64,000 nt of DNA from Nymphaea colorata (lineage: Eukaryota; Streptophyta; Magnoliopsida; Nymphaeales; Nymphaeaceae), in the NCBI RefSeq assembly GCF_008831285.2, contig NC_045138.2:7221205-7285204 (forward strand). Reading direction: 5' to 3'. The notes under the pieces are model-generated. The model was given only the letters and a program-made list of their open reading frames with translations. It was not told the DNA's origin and did no database searches. Of the stretch, positions 1 through 64,000 are shown one piece after another. Each line of letters starts with the position of its first letter. Position 1 is the first letter of the stretch. The position numbers and the translations under genes are program-made.

Positions 1-498
1 CTGAGCTCCACTCGTTATAAACGATTCAAGTTCTAGTTTAAATGTATATTCGAAATGTTAATTAAATCAAATTCAAGTTGTAAGAGGTCGACTGATTTAA
101 GCTTGGTTATGCCTGACTATAATTCGGTTCATCGTAGTTGAATTACTTAAATTAGTTATCGAGTTAAACGAGTGGACAAGTTAAAAAACGAATACAACTT
201 GTTAACAACAACGATCTAAACAAGTCAGAACTCGTGTTTCACACCAAGTAGTATCGTCGAGCTTGAGCTGTTCTATGAGGCTCGACTTAAATTCAAGCTG
301 AAGTCGAGCTCTAGTTTTTTTTCGAGCTATTGTCTTCCAAAGGCAGATTACAATCTTTGAATATTATCCAGTGCATGTGAAGTCATGCTGTAGTCAACAC
401 GTGCCAGATGTTGGGAGGTCTACCAAATTCAGACAGTCGCTAACTCGACGAACGTCTATCCTTCGCTATCAACTTGTGAACACGATTCATACTAAAGG
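1..498 (+). repeat. Dirigent-upstream block, copy 1
   Basis: This block aligns by eye with 15214-15737 and 20500-20885, which are the upstream regions of dirigent genes B and C. Shared phrases include TCGAGCTTGAGCTGTTCTATG and GTCAACACGTGCCAGATG. Homology stops at CTAAAGG (492-498). In copy 2 the sequence carries on to a dirigent gene, whereas here it enters an unrelated 1.7-kb stretch. I infer a duplicated promoter-side block whose gene has been lost. Confidence 0.75.
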
Positions 499-594
499 TG
501 TAAAAGAGAAGAAAGATGAAGAGAAAGTAACAGAATTTTAACGTGGTTCAGCCTATTGTTTGGCTTACATCCACGATGAGGGTGAACGTTTCAA

Positions 595-946
595 GATGAG
601 GTCGAGCAAACAGTAACAATCGATGGAGGAGCAAGAACTGGTAATGATTTTCTCGCATTTATCTGATCGGCCTTTAGGGTTTTATTTGGTGGTGTTCCTC
701 ATGACATCTACTTTTATTGGGGTGCTCTTTGCAATTTTCGATATGAAATACCTATTCTCTTACGGGACCAGTTTGTTCTTTTTCTGATTTCTTTACATGT
801 TGGTTTACTCATTCCGCTTGTTGTTTCTTAAGGAGGCTGATTTGGTATTGGGTGGCGATGAGGGTAACGAGTGTACCTATAATAAAGGGTATATAAAGAG
901 GCAGACAATCTTTTCGTGCCTCACGTGTACCCCCGATGGCCACGAG
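595..946 (+). pseudogene. UBR7-like UBR-box gene fragment (two exons)
   Basis: Two exons separated by a GT-AG intron resemble the N-terminal part of plant UBR7-type E3 ubiquitin ligases. Exon 1 (595-640) reads DEVEQTVTID, then, after a one-base shift, EEQEL before a GT at 641. Exon 2 (833-946, preceded by AG) encodes 38 residues including LGGDEGNECTYNKGY and FSCLTCTPDG, the start of the UBR zinc-binding box. CTPDG runs straight into HE and a GT donor. In the family about 15 codons carrying further Cys residues separate these, so an internal deletion between two Asp-Gly codon pairs is likely. No later UBR7 exon was found in 950-2200. The copy therefore lacks zinc ligands, is frameshifted and is truncated. 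It sits where a dirigent gene would be expected in the repeated unit. Family assignment rests on recognising the UBR-box wording, not on a search. Confidence 0.7.
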
Positions 947-1295
947 GTATTCAATTTCAGTTGTCTTCGTCGTTGTGGTCACTGGTTTCCCTTTATGCTG
1001 TCCTTTGGTTACTTTATATCAGATTGAAAAATTAAGAATGTATTTTCAGGTATTATGTTGCCAACTTGTTGCAGAATATTCTTTCTAAATTCATGTTGTT
1101 GGATTGTAATCTGGGTTGTTAGATTTGCAATTGATAAACAACAGCTCTTCTATCCTCTGATTAGGTCACTATATTGAGGAGATCTGTTATTGTCCAATAT
1201 TCAATTTGTTTGTAGGACGTCTAGGAGTTTCTCATTTGCATAATTGCCATTCTTTTGTTCCACTTTCCCTAGTGAACTTTTATGCCTTGTGATCG

Positions 1296-1371
1296 GTCCA
1301 TGTGAATCTCACGTAATGTCAGAAATGAGCAGAGTCCATGTGAATCTCATGTAATGTCGGAAATGAGCAGA
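1296..1371 (+). repeat. 38-bp tandem duplication
   Basis: Two adjacent 38-bp copies (1296-1333 and 1334-1371) share GTCCATGTGAATCTCA and GAAATGAGCAGA with two visible differences. A 19-bp phrase containing CATGTTGACTTGGCTGTTG is also repeated at 1710-1745. The rest of 950-2200 holds short spurious ORFs only, possibly UBR7 intron or flanking DNA. Confidence 0.8.
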
Positions 1372-2199
1372 GTTTGAATGGTTGACGTTTAGTTTGTTCA
1401 ACTTGTTCTTATACAACTGCCAGAAAGCTATAAAGGCATTCTCATATTCTTGTCATATTCAGAGGAGGTCAGAGTTGATTCTTATCAAAGCAGACATAGT
1501 GATTTATATGGGTATATTTGTTGGCCATAACTTGGCATTCAGATTTGGAGGATAATTGTATATATGTTTACCAATGGTGCCTCTGGGCTCTGTTGTACAC
1601 CATCTTTACTCCCTGTCCTCCTCTCAATTACAAAGTTGGTGCAATTTTTAATTCCATTGTTTCTCAACCATGTCATGCTTGTTGCTGTTCTTTTGGTTGT
1701 TGTCTGTGAGCATGTTGACTTGGCTGTTGCATGTTGACTTGGCTGTTGTCTGTGAGATTGTTGACATTCCTACCTGGATCTTACAATCATCACATGTAGG
1801 CCATTCTCAAGTTCGACTGAGAATCAAATAATCTTTTGGTGAAGATACATGACCCTTTTTGTTATTTTCACTTTTCTATGATTCTTGATGAGATCACTTA
1901 TCATGTTTTAACTAATATTGAACGTTTGTTCTTAGCGATATTGTGTGGAGCTACTGAATATGCACATAGTTTAGATCACCTTGATGAGATCACTTATCAT
2001 GCTGCCAGATTTTGTCCATCAGTAGGTTGTTCATGATTTTTTTGGTAAACTCTTCTGTTTCTGAAAATATATTTCTTTTTCATCAAATGAAGAAATATAT
2101 TTCTAGAAATATATTTTTCAATCATTTTCCTATTCCTTTATTCCAGGACATATATTTTCAGAAATATTTTTCTAATTTCCGATTTTCAGGCCATCAAAC

Positions 2200-4070
2200 G
2201 GACCCTAAAGGTTATGTCTCCAATATATCTAGGACGCTAGCATAATTAATGATTTAAAATATAGTTTTTAGGGGCTTAGACATTAAAAACAATATGATTT
2301 TGATTTCACATGTATAAAATATAGACCACTCAAAACTAAGTTATATGATCCGTATAGTTAGCCACATTGTAAAAATATTAGGGTTGACAACATGATCAAT
2401 TACCTTCATCGCTACAATTGCAAAACACATTAAGTTTGATGATAGAGCATAAGAAACTGATAATAGTGACTAGAAAAGCGTAGAAGTTCAATATATATCC
2501 TACTACTTATATCCCTACATTGTAAAGAATAAATCGTTATGTGTTTGTTTTTGCTTTTCTATCATGAGGCCTTGTGTCTAGCTAGTTCCATATTTTACCT
2601 CAAAATTTATCGTGTTATATTCTGTCAAAACTAAATTTAGTACAAAAAAAATACAAAGTTCCTGTACGCACAGTTTGGATGAAGGGAAAGGGAAGGAAAG
2701 AACAATCAATCTTTTGTTTGATTGATTAATTAAGTAGAAGGGAAAAGAAAGCAAAGTCAAAAACTTGTTTGGTTGCAAAGGGAGGTAAAGGAAAGACATA
2801 TAGTTTTATACCGTGCATGTCATTTCTTTCTCTCTGTCCTTGTATGAACAAGGCTTTATGTGATAACAGTTTTTTTTACCAACGTTCACATAAACAATGA
2901 CAACAAAAAAACTTCTTCAAGTTCATCTCTCTTCTATTTTTTGCCTATATTTTTACCACCATTCACGGCACCCCCTTCCTCCTTTCCATCGTCTGGTACA
3001 AGGGTACTATTGTAAAATAATATAAATTATTCTTTTTATTTCTTTTATATATTCCAAACAAACATGATTTTAACAATTCCTTGTTTTTTATCCCAACAAT
3101 CTTTATAATAACATCTTTCCTTTTCTTTTTCATTCTCTTTCCTTCCATTTTTTTTCATTTCCTTTTCAAACCTCCCATTCCTTCCCTTTCCCTCCATGAA
3201 AACAAGGGTTAATCCAAAGGTGCTCCCAATAGTCTAATTAAGTGAAAAAACTCTGGCTCTACTCGGTCTCAATAAAAAAATTATCTTTTTGCAGTACTAG
3301 ATCTAAAACATCACATTAAAAATTATGCCTACCTTTGGCAGCACGTACACATTTCCCTTGATTAATAAACTTTTGCCCACGGTAATACAAAAACTTCCAA
3401 ACGGTTCTGGATATTGATAAAATCAAAGAGGCTAACTATTCCAAACTAATGAATTTTTTTATTGATAGTATTTTGATCTTTTATCACACTAATTTCCCAA
3501 CTCAAATTAGTAATAATTCAAGATTAACTAGTAACATGTTTTTTTTTTCACTGTAAAAATTTAAGTCTTTTGTTATCTCAGTTCATTCCAAACACTTCTA
3601 AAACAAGTCTACAACAGAAACAACAGAAAAGGTGTGAACAGAGATATATATGGACTAATGATTTATTCAAATTTGCTACTCTTTTGTAGACCATTGCAAG
3701 CCGCATCAGTGGTGAAGCTAAAAAATTTTCATGAGAGTCAAATTAAAGTTTTTAAATTTTTATTAGAGCTGAAATATCATTTTTCAAAATTTTTATATAG
3801 AACAAGTAAAATTTTAAAAATTTACATAAAAATTTAAAAAAAAAAATTAAGGTGGGGTCAGGGCCCATGCGAGCCCTATCTTGAGTCTGTCCTTGGGCCA
3901 CATAGCAACTTTTTGTATGGAAGTTGAAAAACCTGACTCAAGCAAAGAAAGAAGGAGCATCACATGACATAACTCGTTTCAATTTTTCTTGTGTTAATGA
4001 CGTCCTCAAACACAAATCAAAATTAATTTCCTCATGGCCGTTTATTTGGGTATATATACATTTTCTCTCC

Positions 4071-4112
<42 letters not shown>

Positions 4113-4130
4113 TGATGACTATTGCATCAC
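2200..4130 (+). repeat. Dirigent-downstream block, copy 1
   Basis: This stretch aligns in order with 17835-19310, downstream of dirigent gene B. Shared phrases include TTAGGGTTGACAACAT, ACACATTAAGTTTG, GACTAGAAAAGCGTAGAAGT, TAGTAACATG and CTTTTTGTATGGAAGT. The 2471-2640 part also matches 23820-23980 downstream of gene C. There is no coding sequence. It holds the empty site for the MITE at 17888-18367 (2264-2271). A pyrimidine-rich (CT)n then (TA)n tract closes it at 4070-4112. Confidence 0.75.
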
Positions 4131-5794
4131 TTAGCCATCGCCATCAAATCCAACTTGATTGACCGTTAAGAAAAAAAATAAAGAGTAAAAAGTGACAAAT
4201 ATTTTTGTCATATAATAGTAGTTCACACTTTTTTTTTTGTATTTCTGTCAACCATGAACCGATATTGTAAAGCAGACATAGTTTGTCCATTTAAGTGAAA
4301 AAGCTATTATAATTGCGATCCAGGAGACCTTCATTTGCTTCCACTACACGGTAAGAAACAGAACTGGACCATACTTAACTTTGTTGAATTGGGACCCAAA
4401 AAACCTTTCATATATAAGACCAAGTGTCCCCTTAATCTCTGTGTTTTAAGTCATGTTAACCAAACTTAACCATATAACATGGCCTACGCATATGGTTGAT
4501 TTGATCAATTAAGTTCTCCTCTATATCACTTCTTTTTTCATGTAAAGAATATATTTTATAAGAACAATTCTTATATATCGTTTCTCTAAATATGCCTTCT
4601 AAGTGTTTAATTATAAACCTTATCATATAAATATATGCAAAATGTAGGGATATATAAGAACAAAAATCAATCTTGAAAATTTAATGTGTAGATTAAGAAT
4701 TATGAGTCGAGAAATCTACGGCTGGCTGTTAAATTTTAAGATGTTATAAGATCCGATTTCTGCATCAAATTTGTTTTTGTTTTTCCTTGTGAAGTACTCC
4801 CCTACATGTCGAATTGTTGAGTTCACAAATGCCGCTGGATTTTTGAAACCAGGCCCTTACGGTGTTCGAGAGCTGTGTCTCTGTCATATGAATCAGTAAA
4901 TTCTGGCATACTAATTACCATCTATTTTATATACTACTCAACTTAAATAAAGTAACTAAATGTTAAATTTCATATATAATAAGTTGATTCCAAGACATTC
5001 GGTCTTCACGGGGCACCAGTACAGAATCGTAAAAGCACCAGAATGGGAGGGTTTAGACCACTCCCATTTGAGCGGTAAGATGAAATATATTTCTCTCGCA
5101 TGCCTGTGTTAAACCAACTATCCACATCATATCTATAAGGCCAAATGTTTAATTTCATTAAAATCAAATAAAATTCTAGTATTTGACCAGGGTTGGCACT
5201 AAACGTTATTTTAAAGATGATTTGGCTAAATGTTGGCAAATTTTGTACACCAGGGGGAGGGGAGAGAGAGAGAGAGAGAGAGGGAGAAGTCCTTCTCAAG
5301 TCAATGGAAAAGATGTGAAGCCTGTCCCAGTCAATACGCTAACGTAGGCAGACCAGAGCCAGGGCGTAGGGTTGGAGTTAGTGATGAATGAAGGTTTATA
5401 ACTGTGGTTTGCTAACAACTTTATCAAGAAGGACAGAGACAAAATGGACCAAAAGACAAGGACACTCTGTTCCTACCCCCCTCAGCGCCTTGCTTTTTTT
5501 ACACAGAGGTCTTCATGTTCTAGAAACCACATAGAAGAATGAATCCTTTATTTTTCTCTAGAAAGCATGAGATTCTGTGGAATTTGTCAGTCGAGAAAAA
5601 AAATATTTTTTGAACTACAAAATATATGTGAAAATTGATTAAAAATAGAGAACAAGCTCTTAAATGTATTCAACAAAAATAATCAAATCACAAATCAGTT
5701 TGATAAAAGCTTATCAAAACAAATGTTCGAATTTCATGGTCATTATTGAAAGCTAGTCTTGCTCTCTCTTTTTCGCATTTTCCTTCTGCCTCTC
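4113..5794. other. AT-rich spacer before dirigent pseudogene A
   Basis: No supported gene. ORFs here are short and without recognisable domains. A (GA)n tract lies at 5263-5284. The last part is the upstream region of dirigent pseudogene A. Confidence 0.6.
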
Positions 5795-5802
5795 TATAAA
5801 TA
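5795..5802 (+). promoter_or_regulatory. TATA box of dirigent pseudogene A
   Basis: TATAAATA lies about 65 bp upstream of the ATG at 5867, the same spacing and context (CTCTATAAATAC) as the TATA box of intact gene C. Confidence 0.6.
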
Positions 5803-6088
5803 CCGAATCCATCAAACACACATACATGCCTCCCCAAACACCAGCTTCCATGTGAAAGCCACGACAATGGCATCTTCCCTCCCGCCAAAATCCTCCACCA
5901 CCATCTTCCTCTCTTGCTTCCTTGGCCCTTCATAGTCAAAGAGTACTCCGCAGGCCGCTGAAGGAGAAGATGTCCAACATCCATTTCTACTTCCACGATA
6001 TCGTCAGTGACCGGAACCCGACTGCCGTGACCGTTGCCGGAGCAAAGAACAGCACCTCGCTGACGGGCTTCGGGGACATTGTGAAGAT

Positions 6089-6093
6089 CGATG
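6089..6093. repeat. Target-site duplication of the Copia element, left copy
   Basis: CGATG precedes the left LTR and CAATG (11504-11508) follows the right LTR. The single difference is G to A in a CpG, as expected from deamination of a methylated cytosine on the other strand. Removing the element and one copy restores the dirigent frame here. Confidence 0.85.
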
Positions 6094-6756
6094 TGTTGGG
6101 ATAAAAATGCGGATAAACACAAATCTACTAAAAAGATTTAACAACGAAGTATAGCCCAAACCGATCATGCAATAAGCAACAAATCAACGGCTGAGCAAAC
6201 CAATCAAAACAATAACAATCACAAACTGCACAAGAGAATTTTTACGTGGAAAACCCTTCAAAACAATGAGGGTAAAAACTACGGGATACTACGACCCAAA
6301 ACTCAATCTACTATGATCAATGATATAAGTTTTCCCACAAAGGGCTACACATAGCCAACCCTCAAACAATAATATCTCATCAAAACTATATGAGAAAACA
6401 AGGGAAAATATCACCGATTGAATGCGGAAACCATGGATTGAGAGGAAATGCACCTGACTTCCTCCTTGGAATCGAATCTTGCTCTAGCCAAATGCTCGCA
6501 ACCTTGTCTTCCTCTTCTCCTTCTCTCCTTTCCTCTTCTCCTCTCTTCTTCTCTTTCTCTCCTCTTGTTGTGCAGCCACCAAGAGAGAGCACACGAGAGA
6601 GGACACCTCTCTTTTTTCCCAAAATGGAACCCTAGAGAGACAGAAACGTGAGTGAGATTAGGAGGCACCATTGGGTGCCCTCCTTGTTCTTTTCTCCGCC
6701 CATCACTTAAGTGACGGGCTGGATTGGGTCTACTTGAGTCTAGACCCGACCCAACA
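6094..6756 (-). repeat. Copia 3' LTR (left on + strand)
   Basis: 663-bp LTR, TGTTGGG...CCCAACA, homologous to 10826-11503. It contains a CT-rich stretch at 6505-6570. ORFs reported within it on both strands are side effects of that composition. Confidence 0.93.
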
Positions 6757-6770
6757 AGCTCTCCTTCCAG
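6757..6770 (-). other. Copia polypurine tract
   Basis: On the minus strand CTGGAAGGAGAGCT lies directly against the 3' LTR, the expected position of the plus-strand primer. Confidence 0.7.
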
Positions 6771-6999
6771 CCTCAAGTGAGAGAACATTTCTGCAAAAAG
6801 AACAAAATTAATATACTGCCTTAAAGGCAGTCATCCCAACTAAGTCTCTACACATATCATGTTTTTCTTTAAGTAGAGACTTCGTCGCAAGATTATCATC
6901 TGTATGGATCTTATCAAGAACAAGCTGCTTCGACTATAAAACATCACGTATCTAATGATAGCTTACGTCTATATGTTTTGACCTTGCATGAAAAGTAGA

Positions 7000-7664
7000 A
7001 TTTTTTCTAAGGTGAATAGCACTCTGACTGTCACAGTAAAGCACATACTCGTCTTGACTGAACTGAAGTTCCTGCATGAACCTCTTCATCCATAGCAGCT
7101 CCTTGCTCGCCTATGTAGCTGCAATAAACTTTGCTTCAGTAGTAGATAATGCTACACATTTCTGAAGTCTGGATTGCCAAGAAACTGCACCACCTGCATA
7201 TGTCAATAAAAACCAGATATAGATCTTCTCCCGTGAATGTCTCTTGCCATGTCTAAATTTATATAGCCAACAAAAATAGATTTTTCTGCCCCAAAACAAA
7301 GTGAGAAACTGCTAGTCCCATGAAGGTATCTCAAAATCCATTTAACTGCTTCCTAATGTTTCTTTCCTGGATTTGAGACAAACCGACTAACAACTCCAAT
7401 TGAATGAGCAATATCAGGTCTGGTACATACCATAGCATACATCAGACTACCTGTGGCTAAGGCATAGGGAATCTTCTCCATATCTTCCTTTTCTGAATCT
7501 ATCTTTGGACTCTGCTTGGTACTCAACTTGAAATGTGCTGCAAGAGGGGTGCTAACAGGCTTTGCCTTGTCCATGTAAAATCTTTGAAGTACATTCTCAA
7601 TGTACTTCTCGTGAGATAGCCATAGCTTCTTCGACTTCCTATCTCGCGTGATCTTCATACCCAA
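7000..7664 (-). pseudogene. Copia RT end and RNase H (broken)
   Basis: The minus-strand ORF 7664-7353 carries the RT thumb/connection wording (GMKITRDRKSKKLWLSHEKY and later CTRPDIAHSIGVVSRF). After a stop, 7299-7111 and the next 100 bp carry Copia RNase H wording (GAVSWQSRLQKCVALSTTEA, then CDSQSAIHL). Stop codons at about 7352 and 7110 interrupt the domain. It is the 3' end of the pol of the element inserted in dirigent gene A. Confidence 0.88.
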
Positions 7665-7667
7665 AAT

Positions 7668-8609
7668 CTAACTAGCAGGTCCCAAGTCTTTCATAGCAAA
7701 AGACTTGCTCAACTTTTTTTTCAAGCTTGAAATTCTCGAGATACTATTGCCAACAATAAGCATGTTATCAACATAAATCAACAAAATAACAAAATCATTA
7801 CCTGTGAATTTTTTCACAAAGACGCAGTGATCTGAAGTAGTCTTGGTGTAGCCATACTCCCCCATAAATGACTCGAACTTCTTATACCAATGTCTAGGTG
7901 TCTGCTTCAGACCATACAAGCTTTTCTTTAATCTGCAAATATGGATTTCTTTACCTTTTACAAGAAAACCTTCGCGCTGCATCATGTATATTTCATCATC
8001 AAGATCACCATGAATAAAAGCTGTCTTCACATCCATCTGCTCAATCTCCAAATCAAGACTGGCTGCCAAACAAAGAACTAATCTGATAGATGACATCTTG
8101 ACCACCGGTGAGAATATCTCGTCGAGGTCAACTCCTTTCCTTTCATTGAACCCCTTCACAACCAACCTATCTTCGTATCTTGGGTTTAGAGAGTTTTCAT
8201 CATGCTTCACTCTAAAAACTCATTTGTTTCTCAATGCCCTCTTGCATTGGGGCAAGTCCACAAGCTCGAAGGTGTGGTTGTTGTAAAGTGACTGCATCTC
8301 ATCTTTCATGGCTTCCATCCACTTTTCCTTGTGCACATAATGCATAGCTTCTTCATAGCATTCAGGCTCACCACTGTCAGTCAACAAAATATAGTCATGC
8401 GCGGGATATCTAGATGATGGACGCCGCTCCCTCGTGGATCTTTGTTGCCGATCTACATCTGAGGAAAAAACCTCCAAATTATGATTGTCACCTTCGTCAT
8501 CTGAATTAGGAATATATGGCATGTCTACTTGTCTTTCTCTATCATGTATCTGCCCAACAGCATCATATGGCACTGTTCTTGAAGTATTCTGCAAAGGAAT
8601 ATGGTCCAC
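7668..8609 (-). pseudogene. Copia reverse transcriptase (broken, altered active site)
   Basis: 8609-8220 holds the region before RT and its start (WMEAMKDEMQSLYNNHTFEL). After a stop, 8210-7668 continues with FNERKGVDLDEIFSPVVKMS, DVKTAFIHGDLDDEIYM and GLKQTPRHWYKKF. The catalytic box reads IYVDNMLI where the family has two consecutive Asp, so the second catalytic Asp is Asn (GAC to AAC). A stop at 7668 separates it from the RNase H part. Catalytically dead as read. Confidence 0.92.
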
Positions 8610-8653
8610 ATCAACTGGCAGATAGCTACTATGAGAAGAATCCTTTCATGTTT

Positions 8654-9835
8654 TCATAATCTCTTCAATATTCTGATCTTCAGCAAATACCACATCCCTG
8701 CTTCTGACAAGCTTCTTCTCAACTGGATCATACAATCTGTAACCAAATTCATCATGGCCATAACCCAAAAACACAGATTGCCTGCTTTTTTATTCCAACT
8801 TCGATCTCTCATCCTTTGGTATATGCACAAATGCCCTGCATCCAAATACACGTAAGTACTCATAAGATACATCCTTCCCATACCAAATTCTGTTAAGAAT
8901 ATCACTATCCAAAGGAACATGTGGAGACAAATTAATCACATAAGCAGCAGTATGTAAAGCTTCATACCAAAAAGAATCAGATAACTGAGCTTTAGATAGG
9001 AGACATCTAACTATCTCCATGAGTGTTCTGTTCATCATTTCTGCCACGCCATTCAATGGAGGAGTCTTAGGTGGAGTGTTCTGGTGCCTGATGCTATGAG
9101 ATCTGCAATACTCATCAAATGGACCAATATACTCTCCTCCATTATCGCTGCGAACACACTTCAGCTTCTTTTCTGACTGTCTTTCAACCAGTGCATGAAA
9201 GTTCTTAAAAACACCAAGGACTTGGTCTTTCCTCTTCAAAGAAGCGACCTAAACTTTCCTGAAAAAATCATCATTAACGTGACAAGATAAAATGCACCAC
9301 CATGTGAACTTACTTTTATAGGACCATATACATCTGTATGAACCAACTCAAGTGCTTCTGACTTTCTGAAATGTGGATGACTCTTGAAAGAAACCCACGT
9401 CTGCTTCTCTGCAAAACAATGACTGCATTTGTCAAGTTTATCTTTCTTTACATCTTGTAGAAGATTCTTCTTGATCAAGAATTGCAGTCTCTTGTCACTC
9501 ATATGTCCCAGCCTCCTGTGCCACAACTCAATAGATTTTTCATCTTGTGTCACATGTACCATGTCTCTGAAAATTGATGTCTGCATAGTATAAAGATTAT
9601 TGCTGCATCTTTTGCCTCGAGCAATAATCAAGGAACCTCTGGTAAGCTTCCACTGGCCATCACCAAAAGTATTGTGATACCCTTCTTCATCGAGCCTTCC
9701 TGCAGAAATAAGGTTCAGATGCATGTCAGGTGCATGCCTCACGTCTGTCAGCTTCAAGAGAGCTCCATTCGTATTCTTTAGAATGACGTCACCTTTGCCT
9801 ACAACGTGAGACAAAGAACCATTACCCATTCTCAA
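8654..9835 (-). pseudogene. Copia GAG-pre-integrase and integrase (broken)
   Basis: 9835-9236 holds the GAG-pre-integrase region (ELWHRRLGHMSDKRL, then KCSHCFAEKQ completing the HHCC zinc site) and the first integrase Asp (LVHTDVYGP). 9239-8790, after a frame change, holds CVRSDNGGEY with the second Asp and PLNGVAEMMNRTLME with the Glu. All three catalytic acidic residues are present, but the reading frame is broken at about 9238 and again after 8790. Confidence 0.9.
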
Positions 9836-9859
9836 AGTACCAAAATCACTAGAAATATA

Positions 9860-10806
9860 TTAAGAGAAAAAATCCTTATGGGAAGTAACATGAAAAACTG
9901 AATCACTATCAAAAAGCCAACAAGTATCGTCTCTAGCAACGTTAGCCATGTTAGCATCACAAACAACAAACATTTCATGTTGTGCAGTAGCAGCGATATT
10001 GTTATCTCGGTCATTTTTCTTCTCCTGTTTCTCCCCAATTTTATTCTCCTTCTTCAGCTGAAAGCAGTACTTCTTTACCTATCATTTCTTTCCACAATGG
10101 TGGCATTCCAAATTCTTATATCTCAATTTGGACTTGCTTCTGCTTTCATCTCTGTCCCTGTCACTCTTGAATTTACTCATATCCCCTTGTTCTTTGTGAA
10201 AAGAACCTCTGTCTGAGAAGAGCAAGCCTGAGATTTTCTTCTCATCTCCTTATTGAGAATACCTGACTTAACAGTCTCTAAAAAAACAACCCCATTAGCC
10301 GCAGAATTAGTAAGCGGGACTCTAAATGTCTCCTATGAATCAGGCAAAGTAGCAAACAATAATAATCCCAAAATCTCATCTTCAAATTTAACGCCCATAC
10401 TAGATAACTGACTAATGACCTAAAAATCATTTAGAAAATCTGACACAAAACTGCCCTTCCTGATTCTCAAATTCATCAATCTTTTCAGAAGAAATAATTT
10501 ACTACTTCCTGTCTTGTAGGCATAAAGATTCTCTAACTTTGCCCACAAACTACGTACACGATTTTCATCTTGGATATGGTCATAAACATTTTCATCCACA
10601 AATTGTCGAATGAAACCACAAACTTGTTCGTGTTCAAATTCTCATTCCTCATCAAACTTAGAATCAGGCTTTTCTTGGGTAAAAACTAGGGGGTGCATAG
10701 CCTTCACATATAAGAGATCTTTCATTTTATTTTTCTATAGACTATAGTTAGTCCCATTTAGACTAATCATATGGCTAGTACCAAAATCAATTTTGTTATC
10801 TACCAT
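9860..10806 (-). pseudogene. Copia gag and protease (broken)
   Basis: The gag start is the ATG at 10804-10806 (MVDNKIDFGTSH...), right after the primer-binding site. A Trp-to-stop (TAG) follows at codon 24, and further stops occur through the gag-2/UBN2-type region (LWAKLENLYAYKTGSSK). A zinc-knuckle remnant (CHHCGKK) precedes a stop. The protease box reads CWLFDSDSVFHVT, where the usual third residue Gly of the active-site triad is Asp. Several lesions; not functional. Confidence 0.85.
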
Positions 10807-10809
10807 GTT

Positions 10810-10822
10810 GGCTCTAATACCA
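10810..10822 (-). other. Copia primer-binding site
   Basis: On the minus strand TGGTATTAGAGCC begins 3 nt after the 5' LTR. It is one base away from the TGGTATCAGAGC motif used by many plant Copia elements (initiator-Met tRNA). Confidence 0.85.
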
Positions 10823-10825
10823 CTT

Positions 10826-11503
10826 TGTTGGGATAAAAAATGCGGATAAACACAAATCTACTAAAAAGATTTAACAACGAAGTATAGCCCAAACCGATCA
10901 TGCAATAAGCAACAAATCAACGATTAAGCAAACCAATCAAAGCAATAACAATCACAAACTGCACAAGAGGATTTTTACATGAAAAACTCCTCAAAACAAT
11001 GAGGGTAAAAACCACGCGGTACTACGACCCAAAACTCAATCCACTATAATCAATTATATAAGTTTTTTCACGATGGGCTGCACAAAGTCAACCCTCAAGC
11101 AATAATAACTCATCAAAACTATATGAGAAAACAAGGGAAAATATCACCGATTGAATGCGGAAACCGTGGATTGAAAGGAAATGCGTCTGGCTTCCTCCTT
11201 AGAATCGAATCTTGCTCTAGCCAAATGCTCGCAACCTTCTCTTCCTCTTCTCCTTCTCTCCTTTCTTCCTCTCATTCTCTCTTCTCTTTTTCTCCTTCTC
11301 TCCTCTTGCTGTGCAGCGACAAAGAGAGAGCACACGAGAGAGGACACCTCTCTTTTTCCCCAAAATGGAACCCTAGAGAGAGAGAGAGAAAAACGTGAGT
11401 GAGATTGGGGGGCACCATCGGATGCCCTCCTTTTTCTTATCTCAACTCATCACTTAAGTGATGGGCTGGATCGGGTCCACTTGAGGCTGGACCCGACCCA
11501 ACA
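10826..11503 (-). repeat. Copia 5' LTR (right on + strand)
   Basis: 678-bp LTR homologous to 6094-6756. It is bounded internally by the primer-binding site and externally by the CAATG target-site copy in dirigent gene A. Confidence 0.93.
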
Positions 11504-11821
11504 CAATGACCCATTGACGGAAGGGCCAGAGTTGTCCTCCAAACTGGTGGGAAGAGCCCAGGGACTCTATGCCTCGGCCAGGCTGCAGGGTCTGAGCTTG
11601 CTAATGGCAGTGAACTATGTATTCATGGAGAAGTACAATGGCAGTAGTTTGAGAATTCTAGGAGGAACACAACAATGCGGCCAGTGAGGGAGATGAAGGT
11701 GGTCGGCGGCAGCAGTCTGTTTAGGATTGCCCGTGGCTACGCCATTGCGAAGACTCATTGGTTTGATGCAAACACAGGAGATGCCACAATAGAGTACAAT
11801 GTCTACGTCGTCCATTATTAA

Positions 11822-13500
11822 TTAGAAGAAGAAGCCATGGCGGATCATGGAATCCTGAAATCCCAATTATGACTCTTGTCAGTTGGGTCGCGTTTGTTGT
11901 TCTTTGGATGGCCATTTAGCTTGTACAGTAACAACTTTTTTTTATCATATTTTTTATTTTTTTTTATAGGTGTAAGTGTTTCATAAATCTACTTCAAAAT
12001 TGAGAACTACTTCAAAATTTTAAAGAATACATGATGTTTCAAAATCAAAATTTTAAAGAACGAGCTTACATGATGTTTCAAAATTAAGGTAAATTCTTAA
12101 AAGATTATAACAAATATCCCAAGAACGTATGCTTAAATGATGTCATTATTTCCGAACAACCTCTTAAAAATTTAATATTTTATAATTAGTGTCCTTTTCA
12201 ATGAAAAATTTTTACATCTACCTCTGAATTCAACTTGATTACGAGGCGTAAAGACACAGCGAGACTTTCACCGAAAGTAGCCATCAAAGAGAAAAGCAAA
12301 AGTGAAAGGAGGGACGACTTAGATTGAGATAAAAAAAGAACCGGACTGCGTTTTTAGTTTATTTTATGCAGTGTTCATTCACCTTTCCTTTTCCCATCCG
12401 TATGCACGGGCTAAATGCTTGCCGAGTACGGTTCCATAACTGTTCTTTCTCCTTAGAGAATGGGTCTGGATCCAGACTATATGTATCCAATTTGAATCAA
12501 TTAAAAATGTTGTCCTTTAGCCATGTCCATTAACCGAGCAACAACGATTACTTTGAGTTTATCATAAGCCATGTTTGAGAGTCTTGGATCTGAGATTTGA
12601 GTGTGATTCTAAATCCACCTTATGTTAAATCCACAGCTTAAACTAAAGGGAATTTCTCAATTAGAGATCTTAAATCTGTGTTACATTATGAAGCCACTGA
12701 TATGTTCAATTTATTTTTTCTCTTTTAAGTTTCCTTTCCATCCATTTTGCTTTTGTTCTCTCTCTTTTTCTCCCTTTTTAATTGCCTAAGAAATGTAAGG
12801 GTGGGTGCTCTGCCAGGCCACCGGCAGGGGCCCAGTCGGGGCACGGGTTCGTGCCTGGAAACCAGGCCCGGGCCCAATGCCCAATGGGCCAGCCAGAAGG
12901 GAAACAAAGCCAGACCGATTAATTTTTAAAATTATGTTTTATTATTAACATTATATGTTTTCTTATTAAAAATATATTTTATATTCAAAAAAATTATTTT
13001 ATTTTTTAAAATAATCTTTTATTATAACCGTGCCTCGGCTTAAATTTCGGGTCCTTGCCCAGGCCCATCTTTCCGACATCAGACCGACCGACCTGAATGT
13101 TACCTTAAGGGTCCAATGGCCACCTCTTTGGTTTGAGAAGCCGACACTTTCTCATCCTTTTTGCCTGGTGGTCCTCTAAAATTGATGACTTGCCCCTTCC
13201 ACTCTTTGGGGACAGCAAGTTCTACAGGTTTAATTAGTCTATGAATATTCAAAAAACATGATTTTTTGGCAAAAAAAGATAAATGTATAACATTATATAT
13301 CCATAATTTTTTAAGAAGCAACAGCATCCTGTAAATGTTTGGATTAAAATAGCCTTCTCATGACCTTGATTTATAATAATAAAGTTCAAAAAACTAAAAT
13401 TGAACAAATAAATCTAAGAAACAACCATATAATTGTATATAAATATTTTATATATGTTTATAATATAATATATATTTCACCACACTCCCACACCCCGTTT
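11822..13500. other. Spacer with GC-rich repeat fragment
   Basis: No gene is supported. Around 12800-12905 a GC-rich patch contains CCCGGGCCCAATGCCCA, resembling the terminus of the GC-rich MITE family at 17888-18367 and 34096-34590. Another GC-rich patch lies at 13028-13095. Ends could not be fixed. Elsewhere the DNA is AT-rich. Confidence 0.45.
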
Positions 13501-13509
13501 TCTGGAATG

Positions 13510-13537
13510 TGCACACCCATGTGATATATTCACTATC

Positions 13538-13584
<47 letters not shown>

Positions 13585-13722
13585 TGATAATATCATATAA
13601 ACTAACTGCTGTTGAAGACAATCTTTTTTTTTTCTGTGATGATACAAAAATAGATGAGACCCGACTCGGAGAGCTGGGTGCTGCCCTTGATTGTTCAAGG
13701 GTTGTGTGACATATTGACTATC

Positions 13723-13766
<44 letters not shown>

Positions 13767-14144
13767 CACACATTCTGACACTCGCATCTCTCTCTTATGT
13801 GATATATTGACTATATATATATATATATATAAGTGTCAATATCATATAAACTAACTGCTCTTGAAGACCTTCATCTCTCACCCATCTCTCACCCATGTGA
13901 CATATTGACTATCTTTTATATTGACTATCGTTTATATATATATATATATATAAATGTCAATATCATATAAACCAACTGCTCTTGAAGACCATCATCTCTA
14001 TATATATTTATAAAAGTGTCAACATCATATAAACTAACTGCTCTTGAAGACCATCATCTCTATATATATTTACAAAAGTGTCAACATCATATAAACTAAC
14101 TGCTCTTGAAAACCATCATCTCTCACCCATGTGACATATTAACT

Positions 14145-14230
<86 letters not shown>

Positions 14231-14480
14231 TATCGATATCATATAAACTAACTGCTGTTGAAGACAAACTATTTTTTTTTTCTTTGATGATAGAAAAAAA
14301 AAAAAGATGAGACCCGACTCGAAGAGCTGGGTGCCGCCGTTGATTGTTAAAGGGTTGTGTGGGGCCACTGGGTGTACACATTTTTAGGTCATATTCTTTC
14401 CCTCTTGGCACCTTACGTCCTTGGAGGCTTGGACGGGACCACAAGAAATGTTCAAAATTTTCTTCCCTTTCTAGATGCAG
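13510..14480 (+). repeat. Imperfect minisatellite linked by (TA)n tracts
   Basis: The phrase ATCATATAAACTAACTGCT followed by (G/C)TTGAAGAC recurs at about 13590, 13842, 13962, 14023, 14083 and 14237. Between copies lie TGTGACATATTGACTATC and (TA)n runs, the longest at 14148-14228. A second-order repeat (GATGAGACCCGACTCG...GGGTTGTGTG) occurs at 13652-13710 and 14306-14360. Related copies are at 20127-20370. Long Tyr-Ile ORFs here are translations of the TA runs and not genes. Confidence 0.85.
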
Positions 14481-14499
14481 CCATTCCATATTTCTAGCC

Positions 14500-15213
14500 T
14501 CGTTATCTATATAAGTTTAATAAGGTTCAACACGAGCCTGAGTCCCGCTCAACTCCATTCATGGATAACTGGGCTCAACCTCGGGGCAAGCTTGATAATG
14601 TCATATCTAACTCGACTCAATAAATTAAGTTGAAGTTCAAACTCCACATGTTTAAGCTCAAGAAATTGAGAGACTCATGCCAGAAGCCATTAATATGAAA
14701 GATATGAAACAAAAAAGGGACTTTGACTTTTTTTCCTCCCCTTTCACAAAGAAAGTGCATTTTTACAAGTGGTTGTAAAATATTTTCTACTTAAATTGAA
14801 AAAAAATCAATATCATGCTTTAGTTTTGCAAAATTTTCGAACAAAATGTTTAAGCTTCAAACAACGTTTAGAAGCTTGCGGCATAATTTTCTGTAAACCA
14901 ACAAGGAAAAAATAATACATCGGATTTATTTGTGAATTTTTTTCAGAAGTATGCTTAAATTTGGTAAATGTCCAAGATGATTCTCTTTAATCAAAATCGA
15001 TTTCAAAATCATGTTCTCTCCGTGTAAACGTGTTATATTATTAAAAAGAATATGAAAATTTGGCATTTTTATATTCATCAATATTTTAAGTGCCATAAAA
15101 TATCCTATACATGTCATATCCTAAAGCAACTCTACAAATCAAGACTGAGATCTGAAGGGCACCCTACACTGCCGTTTCTAAAAGATTTAAACAGCAGTTC
15201 AGCAAAATTTAAT
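14500..15213. other. AT-rich spacer with a GAGCCTGAG/AACTCGA-type repeat remnant
   Basis: No gene is supported. 14515-14660 has the TCAAGCTCGA-type wording also present at 1-310, 15240-15540, 29950-30050 and 33905-33970, suggesting a dispersed repeat family. The rest is AT-rich with short ORFs lacking recognisable domains. Confidence 0.4.
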
Positions 15214-15737
15214 CGTTATATTCTTACTTATAAACGAGTCAAGTTCAAGTTTTAATGTATATTGGAAATGGTAATCAAATCCAATTCAAGTTGTAGGAGG
15301 TCGACTCATTTAAGCTTGGTTATGCCTGGCTATGTAAATCCTTCTCATCGTAGTTGAATTACTTAAATTAGTTATCGAGTTAAACGAGTTGACAAGTTTA
15401 AAAAAGCAAGAGTTAACAAGAACGATTTAAACAAGTCGAACTCTAGTTTCACACCGAGCAGTCCTGTCGAGCTTGAGCTGTTCTATGAATCTCGACTTAA
15501 ATTCAAGCTCTAGTTTTTCTTAGCAAAGTTGAACTCGGCTGGTAATGCAATCCATTGTGTTCCAAGGCAGAAACTTCCTCAAGTCAATGCGCAATCTTTG
15601 AATATTATCTGGTGCATGTGAAGTCATGCTCTAGTCAACACGTGCCAGATGTGGGAGATCTACCAAATTCAGGCAGCGCTAATTCGACGAACATCTATCG
15701 TTCGCTATCAACTTGTGGTCATGATTCAAACTAAAGG
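15214..15737 (+). repeat. Dirigent-upstream block, copy 2
   Basis: Homologous to 1-498 and, in its distal part, 20500-20885. It continues without a break into dirigent gene B. Confidence 0.8.
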
Positions 15738-15900
15738 ATGGTTAGGTCAGCTTTCAAAACCATGAGTTAGAAAGAGAACAAGAGAAAGAATTCAATCTCG
15801 ATCGATAAATTGATCAAACACAACGGCATTGCCTTTTCTACTCCTCTCTGTTTGCATTTCCTGTTCCAGTTTCCAAATTCACATTCATAAATTTCTATAC

Positions 15901-15908
15901 TGTAAATA
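15901..15908 (+). promoter_or_regulatory. Destroyed TATA box of dirigent gene B
   Basis: Gene C reads ACTG, 56 bp, then TAAATACTACC, with its TATA box spanning the end of the 56 bp. Gene B reads ACTGTAAATACTACC. The 56 bp corresponding to 21065-21120, including the first TA of TATAAATA, are missing, leaving TGTAAATA. Confidence 0.75.
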
Positions 15909-15968
15909 CTACCTGCAGTGCATGCCTCCTCATCATTGGCTTTCCTGTTTCACAGCAAAGCCAACGCA

Positions 15969-16548
15969 ATGGCCTATTCCCTTCTTCCAAAACCCTCAGC
16001 CACTATCTTCCTCTTTACCTTCTTCTCCATCGTTGCCGTAGCAGTGGATGCCAAACTGGTTCATAGTCAAGGATCAAGGAGTCCTCCACAGGCCACCGAA
16101 GGATAAGATATCCCACCTCCATTTCTACTTCCACGACATCCTCAGCGGCCGGAATCCGACTGCAGTACCCATCGCTGGAGCTAGGAACGGGACCTCGGCA
16201 ACGGGGTTTGGTGATGTTATAATGATCGACGCCCCCTTGACAGAAGGGCCCGAGTTGTCTTCCAAGCTGGTGGGAAGAACCCAGGGGCTCTACGCTTCGG
16301 CGGGGCTGCAGGAAGCGAGCTTGCTCATGGCAGTGAACTACGTGTTCATGGAGGGGAAGTACAACGGCAGCAGCCTGAGCATTCTAGGGAGGAACGCGCC
16401 GATGCAGAGAGTAAGGGAGATGCCAGAGATGGGTGGTAGCGGTCTGTTCAGGATGGCTCGTGGCTGCGCCCTTCCGAGGACTCGCTGGTTTAATGCAAAC
16501 ACAGGAGACGCCATTGTGGAGTACAATGTCTTTGTCGTCCATTATTAG
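15969..16548 (+). pseudogene. Dirigent gene B, frameshifted by a 7-bp tandem duplication
   Basis: The ATG at 15969 aligns with the start of gene C and opens a signal peptide (MAYSLLPKPSATIFLFTFF...AVDAKLVHS). CAAGGAT/CAAGGAG (16068-16081) is a 7-bp tandem duplication that shifts the frame and gives TAA at 16104-16106 after 45 residues. The shifted frame carries the whole remaining dirigent domain without a stop (SHLHFYFHDILSGRNPTAV, PLTEGPELSSKLVGRTQG, YVFMEGKYNGSSLSILGRN, VEYNVFVVHY). The conserved Asp-Asp-Pro has become Asp-Ala-Pro and ARGYA has become ARGCA. An ATG at 16048 could start a 166-residue protein without a signal peptide, but a cytosolic dirigent protein is not expected. With the TATA loss, I call it a young pseudogene. 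Confidence 0.85.
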
Positions 16549-17834
16549 TTAAAGAGACCACATGTCCTGCCATGTAATATATCCCAATATTTTCCTCTTA
16601 TATGTTATTCTTTAATATTATCTTATGAATAAGATAATTAATTATTTGAAGATTTTAAGTTACACTACAACATCCTAATAAAAATAATAAAAAGATTTGG
16701 GAGTTTTGAAGGAAAAAGATTAGTTGGTTGGTTGCATTATGTACAATCAAATGCATTACATGTGGACTTTTAGCCTACTTTAAGAATGGTTTTCGATCAT
16801 GTCTCACAGGTTCAGGTACACATTTGTATTGTGCATAGGCCTGTGCATATAATCACTTTTAAATTATAGAATGAAACCAAAATTTTTCACACTAGGTCTT
16901 TTCACTCCAATCTGGATTCCTGTCGAAAGACCTTCAGACTCGAAAGCCGAAAAAAGAGCCCATAAGCTCAGAGGATAGTCTTGCCTATCATAGGTCAAGG
17001 GGACACTGAAAAAGTTCTAACCTTTCAAAATAGTCCTGACCTTTCAATAAAAATGAGTCTTGACCTTTCAAAAAAATCGATGAAGAGCCGAGAGACATCT
17101 TTCTCTCATGGGACCGAAGAGCCTCGAGGAAGGTCGCTTTGCTCGTTCCGAGCTACAGGCTTTGCGAGGCCACTACATGACGCTTTGCTAGTGCTTTCAC
17201 CTTGCTCGTTCCGCGAAGCGAGTGCTTTAGGGTACGTCATGAGCAAAGCCCACAAAGCACTCGCAATTACATGAACATTCTAATAAAATGTTTTGAAGGA
17301 AAAATATTGTTTGGTGCATTGTGCACAACCCCCAATGCATGACATGTAGACTTCTGCCCCACTTTTTGATTGGTCTTTGGCTAGGTGTTGTCTGTGCATC
17401 CTTTAAATTTCAAAGTGAAACTAAAATTTTTTCTTGAACATCTTCATAAAGACATTTAATGCTAAAAGTTACTTGATGCATTTTACACAACCTTCAATGC
17501 ATGACATGTGGACCTCTACTTCACTTTTAGAATGGTTTTGGCTCAGATGTCACGGTCAGTTACACATTTGTATCGTGCATAGGTCTTATAACCACATTTA
17601 AATTATAAAAGTGAAATCAAAATTTTTATTATGAAAAGTCCATCTGTTGACAAAACAAACTGCCAAAACAGGCCAATATATTTTTTGAAAATTCTTCTAG
17701 GAAACGAAAGACAATTTTTAAAAAATTTATACATGTCAAATTAAATAATTTAAAATCTGAGAGGGGTCATTTCCCTGGCGTCCTTTTTGCCTCCACGAGT
17801 GATTTTACCTGAAAAAAAATTAGTGAAGGTTGTC
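16549..17834. other. Spacer with repeated Cys/CCA-poor AT DNA and a short inverted GC patch
   Basis: No gene is supported. Phrases of 16730-16860 recur at 17290-17400 and 17480-17600 (GCATTACATGTGGAC, TGTATCGTGCATAGG, ATTATAAAAGTGAAA), so this is a diverged repeat of about 300-600 bp in three copies. 17100-17265 is GC-richer and contains near-inverted wording (CATGACGCTTTGCTAGTGC against GCGAGTGC...CGTCATGAGC). The 97-codon ORF at 16981-17274 over that patch has no recognisable domain. Confidence 0.5.
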
Positions 17835-17879
17835 TCAAATATATATGGCATGCCAGTATAATTAATGGTTTAAAATATA

Positions 17880-17887
17880 GTTTTTAG
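17880..17887. repeat. 8-bp target-site duplication of MITE copy 1
   Basis: GTTTTTAG (17880-17887) and GTTTTTTG (18368-18375) flank the element. The related empty site has a single GTTTTTAG at 2264-2271, followed by GGGCTTAGAC against GGTCTTAGAC here. Confidence 0.8.
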
Positions 17888-18367
17888 TAAATTTGGGCAA
17901 TGGGCCGGCCCGGCCCGACTCCCGCCCTTGGGCCTTCGTCCCCTGCTCCCCTCCCTCAGTCCCTCTCCCCTCGCCCTCTCCCTCAGACCCTCTCCCTTCC
18001 CGTTTCCCTCTCTGCTCCCCCTCTGCTTCCCTCTCCCTGTCCGGTCCCCCTCTCCCTCTCCCCCTCCGCCCTCTGCTTCTGTCTCCTTCTCTGTTGCCCC
18101 TCTCCCTCACCCCTTCTCTGTTGCCCCTCTCCCTCTCCCTCCTCCTCTGTCTCCCTCGCGGCTCCCCCTCCTCCCCCATGTGGGCCGTCAGCGGGGACCC
18201 AATGGCCATAGCCGGAGGGCGGAGGGAAAGGGGGGGCGGGACTCGGGAGGGCAGGGAAAGGGCGTTGAGGAGGGGAAAGGTGGGCGGGCTGGGCCGGGTC
18301 CGGGCCGGGCTGAGCGGCCCGACCCAACAGCCGGGCCGGGCTGTTCCCAGGCCGAGACCCATGCCTA
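17888..18367 (+). mobile_element. GC-rich hAT-like MITE, copy 1
   Basis: A 480-bp non-coding element starts TAAATTTGGGCAATGGGCC and ends GACCCATGCCTA, with 8-bp target-site copies and an empty homologous site at 2264. The core is strand-asymmetric: 17930-18180 is nearly pure pyrimidine on +, while 18205-18295 is purine-rich. The lack of stops in this composition yields long ORFs on both strands, which I reject. It shares termini and parts of the core (GTCTCCCTCGC, GGGTCCGGG...GCTGAGCGGCCCGAC) with 34096-34590. Confidence 0.82.
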
Positions 18368-19310
18368 GTTTTTTGGGTCTTAGACATTTTATTACAAACA
18401 ATATGATTTTGATTTCACATGTATTATATAATATAGCCCACTCAAAACTAAGTTACATGATCCGTATAATTAACCACAGTGTAAAAATATTAGGGTTGAC
18501 AACATTATCAATTACCTTTATCGCTGCATATAACAAAACACATTAAGTTTGTTGTAAAGCATAAGAAACTGAGAATATTGACTAGAAAAGCGTAGAAGTA
18601 ATAAAATAAACTTGTGAACTGTTCTAGACATTGGTAAACAAATCCATTTAGATGTATCCAGTCAAATATCAGGATCATGCGCCAGTTAAATCTTCGAGGC
18701 TAACTAATGAAAACTAATGAAATATTTCTTTTATCGATAGTATTTTAATCTTTTTATCACACTAATTTCTCAACTTAAATTACTAATAATTAAAGATTAT
18801 CTAGTAACATGTTTTTTTTCACTATAAAAATTTAAATATTTCTTTTATTATCTTAATTCATTCCAGACAATTCTAAAATAAGTCTACAAGACTTTTGTAG
18901 GCCGCATGGCGGCTTTTTGTATGGAAGTAGGAAAGTCTGACTCAAGCAAAAAAAGGAACACATGGCAACTTTTTGTATGGAAGTAGGAAAGTCTGACTTA
19001 AACATCAGAAAAGGTGCGAATAGAGATATACCGACTAGTGATTTATTCAAATTTGGTAATGTTATGGTAGACTTTTGTAGGCCGCATGGTGGCTTTTTGT
19101 ATATGGAAGTAGGAAAGTCTGACTCATGCAAAAAAAGGAACACAAAAAAAAGGAAGGTGCGTTCACATGACTTAACTCGTTTCAATTTTTATTGCAGAAT
19201 ATTAATATTATATATGAACAAAGCCTTTTGTTCGCTCATTGGCAGACAATAAACAGAGACCAAAATTAATTTTCTCATGGCCTTTTATTTGGGTGACAAT
19301 TATTTAATTT

Positions 19311-20040
19311 TATCTATTCAATTGGTTAAGCAAATGACTCTCGAACTCGTTCATGAGCCAAACTTTAAGGAGTCCAACTACTCAAGCTTATTGTTCACCC
19401 CTGGCGATGGCCCCGCCTTTGTGTGAAATGATCTCGCGACTTATGCTTTCAAGAGCATAAGGTTAAATTATGTTGAAAATTAGATTAAAATGATGTCAAC
19501 CTGAAAAGGTGGAGAGGGTCGGTGGACAAAATTTGTGGTTATGTATATATATAAAATAATAATAATATGCTGTTGTTTATTGGATGTTGCTGTAAAAGTT
19601 ATAAGTTGTTGATTTATGGTATTTCAGGAACGATTCATGTTTTAGGTAGCTATCAAACTCATACATGTGAGATTGAATGGTAATCGCTCGGTTCATGGAC
19701 TTTAAGAAAATTAGATGATCGAGACTGAGCAGAAAAAATTAAAACCAAGCCATATTTTGAATACTAAAATACCCTTCAAGGATGAGACAAACGAGTTTCC
19801 TTAAGATCCCTTACCATCTTTTCATCTCTTGAAAAATTTTGGCTTTAAAAATTTTCAACTTAAATTCTGCCATCCTAAGTCCTTAAAATAGACACGTAAA
19901 CGATTCCAGTTCAATGTAGCATATAAAGGTTTACTAGCTACCCATTTTTTTATTTGGATTTGAATAAATTTTCTGGCCTCTCAAACAACACAGTGTTCAA
20001 TCTATTACATCAAGCAGCTGTAAATAAATGGAGCTCAAAA
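19311..20040. other. AT-rich spacer
   Basis: No supported gene, RNA or element end; short ORFs only. Confidence 0.5.
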
Positions 20041-20058
20041 TAGTTAGCGGATTTTAAC

Positions 20059-20061
<3 letters not shown>

Positions 20062-20102
<41 letters not shown>

Positions 20103-20159
20103 CTGAATTCTTCGCAGCATTTGATGTCACATAAATTAACTGCTGTTCAAGACAATCTG

Positions 20160-20248
<89 letters not shown>
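20062..20248. repeat. (TA)n arrays with minisatellite unit
   Basis: TA runs at about 20062-20101 and 20162-20247 flank CACATAAATTAACTGCTGTTCAAGAC, a diverged copy of the unit in 13510-14480. Downstream, GGGTTCTGTGGGCCACTGGG (20321-20342) matches 14350-14375. Confidence 0.9.
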
Positions 20249-20250
<2 letters not shown>

Positions 20251-20499
20251 AGATGAAACCGCTAACTTGTTGGAAACAGGGTCTCCGATCGGTTGGGTAT
20301 TCACATTTTCTGTTAATTGTTGAAGGGTTCTGTGGGCCACTGGGTATACACATTTTCCATCAATGGTAAGTCATATTCGTTTCAGTCTGGAAGCCGTACA
20401 TCCGTGGACTGAACGGCTAGAAATACTTAATTTTCCAATCATTTAAAAAAAAAAATTGGAAGATAAAAATAAAAATTGAAAAAAAAAGTATTAAACTAG

Positions 20500-20885
20500 T
20501 TAACCAGTTATACGAGTTAACAAATTAAAAGAAACGAAACATGTTAATAAAAATTATGTAAACAACTTGAGCGAGTCGAACTTGAGTTTCACGCAGTCAG
20601 GTCGGGCTTGAGCATGTTCTGTGAAGCTCGATTGGAACAAGCCAAAGATCGAGGACTCAGCTCGTATGCAGCCATATGTGTTCCAGAAGCAGAAGTCTGG
20701 TATCCTCAAGTCAATGAGCAAATTACAACATTTGAATCTTCTCTAAAGGATGTGAAGTCTGCGTGCTTTAGTCAGCACGCCTCAGAAGTTGGGAGATCTA
20801 CGAAAGTCAGCCAGCGCCAATTCAACGAACGTCTATCATTCGCTATCAATTTGTGATCATGATTCAACCTAAGGGATGGTTAGGT
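20500..20885 (+). repeat. Dirigent-upstream block, copy 3
   Basis: Diverged copy of the distal part of 1-498 and of 15214-15737 (GTCGGGCTTGAGC, GGGAGATCTAC, GAACGTCTATC...TTCGCTATCAA). The 82-codon ORF inside it (20608-20856) has interruptions in the homologous copies and is not a gene. Confidence 0.75.
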
Positions 20886-21118
20886 CAGCCTTCAAAACCA
20901 GGCGTTAGGAAGAGAACAAGAGAAACAATTCAATCTCCATCAATGAATTGATCAGAACGAGACCACCATGAACGCAATAAACGCAACACCGCTGCCTTTT
21001 CTACTCCTCTCTGTTCACATTTTCTGTTCAAATTTCCAAATCTCATTCATAAATATCTTTACTGAAAAGTCATCATACTATTAAGCATGTAGAGCAAAAG
21101 TCTGTAGATCTCTCCCTC

Positions 21119-21126
21119 TATAAATA
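21119..21126 (+). promoter_or_regulatory. TATA box of dirigent gene C
   Basis: TATAAATA, 67 bp upstream of the ATG. The intact counterpart of the damaged box in gene B. Confidence 0.75.
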
Positions 21127-21185
21127 CTACCTGCAATGCATGCCTCCCCATCATCAGTTTTCTGTTTCACAGCAAAGCCGACGCA

Positions 21186-21755
21186 ATGGCGTATTCCCTT
21201 CTTCCAAAATCCTCCGCATGCACCATCTTCCTTTTTTGCTTTTTCTTCCTCGTTGCCGTGGCAGTGGATGCCAAACTGGTTCATAGTGATGGAGTACTCC
21301 ACCGGCCGCCGAAGGAGAAGACGTCCCACCTCCACTTCTACTTCCACGACATCGTCCGCGGCCGGAATCAAACTGTAGTACGGGTTGCCGGAGCTGGGAA
21401 CCGGACCTCGGCGACGGGGTTTGGCGATGTTGTGATGATCGACGACCCCTTGACAGAAGGGCCTGAGTTGTCTTCCAAACTGGTGGGAAGAGCCCAAGGG
21501 CTCTACGCTTCGTCCGGGCTGCAGGAAACGAGCTTGCTGATGGCAGTGAACTATGTGTTCATGGAGGGAAAGTACAATGGCAGCAGCTTGAGCATTCTGG
21601 GGAGGAACACGGCGATGCGGCCGGTGAGGGAGATGGCGGTGGTCGGCGGCAGCGGTCTGTTCAGGATGGCCCGTGGCTACGCCATTGCGAGGACTCACTC
21701 GTTTGATACAAACCAGGCCACGGTCGAGTACAATGTCTATGTCGTCCATTATTAG
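21186..21755 (+). CDS. Dirigent protein C (intact)
   Basis: This is a 189-residue, single-exon dirigent protein of normal family length. Dirigent proteins are secreted beta-barrel oligomers that bind oxidase-made phenoxy radicals and impose stereo- and regioselective coupling, as in lignan formation. Residues 1 to about 28 form a hydrophobic signal peptide. The domain runs from SHLHFYFHDIV (47-57) through TGFGDVVMIDDPLTEGPEL (78-96), LVGRAQGLYA, YVFMEGKYNGSSLSILGRN (123-141) and VVGGSGLFRMARGYA to VEYNVYVVHY at the C-terminus. Possible N-glycosylation sites are N61, N72 and N131. The mature chain has no Cys, so it cannot form the disulfide of the DIR-a type and looks like a DIR-b/d member. 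The ATG is chosen because the signal peptide begins there and the homologues share it. A TATA box lies at 21119. The substrate cannot be told from sequence. Confidence 0.95.
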   Translation: MAYSLLPKSSACTIFLFCFFFLVAVAVDAKLVHSDGVLHRPPKEKTSHLHFYFHDIVRGRNQTVVRVAGAGNRTSATGFGDVVMIDDPLTEGPELSSKLVGRAQGLYASSGLQETSLLMAVNYVFMEGKYNGSSLSILGRNTAMRPVREMAVVGGSGLFRMARGYAIARTHSFDTNQATVEYNVYVVHY

Positions 21756-22240
21756 TTAATTAGAGGAGACCACATGGCTGCAGTGGAATATATCTCAATA
21801 TTTTTTCTTTGTAGGTTCATCCGGTTGTTGTTGTTTGTGATCATGTTATGTTATTCTTTAATATTATTTATACGAATAAAATAATTAATTATTTGGAGAT
21901 TTTAAGTTATTATTGATCATCGGCTATAAATTGAACCCTTGATTGATTGTAGGGGTGGAGCCAAAATTTTTTATTCACATGTACATAATATAGCACACTC
22001 AAATACATGTACATCGATTACCTACACATTAAGTTTGATGTAAAGTGTGAGAAACTGAGAAATATTGACTAAAAATGTAAGTACAACCGATGGTTCTTAG
22101 CGCTTGCTGTGAACTATATATCCAAGGGATAGATGTCATGCTGCGTCAAATACAATCCATATTTAAACCAGATATATGGGCAGTGTATATTCGAATCTTT
22201 TAAATGTGCAAAAACTTTGTTGTTGACGAATTTTGTTAGT
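21756..22240 (+). repeat. 3' flank of gene C and dirigent-downstream block, copy 3 (first part)
   Basis: After the stop, AATAAAATAATTAATTATT (about 21875) resembles the sequence after gene B (16630) and may include poly(A) signals. 21960-22075 matches the downstream blocks (CACATTAAGTTTGATGTAAAG...GAGAAACTGAGAA). The block is then split by the element at 22244-23811 and resumes at 23815. Confidence 0.6.
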
Positions 22241-22243
22241 TCA

Positions 22244-23811
22244 GGCCCCGTTTGATTGCCTGGACAAAATGAGAGGAGGGGTTGAAAAATGTACGGGCAG
22301 GTGAAATTTCACCCGCCCGACTAAAAACACATCAAACATGGTGAAAGTTCACCCGTTTCCCGTATAAGGGAGAGGGTGAAATTTCACCCGCTCGTTGTTT
22401 CCGAACGCTCCTCCTCCCTCCTGCCTTCTCACCGTCGTGCACCAGATGCCTCTCCTCTCTCGGTCTCTCTTTCCTCTCCTCTCTTGCTCTCTCCTTCCCC
22501 TCCACTCTCAAAGCCTCTCTTCTCTTGCTCTCTCCTTCCCCTCCTCTCTCGCTGCCTCTTTCCCTTTTGTCGCTTCTGTCCCACTCCCTTTCTCCTCTGC
22601 TCGTTCTATCTCCATTTCCTGCACCCAAATCTTTCGTACCAACTCTATCGTCATCTCCCGACCACCGGATTTCCCCTCTTCCATTTCCCCTTGCTCCCTC
22701 TCTTCCCCTCCATTCTCCTTTTCAGTTTTTCGGTTCATCTGGTCTAGGGATTATGAATCACAACATTTGGATGGAGATGTTGAAGAAAAAGAGTGGGACA
22801 AGAAGATTGGATAAACAAACAACATCTACAGGTAACATCGGACACTGTTATAAACGATACTGCAACAAACATATGAAGCCAACAGCCATGAAGGAAGATG
22901 AGAGAGTTCAGAGGAGGAAACTTTGTGAGAATTGGGAAGCATAACAAGGGAATCAAGCAATGTAATCGGGCTGGTGACGATAGGGGGCTCGCCGTCCAGA
23001 ACCTTGCCTTGTTCAGCCGGGCCGCATTGAATCTGCTCTTCGCGGCTCTCCTCTCCGCTATGCTCCCCGCTACAGGCACCTTCCACTCAGAAAATCCACC
23101 GCCAACGACCGCTTCATAAATACCACTTAGGCCACCTTTCTCTTCACGGCCACCACTCTCCTCTCCGCCAACCGCCACCTCTTCCGCAGCCTGCCTGATG
23201 AGAAACGCAGTGAATTTGGATTTGTTCCTGAGGAACACGCTAATCAGCATTTACAAGCAACAAATGTGGTGGTCTCGAAGACATCTTCAACGTGTTTGGC
23301 AGAATGCCTGAACAAAGTAAAAGGCAGAATGCCTGAACGAAGTAACAAGCTGTTCAGTTACCAACGGCTTTAGTTTCACATGCCATTAGTTTATTTGAAG
23401 AAGAGACTTGAAAATGAAGAGTTGTAAGTTCTTTTTTAGATAACAAGGAATTTCTTGTCTCTCTCTTTTATGAGCCATCATTAAATTTCACCACGTCAAA
23501 TCCAGTAATGTTTATATCAGACCTGGCCTGCTTCTCTAATTACCATGTCAAATTTGGAGAGGAGAAGACAAAAAAAAAAAAAACAACATTTACCATGTTA
23601 AATTTTTTTGTGTATCAAACAAGGTTAAATTTACCACGTTAAATTCTTCCTGTACATCAAACATAGTTAAATTTACCACGTTAAATTCTTCAGGTGCATC
23701 AGACAAGGCCTCAGATTGGAAGATGGAGAAATTTTATCCTGTAAAGTTTTCTAGAAAAATTTACCATGGTAAATTTACCACGTTAAATTTCACCCGACAA
23801 TCAAACGGCCC
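22244..23811 (+). mobile_element. Tourist/Harbinger-like non-autonomous element
   Basis: Terminal inverted repeats GGCCCCGTTTGATTG (left) and its near complement ending CAATCAAACGGCC (right) are flanked by the trinucleotide TCA on both sides (22241-22243, 23812-23814). That is the target size of PIF/Harbinger elements. No transposase is visible. It contains a pyrimidine-rich stretch (22395-22740) and repeated AAATTTACCACGTTAAATTC units (about 23585-23790). A GC-richer segment (22960-23190) of unknown origin could be captured coding DNA. ORFs across it are not conserved-looking. Confidence 0.7.
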
Positions 23812-23814
23812 TCA

Positions 23815-24984
23815 AGGAAAGAAAAGCTTAGAAGTGCAATATTATATTATTATAAAACTTGTAATAAGATAAAATCATAAATCATTATATTGTTGGCTTT
23901 GCCTTTCTATCTTGAGACGATGTCTAGTTCCATATTTTACCTCAAATCTCGTGTGATATTATGTTAAATGGCAACTTGTGTTGGCAAAACAGTTTTTTTT
24001 TTTCATTTTTTATTTTTTTGTTTGTTGCAAATCTACTTATTTTGTGATGTTTATTAGTTTCTCATTTATTTTATTTTTCCTCTTTTTTTAGTTTTTTAAA
24101 ATTTTTAAAATTTTATGGTATTTCTTCTGTTTTTTTTTCAAACTCACCATATTTTACCTCGGAAAAACCTTGTCGTGTAAAACTACGAGATGTTATTTAT
24201 GACTATGGTCATCATAACGAGTTCGAGAATAAATAAAGATGAAAAAAATTGTTGATGATATCGTAGCACAAAATTGCAAGTTATTATGAAACTAGTAACA
24301 TTTATGAAACTAGTAACATGAAAAACGTCGCTAAGATCATGCTACTAATAATTTTAATGGAGAAATAAGCATGAGTCAGTGAGTATGGTAGAGGAGAAAA
24401 TAGCTTAGGAGAAGTGTAGAAAAAAAAAATACTTTCTTTAGCCCAAGATGCTTCCCCATGGTCAAATTATGATTAGACAAAGTAAAATGACTTAGTTGCT
24501 GAAAAAACATGATTTTGTAAGTATATCAAATTTTAGGTGCAACTTTGGTGAAAGAAATGAGTCGTCTGCGGTTGGAGATGATCAGATGTTATTGTTAGGG
24601 AATGCCCACAGAAGAGGAAAAGGTAACACGAGGAAGCGCTTTTTACAGGGCGACAAACGTATTGGTTTTTAACACTTTTAATGGAAAATTCTTATTTAGT
24701 CCACTTGTTTTTCAAAAAATTCACATTGCCTCTTTTCATGGATCAGTCCCCACGACGGGGACGACTCAAACTTTGGTCACACTTGCAGCCTTTTTTGTTC
24801 TTGTATTGATGATGCTATTTGACATCAATAATAAATTGTCATTATCTAATAAAACTGCTTAAAAATTGAGTCAAATTTATTGAACAATTGCAATATAGTG
24901 TTTTATGAATCTACCTAAGGCGTCAAATTCATTGAATAATTGTAACATAATGGTTTATGAATCTACCTTGGCTAGGTAGAATTA
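23815..24984. other. Rest of dirigent-downstream block, then AT-rich spacer
   Basis: 23815-23980 matches 2471-2640 (AAAGC(G/T)TAGAAGT, TAGTTCCATATTTTACCTCAAA). Beyond that nothing is recognised. The 86-codon ORF at 24602-24862 has a hydrophobic C-terminal segment but no known motif. Confidence 0.5.
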
Positions 24985-25275
24985 CTAGACATTTCCTAAT
25001 TGTTTCGGAGCAATTAGAAAAAGATTATTTGACCAGAAATAATTCAGTTTAGGTGGATGATATCTATCCAAAAGTTTTCGCAAATCAATCACGTATGGTT
25101 GAATCATCAAAGATTTGATCTTTTCTAATTTTGTCTCTAACTCACTAGGGACTCGAGATATAAAGAGAAAATGCATACAAAAGAGATATCCAACAACAAG
25201 TGGAAGGAAAAAGATTGAATAGAGGAACTCCCGAGCAAAAGCAATGCCTCCTTGCATAACATGGATTCGAAACAT
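24985..25275 (-). pseudogene. ycf2: Plastid ycf2-derived fragment (NUPT)
   Basis: A 96-codon open frame on - contains wording of plastid Ycf2, the large essential plastid AAA-related protein: [53 protein letters not shown] and [14 protein letters not shown]. Only a fragment just upstream of the ATPase region is present, and flanking DNA does not extend the match clearly. Many substitutions against the slowly evolving plastid gene, with an open frame, point to an old nuclear insertion of plastid DNA. It has no start context or promoter and is not expected to be functional. Recognition is from memory of Ycf2 wording. Confidence 0.7.
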
Positions 25276-25686
25276 TCCTGATCTGTATGTGAATGAGTTG
25301 AATTACATATCTCTTAGTCTATTAGTGAACCATCTTATGAGGGATTGTGAAAGACACTATAAATATTCTTGTAAATGCTTCAACTTATATTCCTCAAAGT
25401 GGATCCCACTCTAATAGCTCTCAATAAATCAAATACATGCATTAAGATAGGAAAACTTCTTATTCTACAACTGCGAAAGTACTTTTTCATTATAATTACT
25501 GGACAATAACAATATGTTATGGCCAGACAAATTTAACGTTAAAAAAGCTAAGCACCAATGAAGTGCCTACCTAACTTTTCAGGTACATATGTAGCAAATT
25601 CATCCCCCATGGTGGTTTGGTTTGAGTAGGTAGGTCCATGTTAGAAAGGCGATTAGTTCACCTACCGCGTCGACCACAAACAAAAG

Positions 25687-26266
25687 TGGTCGCTTTTGGT
25701 TCGAATATCCTCATTTATAACACCACTTTTGTATTATTTATCAATCTGTCGTTTGTACCTAGAAAAGTATAATCTATAAACATTTTACTGGTATAAATAA
25801 TATGCCATGACACTTGAAAATCAAGTCTGACCTATTGGATTTCTAAAACTCATCTTACATGTCAAACTTAATTATAAATTTGGTATCAATTTTAATTTTT
25901 ATAAACATGGATAACCTCACGTGCACCGTTAATTTTTGAGAATAAGTAAGCTTGAAATAACTTTTGCAAAATTTACCTGTCCCAACTTGGTGTTCATGTG
26001 AGTGCGTGCACAGAAATGATTTACATGAAAGAGGAATTACAACCCAATTCATTTTTTACCCAATCAATGTCAGCCGTTATTTTTGTGGTTGGGTAGTTAT
26101 TTTTTATTTTGTGGCACTGAAAAGTATAGTAAAAATTGCATTTCATCGTTAGAAACCATAGCCAAATAATTATGCATCACCAATTTACCTTTTGCCATAA
26201 TTGTTTATCGACACAAAATAAAATAATAACTACCCCGTGACAAAGGTAACCAACTAACTTCAGCTG

Positions 26267-26303
<37 letters not shown>

Positions 26304-26615
26304 AAGAGATCCGACCGCTGGCTAAATAGCCTAAATGTTCAAAACCTATCATTAAATCGTTTCTTACTAAAAGTAACATAAGTTGGTGCGGTACAATAAA
26401 TAATCGCAGTTGCTTTTTATGGCTGAAGACTATATATATATATATATAAGAGGGAGAGAGAGAGAAATCAGACCACCGGCTAAATATTTAAAATCTATCA
26501 TTAAATCATTTCTTACTAAAAGTAACATAAGTTGGTGCGGTACAATAAATCATTGCTATTGTTTTTATGGCTGAAGACTTTACAGCATATTGTAGTTATA
26601 TAACCATAGACAACG

Positions 26616-26651
<36 letters not shown>

Positions 26652-26780
26652 TGATAGAAAGAGAAACAAACTGAATTTCGTACCTAAACATCTTATAGCA
26701 ACTTTCGTACCTAAACCCAACTCCTGAATTTCGAAAGACTAACAACCGACAAAGTGATCGGCGTTTTTGGCCTGAATCAC
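25687..26780 (-). repeat. Dirigent D downstream block (copy of 30869-31785)
   Basis: Colinear with 30869-31785: TGGTCGCTTTTGG(T/A)TCGAAT, CATTTTACTGGTATAA, TCTCACGTGCACC, AAAGTAACATAAGTTGGTGCGGTACA, CGAAAGACTAACAACCGACAAAGTGATCGG. It includes (TA)n-(GA)n tracts at 26270-26308, 26437-26465 and 26618-26649. Lies 3' of dirigent D. A tRNA-like B-box (GGTTCGAATATCC, 25699-25711) stands alone. Confidence 0.8.
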
Positions 26781-26789
26781 GGAGATGTC

Positions 26790-27362
26790 CTAATAATGGA
26801 TGACATAGACATTGTACTCCACATTGGCGTCTCCGGTGTTGGCATCATACTGGTGAGTCCTCGCAACGGCGTAGCCACGGGCCAACCGGAATAGGCCGCT
26901 GCCACCCACCACAGGCATCTCCCTCACCGCATGCATCGGCGCATTCCTCCCCAGAATGCTCAGAGTGCTGCCGTTGTACTTCCCCTCCAGGAAAACATAG
27001 GTGCATGCCATCAGCAGCGTCGTTTCCTGCTGCCCGTCCAGCGCATAGAACCCTTGTGCTCTTCCGATCAGCTTGGACGACAGCTCCGGGCCCTCCGTCA
27101 GTGGATCGTCGATCATGGCAACGTTGCCGAAGCCAGCCGCAGAGGAGATGTTCGCTGGCCGGACAATGTTTACGGCCGTCGGATTTCGTCCGCTGACGAT
27201 GTCGTGGAAGTAGAAGTGAAGATGGGACGTCTTCTCCCTCAGCGGCCTCCTGCTTCCGGCCAGCTGCCTCTGAACTGGTCTGGCGCTTGCAGTTAAAAAA
27301 GCGAGGAAGAAGAAGCAAAGGACGAAGATGGGTGTGGTGGATTTTGGAAGATGGGAAGCCAT
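26790..27362 (-). CDS. Dirigent protein D (intact)
   Basis: A 190-residue single-exon dirigent protein on -, convergent with gene C. Residues 1 to about 28 are a signal peptide (hydrophobic core FVLCFFFLAFLTASA). Domain wording is complete: SHLHFYFHDIVSGRNPTAV (46-64), MIDDPLTEGPELSSKLIGRAQG, YVFLEGKYNGSTLSILGRN (122-140), VVGGSGLFRLARGYAVART and VEYNVYVIHY. Possible N-glycosylation sites are N71 and N130. One mature Cys (C120), in place of the C-gene Ala, cannot form an intramolecular disulfide. It differs clearly from C across the molecule, so it is a separate paralogue, closer in flanks to E. The expected role is stereoselective phenoxy-radical coupling in the apoplast; product unknown. 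A TATA-type box lies about 65 bp upstream. Antisense ORFs here are shadows. Confidence 0.95.
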   Translation of the reverse strand: MASHLPKSTTPIFVLCFFFLAFLTASARPVQRQLAGSRRPLREKTSHLHFYFHDIVSGRNPTAVNIVRPANISSAAGFGNVAMIDDPLTEGPELSSKLIGRAQGFYALDGQQETTLLMACTYVFLEGKYNGSTLSILGRNAPMHAVREMPVVGGSGLFRLARGYAVARTHQYDANTGDANVEYNVYVIHY

Positions 27363-27426
27363 TTTCTTGAGTCTGGCAATGACAGAAGTATAGAGAAGAA
27401 GATTGGAGTGGTTGATTCAAAATTGT

Positions 27427-27437
27427 CTATATATAAA
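27427..27437 (-). promoter_or_regulatory. TATA box of dirigent gene D
   Basis: On the minus strand TTTTATATATAG lies about 65-75 bp before the ATG at 27362, the same spacing as in the other dirigent genes. Confidence 0.65.
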
Positions 27438-27439
27438 AC

Positions 27440-29700
27440 AAAAAAGAGAGATAGAGACTGGCCAACTGTTTGGCAATAAACCATTTATTTATGATTTTTT
27501 AGTTGACGACGACAACTTTGTTCAATAATCATGTCAAGTTGAACGACGCTAGCATTTATATTTCGTATTTAATCTACTTTGCAGGAAAGAGAGGCAAAAG
27601 AAGCACAATAATTAGCTTGCAGTAATTAATTTTAACGAATCCAATTGGCCAAAAATGGCCCTTGAGGTTCAGCAGAACTCTACGTGAATTGATTTAAAAC
27701 TTAGAAAGTTTTTTTTTTTTAGTGTTTATTTAGGGAAAACCACTTTGAAGGTAAAACCTACAAGGCTATACCCTTATACTGTAACGTTTTAAAGGTTAGG
27801 TAGACTTACTGTAGGTTCTCTTATTCGAATGTTTCATTTGTGATTGTATGTAGCCTAGAGGAACAGTATGCTGGAACATGACGTGAGCCATTTATTCGAA
27901 CCTCGAACTCCTTTTACGTAAACCTCAAAATATAGAAAGTTATTTTTTTACAAGAATAGATGAAAATTATAATGAATTAATTAAAACAGAAAAAAATTAT
28001 AATATAAAAAGATATTTATAAATTGGTTTGTGGTGCACCTGACTCTACCACGAGCTGTGCCTACCAATTGGATTTGAATAAACTGATTCATGTTAATTCT
28101 AAAAAACAAAATGTTCAAATAGTCTCCTGCTTTCATGTCCAAGTAAAATAGTGCAAAAAAGTAATTACAAAAGCTACTTATTAAGAGATGGCCAATAAAT
28201 TTTAATGCATTAGGAGGGGTTGAGATCATTGTATTTACAAAATTTTAAAAATTATAACAAATGATTTTTAGTTTTTCCAAAATCAAGGAGGGGTGGACCA
28301 CATGGCGCCTGCCAGCCTCCACTTGGCTCCATCCCATTTCCCCACAAAGTGATTCTCTCTCTTTCGCTCAGATGCACATACAAGACATCAGTATTAACAA
28401 ACTTTACTTTGTAAACAAGCTTCCTTGACATCTACACACATAATTGTATTAACTTTCCTTTGTCAACAAGCTTTTGATACATGTGACTAGAAATAATGAC
28501 TTCCCAATTGTAAAGGAAGTGGGGAAAAGAAACGAAAAGAAACGTTCCGGCATTTTTCCTTTTCAGAATGAGTAAGAGTTGAACCCTCCTGCCCAAGTAA
28601 GACCTGAAGTTGGTAGGCCTCCTCTATCTCAAGCAGGTTATATACGCTCTCTTTGTATATAAAATTTTATGTGTCATTTTAATAATGACAAAAAAAAATA
28701 CCATGATTAATAAAAGACTTTTTGTAAAAACAAAAAATAAAACCACAAAAAAAATTGGGGGATTTGATAAAGGTAAAATTTGTCAGTCCATATATGCATA
28801 TCGTTATGACCATTATACCCCTCTAATTGTCCTGCTTATACCATTATCTTATTACATCATAAACATTATATTTTATTATCTCATAAACATCATCTCATAC
28901 TTACGTTTAACATTATCTCATATATTTGTCTCTTATTTTACTATCTCATAAATATTTTACTATCACATACCTATGTTTAGCATGGTCTCATACATCCGTC
29001 TGTTATCTCGTTATTTCGTAAATCGTTTGTTATCTCATAAATATTATTTCATACTTATGTTTAGCGTTACCTCATACATCTGTCTGTTCTCACATTATTT
29101 CATAAATATTTTGTTATTTTATACACATTATCTCATATTTATTTGTTATTTCATACTTATTTTTTCTCTCATGCACATGGATATGTGCAATGTTTGGATA
29201 TGAAAGTAAATAGTATATTGATAGTATAGTCTACATCAATGTGTACGCTCGTTATATATAGAGACGGATGTATAAAACTTTCTCTCTCGTCTTTCCCTTA
29301 GCCCTAAGGCTATGGAATGCTATGGTGTGTCCCAGAATATGTCCTCGCTGTATGCCAACTAATACAAAAGCATTGCCATAATATCAATTTGTAGTATGAA
29401 AACAAGGAGACCACTTTGATTCAATTTGAATCACTTTTTCCTTTTTCTCAAAAAACTTCTAAAAGTAATGTTTCTCAACTTCTTCACATTTTTTCATCAT
29501 TACTTTTAGATGGATTTCACTTTAAAGTTTGAAGCATATGTTAAATTATTAATTTTCATTTCTACCATTACCAAAACATCATTTTTACCATTGTATAACT
29601 TTTTTTGTTAATTTTTCATTTATTTTACTTTTTTGTAAAGCATATATTGTGCTCAATGGGCAAAAACATATTGTCCTTATTCAGGTATTTATTAAACAGA
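27440..29700 (-). repeat. Dirigent D upstream block
   Basis: 28077-29700 is colinear with 31790-33260 (CAAATAGTCTCCTGCTTTCA, AAGTAAGACCTGAAGTTGGTAGG, GATTCAATTTGAATCAC). Its 28600-29280 part also matches 40880-41560 upstream of gene E. Within it the phrase TTATCTCATAAACAT/TATCTCATACTTA recurs many times as a degenerate tandem repeat (28850-29160). No gene; ORFs over it are the repeat translated. Confidence 0.75.
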
Positions 29701-29829
29701 GCGTGCACTTCAAAAGTGCGTGACTGCTAAGAGGGATGGGCGTGTTGGAGCAAGCTTGAATATTAAATTCATTGGTTATATACAATCTGAAGGCTACCTG
29801 TCATAAAATATTGAAAAGGGCTTGTTGGT

Positions 29830-29846
29830 ATATATATAATAAATAA

Positions 29847-29877
<31 letters not shown>

Positions 29878-30560
29878 GGTGTCACGCACTTAGATTGTAA
29901 ATAGATAAGTAAGGTCATTAAACTCTGCTTGACTAACTTTTTGTTAAATGAGTTGAGCTCGAGTTGATATCTGAACTAGTCTTTTTAGTGGAGTCGAGTT
30001 TAAGTTGTCGAGCTGTTCGAACGCAGCTCGTCTAACTCGACTGGGCTTAAAAAAATTAAAAAACGGCTCATTCCTTTTTCTCCCTCGTCACCATTCCTTT
30101 TCTCTCTTCACCCTCACCCATCGCTTCTTTTTCCCGTTTCTTTTTCTCTTTCCTCACCTTTCCTCCTCCATCCTCCTATGGACTCTCCGAGCAGCACTGG
30201 TGATGGCAGCGGTGGTGATCGGCAATGAGAATCTCGACCGGCGGCGGCGGACGAGACCAACGCTTCTCTGCCGCCCTTCTTCCCTTTCTTATTTGTTTCT
30301 CTTGCTCCCTCTCTCTTACCCTTGCTCGAACAAGGGTTCCGATATCTCATAAACCCTCGTGGTCGACCCAGAACCCTTTCATGAGCAAGGGTACTCTTCT
30401 CAGAGCTCTCGCTCGAGCAAGGGTTCTCACTTATTTACTCAGAATCCTTCTTCACTCAAGCAGGTCTGTGTGTTCTCTGCTCGAGCTGTGCGAGGGCTCT
30501 GAGCAATGAGCATAGAACCCTCGCTTCGCTCTAATGCATCGGAACCTTCACTCTAATGAA
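29830..30560 (+). repeat. TA tract and GAGCTCGA/CT-rich dispersed repeat
   Basis: (TA)n at 29853-29877 is followed by TCGAGTTTAAGTTGTCGAGCTG-type sequence (29945-30045), a C/T-rich stretch (30065-30175) and repeated GAGCAAGGGT/ACCCTTGCTC words (30318-30425). The organisation resembles the other pyrimidine-rich repeats here, but I could not define ends. ORFs at 30005-30509 are composition artefacts. Confidence 0.45.
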
Positions 30561-30868
30561 TAATTGAAATTGATACAGCCATTATTGGAGGATATGATAA
30601 TAAAATATACAATTAGAATGTTAGTTCAAGAGCATCGGCTCGAAACACTATACCATTTAAAGATATGAAAGCTTCATCAACGGTTCAAACTAGTTTGCAT
30701 ATTATTTGCTTCAGAAATGAATCGCAACTATGGTAGTATTGTTTGGTTTACGCAAGATTAAAATATATATGGCTATAAAATTTCATCTAACAACCTAATT
30801 AATTGGTATTATACAATTACCAATTAAAACATTTAACTAGCTGCACATGAGTCTGCGTCGAGTACCCA

Positions 30869-31586
30869 AGCTGGTCGCTTTTGGATCGAATCTCTTAACT
30901 TATAACACCACTTTTGCAATATTTATCAATCTATCCTTTATATCTAAAAAACCATAAATCTATAAACATTTTACTGGTATAAGTAATATGCTATGACACT
31001 TTAAAATCTAGTCTGACCTTTTCGATTTCTAAAACTCATCTTACATGTCAAAATTAATTATAAATTTGGTTTCAACTTTAATTTTTATAAACATAGATAA
31101 TCTCACGTGCACCATTAATTTTTCAGAAAAAGTAAGCTTGATTTTTTTTTTTGGCAAAATTTAACTCACCCAACTTAATGTGCATGTGAGTGCCGCAGAG
31201 ATTATTTACATCAAAGGGGAATTACAGCCTAATACTTTTTTGACACAATCATGTCAGCCGGTTATTTTTGTGGATTTCATTGTTAGAAACCATAGCCAAA
31301 GCATCGCAAATTTACCTTTTGTCATAATTGTTTAACGACACGAAATAAAATAATAAATATCCGATAACAAAAGTAACCAACTGACTTCCACTTATATATA
31401 TATATATATATAAAAGAGAGAGAGAAAGAAATCAGACCACTGGCTAAATGTTTAAAATCTATCATTAAATTATTTCTTACTAAAAGTAACGTAAGTTGGT
31501 GCGGTACATAAATCATCTTTATTGCTTTTATGGCTGAAGACTTCACAGCAGTGAGCAGTTGTAATTATATAACCATAAGACAACAA

Positions 31587-31678
<92 letters not shown>

Positions 31679-33157
31679 GAGAAACGTATATAACAAAAAG
31701 GCCAAACATCTTATGGCAACTTTCTTACCTAACCCAACTACTGAATTTCGAAAGACTAACAACCGACAAAGTGATCGGTGTTTGAATCAGCCGATTCAGG
31801 TTTATTCACAAAAACAAATTTTTGAAATAGTCTCCTGCTTTCATGTCCAAGTAAAATAGTGCAAAAATATAATTACAAAAGTTATCTATTAAGAGCAGGC
31901 CAATAAATTAGGAAGGGTTGAGATTCGTTGTGTTTACAAAATTTTAAAAATTATAACAAATGATTTTTATTTTTTACAAAATCAAGGAGGGGTGGAGCGC
32001 GTGGCCCCTGCCAGCCTCGCCTTGGCTGCTCTCTCTTTCTCTCTCTCATGCACATACAACACGTCAGTATTAACAAACTTTACTTTGTAAACAAGCTTCC
32101 TTGACATGTGGAAAGGTCATGACACACGACGCACATAATTGTATTAATTTTCCTTTGTAATAAGCTTTTCTTAGGTGTGAAATGAAATAATGACTTCCCA
32201 ATTCTGAAAGTAGTGGGAAAAAGGGACTTCCTAGCATTTTTTTTTCGTTTTTTAGGCTGAGTAAGAGTTGAATCTTACTGCCCAAGTATGACCTGAAGTT
32301 GGTAGGCCTTTTCTTTCTCAAGTTAGTTATATACGCCGCACCCACATATGAAATTTCATATGTCATTTTAATAATGACAAAAAATAGCCATGAATAATGA
32401 AAAAAAAAACTTTTTGTAGGGATAAAAATATAAATTGCAAAAAAAAATTTGGAGATTCGATAAAGATAAAATTTTTCAGTCCTTATATGCATATCGGTAT
32501 GACCAATATACCCTTCTAAGTAGTAAAAAAGTATTTTACTTTTTTTGTCTCGCTCATAACGTTATCTCATTATCTTATAAACATATCTCATATTTATGTT
32601 TATCGCTATCTCATACATCTATTTGTTGTCTTATAAACATTATCTCATACTTAAATTTAACCTTACCTCATACATCTATCTATTATCACATTATCTCATA
32701 AATAATTTGTTATTTCATCCCTATCTGTTATGTCGCACATGCATATATGTAATATTTGAGCATGAAAGTAAGTATGCATATTGATAATATGGTTCACATC
32801 GGATGTTCGCTCATTATATACATGGACCGGTGTAGAGAACTTGCTCTCTCCTCTTTCCCCTACCCCTAAGTCTAAGGGCTGCAATGGTGTCTTTGGAATA
32901 TGTAGGATGTCTCCCCTCTAAGTCAACTAATATAAATGCATTGTTCCTAAAATCAATTGTTAGTATGAAAAGAAGGAGACCACTTTGATTCAATTTGAAT
33001 CACTTTTTCCTTTTTCTCAAAAACTTCTAAGGGAATGTTTCTCAACTTCTTTTTCACATTTTTTCATCATTCTCAAATGATTTTCGTTTTAAAGTTTAAA
33101 GCGTCTGTTAAATTATTTATTTACATTTCTACCATTACGAAAACATCATTTTATCAT

Positions 33158-33189
<32 letters not shown>

Positions 33190-33260
33190 TTTATATTATG
33201 TATTTTCTTATTAGTTATTCATTTATTTTATTTTTTTCTAATTTTTAATTTTTTGAAAAT
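30869..33260 (-). repeat. Dirigent unit lacking its gene
   Basis: 30869-31785 repeats the block 3' of dirigent D and 31790-33260 repeats the block 5' of D. They are joined at about 31785-31792, where D carries roughly 1.3 kb with the promoter and whole gene (about 26785-28078). It contains an 82-bp (TA)n run (31592-31674). This is a duplicated unit from which the dirigent gene has been deleted. Confidence 0.75.
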
Positions 33261-34095
33261 GCCTAATTATTCATGATATTTTTCGGAGATTTTCAGCTTT
33301 GCTAAAAATACCCGCAAACAATCTTACAAACTTGAAACCCGTTAATATTTTGATTATGCTTTTATTGGACAAAACTAAGGATCCTGCATCTCCGGTTGTG
33401 GCTAAAAAGGCATCTACTAAATTATTTGATAAACAAAATGTTGATGAAGAAACATTTAAAAGTATATCCTTACATAATCGTCTTTTAATAAATTTCATTA
33501 TGAGCTGTTAAACGATTACTAATCCAAGTTGACGAGAGTACTTATACATATGTTTCTTAATTGAATGGAAAAATTACAAAGAGCCGATGCCGAACAAACA
33601 GGTGAATTAACCATTAATGGCCGCGCCATACCGTTGAGAGATATCAGATATAAGTGCCAAACTTTTCTAACTGCTTCATAAATAGCTGCAGTAAACAAAT
33701 AGCAAATTAACTTGTCCCTTTAAATTAAAATTATTTTCACAAAACAAAGAAAAAAATCAACAGAAGGAAAAAATCACTGCTGCCTCTTGCGATGCAGCGA
33801 GTGTCAAAATGCCGCTGCCTGGACCCTTGCCAGGCAGCGACGGAGAGGGTCAACAGCACCCATGTGGCGTTGTTGAACAGTGAGGGTTAGGGTGAGCAAC
33901 ATGTAAATGACTTGAGCTCGAGCTTGAACTCAGATTATTGAGTCGAACTCGCCTCATAAAGCTCCATTCAGTAGCGGAGCTACCTTGAGGATAACATGGA
34001 CAACCATATTAAAGTTTTATTATCAATAGATCACTCAATGCATTTCATTGGGTGGATGTGATTAAACACATTTCTCAATGCATGTGTGGGAGGCT
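33261..34095. other. Spacer without recognised gene
   Basis: 33271-33511 is open on both strands (70-75 codons) but matches nothing I know. 33900-33975 carries the GAGCTCGAGCTTGA-type dispersed repeat. Nothing else is supported. Confidence 0.45.
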
Positions 34096-34590
34096 TAAGC
34101 CTGGGCATTGGGCCGGGCCGCCACCGGGCCTGGCCGGCCCTTTCGGACCTGGGTTCGGGCCGGGAAAAACCTGGCCTAGGCTGGGCCTGGACCCGATAGG
34201 CCAGCCCGGTGGAGGCCCAGACCGACTCCCGCCCTCCGTCTCCCTCGCTCCCTCTCCCTCCTCCTCTGAGTCCTCTCCGCTCCCGCTCTCTCTCTCCTCC
34301 GGCTCGCCCTTTCCCTCTCCCTCTCTGCTTCCCCTCTCCCTCTCTGCTCCCGCTCCCCCTCTCTTTCTCCCCCTCTCCCTCTCCTCTTCCCCTCTCTCTC
34401 TCCCTCCTCCTCTGTCTCCCTCGCCGCTCCCCCTCCTCCTCCATCGGAGGGGGTCGGGAGGTCAGGGGAAAAGAGGGTCGGGAGGGCGGGGAAAGGGGTT
34501 GGGATGGTGGGCCTGGCCGGGTCCGGGTCCAGCTGAGCGGCCCGACGAGCCGGATCGGGCCGGCCCTGCCCGGCCCGATGCCCAGGCCTA
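34096..34590 (+). mobile_element. GC-rich hAT-like MITE, copy 2
   Basis: A 495-bp element with terminal inverted repeats of at least 23 bp: left TAAGCCTGGGCATTGGGCC, right (complement) TAGGCCTGGGCATCGGGCC. Flanks GGGAGGCT and GTGAGGGT agree at 6 of 8 bases, an eroded 8-bp target-site copy. The core is pyrimidine-rich (34215-34445), then purine-rich. It shares termini and core words with 17888-18367. ORFs on both strands are artefacts. Confidence 0.8.
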
Positions 34591-34599
34591 GTGAGGGTA

Positions 34600-35285
34600 C
34601 ACAAATTTTCAGTGGAAACCCATACGAAGAAATTCATAAACACAACACACTCTTATAGCTCAGCCTTGACAACCCACAGTTGGGACAACCCCCAACAACT
34701 GAAACGTTCAGATATAATATCAGTGTGTGGGCGCATCCACTCAATTAGATCGTTCTACATGCCTTTTTTTCCAAGATAAGCTGATGAATATCACCAAGGT
34801 TTCAAAAATGAGTACAGGGTAATAAGTATATATATATATACATCATATTTTGTTTCATTTCTTATATATATATACATATATAAAACGTAATATTAAAAAC
34901 GTGTAATATTAAAAAAACACATATAATACCCAAGAAATAAGTTAGTCGTATAAAACTGCAATTAGAGATGACATTTTTTTTAAATGCCAAAAAATAGAAA
35001 ACGTAGAAATAACACGTGTTATACATGTATTTTTAGCTTTTTGTATTTTTTATTATTTTTTATTTTTTATAATTTTTAAATGTATTAAATATTTTAAATT
35101 TTTAAATCGAGGTATTCTTGAGATATACAACTTTACCGTATTATACTCAAGAAAATTTTCAGATGGAATTCTCTCCATTCAAGGTCGCCCTGTGCTTTTT
35201 ATCCTGCCGTCTCTTTTCATTGGTGGTATATATTTAGTCTATCCTTAATGACCTGACCACATTATACATTGTTGGGAAACTCAAG
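34600..35285. other. AT-rich spacer
   Basis: TA/TATACA tracts at 34830-34882; no gene seen. Confidence 0.5.
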
Positions 35286-35289
35286 TCAG

Positions 35290-35460
35290 GTTGTGTGGTA
35301 GCTTAGTTGGCAACAATTGGAAGACACTCTAATCCTAGCCCAAGTTCAGGCATTCATTATGTCTTCGCTTTAAACCTTGACGCGGTCTTGGATGCGTATA
35401 GAGTTAGGCATAAAAAGATTCTCTGCAGACCCCCCGGGGGTGGAGGCAGGTGTGAGTGAA
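35290..35460 (+). repeat. SINE-like tRNA-derived sequence
   Basis: GTGGTAGCTTAGTTGGCA (35296-35313) fits the RNA polymerase III A-box TRGCNNAGYNGG. A weak B-box-like AAGTTCAGGCATTC follows at about 35343. The stretch runs to a GC-rich CAGACCCCCCGGGGGTGG end near 35450. The B-box is degenerate and no target-site copies were fixed. Confidence 0.4.
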
Positions 35461-36695
35461 AAATTACCAATACGAAGCTAAAAAAAATTCTTAATTTTAT
35501 ATTAACATTTATAGTTTTTCTTATTTATACAATATTGCTTCTTAAAAATTTAAAATTTTGCCTCCTTAATTAAATTTTTTTGCCCTGTACGGGTTATTTT
35601 TGCCGTTGTCCGGAGGCATATTGGAAAGATGAGTTCAACTCCGAGAGCCAAGCTGTCATCTCCTCCTTTGTTGGAATGGAAGATGACCTTCTTGGACGAA
35701 GAAAAGTAGACTGTGTAGAACACTAGAATAAAAATCAAACATTTGACAGAAAAACGTCAAGCTGTGGTGTACAATAACAAAAAAAAACCTTAAAAAGTTT
35801 AGGTCTCTTTATCTAACTCCAGTTAAACGAAGAAAAATCAAGGGTTATGCACTTTTCTGTTAATTCACTGGAATTTGGGCGTGTTTCTGAAAGTATTTTC
35901 AGTCAAACTTCAGGGCAGCGTTACTTGAACTATTGCAACTGTGACCTGACAGGCATTTGATAAGCTTTTTCAACAATAATCTTTCCATTATTGACCAAGA
36001 ATTAGGTGCAGGTTCAAGTTCGGGAGCAGTATCGTTATCTTCTATGTGCTCCAGCCTCCAAGTCCCCGGTTGAAAAGGAAACTGATTGATCATAAATTAT
36101 TAATAGTATGTAGGGCAGTTGTCCGGATTCTTGAGCCGAAATTTTTCTCGCCGCAGCTGAATTATGTGTTTAGAAATCTTTACCGATGCCAAATCAAAGT
36201 ATTTACAGAAAATTATTTCAAAGTAGCTTTCCATACATGAAAGCGGAAAAGCTAGCTGAAGTGTCATGCATGGAACTTTCCTTATTCTGTTCTGCTATGG
36301 CTCTCCTGTATCTTTTTTTTCCGAGATGGTTGATTTCTTCACATGTCAACTTCAACGAGATTTCTGTAAAACAAAATATGAACTATCACTAATATCAAAC
36401 CCGCTATTAAAGTCTTATGCAGTTATAATCTGATGTCCGAAAATGCACATTTTCATCACAGTCACCAGATCACAAGCAAAGAGATGAAGAAGAAAGAATG
36501 GAGGAGAAATGGGGTTAGAGAAGTCACCACTAATTCTGTTCACATTGGCAAAACCATAGCGCTTGCTGACTCATGAAATGGTGCCACGGTTCAGGATATC
36601 ATCAAGCCAATTGTGAAATTTATTCCATAGTTCCAATCTTCAAATACATAGAACAAGAATGTTCAAAAGACAAAGATATTACATCATATATGTGC
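35461..36695. other. Dirigent E 3' flank and spacer
   Basis: No supported gene. A 64-codon minus ORF at 35899-36093 (with wording TWRLEHIEDNDTAPELEPAP) looks protein-like in composition and might be a captured exon, but I do not recognise it. Confidence 0.4.
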
Positions 36696-37259
36696 CTAGA
36701 TTGAGTATGGGTAATGCCTCACATAAACATCATACTCTACAACAGCATCACCAGTTGTGGCATTCAATCTGTGAATCCTGGCCTGTGTGTAACCTTGGGC
36801 CATCCTGAAATACCCAGTCCCACCCACCACTGCCAATTCTCTTATAGGAACCGAGGCACTGTTCCTTCCCAATACGCTCAGAGTGCTGCCATTGTATGCT
36901 CCTTCCAAGAACACATACGTCTGCACCATCAGCAGGCTCACGTTTTGCAGTGCCGCAGAAGCATAGAACCCCTGAGCTCTCCCAATCAACTTGGACGTCA
37001 GTTCCCGCCCTTCCGTCAGAGGATCATCGATCATGTTTACTTCGCCAAACCCCGTCGCCAAATTGTTCAACGGAGACTGAACAATGGTCGCCACCGTCGG
37101 GTTCCGGCCGGTAACTATGTCGTGGAAGAAGAAGTGGATGTGGGTGGTCCTCTGTTTCTGTAACCGGATTGCTGGCGACGGGATGATTCTGTGGTTACTG
37201 GTCTTTGCCGCGCAACTAACTGTTAGGAGGATTGCAAGGAAGGAGAGGAAGAAGTAGTT

Positions 37260-37267
37260 GCTGCCTG
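37260..37267. repeat. 8-bp target-site duplication of the hAT element
   Basis: GCTGCCTG (37260-37267) and ACTGCCTG (40576-40583) flank the element with one mismatch; 8 bp is the hAT signature. Confidence 0.85.
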
Positions 37268-40200
37268 CAATGTTGTAAAACGCGTATCGTAAAGCGTATC
37301 GATCAGGCTTTAAGATACGTCGTATCGTAACCGTATCGTAATTTTTTTTAAAATAATAATAATAAATCAGAAAAAATTAAAAAAAATCAAAAAATTCATA
37401 AAAAAATCAGAAAAAATTAAAAATAATAAATTCTTCATAGAAAACACGTTTTAGATAATGATAGACTTATTATTGCTAAATGCTATAAACTTACACGTTC
37501 ACGGTTCATCATTCATACTTCATAGACATCAAAATTCATAACAATATCATTCAATTTCAATCAACAAAGCATAAGTCATAAAGTGATAAAGTCATATAAC
37601 ATTCAAGTGTTCAACAACTATAGATAACTCTTAAGTGGTTCGATAGCACTAGTAGACTCTCCTTCATCAACAAAGCCTTCTGTTGCTTCAGCTTCAAGGT
37701 TGAAGCATTCAAGATCTTCATCATCAAGATCTTCATCATCAAATATTGTAGCCGGTTCTTCCTCAATCCATGGCTCCAGTTCGTCAAAGTTTTCCAAGCT
37801 GATAGGATCGAACTGAGATGTGTGCTTCCTTGCTGATGTTTTTTGTAATTCTCTACGTTACATAAGAGAAAACTTATTAATATATAATTTCATATAAATA
37901 TATTGTACAAAAAATGTAAACATTAAGCTATATTACCTTTGTTTCAACCTCATATTATATCGAACAAAGACAAAGTCATCCAACCTTTTATGTTCGAGTC
38001 TATTCCTTTTTTTGCTATGGATATGTTGGAACACACTCCAGTTCCTTTCGCATCCACTAGCACTGCATGTCTGGCTGAGGACTTTGATTGCAAAACGTGC
38101 TAGGTTTGGACAATCAAACCCATACCTATTCCACCACAAATCTAAACAAAAATATAACGTTATAACAAATCAATGTGAAAGTTATAAAAGAATCAAATGT
38201 AACAAATGCAAAGTAAATTAAACATTTCTATGTATTTACCTGGACGCATGGTTGTCCTGGCTCGAACGACGACAGGTTGTCCCATGCCCCGATAACAAGT
38301 ATCATATAGATTTAACTCATTGCTGACGGCATCTTGTTCTCTAGAATCTGCCACTAACACGTTAATACAATCCAACAAACCACTTAAGACTTCTCTGTCC
38401 TTCCTAAATGTAGGAGAAAATCTAATTGCAGGATTTAGATAGTAAGCTGCTGCATGAAGAGGTTGATGAAGCTGTCCAGTCCACCTTTTATCTATCATCT
38501 TTTATATGGGCATATATAACTTTTTCTTTCCTTTTAAGTTGTCTCAAATTGCCTCTTTTGCTTTATCCATGGCCTCATGTAAGTACCCTATGGAAGGCCT
38601 ATCCTCACTGTCAGCTAACCTGAGGACTTTCACTATGAAACACAAACTTTCAATAGCTTCACACATGATTCTCAAAATTCGTTATTAAACATGATATCCA
38701 CAACTAAAGAAGCATTTCTTTTATGAGCATGTGGATATGCAGTTCATTCTTCACTAGCGAACATCTGCCTCAAAGGAGTTCTTTGTTTCACCACACTCTG
38801 CACAATCAATACATTTGTGGCAAATCTAGTTTGTGCAGGTCGTATCAATTCAACTCCTTTTGTAAACTTTCTCATCAAACTCAATACATATGCATGATTA
38901 TAGATAAATTTTGTTACCTCTTGACATTGGTCAATGACTGATTTCATATCATGCATCTCATTAAGATCTTGAAGCATAAGATTAACACAATGAGTGGCAC
39001 ATGGACTCCAAAAGAATGTTCCATACTTTTGAAATAACAAATCTCATGCAGCTCTATAATTTGCAGTATTATCTGTAATAAACTGTACAATGTTTTTCGG
39101 TCCAACTTCTTGTACTACATTATAAAAAACATTGAACAAAATCTTAGTAGTCTTAGGAACATCAGACAAGTCAAGAGATTTCAAGAACATTGTACCTTTA
39201 GGACAATAAACAAGAAAATTTACAAGTGCTCTTGACCTTGTATCAGTCCATCCATCTGACATAATGGAGCAACCTATTTCCTTCCAAGATAATTTCAATT
39301 GATCGCAATGTCCAGACACTTCTTTCACTGTATCTTGAAGAATTTTACCCTTCAACTGATGATATGATGACATTTCGAATCCGGGGCCTGTAGAAGCAAT
39401 TGCATCTGCCATGGCTTGGAATTGAAAAGAATTAGCCGCATTAAATGTAATACATGCATCATAAAACCATTTTCCTACCATCTTTTGTGCTTGATATAGC
39501 ATATCTTTAGATGTCATAGCAGCACGAATCTGCGGCTGACCACGTGGGCTAGTATATGAAGGAAAAAAGCTCTTAATAGAGCCAACACTAGACCTACCAG
39601 TAGGAACTCTACCACTAGGTGGTCGCATACCATGCTTGGCCCTATCTGTTGTTCCTCTTCTCTTCCTTCCCGTTACGCCAGATCGACCTCCTTCATACAT
39701 GATCCCTTTTCCTCTACGATCTCTACCTCTTGAGGTCTCCAAATCTGTTCTTAGAATTGTATCATCTTCATCGTCACATTCATAAGCTTCTTCCTCTTCT
39801 TCTTCATCTTCCAAAGCCTCATTATAGCCTACATCTGCCTATTCAATTTCTTTCTGTATCATATTTTGATGTAAAGCATGAAGCATATCTAAACATTGCT
39901 GACGGACATATGGAGGCAAAGGTTTGTTTGGTCCTCCAACACAAGGAGACGCATCTTTGGAGGTCCCTACCAAATGGTGTTTCATTATACTAATCCCTTC
40001 TGAAAATGTATTCCCACAAAAGCTACATTTGAGTTTAAGTGGTTATTCTCCTTCACCCTTTCGCACTATTGCCATGTAGAATTCATATCTTAAAAAAAAA
40101 ACGAAATCCTATGGTAAACTTAATGAAAAACATTCAAAATCTTTCAATCTACGATTCTATGGTAAAAAATTATGAATATGTGGTAAAAACAAGAGATTCC

Positions 40201-40575
40201 ATACCTTATAAAGAAGAAATCAAGAAAACCCCTTTCCTCTCAATGAAAATCAACCACCCACGCACAAATCGACCCTTCAATCTTCGATTTCACGATGAAA
40301 ATCAATGTTTTCACGGTGAAAATTGATGATCTCCCCTCTTGGACGCACAAACCCCATGTTATAAATGAAGAACCCTCACACGTTTTAAAGAAAAAGTGAA
40401 AAAGGAGGCTTCGGGTGCCTCTTTTTCAAAATTTACCCGTATCGCACGATACGTGCGATACAAGGCCGATACACCCCCTATTTACGATACGGGGGGTATA
40501 CCGTATCGTAAATAGTCATCGATACGATACGTATCGTACAATACAGGCTCGTATCGTACGATACGTACAACATTG
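37268..40575 (-). mobile_element. hAT element (DUF659/BED type) in dirigent gene E
   Basis: A 3308-bp element with terminal inverted repeats CAATGTTGTA and subterminal clusters of CGTATCG/CGATACG at both ends (37278-37340 and 40440-40565), probably transposase-binding sites. It carries a degenerate BED-DUF659-hATC transposase on -. The subterminal clusters and a precise 8-bp target copy identify the superfamily. Confidence 0.92.
37622..40035 (-). pseudogene. hAT transposase, BED-DUF659-hATC (degenerate)
   Basis: On -, a BED-type zinc finger starts near 40030 (CSFCGNTFSEGISIMKHH), followed by an acidic stretch (EDEEEEEEAYE) and a basic linker. The DUF659 domain is at about 39330-39044 (IMSDGWTDTRSRALVNFLVY, FITDNTANY). 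After TGA at 39041 it continues (WSPCATHCVNLMLQDL, 39010-38744). Stops and a frameshift lie in 38740-38500. The hATC dimerisation region is split by a GT-AG intron (38239-38142): exon NLARFAIKVLSQTCSASGCE and KKRNRLEHKRLDDFVFV. A second GT-AG intron near 37935-37862 leads to an acidic C-terminus ending at 37622. At least four lesions make it non-functional, though both introns keep intact splice sites. Confidence 0.88.
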
Positions 40576-40647
40576 ACTGCCTGCCATGTCTCCAAAGTAT
40601 GAGCAAGAGAGCGATGCAGGTCGATCAATTCATGTACTCTGGTTCTG

Positions 40648-40655
40648 CTTATATA
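40648..40655 (-). promoter_or_regulatory. TATA box of dirigent gene E
   Basis: TATATAAG on -, 61 bp before the ATG, undisturbed by the hAT element, which lies downstream of the start codon. Confidence 0.7.
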
Positions 40656-40859
40656 GACAAGCAAATCTGATGATGAAAGTCGCCCCACCTTCTCTTCTAC
40701 CCAGCTAGTCATTTTCTGTTATGCGTAATGACCTTTCAGACTAGACTCGCTGATTTTGCTGTACAAAATCATTTTTTTCTATGACCTTTTGGCGCTGGCT
40801 TTGTTGATAGTTCGGCCTTCCTTTATTGTGAACACAAAGAAGTTCTACTACGACTTTGA

Positions 40860-41570
40860 AGGCGAGAAGGTAACGGGTCTCCCAAACAGGCGGACTTTAT
40901 TCAAAGCTGGTTATAAATGCCTTTGTTGTACATATAATTTAAATTATGCGTGATTTTAATAATAACAAAAAATGCTTATGATTAATAACAAAAAATAAAA
41001 CCTTATTATAAGGACAAAAAAAACAGCAAAAAGTAGAAAAGGTAAAATTTGTTAGTTTATAACTTTATGACTAATATATTATTTTAAGAAGAAAAAAAAT
41101 GTTTTTGTTTTTCTTATCCCATATGTAGTGTTATCTCACTATCTCATAAATATTTTATTATTTGATACTTATATTTAGCGTGATCTCATACATCCGTCCA
41201 TTATCTCATTATTTTATAAATATTTTATTATCTCATAAACATTATCTCAAACTTATGTTTAGTGTTATCTGTATACATGTCTGTTATCTCATTATCTAAT
41301 AAATCTTTTATTATCTCACACCTATATTTAGCGTTATCTCATACATCCGTCCGTCCATTCTTTCCTTATTTCATAAATCTTTGATTATATCATACACATT
41401 ATCTCATACTTATTTGTTATCTTATGCACATGCATATGCAATGCTTCAGCATGAAAGTAAATGTGCATATTGGTAGCAGTATCCACATCAAGCGTACGCT
41501 CGTTACATACACGATGCGGCACATAGATCTCTCTTGACTTTATTCCCGTAGATTGTTGGCCATAGTCTAA
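40860..41570 (-). repeat. Dirigent E upstream block
   Basis: Third copy of the block at 28600-29280 and 32300-32840 (TTATCTCATAAATATTTTATTAT, CTCATACATCCGTC, ATGAAAGTAAAT). Its placement upstream of E supports E being a duplicated unit of the same arm as D. Confidence 0.7.
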
Positions 41571-43730
41571 AGCCTCAATGTGGTACTTTCTTCTAGAATA
41601 TTTTGTCCCTCGCTTTCCCGAGGTAAAATATTTGTTAGAAAAAGTTTTACAAATTCAAGAGGTTTTCACTTTGCATCAATAACACTGATTTTCTTAATGG
41701 GGAAGATATCCCAAACAGCCACAAATTCTCCCCATGTTTTGAGCTTTACTGCTGTTTTCAGATATGAGTGCGGAACAGAACACTGTCAACTAATAACCCT
41801 ATACCCACAATTTGCAGTGTAGAAGAATAGCGGTCATGGGATTCAAACTAACAACTGACCATTCACAGTTCCAGTTCAACCAGCTACGCTATGTCTTTAG
41901 GAGTGAATTTTCCCAATGGAGGAAGTTTCCAGGGTTATGAAGTGTGAAGATGAAGAAAGCTGATACATGGTTTCTTTTGGAAGCAACAAAACTTTAAAAG
42001 CAATATTTTGAAACCATTCTTCTCAATAATGTGAAACATGCTAATATTAACTGAGCTACTCCAGGCACATGTGATTTTTGACTTCCTGCACTCACCCGGC
42101 TAGACTGGGATTAGCATCACTTCAGAGAGCATATCTTTTTTTATTGCCAATCTGGTTTTGGATCTGTTTAGTCAAATCTGTTTGGTCAGTAATTGGATTT
42201 AGATTCGACATGCAGTTTAATACGTCTGAATGGTGGGTTTGACATCTAATTGGGATCTGATAAAGGTCCAACTTGATTGGATGTAAATTTTGGACCTGAT
42301 GCTGGCTGGATCAGTATTGGGATTTAGAAAAGGTCAATCCGGTGTTACATAAAATTCAATTAAATTCAAGCCACTAAAGGCTGAATGCCACCCAAAAATC
42401 CAAACAGCTTACGTACAGTCCTTTTCTCAAGGGACCCAGTCAATCGGGGCTGAGGATGTTTGGGGATCGGACTGGGCTTCGCCTGTTCGAACCAATAGTG
42501 GAGTTACTTTGGAGCCGGTGTGGGCAACTGACCATCCCAGCTTGTCTAAACCCTCATAAGAAAGTTTTATTATGATGAGGTTGAACTCAAGCCAACTCAT
42601 ATGTGGTGCCCACACCAGGTGCCAGGGCCTGTAGCCCAACATGTACCCAATTCTGTAATAATAAGATGCGTCAATGTTTCTCGGTTAAAAATTTCTAGGT
42701 CGGCCACTGGCCCAGACCCAAACCCATTAATTATTCTTACTTGTCGTGACCGGCCTCCAACTACCATTATTTTTTTCAATTAACTTTTCAATGGGGCGTT
42801 TCATGAATCGAACCACCTTTTTCCTTCAGAATCATGCTTAGTTTGAGCTGAGCGAGGGACAGGACAAATATTTCTATGGATTCTTAGTTAGGTGAGCTCA
42901 GTTTGGTTGTGCATGCAAATGAACAGTGTTCAAGCCTCTCGTTAGGCTAAACATGATAATTCGTTGTCACATAAAACACATATTATATAAAAAATATTTA
43001 AAATGTTTAAATTGATCACCTGAATAAAATGTAAAAAAGAATACATCTTTTTAGAAATTGTCAGAAATTAGAAAAACATGTTTTATTCCTTTATTTTTTC
43101 TTTTTCATGTTTCCAGTTACCAGTTTTTTACTTTTTACTTTTTATATATATATTTTATTTTAAGATTTTGATAACATTTTTTCCCTCAAAGATTAATTGT
43201 TTTTAACTGTAACGAAATTTTCCCATTTTATTCAATAAAAACTAACTTTGCCATTTTATTCCCATGCAAAACATGATCGTTTATAACTTGAAAATGATAT
43301 TTGTGGCCATGGCTTGCACAAACCCAACAAGATATGATAATATTTATTTAATAACAGTAATAAAACAAATCAAATTTTAATTTATGAACCACTACAAGCT
43401 TATTTGAGACCATGACAAATGCTGACTGTCTAGATGCTCCACTTAGTGAAACCAATTGCCATGCAACCTGCGGAGCAAAGGCCCTCCTAACCCATTTATT
43501 ACCAAAAGAGATAGAGATACAACAAACTGACTTGTACAGTAGATGAATATACAACAAAGAACAAAATTGACCACCAACGTTGCTGGAAGAACTATTGACC
43601 ATGAAGTGTTGGTGACCTACAAACAAAATTTCATGGCCTACAAACGAAATTATGTTCTGTTTCTTATAGCTTGTAACTGTAATGTGTCAATGGAGGAGTT
43701 GCTTCGGATAAACACGAATATGGAGCTGTG
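41571..43730. other. Spacer with SINE-like head and GC-richer repeat
   Basis: On the minus strand TAGCGTAGCTGG (about 41880-41891) is a perfect polymerase III A-box and AGTTTGAATCC (about 41844-41854) a weak B-box, so a SINE head is possible. 42400-42780 is GC-richer and repeat-like without defined ends. No protein gene is supported. Confidence 0.4.
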
Positions 43731-43734
43731 AAGC

Positions 43735-44440
43735 TGTAGCGAGTACCCATATCCCACTTGCCTATAAATGCAGAGAGTTTTTTTGTGGGAAAGACTTCGT
43801 TTGTGAGGAGCCAATGCAATTGCAATCACCTGGTTTTTCTCTGGGAAAGAGTGGACGATCAATTTAAGGAGTCCCTTGTAAAGAGTCATCACCGATCCTC
43901 TTGGAAGAGTCGAGAAAACTCAAGAGGCTTTGAGCCTTTCTTTGTTAGTGCTTAAAAAGACTAAAAGCTAAAATAAAAATAATAATAGAATGTGGTGGAT
44001 TCTCGACTTGTCCTCCCTATAGGAGTGACTGACCAATTTGTAAAGCATAAAGAAAAAAAATCAAGTTGAGTGATCTTGTGTGCTCATTTCGTGAGCTGCT
44101 TTCAAGTGATTGCTCAAGTGCACGGGCGTTAGGTGCTCGGATATTAGTCCTCTATGTGAGTTTGTTGAGGTGAGTTCTTGTACCTCCTCTTTTGTAGTTT
44201 CATTTTAACAAGCAATAGAAGTGTATTACTTAAAGTCTCCTTGGTGCATATTTAACATGGTTGCTTAGTTATGTTCACTTTGCTAACTTCGTTGGCTTAG
44301 TTGATGAGTTTTTACTAAGTCAACTTTGTCAAGTTTATTGTTGAGAATTATTTTAAACGTCAAGACACAGTCGGCTTTTCTTCACATAAATTATTTAGAT
44401 TTGAATCTAAGTTATAACTAGAGTCGACATTTTCGCGTAC
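43735..44440 (+). repeat. Possible 5' LTR of the Copia remnant
   Basis: This region precedes ATTGGTTTGAGAG (44442-44454), a degenerate initiator-tRNA type primer site, and gag at 44518. It contains CCTATAAATG (about 43764-43773), a possible TATA box, and ends CGTACA. No partner LTR is in the window, so the left end is a guess. Confidence 0.35.
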
Positions 44441-44517
44441 AATTGGTTTGAGAGTGAGGTTCAATCTAAGGGTCGATTTAATAGTAAGATTAATTGGGCT
44501 AATTATATTCTGAAATT

Positions 44518-45570
44518 ATGGTAGCATTAGCAGTTGCATTAAATAATATTGAAAAGCTTAACAATAGCAATTATGGCTATTGAAAATCTTGCATGGAGTC
44601 GTATTTTTTAGGATAGAAATTAAGAGATAACAAATATTCATGTCGACGAGGAAGCTAAGATGAAATGGATGACCAAAGCAAGGAAAACTCTATTTGCAAT
44701 TAAGATATCAATTGAGAAGGATTTATTAGAGCATATACATGATGCTAAAACTCCTAAAGAAGCATGGGATGCTTTTGCAATGCTATTTTCTCAAGCTAAT
44801 GACGCACACTTACAACTGCTAGAAAATGAATTAGCTACATTAACTCAGGGAAACATGTCAATAACAAAGTATTTTTTGAAGGTTAAAAACATCTATAGGG
44901 AGATTTCTCAATTTGACCCTGAGTCTAAGATTAGTTAGGCCTATATGCGGAGAATTCTTATTCGTGGACTTCGTTCAGAATTTAGCAATTTTATAATTGA
45001 TGTTCAAGGTTGGCCATTTCAACCAACTTTATTGGAGTTAGAGAATCTTTTGATCAATCAAGAAATATTAGCGAAGCAAATGGCTGAACTTTTACTCAAA
45101 GTAAATAATGACAAAGCTTTGTTTAGTAAGGGTTAGAGATCACGTTAGCCAGTTAAGCCAGTTGTTAGGTCTCCAAGTATGAACATTGATGAAAATAAAG
45201 ACAAAGATATAGAAAGAAAACAAGAGAAGCTACACAACAGTAGATACAAAAAAAGAAATGTTTTAGATGTGAAAAATTGGGTCGTTTTGCTCGTGACTAC
45301 ACAGTCAAAATAGATGAAAGAAATGTAGTCACGATGATGATAAGCAGCATGAGGAAACTAATGAGACTGTACAAAAAAGTTTGTTTCTGTACTCAATGGA
45401 GGTTAAAAAGGACATTAAACAAGAAAGATATAATTCTGCTGATGTAAAACCTATAAAAGAAGAAAAAAGAGAAGATCAATTATCAAACTGATTGGATCAT
45501 TGATTTTGAATGCTCAAATGATATGACTAGTGATGAGAACAAGTTTGAAAGTATGAAAGAATATGATGGA
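44518..45570 (+). pseudogene. Copia gag-protease remnant (broken, truncated)
   Basis: Starts ATG (MVALAVALNNIEKLNNSNYG) with an early stop where the family has Trp. It continues with the UBN2/gag-2 region (ARKTLFAIKISIEKDLLEHI, TPKEAWDAFAMLFSQAND, LQLLENELATL, then RGLRSEFSNFIIDVQGWP). A zinc-knuckle remnant (CFRCEKLGRFARDY) lies at about 45259 and a protease box (WIIDFECSNDMTSDENKF) at about 45500-45555. Several stops interrupt it. Copia wording ends at about 45570, where a GC-rich sequence of different type begins; the rest of pol is absent from the window. Confidence 0.85.
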
Positions 45571-47433
45571 CACGGGCGGAGGAAGGGGGGCCCACCTAGG
45601 CCATGGCCCTACCCAACGCATAAAAAAAATATATTTAAAAAATCAAAATTTTTTAGTTTGGCCCGACTCGCCGGCCCCGCCCTCTCTCTCGCTCGCTCCC
45701 TCCCTCTCTGCCCTATCCTATTTCACCCCTCTCTCTCACTCTCTCCCCTGCCTCTCTGGCCCACAGCTAATAGCTCAGTTCGCCCTCTCTCTCACTTGCT
45801 CCCTAGTCTGTCCCTCACTGTCCTGGCCCACAAGATCACAACCACAACACGACCCTCTCTCTCTCGCCCTCTCTCTCACTGGCTCCCTCCCTCCCTACCT
45901 TGGCCCACAACATTCACTTTATTTGCATCACTTCTTGAATCTGCACTTGAAGGTAGTCCTCTAATAATCAGAAAATTATATCCTGGCATCCTGCCCTCTG
46001 AGGGTAACATCATACTGTTGAACCACTTATTTGATGTCGTGCACTTGGTGGAATATTTGGTTTGATAAGCTCTTCTTTTAACCATTTGTTTCCACCTTGC
46101 TCTGCTTAGCTAATGCTTTTTTCAAATCATTTGACATCAGTGCTCGCATGATGCTTATAAGAAGGCCTGAAAAATGATTCTACGTGGTAATTTCAAGTAA
46201 TTTTTGTATTCTATCTGGTCTGAATCATGATGCATTAGCTGATTTATATCTGAACTGTTTGCAGCCCCATCCATAAGAATTTTAGTGGCTAACAGGTTTT
46301 TAAACACTTCAATATGATTTTATGATTATTGATTTAAATATGCATTCCAAGTAAAGTTTCTTTTTAGGCTTGATATGTTCATCTGTTGCATTGTTGGCGG
46401 TGCTTGATAATATATATGTTATTCTTCTTAAAATCCAACTATGTGCATGAGTTTGCCATTGGGTTCCATTGTATGTTTCTTAATCTTTCCTATTGAATGT
46501 TTCTTTCCACATTGATTTTCGACCTTCCCGTTATAGCTGTCATAATATGCCTAGGCTACCTTAATAATATCCTTCTTTGTAATTGGTAATATTCATGTCA
46601 TGGAATCATTGGTACACATACTACAAAGTTGCCTTAGCAATTAGCTTATACCTTCCTGCCATTTATGGACTTATTTTGTGTCTAACAGGACCATCTAGTA
46701 ACATACATCCTGTCTTTTGATGTTTTAGTTCTTTGTTTCTTTGGTTCCACAGGCTATGACTAGGAAATATTATATATGCCAAGTTGGAGAAAGACATACC
46801 TTGGTCTTTTGTTTTTTTGGCTGCACATTTTGCAGCACTAATTCCCTTTCCCGATCTGATTATACAATTTGACAATACATGCAGGAATATGTCTGAAACA
46901 ATAAGGTGCGACATAGACACAGTTGTTTTTGTTGCATGGAAGATTCAATGCATGAAATATGTAATATGATTCTTTTTGTGGTTTTTCTTCTACATTTTTG
47001 GTGCTTGTCTGATATTTGTTCTTCCAGTTCCTACTGAGCACTTGTGAATCACCCTCCCAGCACATCCTGAAAAAAGATTTAGGATCATGAAACACAACCT
47101 TAGTTTTATACATGTTGATAACAATTTGAGAAATAGATTTTTATCAAGTGTACTTTGAAATCTTCAGGTGATGGGCAATTAGATGACATTGAAGTTCTTG
47201 GATGATACTTTGCAAAGCAGGTTAATTTTGGGAACTTGAACATCCTAATTAATCCCAACTTTTATGGCTAGGTTATGAGGAGTTGGTTAGTCAGAAAGAT
47301 ATATTATTTTTGTCTTTGTTGCCTCTTGCTTGTTGCAGTATTCTTGAAAATGATGCTGTATATCTCTAAAACGTTTAAATATTATTATCTATTTTGAATT
47401 TCAGGTTTTTCGTGTTAGCATATTGAGAAGAAG

Positions 47434-50217
47434 ATGAAAAATATTCATGATTATTTAAAAAAAAAAACAAGTTATTATCAAGATTGAGAAAACCAAGAGG
47501 AAAAAAACCAATGGGAAGAAAACCAAAATGCTGGTTGTTTTAGTCCGAAAGCTCTTGATGTTGTTCTTTTTGACTCAAATTCTCTGCCTTTTAAGTATTC
47601 AAAAATTGAAACTGCAGAAAGCATCGTGCATGATCTATGGTTGCGACGTCCTATATGAGAGATATCAGTAAATGAGAGAGATAAAGTTAGGCGAGCATAT
47701 ATTAATTATGGACCATATCACCACAAGCTTTATAGATATCTAGTGTTACGTCTTTCAAATCATCATCGTAAATTTCAAACTTCATGGTTTAAAAAATTTC
47801 AATGATTAGGATATTTTTCCAAGACAGATAGTACATATTGTTTGTCATGTTATCTTTTCAGTACTCCATATTCAAATGATAGTCCATTTATTACTGAAGG
47901 ATTTAGAGTTTGGAAGAGGGTGGGTGGTAGTGAGAAAACATGTACATTTCGTACTCATGAATGGACAAGTCAAAATTCACCCCATAATATAAACGTGCGA
48001 GCATTTAATGACTTAAGTTGTCAAAGCAAACACATAAATAAAATGATTAAAAAACAAAGTTCAGAGCTTCTTCACAACAACCGCTTGAAATTGAATGCAT
48101 CAGTAGACACAGTTCGTTGGTTAGCATTTCAAACTTGTACTTTTAGAGCCCATGATGAAAGTTAAGTTCAATGAATCAAGGTAACTTTATTGAGTTCATT
48201 AAAAGTTTAGCTAATTATAATGACAGAATTGCACAAGTTGTCTTGGATAATGCCCCAAAGAATGCTAAATATATATCACCAACAATTCAGAAAGAAATTT
48301 TACATGTTTTTGTAAGTAAAGTGAGTGCTAAAATTATAGAAGAAATGATGCTAAATATTGTATTATTATTGATGAAGCTCGAGATGAGTCCAAGAGAGAG
48401 CAAATGACTATTGTTCTTAGTTTTGTTAATAAGCAAGGTCAAGTTCAAGAGCGATTTTTAGATGTTGTGCATGTAAGGGATACTACAACAATTACTTTGA
48501 AGAATGTCATTTCTACTTTGTTGTCTTAACATAATCTTAGAATTCAAAATATACGGGGTCAAGATATGATAGTGCTAGTAATATGCGAGGTGAATGTAAT
48601 AGATTGCAAGTATTAATTTTGAATGAATGTCCCTATGCATATTATGTTCATTGTTTTGCTCATAGATTATAACTTGCACTTGTTGCAACTTCAAAAGAAG
48701 TTGTCCATGTTCATAAATTTTTTGAACAGTTAACATATGTAATTAATGTCGTTAGTGCAAGCAGAGTAAAAGTAATGATGAATTGCATGAAACTGAAGTA
48801 AATAAATTTGCATTTAGAATTGCTATAGATGAACTTGAAACGAGAAGATGATTTAATCAAATTGGATCAGTATAGTGGCCTGGTGATACTAGATGGGGAT
48901 CTCATTTTTTGTCTGTGTGTAATTTAATAAAAATGTTCAATGCAACATGTGTAATATTGGAAAATGTAACAGACAATGGATCAACATATCAAATAAGGGG
49001 TGAAGGTCTTTCAGCTTATGACATGATCATGTCATTTGACTTTGTATTTATTTTTCACTTGGTACAACAAATTTAGTGCAAGCAGAGTAAAAGTAATGAT
49101 GAATTGCATGAAACTGAAGTAAATGAATTTGCATTTAGAATTGCTATAGATGAACTTGAAACGGAAAGATGATTTAATCAAATTGGATCAGTACAACGGC
49201 CTGGTGATACTAGATGGGGATCTCATTTTTTGTCTGTGTGCAGTTTAATAAAAATGTTCAATGCAACATGTGTAGTACTGAAAAATTTAACAGACAATGG
49301 ATCAACATATCAAATAAGGGATGAAGGTCTTTCAGCTTATGACATGATCATGTCATTTGACTTTGTATTTATTTTGCACTTGGTACAACAAATTTTGGGG
49401 CAGAGTGATACTCTTTGTCAGTCATTGCAAAGGCAAAGATAAAACATTTTAAATGCAATGACTATGGTTTATAATTCAAAAAAGTTCCTACAAGAACTTA
49501 GGGAGAATGCTTAGGATCCATTTATAGATACTGTCAGAGCACTTTGTATGACACATGATAGCCCTATTCTAGATATGGATGCTCAATATTTTGTCAGAGG
49601 ATCATGTTCTCGTCATGAATGTAATTTTATTATAGTGAGACATCATTATCATGTCGATATTTTTATTGCTGCCATTGATTCTTAGCTGGTAGAGTTGAAA
49701 AGTAGATTTAATGAAAATAATATGAAAATACTATGTTTGATGTCGACATTCGACCCTGAAGATCAATATGAGACATTTAATGTAAAAGATGCATACACTC
49801 TTGCAGAGAAGTTCTATCCTGAAGATTTTCTAGACTCAGATCTTATGAGTTTAAATTATCAGTTGAGACATTATAAGAATGATATTTGTCATCATCCAAG
49901 TTTTCAAAATTTGGGTACACTATCAGATGTATGTCAAGCAATGGTACATAGTAGAAAAAGTGAAGGATATCCTTATATATATATAGGTTGCTTAGGTTGC
50001 TTAGTCTCATTCTAACCCTTCCTGTCTCTACAACAATCACATAAAGGACATTCTCTGCTATGAAGCTTATTAAATCAAGGTTGCGTAACAAAATGAATGA
50101 TGAATTCTTTGCAGATTGTTTACTTTTGTATATTGAGAAAGAAATTGCTCAATTTGATTCCAATGATATTATTGATGCCTTCTACAAGATGAAAAGTCGT
50201 AAAACACAATTGCAATA
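47434..50217 (+). pseudogene. hAT transposase, TTF/MYM zinc finger-DUF4371-hATC (degenerate)
   Basis: Starts MKNIHDYLKKKTSYYQD after a 3' splice-like site. The TTF-type region follows (FQTSWFKKF, TYCLSCYLFS, WKRVGG, NSPHNINVRAFNDL). DUF4371 wording comes next (RLKLNASVDTVRWLAF, FRAHDES, QGNFIEFIKSLANYND, VLDNAPKNAKYISP, then REQMTIVLSFVNKQGQV and YYVHCFAH). The C-terminal dimerisation region is at about 50000-50217 (FSAMKLIKSRLRNKMNDEFF). Many stops and frame shifts. A 321-bp segment is tandemly duplicated (48753-49394). Plant proteins of this type are annotated as zinc finger MYM-type protein 1-like. Not functional. Confidence 0.85.
48753..49394 (+). repeat. 321-bp tandem duplication inside the hAT relic
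   Basis: Copies 48753-49073 and 49074-49394, both starting TAGTGCAAGCAGAGTAAAAG and ending GTACAACAAATT, differ at roughly a dozen positions. 321 is a multiple of three, so the duplication keeps frame. Confidence 0.93.
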
Positions 50218-50763
50218 AGTAAAGTATTTTGTTGCATCATTTTTATGTTAATATTTATTTGAGTCATTATTTAGTTTCAATAATAAATGATGTAGTTTTT
50301 GTTTATATTTTATTATGTAGGTGACTGAATGATGATATGTTACTATTTTCAATAAAAACAGAGGTAAAAACTGATTGTGTTACGTAGAAAGAATACAAAA
50401 CTGCTTGTTTTAGGTAAGTGACATGTTTTGGTTTTGGAGTATAGATGTATTTGTTTGCTATATTTTGAGTTGTGATATTTGTATGTCCACCTTATGCTCA
50501 CTACTCACATTTATGTCACTATAATAGAAATAGAGCACCTTATCTGTTGAGGACAGATCTTGCTTTGTGCTAATGATACAAGCAATTATTAAATGTGTCG
50601 TAGGACAGGTCACGCTTTACGTTCATGACATGGGTAATTATATACGATATATGTTCACTTCTACTATAATGTAGTTTGAAAATATTATCTAAAGTGTGTG
50701 AGTATATATATATCTATATAATATAATATAATATATGATAGTTCGTTGGATCGTTTGGCCCAC

Positions 50764-53700
50764 TGTTCGCACCCCACTCCTTTTTCAAGAAGGTCGAAAT
50801 GCGAGTCAGCAAAATTCTTTTAAAATTGGGGTTTTGAGAAAATTTTCAAGAGAAAGGGATCCGCTCGTCGGTACGAGGTCCAACCGTTCCTGCCGCCTTT
50901 AACAGGGGTAATTAGACCAAGGACTAAGGATCATTTGGATCATATACGAGTTATTGATGTAAGTCCTATATACTTATGCATTGAGGTTTTGGATTCAAGA
51001 ACCGAAATTCATTTTTTTGAATAAATGAATTTGAATATTGGGGGTTTTCAAGTTGGTTTAAAAACCTTTGTTTTGGTGTTATTTGAAACACATAATTCTT
51101 GAGGATTTTTGAAGATTTGGAATTGAGTTCTTTGTTGTGAACTCTAGATGATGATAAAAATTGATTTTGAACTCTTCTTTTGTCAAATCATGTGATTTGT
51201 AGAATTCATTCTTTTGAAAGAACATAGGTTCCAAATTGTTAGAAAACATGTTTTTCAAATGCACTTTGGCCAAAAGATTATGAATGTGTTTTCTTTTGAA
51301 GTTAAGTGAAGTTTACAAATTCTCATTGCAATATGACTTGGTCACTTTTTGCAACTTAAATTTGAATCACTTAATTTCTTGAGAATGTGCATGTGGTGCC
51401 ATTGATTTTGAGTGAAAGTGAATGCATGAAACGAGAATGGAAACTATATGGAACATTCATTCTTCTCTCTCTCATAATCCATCAAGATTCATTCATATGA
51501 AACATACATTCTTCACTCCCTCATAATCTCTCAAAGTCCGTATTGCACGTCATACAATCTATACATGAAGATTGATTAAAATGTAGGACTTTCTCTATAT
51601 GTGCTCATTATATGATTAAGCACATGAATTAGAGATGTAGTCCATAAGCTTGAGGCTTGACATAAAATTATCAAAATGATGAAAATATATAAATGATGTC
51701 AAGTTCAATCTTTGAAATTGATGGGAGACATGGATGACGTCCACTTTTGTCTCAAAATAGCTAAAAATCAGACCTTGTGTTGATTTAAATAGCTGAAAAT
51801 TGTGGACATTGATTCCAATAAGGACTTGTTTCTTAGATAGAAACAATGAGTTTTTCAAATCTATTCAAATTTCAGATTTCGTAGTAATGAAATCATCAAC
51901 TCCTTTGGATGATTCTAGGATGGTTGGTATTTCAAATATGTAAATTTTGATATTCTTGAACCAATTCCTATGAAACATGGTCTGATTTCAACAACATACA
52001 TACATCTTACGTATGGGTTTGCTGAAATTAAGTAAAAATGAAATGAAAATAATTTATAATCTTGCACTAGAAAAATCAATAAAAATGGCCCATTTCCTTA
52101 AAGACCGGTTTGGAAACATGTTCCAACCTGATTTTAAGGGAGGAATGTAATTTTTGACAAGAAATTGGATACATATATGTACATATATAACAATGTATAC
52201 ATATACGTACCTTACTTTTCAAAATGAAAGTTTATCAAGGGACCGCATGACTCATGAATCATGATGATTCATGGCTGGGTTCTTTTATGTAGGAAGATTG
52301 AGAACTTGTTTCAAATCTTCCCTACTACCCTTGATTAATTAAATTGAAAGACATGAATCAAAATGACTGTGAATAAGAAAGAAAATAAAACAATACTCAA
52401 GCTTATTCGTCCATCATTTCGCCATGCAAGGGTGGATCACATTCATAAAAACGTATCCATCCCTTATAGGCATTTTCATCATACGTGATGTAGCAAAATC
52501 ACTCTCTCACCGTGGGATTCTCTTATGGTAGGGAGTTCAAAATGGTATTAAGTTGGTTCCTTTGAAAGGGACGTGGCCTTGGGGCCCATTTCAAAATTTG
52601 ATACTTGGGTTCATATTTAAGAAAAAAAACCGACATATGCATGCATTATGCATTAACATGTACATTGAAGCGTAGGTTTCCCTTAGCTGGACATCATTCC
52701 CAGCCGTAAGCAAATGAAAATAAACCCTCCCACGAATTGCTGGAATTAAAATAAATCAACAATAAGCTAAAGTAGAAGAGAAGTGAGTTAAGATCACCTA
52801 CCTTGCGGTCGGTCTTGATGTTTGTCCTTCGTCTTCACTTGTTTTCTAACCCAAGCAATCCTAAGCAAGAATCCAACCGTGGATTCAAGCTTAGCAAAGC
52901 TAGAATAAAAAATAGCTTGCTTGCTGGAATTTGGAGTGGTAAAGAGGGCTTCTCACCACGAAAATCCTAAGTAAGGGTTCACTTAAGCACCCTAACTTAG
53001 CAAAATCAATGGGGAGAATAGAAGAAAGTGAAGAAGAGAATGGGAGAAAAAGGGGAAGGGGGCCTGGACGAACCTCTTCTATCTTCCTTGGCTTCTCCCT
53101 CCTAGCTCCTTGGCTGCAGCAATTTGATAGAATGCTCCAAAATTTCGTCATCCCCCTTGGTGGCCAAGGGGAGGTTTATATAGAGGAGGAGGTGGGTTCA
53201 ACCACCTTCTTAACTCACCTTGGGAACTTACTTAAGACCTTGGGGACTTGTAAAATGAGTTAAATAGACTTTAAAGGCTCTAATTGACCATTTCTCAGCC
53301 CATTTCCACGAGCTAGGTGGGCTGGGCTAGGTTTGGTCAACTTGGGTTCAGACCTAGGTGACCATTTTGACCAAAATTTTGGACGAAAATGCCCTTGCAC
53401 AGGGTTTTGCCCTTATTTTGTACTATTTATTTATTTTTTGTTTGAAATCGAGCTTATAAGGTTAAAACCTAGTTACTAAGCTCCAAATGCCATTGAATTA
53501 TGATAATTAAATTTAAATTTTAATAAAATTTAAAAATTTTATCAAATTTGGTTCGAAAAGGGTATTTTCGTCCAAAACTTGATTGAAAATGGATTTCAAC
53601 TGAATCAAACTTTCACTTGAGAAATTCAATTTAAATTTGGTATTTGATTCAAGCATTTGACAAATTCAAATGTTTATTTGCCTTTCATAAACCATTTTAG

Positions 53701-54562
53701 GCTTTTTAAACTTAAGTTGACCGCAGAAGGGCAAAATTGTCCAAATTGATCAATTTCGACCAATTGACCAAAGTCAAAGCTCATTTGCAAGTAGTTTGAC
53801 TTTATTTGAGGTAATTTGATAAATTTGGGTCAAGAAAGCTCTTAATTGAGCTAAATTGTACTTTGACTGAGTTTAGTCAAAGTGGGTTTGGTTCGATCAA
53901 AGTCTATTTTCGTCCATTAATTGGATCATGAGACAGACTTACGTTTTGACTTTGTTGAGCCCATGGTGACCGAACCTAGCTAGAATTGGCACCACATTTG
54001 AGTGCACCCGGGTCAAACCTACTTGGATTAAGTAGGTTAGGTGAGTTTGACCAGTCTAGTAATTGCTTCCTTGAAAATGATTTTTTTCTTTAAGGAGGAC
54101 CTGGTTAAAGAAGAGAGAGAGACATAAATGTCTCTCTTTTCCTAGGTTTCTCCTTTATTTCTTCTTGAAAATGACTTTTCTTCAATTAATTTGAGAGAAA
54201 ATATTTATTTATTATTTTTTTGACATGGAGGGGGCATGGCCCCTGGGGGGGCTCTTGACCACACGGGCTAGGTGGGGCCCACACGTGGGTCCCACGTAGC
54301 ATTTTAGACTGAATTAGATCCAATTCTTGGATCTAAGTCAAAATTTGCATTTTGCAATTGGATTTGGATTTCAAATGACATTTGCAATTGAATTTGGATT
54401 CGTAATCCTGCATTGGGATTCGTGTATCGGGTTAAATTCACGATTTGAATCTAATTGTTCTTTAGATTCGAAATTGGCTTTGAAATTGCAAATTTTCACA
54501 ATTCTTTTGTGAAATTTTCACATTGCTTCAATTTTGATGTGGAAAAATTTGGGGTGTTAACA
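50764..54562 (-). repeat. Ty3/gypsy 3' LTR
   Basis: 3799 bp, starting TGTTCGCACCCCACTCC on + and ending GGGGTGTTAACA. The LTR is bounded by the polypurine tract at 54563. Includes a minus-strand TATA box at 53175-53182. No real gene inside; its ORFs are short and unrelated to known proteins. Confidence 0.9.
53175..53182 (-). promoter_or_regulatory. LTR TATA box
   Basis: TATATAAA on the minus strand in CTCTATATAAACCTCCCC, followed downstream by a purine/pyrimidine-rich leader. The likely core promoter of the retroelement (3' LTR copy). Confidence 0.6.
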
Positions 54563-54579
54563 GATGCCCCTCTTTGTTG
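54563..54579 (-). other. Ty3/gypsy polypurine tract
   Basis: CAACAAAGAGGGGCATC on - ends directly at the LTR start TGTTAACACC. Confidence 0.75.
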
Positions 54580-55624
54580 TTAAGCAAATTGAATAATTTG
54601 CTTAATAGCAAAGATTCATGCACCAAATTTTTGCAAATCGTTTGGAAAATCCATTTTTCAAATGATGTTGAACCATCCTCGCTCGAGGGGAAATGCTAGG
54701 CATAGACCTGAAATAAGAAGATTTTTCTCCATCTCATTGGAGACTTTGTAGAGGAATTAATGTTGGTTGAAAAATTTTGTAATTGTGAAAGTTTTTGCAT
54801 TTGATGCTTTGAGAAATTTGCCCTCGATGCCTTCTAAACCATTGGCAAGTGCTTTTTATCTTCTTTTACTTAGTTTTTCACATACTCGCTTTTGCTTTTG
54901 AATTTTGATTTTCTTTTTGAGCCACCCTTCACTCTTGGAAGAAATTCCTCACCACCCCAAAAGCTACTACGGAGTTCCACCGCTTTGGCGGTTTTGTGTA
55001 GTTTGCTTTGTGTAATATCAAGTCTATCGGGCTTTCTTCTGAACCCTTGTAACAAGCTTTGGGCCGGTAACTCCTAGACCAGTTGGCCTCAGGGTACCAA
55101 ATGTAAAACACTCCCCGGGCTTACTTGCTCGAATTCAGAAGGCTTTAGGAGACTTAATATAAGCAAAATGTTCATGGATTGCTTTTTAGCTTCACGGCGT
55201 AAGCATAGGTCATATGCCCACCCGCGCCTGTTGAGCTTTGAACCAGAGGAACAATTACACTCACCCCGAGCTCATTGCTCAACTCATTTCGCTTGATAGC
55301 TTTTTCTAGCATCTTGCCAAGGTCTTTTAGGTGACAAGACTTTTTCTTATGGCATCTCATGCTAGACCTTTACAAATGCCGATTGTCGGGACCAACATTA
55401 ATTACTATACATAAGTCCCTCAATGTCTGTGAAATTTCTTGCCTATTTCAAGACGATGCCCTTGCAATTGCCCTCAAGACATGGGTTGAGTTTGAAAATT
55501 TTGATGCATTTTTGAAACTTTTCCCTAAGGGATACCATGCCCCATAGTTGGTTTGAAAATTGTTACAAACCTACTTATCAAAGCACAACTATTTTGATTT
55601 TTTTTTTTTTTTTGAATTGCAAAT
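54580..55624. other. Non-coding 3' region of the Ty3/gypsy element
   Basis: About 1 kb between the integrase stop and the polypurine tract. No conserved ORF; a T-run lies at 55594-55613. Confidence 0.6.
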
Positions 55625-57649
55625 TCAAGTATAGAATTTTTTGAGATGCAAAGCATTAATTGGATCGGGGATTTCAACCCCATCGGCATCAATCAGTCGA
55701 TAAGAATTGTGAGGTAGAACCTCTTTGACAACATATGGTCCTTCCCAGTTCGGCGCCCATTTTCCTTTGGGTCTACTCCTGAGTGGAACTATGGATCTTA
55801 AAACAAGATCATTTACCTGAAATTTTCTTTCAATGACTGATTTGGCATAATGTCGGGCGACTCTCTTACGATAGACTTCGGCATGCTCTGCCGCTTGTAG
55901 TCTTTTCTCGTCTAAGAAGTCTAATTGAGCAAGTCTCTTTTTTTGATATTTGCTAATTGGGAGTTCAATGAGAGCAGCAAATTTCATTGCTGGTTTTTGG
56001 ACATGTAATGGAAGGACAATTTCCGTTCCATATACTAATTCTGCTGGTGTAGCATTGGTGGGTGTCTGAATTGTGGTTCGATATGCCCAAAGTGCATTGT
56101 GCATTTTCTCGTGCCAATCTCGGCCTATTTCAACTGTCCTCTCTAAGACACGAATCAAAATCTTGTTGGTTGCTTCTGCCTGACCATTACCTTGAGGGTA
56201 ATATGGGGCAGAAAAGTGATGTTGTATTTTGTGTTTGTGACAAAGATTGCGCATTTTCTCATTTTTGAAATGAGTACCGTTATCAGAAACGATATCATGC
56301 GGGATGCCAAATCTACACAAAAGATTTTTATGAATGAAGGACACTACGTGTTGTCCTTCGACTGTTTTTAAAGTGATCGCTTCCACCCATTTGGTGAAGT
56401 AATCTGTAGCTGCAAGAAAATACCTGTGTCCATTTGAGGCAGGTGGATTGATTGGACCGACTACGTCGAAGGCCCACATGGAGAATGGCCATGGTGAGCT
56501 GACCGAATGAAGGTACGCTGCTGGAGCATGAATTGATGGTGCATGCAACTGACATTTGATGCATTTCTTGACAAATTGGTGACAGTCTCTTTGCATTGTG
56601 GGCCAATAGTACCCTGCTCTGACTATCTGCTTGACGAGGGTCTGATACCCTACATGTCCCCCACAAATTCCTTCATGGGCTTCTTGAATGACTTTTAGTG
56701 CCTCATTTGCATCGAGACATCTAGCATATTCTGTGCTGAATCCTCTTCTGTATAGGATGTCGGCTAGAATGAAATATCTTGAAGACATGTGTCTCAAAAC
56801 TCTTTGCTCTTTTCGAGACATTTCTGGTGGAAGTGTTCCAGTTTGGAGAAAATCCTTGATGTTCTGATACCATGGTGTTTCTCTACTTTCTGCTTGCAAC
56901 ACCTGTTCTGGTATGACAAAAGATGGTTGTTCGAGTCTTCCAACTTCAAAAGATCTGATAGATTCTCCAGGTTTGAAGGCAATGGTAGAGCCTAAACTGG
57001 CTAAACCGTCTGCTATTGGGTTAAATTCTCTTTTGACATGTAAGAGTTGACATTCCTCGAACTGTCTTAAGAGGGAAGCTGCTAACTCTTGATATGGGAT
57101 CAATTTTTGATCTTTGACTTGCCAATCTCCATTGACCTGACTGACAGCTAAGAGAGAATCTCCAAAAATGCGAACTCTCTGCACTTTAAATTTGAGCAAC
57201 ATTTTGAGTCCTTGGATTAGGGCCTCGTACTCTGCTATATTATGCGTGCAGGAAAAATTCAATTTGAGAGAGTAAGGAATCATTTCCCTTTCTGGTGTAA
57301 TGAAAAGTATCCCAATGCCTGCCCCAGCTGTGCTCTTAGATCCATCAAAGTACATCTCCCAAATCGGCTCTGTTTCAGTTGTCAGGATTTGCTCATCTGG
57401 AAAATCATCATTTGTTCTAATTTCTTCATATAGAGGAAAATCTACCAATTGGTCTGCAATGGCTTGCCCCTTGATTGATTTTTGTGACACATATTCCAAA
57501 TCATATTGCATCAGCAAAATCTGCCACTTTGCTATCCTTCCATTCAGAAATGGCTGTTCGAGGATATATTTGAGTGGATTAAGTTTGGATAAAATTTTAA
57601 CTTCACAAGCCAATAGATAATGCCTTAATTTTTGACACATCCACACCAA
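55625..57649 (-). CDS. Second RNase H and integrase of the Ty3/gypsy element
   Basis: A 674-codon open frame. The first 60 residues are the end of the first RNase H and connection. Residues about 90-225 form an archaeal-type RNase H with its acidic residues (MYFDGSKS, IAEYEALI, IFGDSLLAVSQ, PIADGLA). The integrase follows: the zinc-binding HHCC region (HEGICGGHVG ... CIKCQ), then the catalytic core with Asp (MWAFDVVGPI), Asp (IVSDNGTHF) and Glu (GNGQAEATNKI). The C-terminal region (NDLVLRSIVPLRSRPKGKW, PNWEGPYVVKEV) ends at HLKKFYT. All catalytic residues are present, so this part could be active, but upstream frames are broken. The true protein would be cut from a longer polyprotein; the first Met is not a biological start. 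Confidence 0.9.
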   Translation of the reverse strand: MVWMCQKLRHYLLACEVKILSKLNPLKYILEQPFLNGRIAKWQILLMQYDLEYVSQKSIKGQAIADQLVDFPLYEEIRTNDDFPDEQILTTETEPIWEMYFDGSKSTAGAGIGILFITPEREMIPYSLKLNFSCTHNIAEYEALIQGLKMLLKFKVQRVRIFGDSLLAVSQVNGDWQVKDQKLIPYQELAASLLRQFEECQLLHVKREFNPIADGLASLGSTIAFKPGESIRSFEVGRLEQPSFVIPEQVLQAESRETPWYQNIKDFLQTGTLPPEMSRKEQRVLRHMSSRYFILADILYRRGFSTEYARCLDANEALKVIQEAHEGICGGHVGYQTLVKQIVRAGYYWPTMQRDCHQFVKKCIKCQLHAPSIHAPAAYLHSVSSPWPFSMWAFDVVGPINPPASNGHRYFLAATDYFTKWVEAITLKTVEGQHVVSFIHKNLLCRFGIPHDIVSDNGTHFKNEKMRNLCHKHKIQHHFSAPYYPQGNGQAEATNKILIRVLERTVEIGRDWHEKMHNALWAYRTTIQTPTNATPAELVYGTEIVLPLHVQKPAMKFAALIELPISKYQKKRLAQLDFLDEKRLQAAEHAEVYRKRVARHYAKSVIERKFQVNDLVLRSIVPLRSRPKGKWAPNWEGPYVVKEVLPHNSYRLIDADGVEIPDPINALHLKKFYT

Positions 57650-57651
57650 GG

Positions 57652-59057
57652 CTAAGCAAGTTTTTTCATGTGCGAGTAGTTCTTTTCATACTGCACAAAT
57701 GTCTTACTGATGTAATAAATGGCATGTTCTATTCGGCATCCTTCTTCATATTGAGCCAGAAATCCACCACAGGCTGAATCGTTAACTGTGATGTAAAGGA
57801 GTAGAGGTTCCCCTAAAATTGGAGGTTTTAAAATTGGTGGGCAAAGAAGATACTTCTTGATCTTTTCGAATGAGGTTTGACATTCATGCCCCCATTCAAA
57901 TTTGACTCCTTTCCGCAGTAAATGGTTGAAGGGTTCGCATCTCATGGCGAGATTAGATATAAACCTTCTGATTGACTGAATTCTGCCTTGCAAGCTGCGT
58001 AGCTCCTTAAGATTTTTGGGGGTGACATTTCGATGATCGCCTTTGCTTTGGAAGGATCCATCTCGATTCCCTTTTGGCTGACCATAAATCCCAAAAGCTT
58101 ACCGGATTCCACACCAAATACACATTTTTGTGGATTCAATCTAAGTTTGTATTGTAAGAGTCTATCAAAAACTTGAGAGAGAATGTTGATGTGATTCTCC
58201 CTTGTTTTTGACTTAATTAGTAGATCATCTACATATGCATCCATGATTTGATGTATTTGGTCATGAAAAATAGCTGCCATAGCCCTTTGATATGTTGCCC
58301 CAGCGTTCTTCAAACCAAATGGCATTACTGTATAGCAGAAGGTACCCCATGGGGTTGTAAATGATGTTTTGGCTTGATCTTGAGCTGCCAACTTAATTTG
58401 GTTATAACCAGAATATCCATCCATAAAGGAGAACATAGCGTGACCTACGGTACTGTCTACCAACAAGTCAATGTTTGGAAGTGGGTAGTCATCCTTTGGT
58501 GTAGCCTTAATCAAATCTCTGAAATCGATGCAGAGCCGAATTTTGCCATTTTTCTTTGGGACTACCACAATGTTTGCTAACCATTCAGGATAGTCGATTG
58601 TTCGGATGAACCCTGCCTTTAGTAGGTCTTCCAGGCCTTCCTTAACTTGCCCCTCAAGACGAGGGTCTAGTTTCCTCAACTTTTGTTTGATTGGCTTGCA
58701 TTCTGGTTTCAATGGTAGTCGATGCTCGACTAATTTTGTATCAAGTCCTGGCATGTCCTCATAAGTCCACGCAAAGGCTTCTTGATGCTTTTTGAGGAAG
58801 TCTATCAACTCTTTTCTTTCTTCTGCTGAGAGACTTGTTCCAATTTGCAAAATCTTTGGACTCTCTTCCGTGCCAATGTTAATTTCCTCAATCGGATCAT
58901 TAATCAGAGGTGACGGTTGATCTTGCTTTCTCATTTGGATGAACTCTGGACATTCGGCCTCAGTGAGTTCTGGATTTATCTCCTTAAAAGCTTTTGATGT
59001 TTGATCCTCAAATGCCATCCTAAAGATTGTAAAGAAGTTAGATGAAATTTGAGACAT
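57652..59057 (-). pseudogene. Reverse transcriptase and first RNase H of the Ty3/gypsy element (frameshifted)
   Basis: 59057-57942 holds RT: LRKLDPRLEGQVKEGLEDLL, WLANIVVVPKKNGKIRLCID, FMDGYSGYNQI, MPFGLKNAGATYQRAM and the intact active-site box YVDDLLIKS. A frameshift near 57990 moves to 57993-57652, which carries the first RNase H (LLLYITVNDSACGGFLAQ, YYISKTFVQYEKNYS). A stop/frameshift near 57655 separates it from the next ORF. RT active residues are present, but the frame is broken twice. Confidence 0.92.
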
Positions 59058-59176
59058 TGTATATGGAAGTAATTTGTATTTGTCATTGTATTTTTGAAGG
59101 TATTACAAAATGAAGACACTTGGTCTATTTGAGTACAATGACGACAAAATGACAAAATGATGGCGGATTTGTTGAT

Positions 59177-60618
59177 TCAAATTGATGGTGAACATCCGCC
59201 TATGGTATTGCTCTTGACGAAAGGTACTGGCTTGAATTCTTCCTCAACATCCACTTTTTCATAGCTTTGGCACCCCAAGGCTTGAGTGCCTCGTTGTCCT
59301 GTCAAAGTAACTGGTTCCAAGATTCCATTTTCATGTTTGCCAAGGCCAGTAAATGGCTGGTAGCCATGGCGTATGAGTAAATCCAATCCTTTCTCATTCT
59401 GGCAGAATTTCTTGAACAACGGATGACTTTTGTAACTTGTTTCAAGTTTGGTACCCCTTTTCACCCATACCTGTTTCTTTGGTTTCTGAATGGCCAATCT
59501 GCTAAGACTTTGAGATATTTCTTCCTCTTTGCAGACTCGAATACTGGGTACCTCAATTGTATATGTTGGTACCGGAATCATTGGGTGTACAAGCCGACTT
59601 TCCCTATCCTCTGCATAAATGGTTATAGAATTCCCGTTGTGAGTCCATTTGACACACTGATGTAGAGTGGAGGGAACTGCATTGGTAGCATGGATCCATG
59701 GCCTGCCAAGCAACAAGTTGAAGGAGGGTTCTATATCCACCACATGAAATAAAACCCGATGATACGTCTCAGAAATATTCAAATCCAGACATATGCATCC
59801 TAGGCATGGTTGTCCTGTCCCGTCATATCCATGGATGAAAATTTTGGATGGAGTATAGTCAGCCTGTCTTATGCCCAACTCACGAGCTGTTTGTTGTGGA
59901 CAGATGTTCAGGCTTGCTCCACCATCAATTAAAACGTGGGAGACTCTGGTGCCCCTTGTCTCTATCACTATGTGCAAGGCGTCATTGTGCGATGCACCTC
60001 CAGTTGGTAGATCTTTATCAGAGAATATGATCGGACTATTTTCACATAATTCAAAAGCCCATTCATTCCCCTGTTAGGGCTAAACCCTCCCTTCTTGACT
60101 TCAGGTAAGGGGTCCAATTCATTGAAAATGGATTCTAATGGTTCAGGGTCGCACACTTGTGACTTCTGATCAATCTCTGTCAGATGGTCTTGTTTAACCA
60201 GTCCGGTTTGTGCATTGATGGATCCTTTATCATGTTTGAAAAGCAATCCAAAGAAATCCAGGGACGCTGTATCCCTTTTGTTTGTCACCATAATTTGACG
60301 ACCTGTTGAAAATCTGACCATCGAAACTATTCCTTTGCCATGTTTAGGAAAAGGATTCTTGAGAATGTCCGGCTGTTCACTGACCTCTTTGATTATTTCT
60401 TTGTCAACTGCATCTTGCACAATATTTTTAAGTACAAGGCAGTCTTCTGTATCATGTCCTGGAGCGCGATGAAATTTGCAGAATTGCTCTTTGTTTTTCC
60501 CCATCATTGGTGGGGGGTTGGAGACTTTTGGGAGAAACAGAGTACCTCTTTCGATTAGCATATGCATGACCTCTTCATAACTTTGTTGTAATGGGGTAAA
60601 TTTTCTATCGTACCCCAT
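59177..60618 (-). pseudogene. Zinc-binding and protease region of the Ty3/gypsy element (frameshifted)
   Basis: 60618-59968 holds the zinc-binding CKFHRAPGHDTEDC motif typical of Tat-type gag-pol. A 1-bp loss near 60063 shifts the frame. From about 60000 the protease is read in 59977-59177, with the aspartate box VLIDGGASLNICP and the flap/C-terminal wording LLLGRPWIHATNAVPSTLHQ. A G-patch-like stretch (LLIRHGYQPFTGLGKHENG) follows near 59350. Confidence 0.9.
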
Positions 60619-60667
60619 CCAGGATGTTTGTTTTTGGTGCCACTACTACTGCCACTAGCTCTGTCCA

Positions 60668-61743
60668 TTACCCCTTTATTCTTGGGATATTCAGACTTTT
60701 CTTTCTTGAAGGCTGCAGCGTTGGCCACGATGTTGGCTGGAGCATTCTGACTTCTGCTATTCTTTTTTGTATCTTCCTTACTTTTACCGGGATGACAGCA
60801 TCAAAAGCTCCATTCTCAATTCCTGCTTCAATGCATTCTGCCCTCTCAGTGAGATCGATGAAAGACTTGATTGGAGCATTGGAAATGAGGCTCCTTAATG
60901 GTTGTGTCAAATTGTTTACGATCAATCCCAGTGCATGGGATTGAGAGATTGGGTCTCTCATCTTGTTGCAAGAAGACCTCCACCTCTGAATAAAATCTCT
61001 CACCTTTTCACCTGGCCTCTGTTTTAGATAGCATAATGTGGTGATCGTTGGTGCAGTTTCAACGTTTTGAATGAACCTTTCGATGAAAAGGTTGATTAAC
61101 ATGTCAAAATTTTTCAATTCCACTGGGTTGATGTGTTCCCGATACCATTGTGCTGCAATTCTTCTAGGCTTCTAGGGAAACATCGAAAGAGGGCCCTATG
61201 ATTGTGGCGGAATTTGTAGCATTCAGCAAAGAACATGGCCAAATGTGCCTTTGGGTCTCCATGGCCATCAAATTTGATAAATTTCTTGGGCAAGTTTTTT
61301 ATGTGTATGTCATTTTCGAAGCTTTCGTAGAAATCTTCGCAAGTGAAATTCCTCTTGTTCTTGCCTTTAAGTTGTACTGCATTTAACTTTTTTTCAACTT
61401 CCTGGATTTTTGTTTTCCAGGATTCTCCCTTCTTCTTTTTCTTGGGAGTTTTCGGTTCTTCCTCACTACTAGATTCTGTTGTAGCGTCTTCAGAAGAGTC
61501 TGAACTGCTTGATGAGTACTTTCTTGTTTTCTTCCCTTTCTTTTTGGCTTTTTCTGCCTGCGCTTGTTCTTCATTGAACATGATCATGTATTTCCGGAAT
61601 CTTCTGTATTCCTCAAATTCTGGGTCATTTATTTCCACCTTGGGAGGTGTTTCTGAGGAGGATTCTTCTCCCCTATCTCCTATAAAAGGTTGATCAAGCT
61701 CCATTTCACTCCTTCTCCTGCTTTGGCTTCTGGTTTCAACCAT
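60668..61743 (-). pseudogene. gag of the Ty3/gypsy element (frameshifted)
   Basis: The likely start is ATG 61743 (MVETRSQSRRR), since such a start is common in Tat-type gag and the upstream 39 codons look non-coding. A Ser/Lys-rich acidic-basic stretch follows, then the capsid-type region (FIKFDGHGDPKAHLAMFFAE). A frameshift near 61165 moves to 61123-60668 (NFDMLINLFIERFIQ, LKQRPGEKVRDFIQRWRSSC). A stop closes it at 60668. It cannot make a whole Gag as read. Confidence 0.9.
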
Positions 61744-61926
61744 AAAGTGGATGTTCACCTTGCAAGAAGAAAAATTGAAAATGTTAGGATGTGAATTGAT
61801 GAGAGGTGACAAATTTTGATTACATATTAAAAGAAAGATGAGAATGACAAAACTTGACAAAGTTTAACATAACTTGACAAAACTTGACAAATTTTGGCTT
61901 AATGACAATGAACTAGACATGACAAT

Positions 61927-63138
61927 CTAGGACAGAAGGATAGATGGGCGGACTTCATCCCACCATTTTACATATTCGGGACCCATTCCTGGACCAAGGA
62001 TAAGATACAAGTGAGCAAATGATTCCCAACGTTGCTGGGCATAGGTGTATATCTCGGACCACTCTTCAGTGTCTAGTTCACACTCCACAATGGCTCCTTC
62101 TGACTCAATTGGATATGCCTTCCTCTGACGCAGTGAGAATTGCCTGAGGCAACGCTCCGGATGAAATTCAATTATGAAAAACGGTCCCAATAGAAGACTT
62201 CCTCTGACTGGGTTGTAAGTGTATCTTGACTTGATGACCTCTCGATCAAAGAAGTCCCAAATGATGGTGGAGTCATCAACTTCCTCCATCTTTCTGCGGT
62301 AGTGCTCCATACTAGATAACTGACCGTCTGTGTTTTGAAAATGACATGATTGTGGCCCCACATGTTTGTAGAACCATGCTTGCAGTGCAAAGACACATCC
62401 TTCTATCGAGTCTGCATCTCCAATTGAAAATTTGGCCAACCCTCTATAAAGGAATGCCAAGGCTGCCATTGCTATGGAAATGTGACGGACTTGGACATGC
62501 CCCCATTTTCTGAAGAGGCGAGCTATGCAGAAATCCATTATGTGTTCTTCATTATTGAAGAAGATAAGACCCACGGTACAAGTCACTATGGACTTTTTGT
62601 ACTTGTCTGCAACAGTTCTAGATAGTGACGCAGGGTTGACAAATTGGGAGTATGTTTCACCAAGCTCTTGTAGTTGAAGATATTGATGTCCATCTTTCTC
62701 TAGAAAATGCCAACTCCTTTTCCCTGTGAGTTTACGAATCACTTCTAGAGTTTTGACTTGACCTTGGTTTACAAGGAACTGGTCTTCAATTGGACCTCTT
62801 GGGTCACCTTTTGGTTCTGGCAAACCCATAATGTTGGAGAACTCATCAAGAGTGATTGTCATTTCACCCCATGGAAACCAGAATGTGTTGGTCCTTGGGT
62901 TCCATCTTTCAGCAATTGCATGGATTAGATTGCCATTGATAGGCTGTATGGCAAGACTGACTGCTTCTTCAAGTCCGCAATCCTCTAAGTGATCCGGGAA
63001 CATACACCGAAAAGTTGGGTACCATGAAAGATACCACTGAGGTAGGTAGACTCCACTTGGGATGATGCGAAGTCCGGATCGGCCTTGACATGACCCGAAT
63101 AGGATGTGGTCATATGGGAAGATACTTTCTGAGTCCAT
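61927..63138 (-). CDS. Extra ORF with plant mobile domain (PMD) upstream of gag
   Basis: An intact 403-residue ORF on -, 183 bp upstream of the gag ATG in the same orientation. Wording such as IAERWNPRTNTFWFPWGEMT, LDEFSNIMGLPEPKG, FCIARLFRKWGHVQ and SIAMAALAFLYRGLAKFSIG is that of the plant mobile domain (aminotransferase-like PMD), known from MAIN/MAIL-type nuclear proteins and from transposable elements. Tat/Ogre elements often carry an ORF before gag. Its lack of stops, beside a gag, protease and RT each with frameshifts, is striking. The role in the element is unknown; effects on silencing or expression are only inference. Confidence 0.8.
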   Translation of the reverse strand: MDSESIFPYDHILFGSCQGRSGLRIIPSGVYLPQWYLSWYPTFRCMFPDHLEDCGLEEAVSLAIQPINGNLIHAIAERWNPRTNTFWFPWGEMTITLDEFSNIMGLPEPKGDPRGPIEDQFLVNQGQVKTLEVIRKLTGKRSWHFLEKDGHQYLQLQELGETYSQFVNPASLSRTVADKYKKSIVTCTVGLIFFNNEEHIMDFCIARLFRKWGHVQVRHISIAMAALAFLYRGLAKFSIGDADSIEGCVFALQAWFYKHVGPQSCHFQNTDGQLSSMEHYRRKMEEVDDSTIIWDFFDREVIKSRYTYNPVRGSLLLGPFFIIEFHPERCLRQFSLRQRKAYPIESEGAIVECELDTEEWSEIYTYAQQRWESFAHLYLILGPGMGPEYVKWWDEVRPSILLS

Positions 63139-63938
63139 CTAGACAAGAGAAGGTATTAGACTTTGACATGAATTGACCCAATAGAGACTCGAGAAGAGTT
63201 TTGACATTGGGTTTGGACATGGACTTAGGGGCAAAGTAAAACATCACATGCGTCCAAACAAGCAGTTAATGAAAAATTGATAATGCAATTCCTAGGACTC
63301 TTGCCTATATGCATTATTTTGAAAATTGGTCTTGGAACCTATGGAAAATAAATGGGTAAATGGTTCTTTATTTATCCAAAATTTATGGTATACCTATATA
63401 CCAAATTTATGGTACTAGCATTGACTCCTCCAAGGGTTTTCTAGATTTGGGCTCTCCGTTTCTCCTTGTTCACCCATCGATATACCGGGACTATTGTCCG
63501 TTTCGGTACTAATGGGGGGACTTCTCAGTCCAATTGGGTGGTCCAGTTGTAAGGCTATATCTTGGACTAATGTCCTAGAAATAGCCCGGCAACATGATGA
63601 CCGGGATATGATATAGGTAAGGATTTGTTTTTCAAATTCATGAGAAGATGCAAAATAGATGGCTCTATTGCATACATTCCTAAGAGATGGATTTGAAATT
63701 TTGAGAGCATACATGGGCTGCATACAATCCTTAAATTGAGGAGGGGTAGGATAAATTGAAATGAATGAGGTTCATGAAATCTCCTCAATGTACACTACAT
63801 GACGTCGGTATGCATTTTTGTGAATTTAATTTTTTTTTTTTTTTTGTGCAATTGATGTTCGACATTGGTGAAAATAACTCATATATGATCCAAATAAGTC
63901 TTTAGACAAACAATGACGGGTCCACCGGGTGTGCCATC
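63139..63938 (-). other. Ty3/gypsy untranslated leader with primer-site candidate
   Basis: About 800 bp between the 5' LTR and the PMD ORF. On - the LTR end GCGAACA is followed after 2 nt by TGGCACACCCGGTGGACC, a TGG-starting primer-binding-site candidate (63919-63936). I could not name the tRNA. ORFs at 63415-63788 have no known motif. Confidence 0.6.
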
Positions 63939-64000
63939 TGTTCGCACCCCACTCCTTTTTCAAGAAGGTCGAAATGCGAGTCAGCAAAATTCTTTTAAAA
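63939..64000 (-). repeat. Ty3/gypsy 5' LTR, truncated by window end
   Basis: 62 bp identical in reading to 50764-50825 (TGTTCGCACCCC...CAGCAAAATTCTTTTAAAA). The rest lies outside the window. Confidence 0.92.

Follow-up and report, generated by a model that had tools for sequence, protein, structure and literature searches.

A dirigent gene of Nymphaea colorata interrupted near its start codon by a hAT-type transposon with a decayed transposase gene

Dirigent genes in the window

Five dirigent genes were found in the window, the whole stretch of 64,000 nucleotides of Nymphaea colorata DNA that was analysed, and two of the five (D6 and D1/D2) are split by transposons. The coordinates of these genes and of the element inserted in D6 are given in Table 1.

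Table 1. Positions of the dirigent genes and of the parts of the hAT element (window coordinates)
Feature	Position	Strand	Basis or remark
Dirigent paralog D1/D2	5867..11824	+	Split by Ty1/copia element (about 6094-11503); start counted by hand
Dirigent paralog D3	16042..16548	+	Domain open, signal-peptide part in different frame
Dirigent paralog D4, intact	21186..21755	+	Pfam, open frame
Dirigent paralog D5, intact	26790..27362	-	Pfam, open frame
D6 body, codons 5-191 and stop	36696..37259	-	Open frame, Pfam, phmmer
Target-site copy GCTGCCTG	37260..37267	.	Abuts element end
hAT element, 3,308 bp	37268..40575	-	Transposase oriented as in D6
Terminal inverted repeat CAATGTTGTA	37268..37277	.	Perfect, 10/10 bp
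Subterminal GTATCG repeats, 4 copies	37283..37339	.	In left 80 bp
Transposase gene, read as dead	37621..40075 (start at 40075)	-	Open-frame reading, Pfam
Predicted transposase intron 2, 84 bp	37853..37936	-	Splice scoring, untrained matrices
Predicted transposase intron 1, 98 bp	38142..38239	-	Splice scoring, untrained matrices
Subterminal GTATCG/CGATAC, 11 intact and 1 CpG-decayed (CAATAC)	40436..40567	.	In right 150 bp
Terminal inverted repeat TACAACATTG	40566..40575	.	Partner of CAATGTTGTA
Target-site copy ACTGCCTG	40576..40583	.	Abuts opposite element end
D6 codons 1-4, ATG GCA GGC AGT	40576..40587	-	Open frame
TATA box, 68 bases before D6 ATG	40650..40655	-	Beyond element

Removal of the element and one target copy from D6 leaves 576 bp in a single frame, equal to 191 codons and a stop. 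The mismatch between the target copies is silent in codon 4, and the same protein therefore results whichever copy is removed. On the coding strand, the element comes after ATGGCAGGCAGT, at base 12. The first-pass annotation had correctly placed it near the start of the gene and noted the continuous frame, but had put it within codon 4, whereas the insertion point is the boundary of codons 4 and 5. Its claim that D6 freed of the element would be a third intact dirigent gene also holds, D4 and D5 being the other two.

The Pfam dirigent family (PF03018) matches D6 with an E-value of 1.1e-53 over positions 1-147 of the 148 in the profile. The solved structures matched by phmmer were 6ooc (2.7e-49, D6 residues 1-188), 8th2 (2.2e-49, residues 6-189), 6ood (7.6e-47, residues 33-188), 5lal and 4rev. 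Entry 6ooc, titled only "Dirigent protein", is taken here to be the pterocarpan synthase GePTS1. Among solved structures, D6 is nearest to the DIR-b/d pterocarpan synthases (6ooc and 6ood) and to 8th2, and its placement in the DIR-b/d subfamily rests on these best matches. The six polar active-site residues of GePTS1 named in the excerpted text of PMC7450108 (D50, D83, Y103, N137, R145 and Y181) are all conserved in D6. An AlphaFold2 model of D6 residues 24-191, made with three paralogs (four sequences), had a mean pLDDT of 38.6, too low for use as evidence on the dirigent beta-barrel fold. D6 is predicted to be a gene for a secreted-type dirigent protein that is open apart from the insertion.

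D6 is the distant member of the array, with dS of about 1.6-1.8, compared with 0.31-0.82 among D3, D4 and D5. Comparisons of D6 with D4, D5 and D3 gave dN/dS values of 0.17-0.18, and D6 evolved no faster than D4 or D5 in all four Tajima comparisons (chi2 0.03-0.68). Synonymous divergence from D6 has nearly reached saturation (pS 0.66-0.68). At the 59 positions invariant in GePTS1, 8th2, D4 and D5, D6 keeps 51 residues, one fewer than D3 with its frameshift (52). Owing to this near-saturation and to the score of D3, conservation says little about the time since the insertion, and these measures appear to describe mostly the period before it.

The gene D3 has Ala at the position of GePTS1 Asp83 and looks like an early pseudogene because of this substitution and its shifted signal-peptide frame. 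In D1/D2, the 5' half extends to 6093 and the 3' half begins at 11504, and both halves carry frame changes; the dirigent fragments detected by tblastn at 5.95 and 11.4 kb belong to this single gene. The long terminal repeats of its copia element (about 6094-6756 and 10826-11503) are 90% alike (K2P 0.118), and the flanks, CGATG and CAATG, match at four of five bases.

A second copy of the DNA flanking D5 (25684-26766 and 28073-29598) is present at 30868-33164 and lacks the intervening stretch, which contains D5 together with some 700 bp of its upstream DNA. A few bases are common at the junction (GTTT/TTTGAAT), which suggests that this copy arose with a microhomology deletion. Elsewhere in the window, a 403-codon frame at 61927-63138 matches the Plant mobile domain (PF10536, 9.7e-30) and lies beside retrotransposon frames. 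RNase H and integrase domains were detected at 55625-57685, the only neighbouring retrotransposon frame scanned. Judged from their order, the PF10536 frame and the adjoining frames may form one Ty3-type element. Three low-complexity blocks (17862-18546, 34013-34658 and 45457-46065) contain long open frames, which in the first two blocks occur on each strand, and are probably not genes; the G+C content, measured for 34000-34499, is 0.63 in that stretch.

The inserted element and its transposase

The 8-bp target copies GCTGCCTG and ACTGCCTG are identical at seven of eight bases. The inverted ends CAATGTTGTA match perfectly and begin with CA, in agreement with the consensus for hAT terminal repeats tabulated in the available part of PMC4423477. 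The CAATGTTGTA 10-mer has no further exact copy on either strand of the whole window. No further copy of the element was found in the window by blastn, whose off-locus matches consist of 29-63 bases to the A-rich stretch of the element. Ends and target copies as sole proof of an element were rejected: among 777 exact inverted 10-mer pairs in the whole window (at least two G/C, 1-6 kb apart), three, including the ends of this element, have flanking 8-mers at least 7/8 alike. The flanks of the other two pairs are TA runs in one and A-rich sequence in the other. Since ends and target copies are not unique, the identity of the element is settled by the enclosed hAT transposase and the subterminal motifs. 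Within the 230 terminal bases the motifs TATCG/CGATA occur 15 times, whereas 0.18 occurrences would be expected at their frequency in the remainder of the window. Four of five hAT features are present (target duplication, CA ends, dimerisation region and DUF659). The 3.3-kb insertion is a hAT-type transposon lying between 8-bp target copies, as the first reading of the locus had it.

The transposase gene, in contrast to that of an autonomous element, does not have an open frame. By our reading of the frames it is dead, with six in-frame stops (first bases at 40045, 39841, 39046, 38746, 38546 and 38504, minus strand) and one frameshift near 38674. Frame changes near its 3' end would be accounted for by the two predicted introns. 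The DUF659 region is linked to plant hAT transposases, and this family was matched above its Pfam cut-off in two segments separated by a stop (4.1e-40 and 3.2e-10). The dimerisation region (Dimer_Tnp_hAT, PF05699) was matched above the Pfam cut-off (1.6e-13), whereas a zf-BED match (E 0.0017, 18.8 bits) fell under its cut-off of 20.6. The stop at 39046 is the only lesion within a Pfam match, and the others follow from frame continuity. The pieces 38550-38681 and 38199-38501 matched no Pfam family, so that continuity is what supports the frameshift and the stops at 38546 and 38504. A scan of viral contigs with a 264-aa piece of the transposase gave 600 pattern matches, none of which was confirmed.

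The DNA on the two sides of the element is read as one gene, because the spacing between the TATA box and the ATG in D6 (68 bases) is similar to that in D4 (67) and D5 (71 or 73), and because the DNA beyond the TATA box resembles that upstream of D5. Identity between the segment 40904-41509 and 28631-29258 is 67% across 664 columns and reaches 82% across 186; the former segment contains internal repeats and also matches 32362-32822, within the second copy of the D5 flank. An assembly or haplotype artefact joining unrelated flanks would agree with the locus being known from a single assembled sequence, but it is exceedingly improbable in view of the perfect inverted ends with target copies, the continuous frame, the TATA spacing and the paralog-like upstream DNA.

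Effect on D6 and timing of the insertion

Translation from the native ATG of D6 enters the element and ends after 23 residues. The first in-frame Met in the D6 body is residue 80, and a product starting there would lack both the signal peptide and the first of the catalytic aspartates. A start of the D6 body at an ATG within the element was considered and rejected, as no in-frame Met is present between the upstream stop and codon 5. For these reasons, the present allele is probably null, its native-ATG product being truncated within the element.

Splicing of the element from the mRNA as an intron would leave a nearly normal D6 protein, and this was assessed with untrained splice matrices, which underlie all splice scores given here. 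The candidate acceptor is the 3' junction (TTTACAACATTGCAG|GCAG), composed of the element end and the target copy, where the insertion brought the element end next to CAG|G. Its score of 8.96 bits is reached by 0.6% of AGs when both strands of the window are counted, and it exceeds the predicted intron acceptors of the element itself (7.0 and 4.8). In-frame donors lie in the other terminal repeat, and the best product would gain four residues (MAGSQCCSNYFF...). The original D6 protein would be produced exactly if a GC-AG splice used the target copies. The best in-frame donor, however, scores a weak 3.7 bits, which is equalled by 20% of GTs, and is surpassed by the predicted donors of the element's own introns (9.7 and 8.1), whereas those donors of the element that score higher (7.9, 6.2 and 5.7) give no in-frame product. 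When the element was inserted in simulation at every position of D6, the splice score of the real site was matched in 5 of 545 placements in the same orientation, counting the real one, and in 42 of 1,090 placements when both orientations were allowed; the corresponding counts were 68/1,078 in D4 and 37/1,084 in D5. Some in-frame splice pair, however, was available at 98% of the simulated D6 sites, and the transcript end of the element itself would be expected to compete with splicing.

Precedents for this process have been reported. According to titles cited in PMC3260210, the maize element Ds1 acts in Adh1-Fm335 as an intron, and its alternative splicing from exon sequences is also reported. 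Introners that use target copies as splice sites, one of them adding four residues, are described in PMC9860276, but the part of this PNAS survey available to us reports none from land plants. Selection on the coding sequence would be consistent with a D6 frame that is open next to target copies that no longer match fully. On balance, removal of the element as an intron is quite unlikely, and the fuller proposal of a newborn intron, with a strong acceptor at one border, frame-keeping donors at the other end and selection keeping D6 open, is very unlikely.

The lesions of the transposase may have accumulated either before or after the element entered D6. If the six stops arose in place, 0.067-0.09 substitutions per site would be implied, and at that decay D6 would be expected to carry about 1.2 stops and 0.25 indels; none was observed. 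The probability of finding no lesion in D6 under such side-by-side decay is 0.22-0.24, and lesion counts by themselves were set aside as a means of dating because they do not decide the matter.

The subterminal repeats at the element ends offer a second measure of time. The CpG is kept in 15 of 16 subterminal hexamers, and the observed/expected CpG ratio is 3.57 and 2.43 at the two ends, 0.54 in the interior and 0.42 in transposase exon 1. If CpG is assumed to mutate 3-10 times faster than other sites, the probability that at most one of the 16 hexamers would have decayed is 0.014 or less; without faster mutation this probability is 0.23-0.39 and the test fails.

An active element that arrived in D6 and decayed there over a long period, with D6 left open by luck, would agree with the lesion probability above and with the mismatch between the target copies at one of eight bases, which would seldom show in a very young insertion. 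The CpG ratio of D6 (0.64) points the same way: it is close to that of the copia-split pseudogene (0.68), with D4 at 0.91 and D5 at 0.86, and D6 may thus have undergone some methylation-type decay. The retained CpG of the terminal hexamers argues against such decay in place, as does the copia-split neighbour, an older split gene that did decay and carries frame changes in both halves, while D6 has none. Long decay in place is therefore considered unlikely.

We favour, as probable, the reading that the transposase died before the last jump of the element and that a related active transposase, acting in trans on the intact ends, placed the dead element in D6 recently. D6 would then be a dirigent gene disrupted by a hAT element and now null, from which the element could be lost only with a transposase supplied in trans. 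A comparable situation is described for rice in the accessible text of PMC4423477, in which defective transposase frames were present in most of the full-size Mutator, Harbinger and hAT copies that are polymorphic, although the exceptions with intact frames include a hAT element.

Excision could revert the allele. Since the transposase of the element is dead, excision would need a transposase in trans, and precise loss, or loss leaving a multiple of three bases, would restore the D6 frame. Short in-frame additions near the signal peptide should be tolerated. The first-pass annotation had proposed reversion by precise excision; in-frame loss would indeed restore D6, but the element could not mobilise itself and footprints are often left. 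According to the parts of the literature consulted, a germinal revertant of the rice hAT element nDart1 retained a footprint of 8 bp that included substitutions, the affected gene being non-coding, and revertants also result when the bases added or deleted number a multiple of three (PMC4585910). The frequency of precise excision varies. Precise excision of the Harbinger element mPing was found in 83% of about 30 events in Arabidopsis and in about 1/70 in rice (quoted in PMC4423477). None of the maize Ds-l elements tested, seven of them named, gave an excision band despite their hexamers (PMC3260210, in the portion available), and intact-looking ends do not guarantee mobility.

Significance and comparison with known systems

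Insertion of a hAT element into an otherwise whole gene is a common and ordinary type of mutation. D6 is a clean example of an insertion allele, and it belongs to a tandem family of a kind used in plant phenolic chemistry. Together, D6, in which the insertion is apparently young, and D1/D2, in which it is old, illustrate the loss of genes from such arrays. Should the element turn out to be spliced or polymorphic, the locus would provide a natural case in which the birth of an intron or a reversible allele could be tested. Among the matches listed in a literature search, no report of a hAT insertion in a dirigent gene was found.

The element in D6 is similar to the Ac/Ds system of maize and the Dart/nDart system of rice in its 8-bp target copies, short inverted ends, insertion in an exon, clustered subterminal hexamers and hAT-type transposase, and differs from both in that its transposase is read as dead. 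In the accessible portion of PMC3260210, Ac has 11-bp ends and the hexamer AAACGG, compared with the 10-bp CAATGTTGTA and GTATCG found here, and the Ac transposase binds the subterminal hexamers, which have a similar terminal arrangement. In the StCDF1.3 allele of potato, a transposon has likewise inserted naturally into a coding exon, and its excision footprints, in the excerpt of PMC12420743, are mostly of 7 nt (15 and 11 occurrences), with some in-frame footprints of 6 nt (3 occurrences). The StCDF1.3 insert is 865 nt long, compared with 3,308 bp here.
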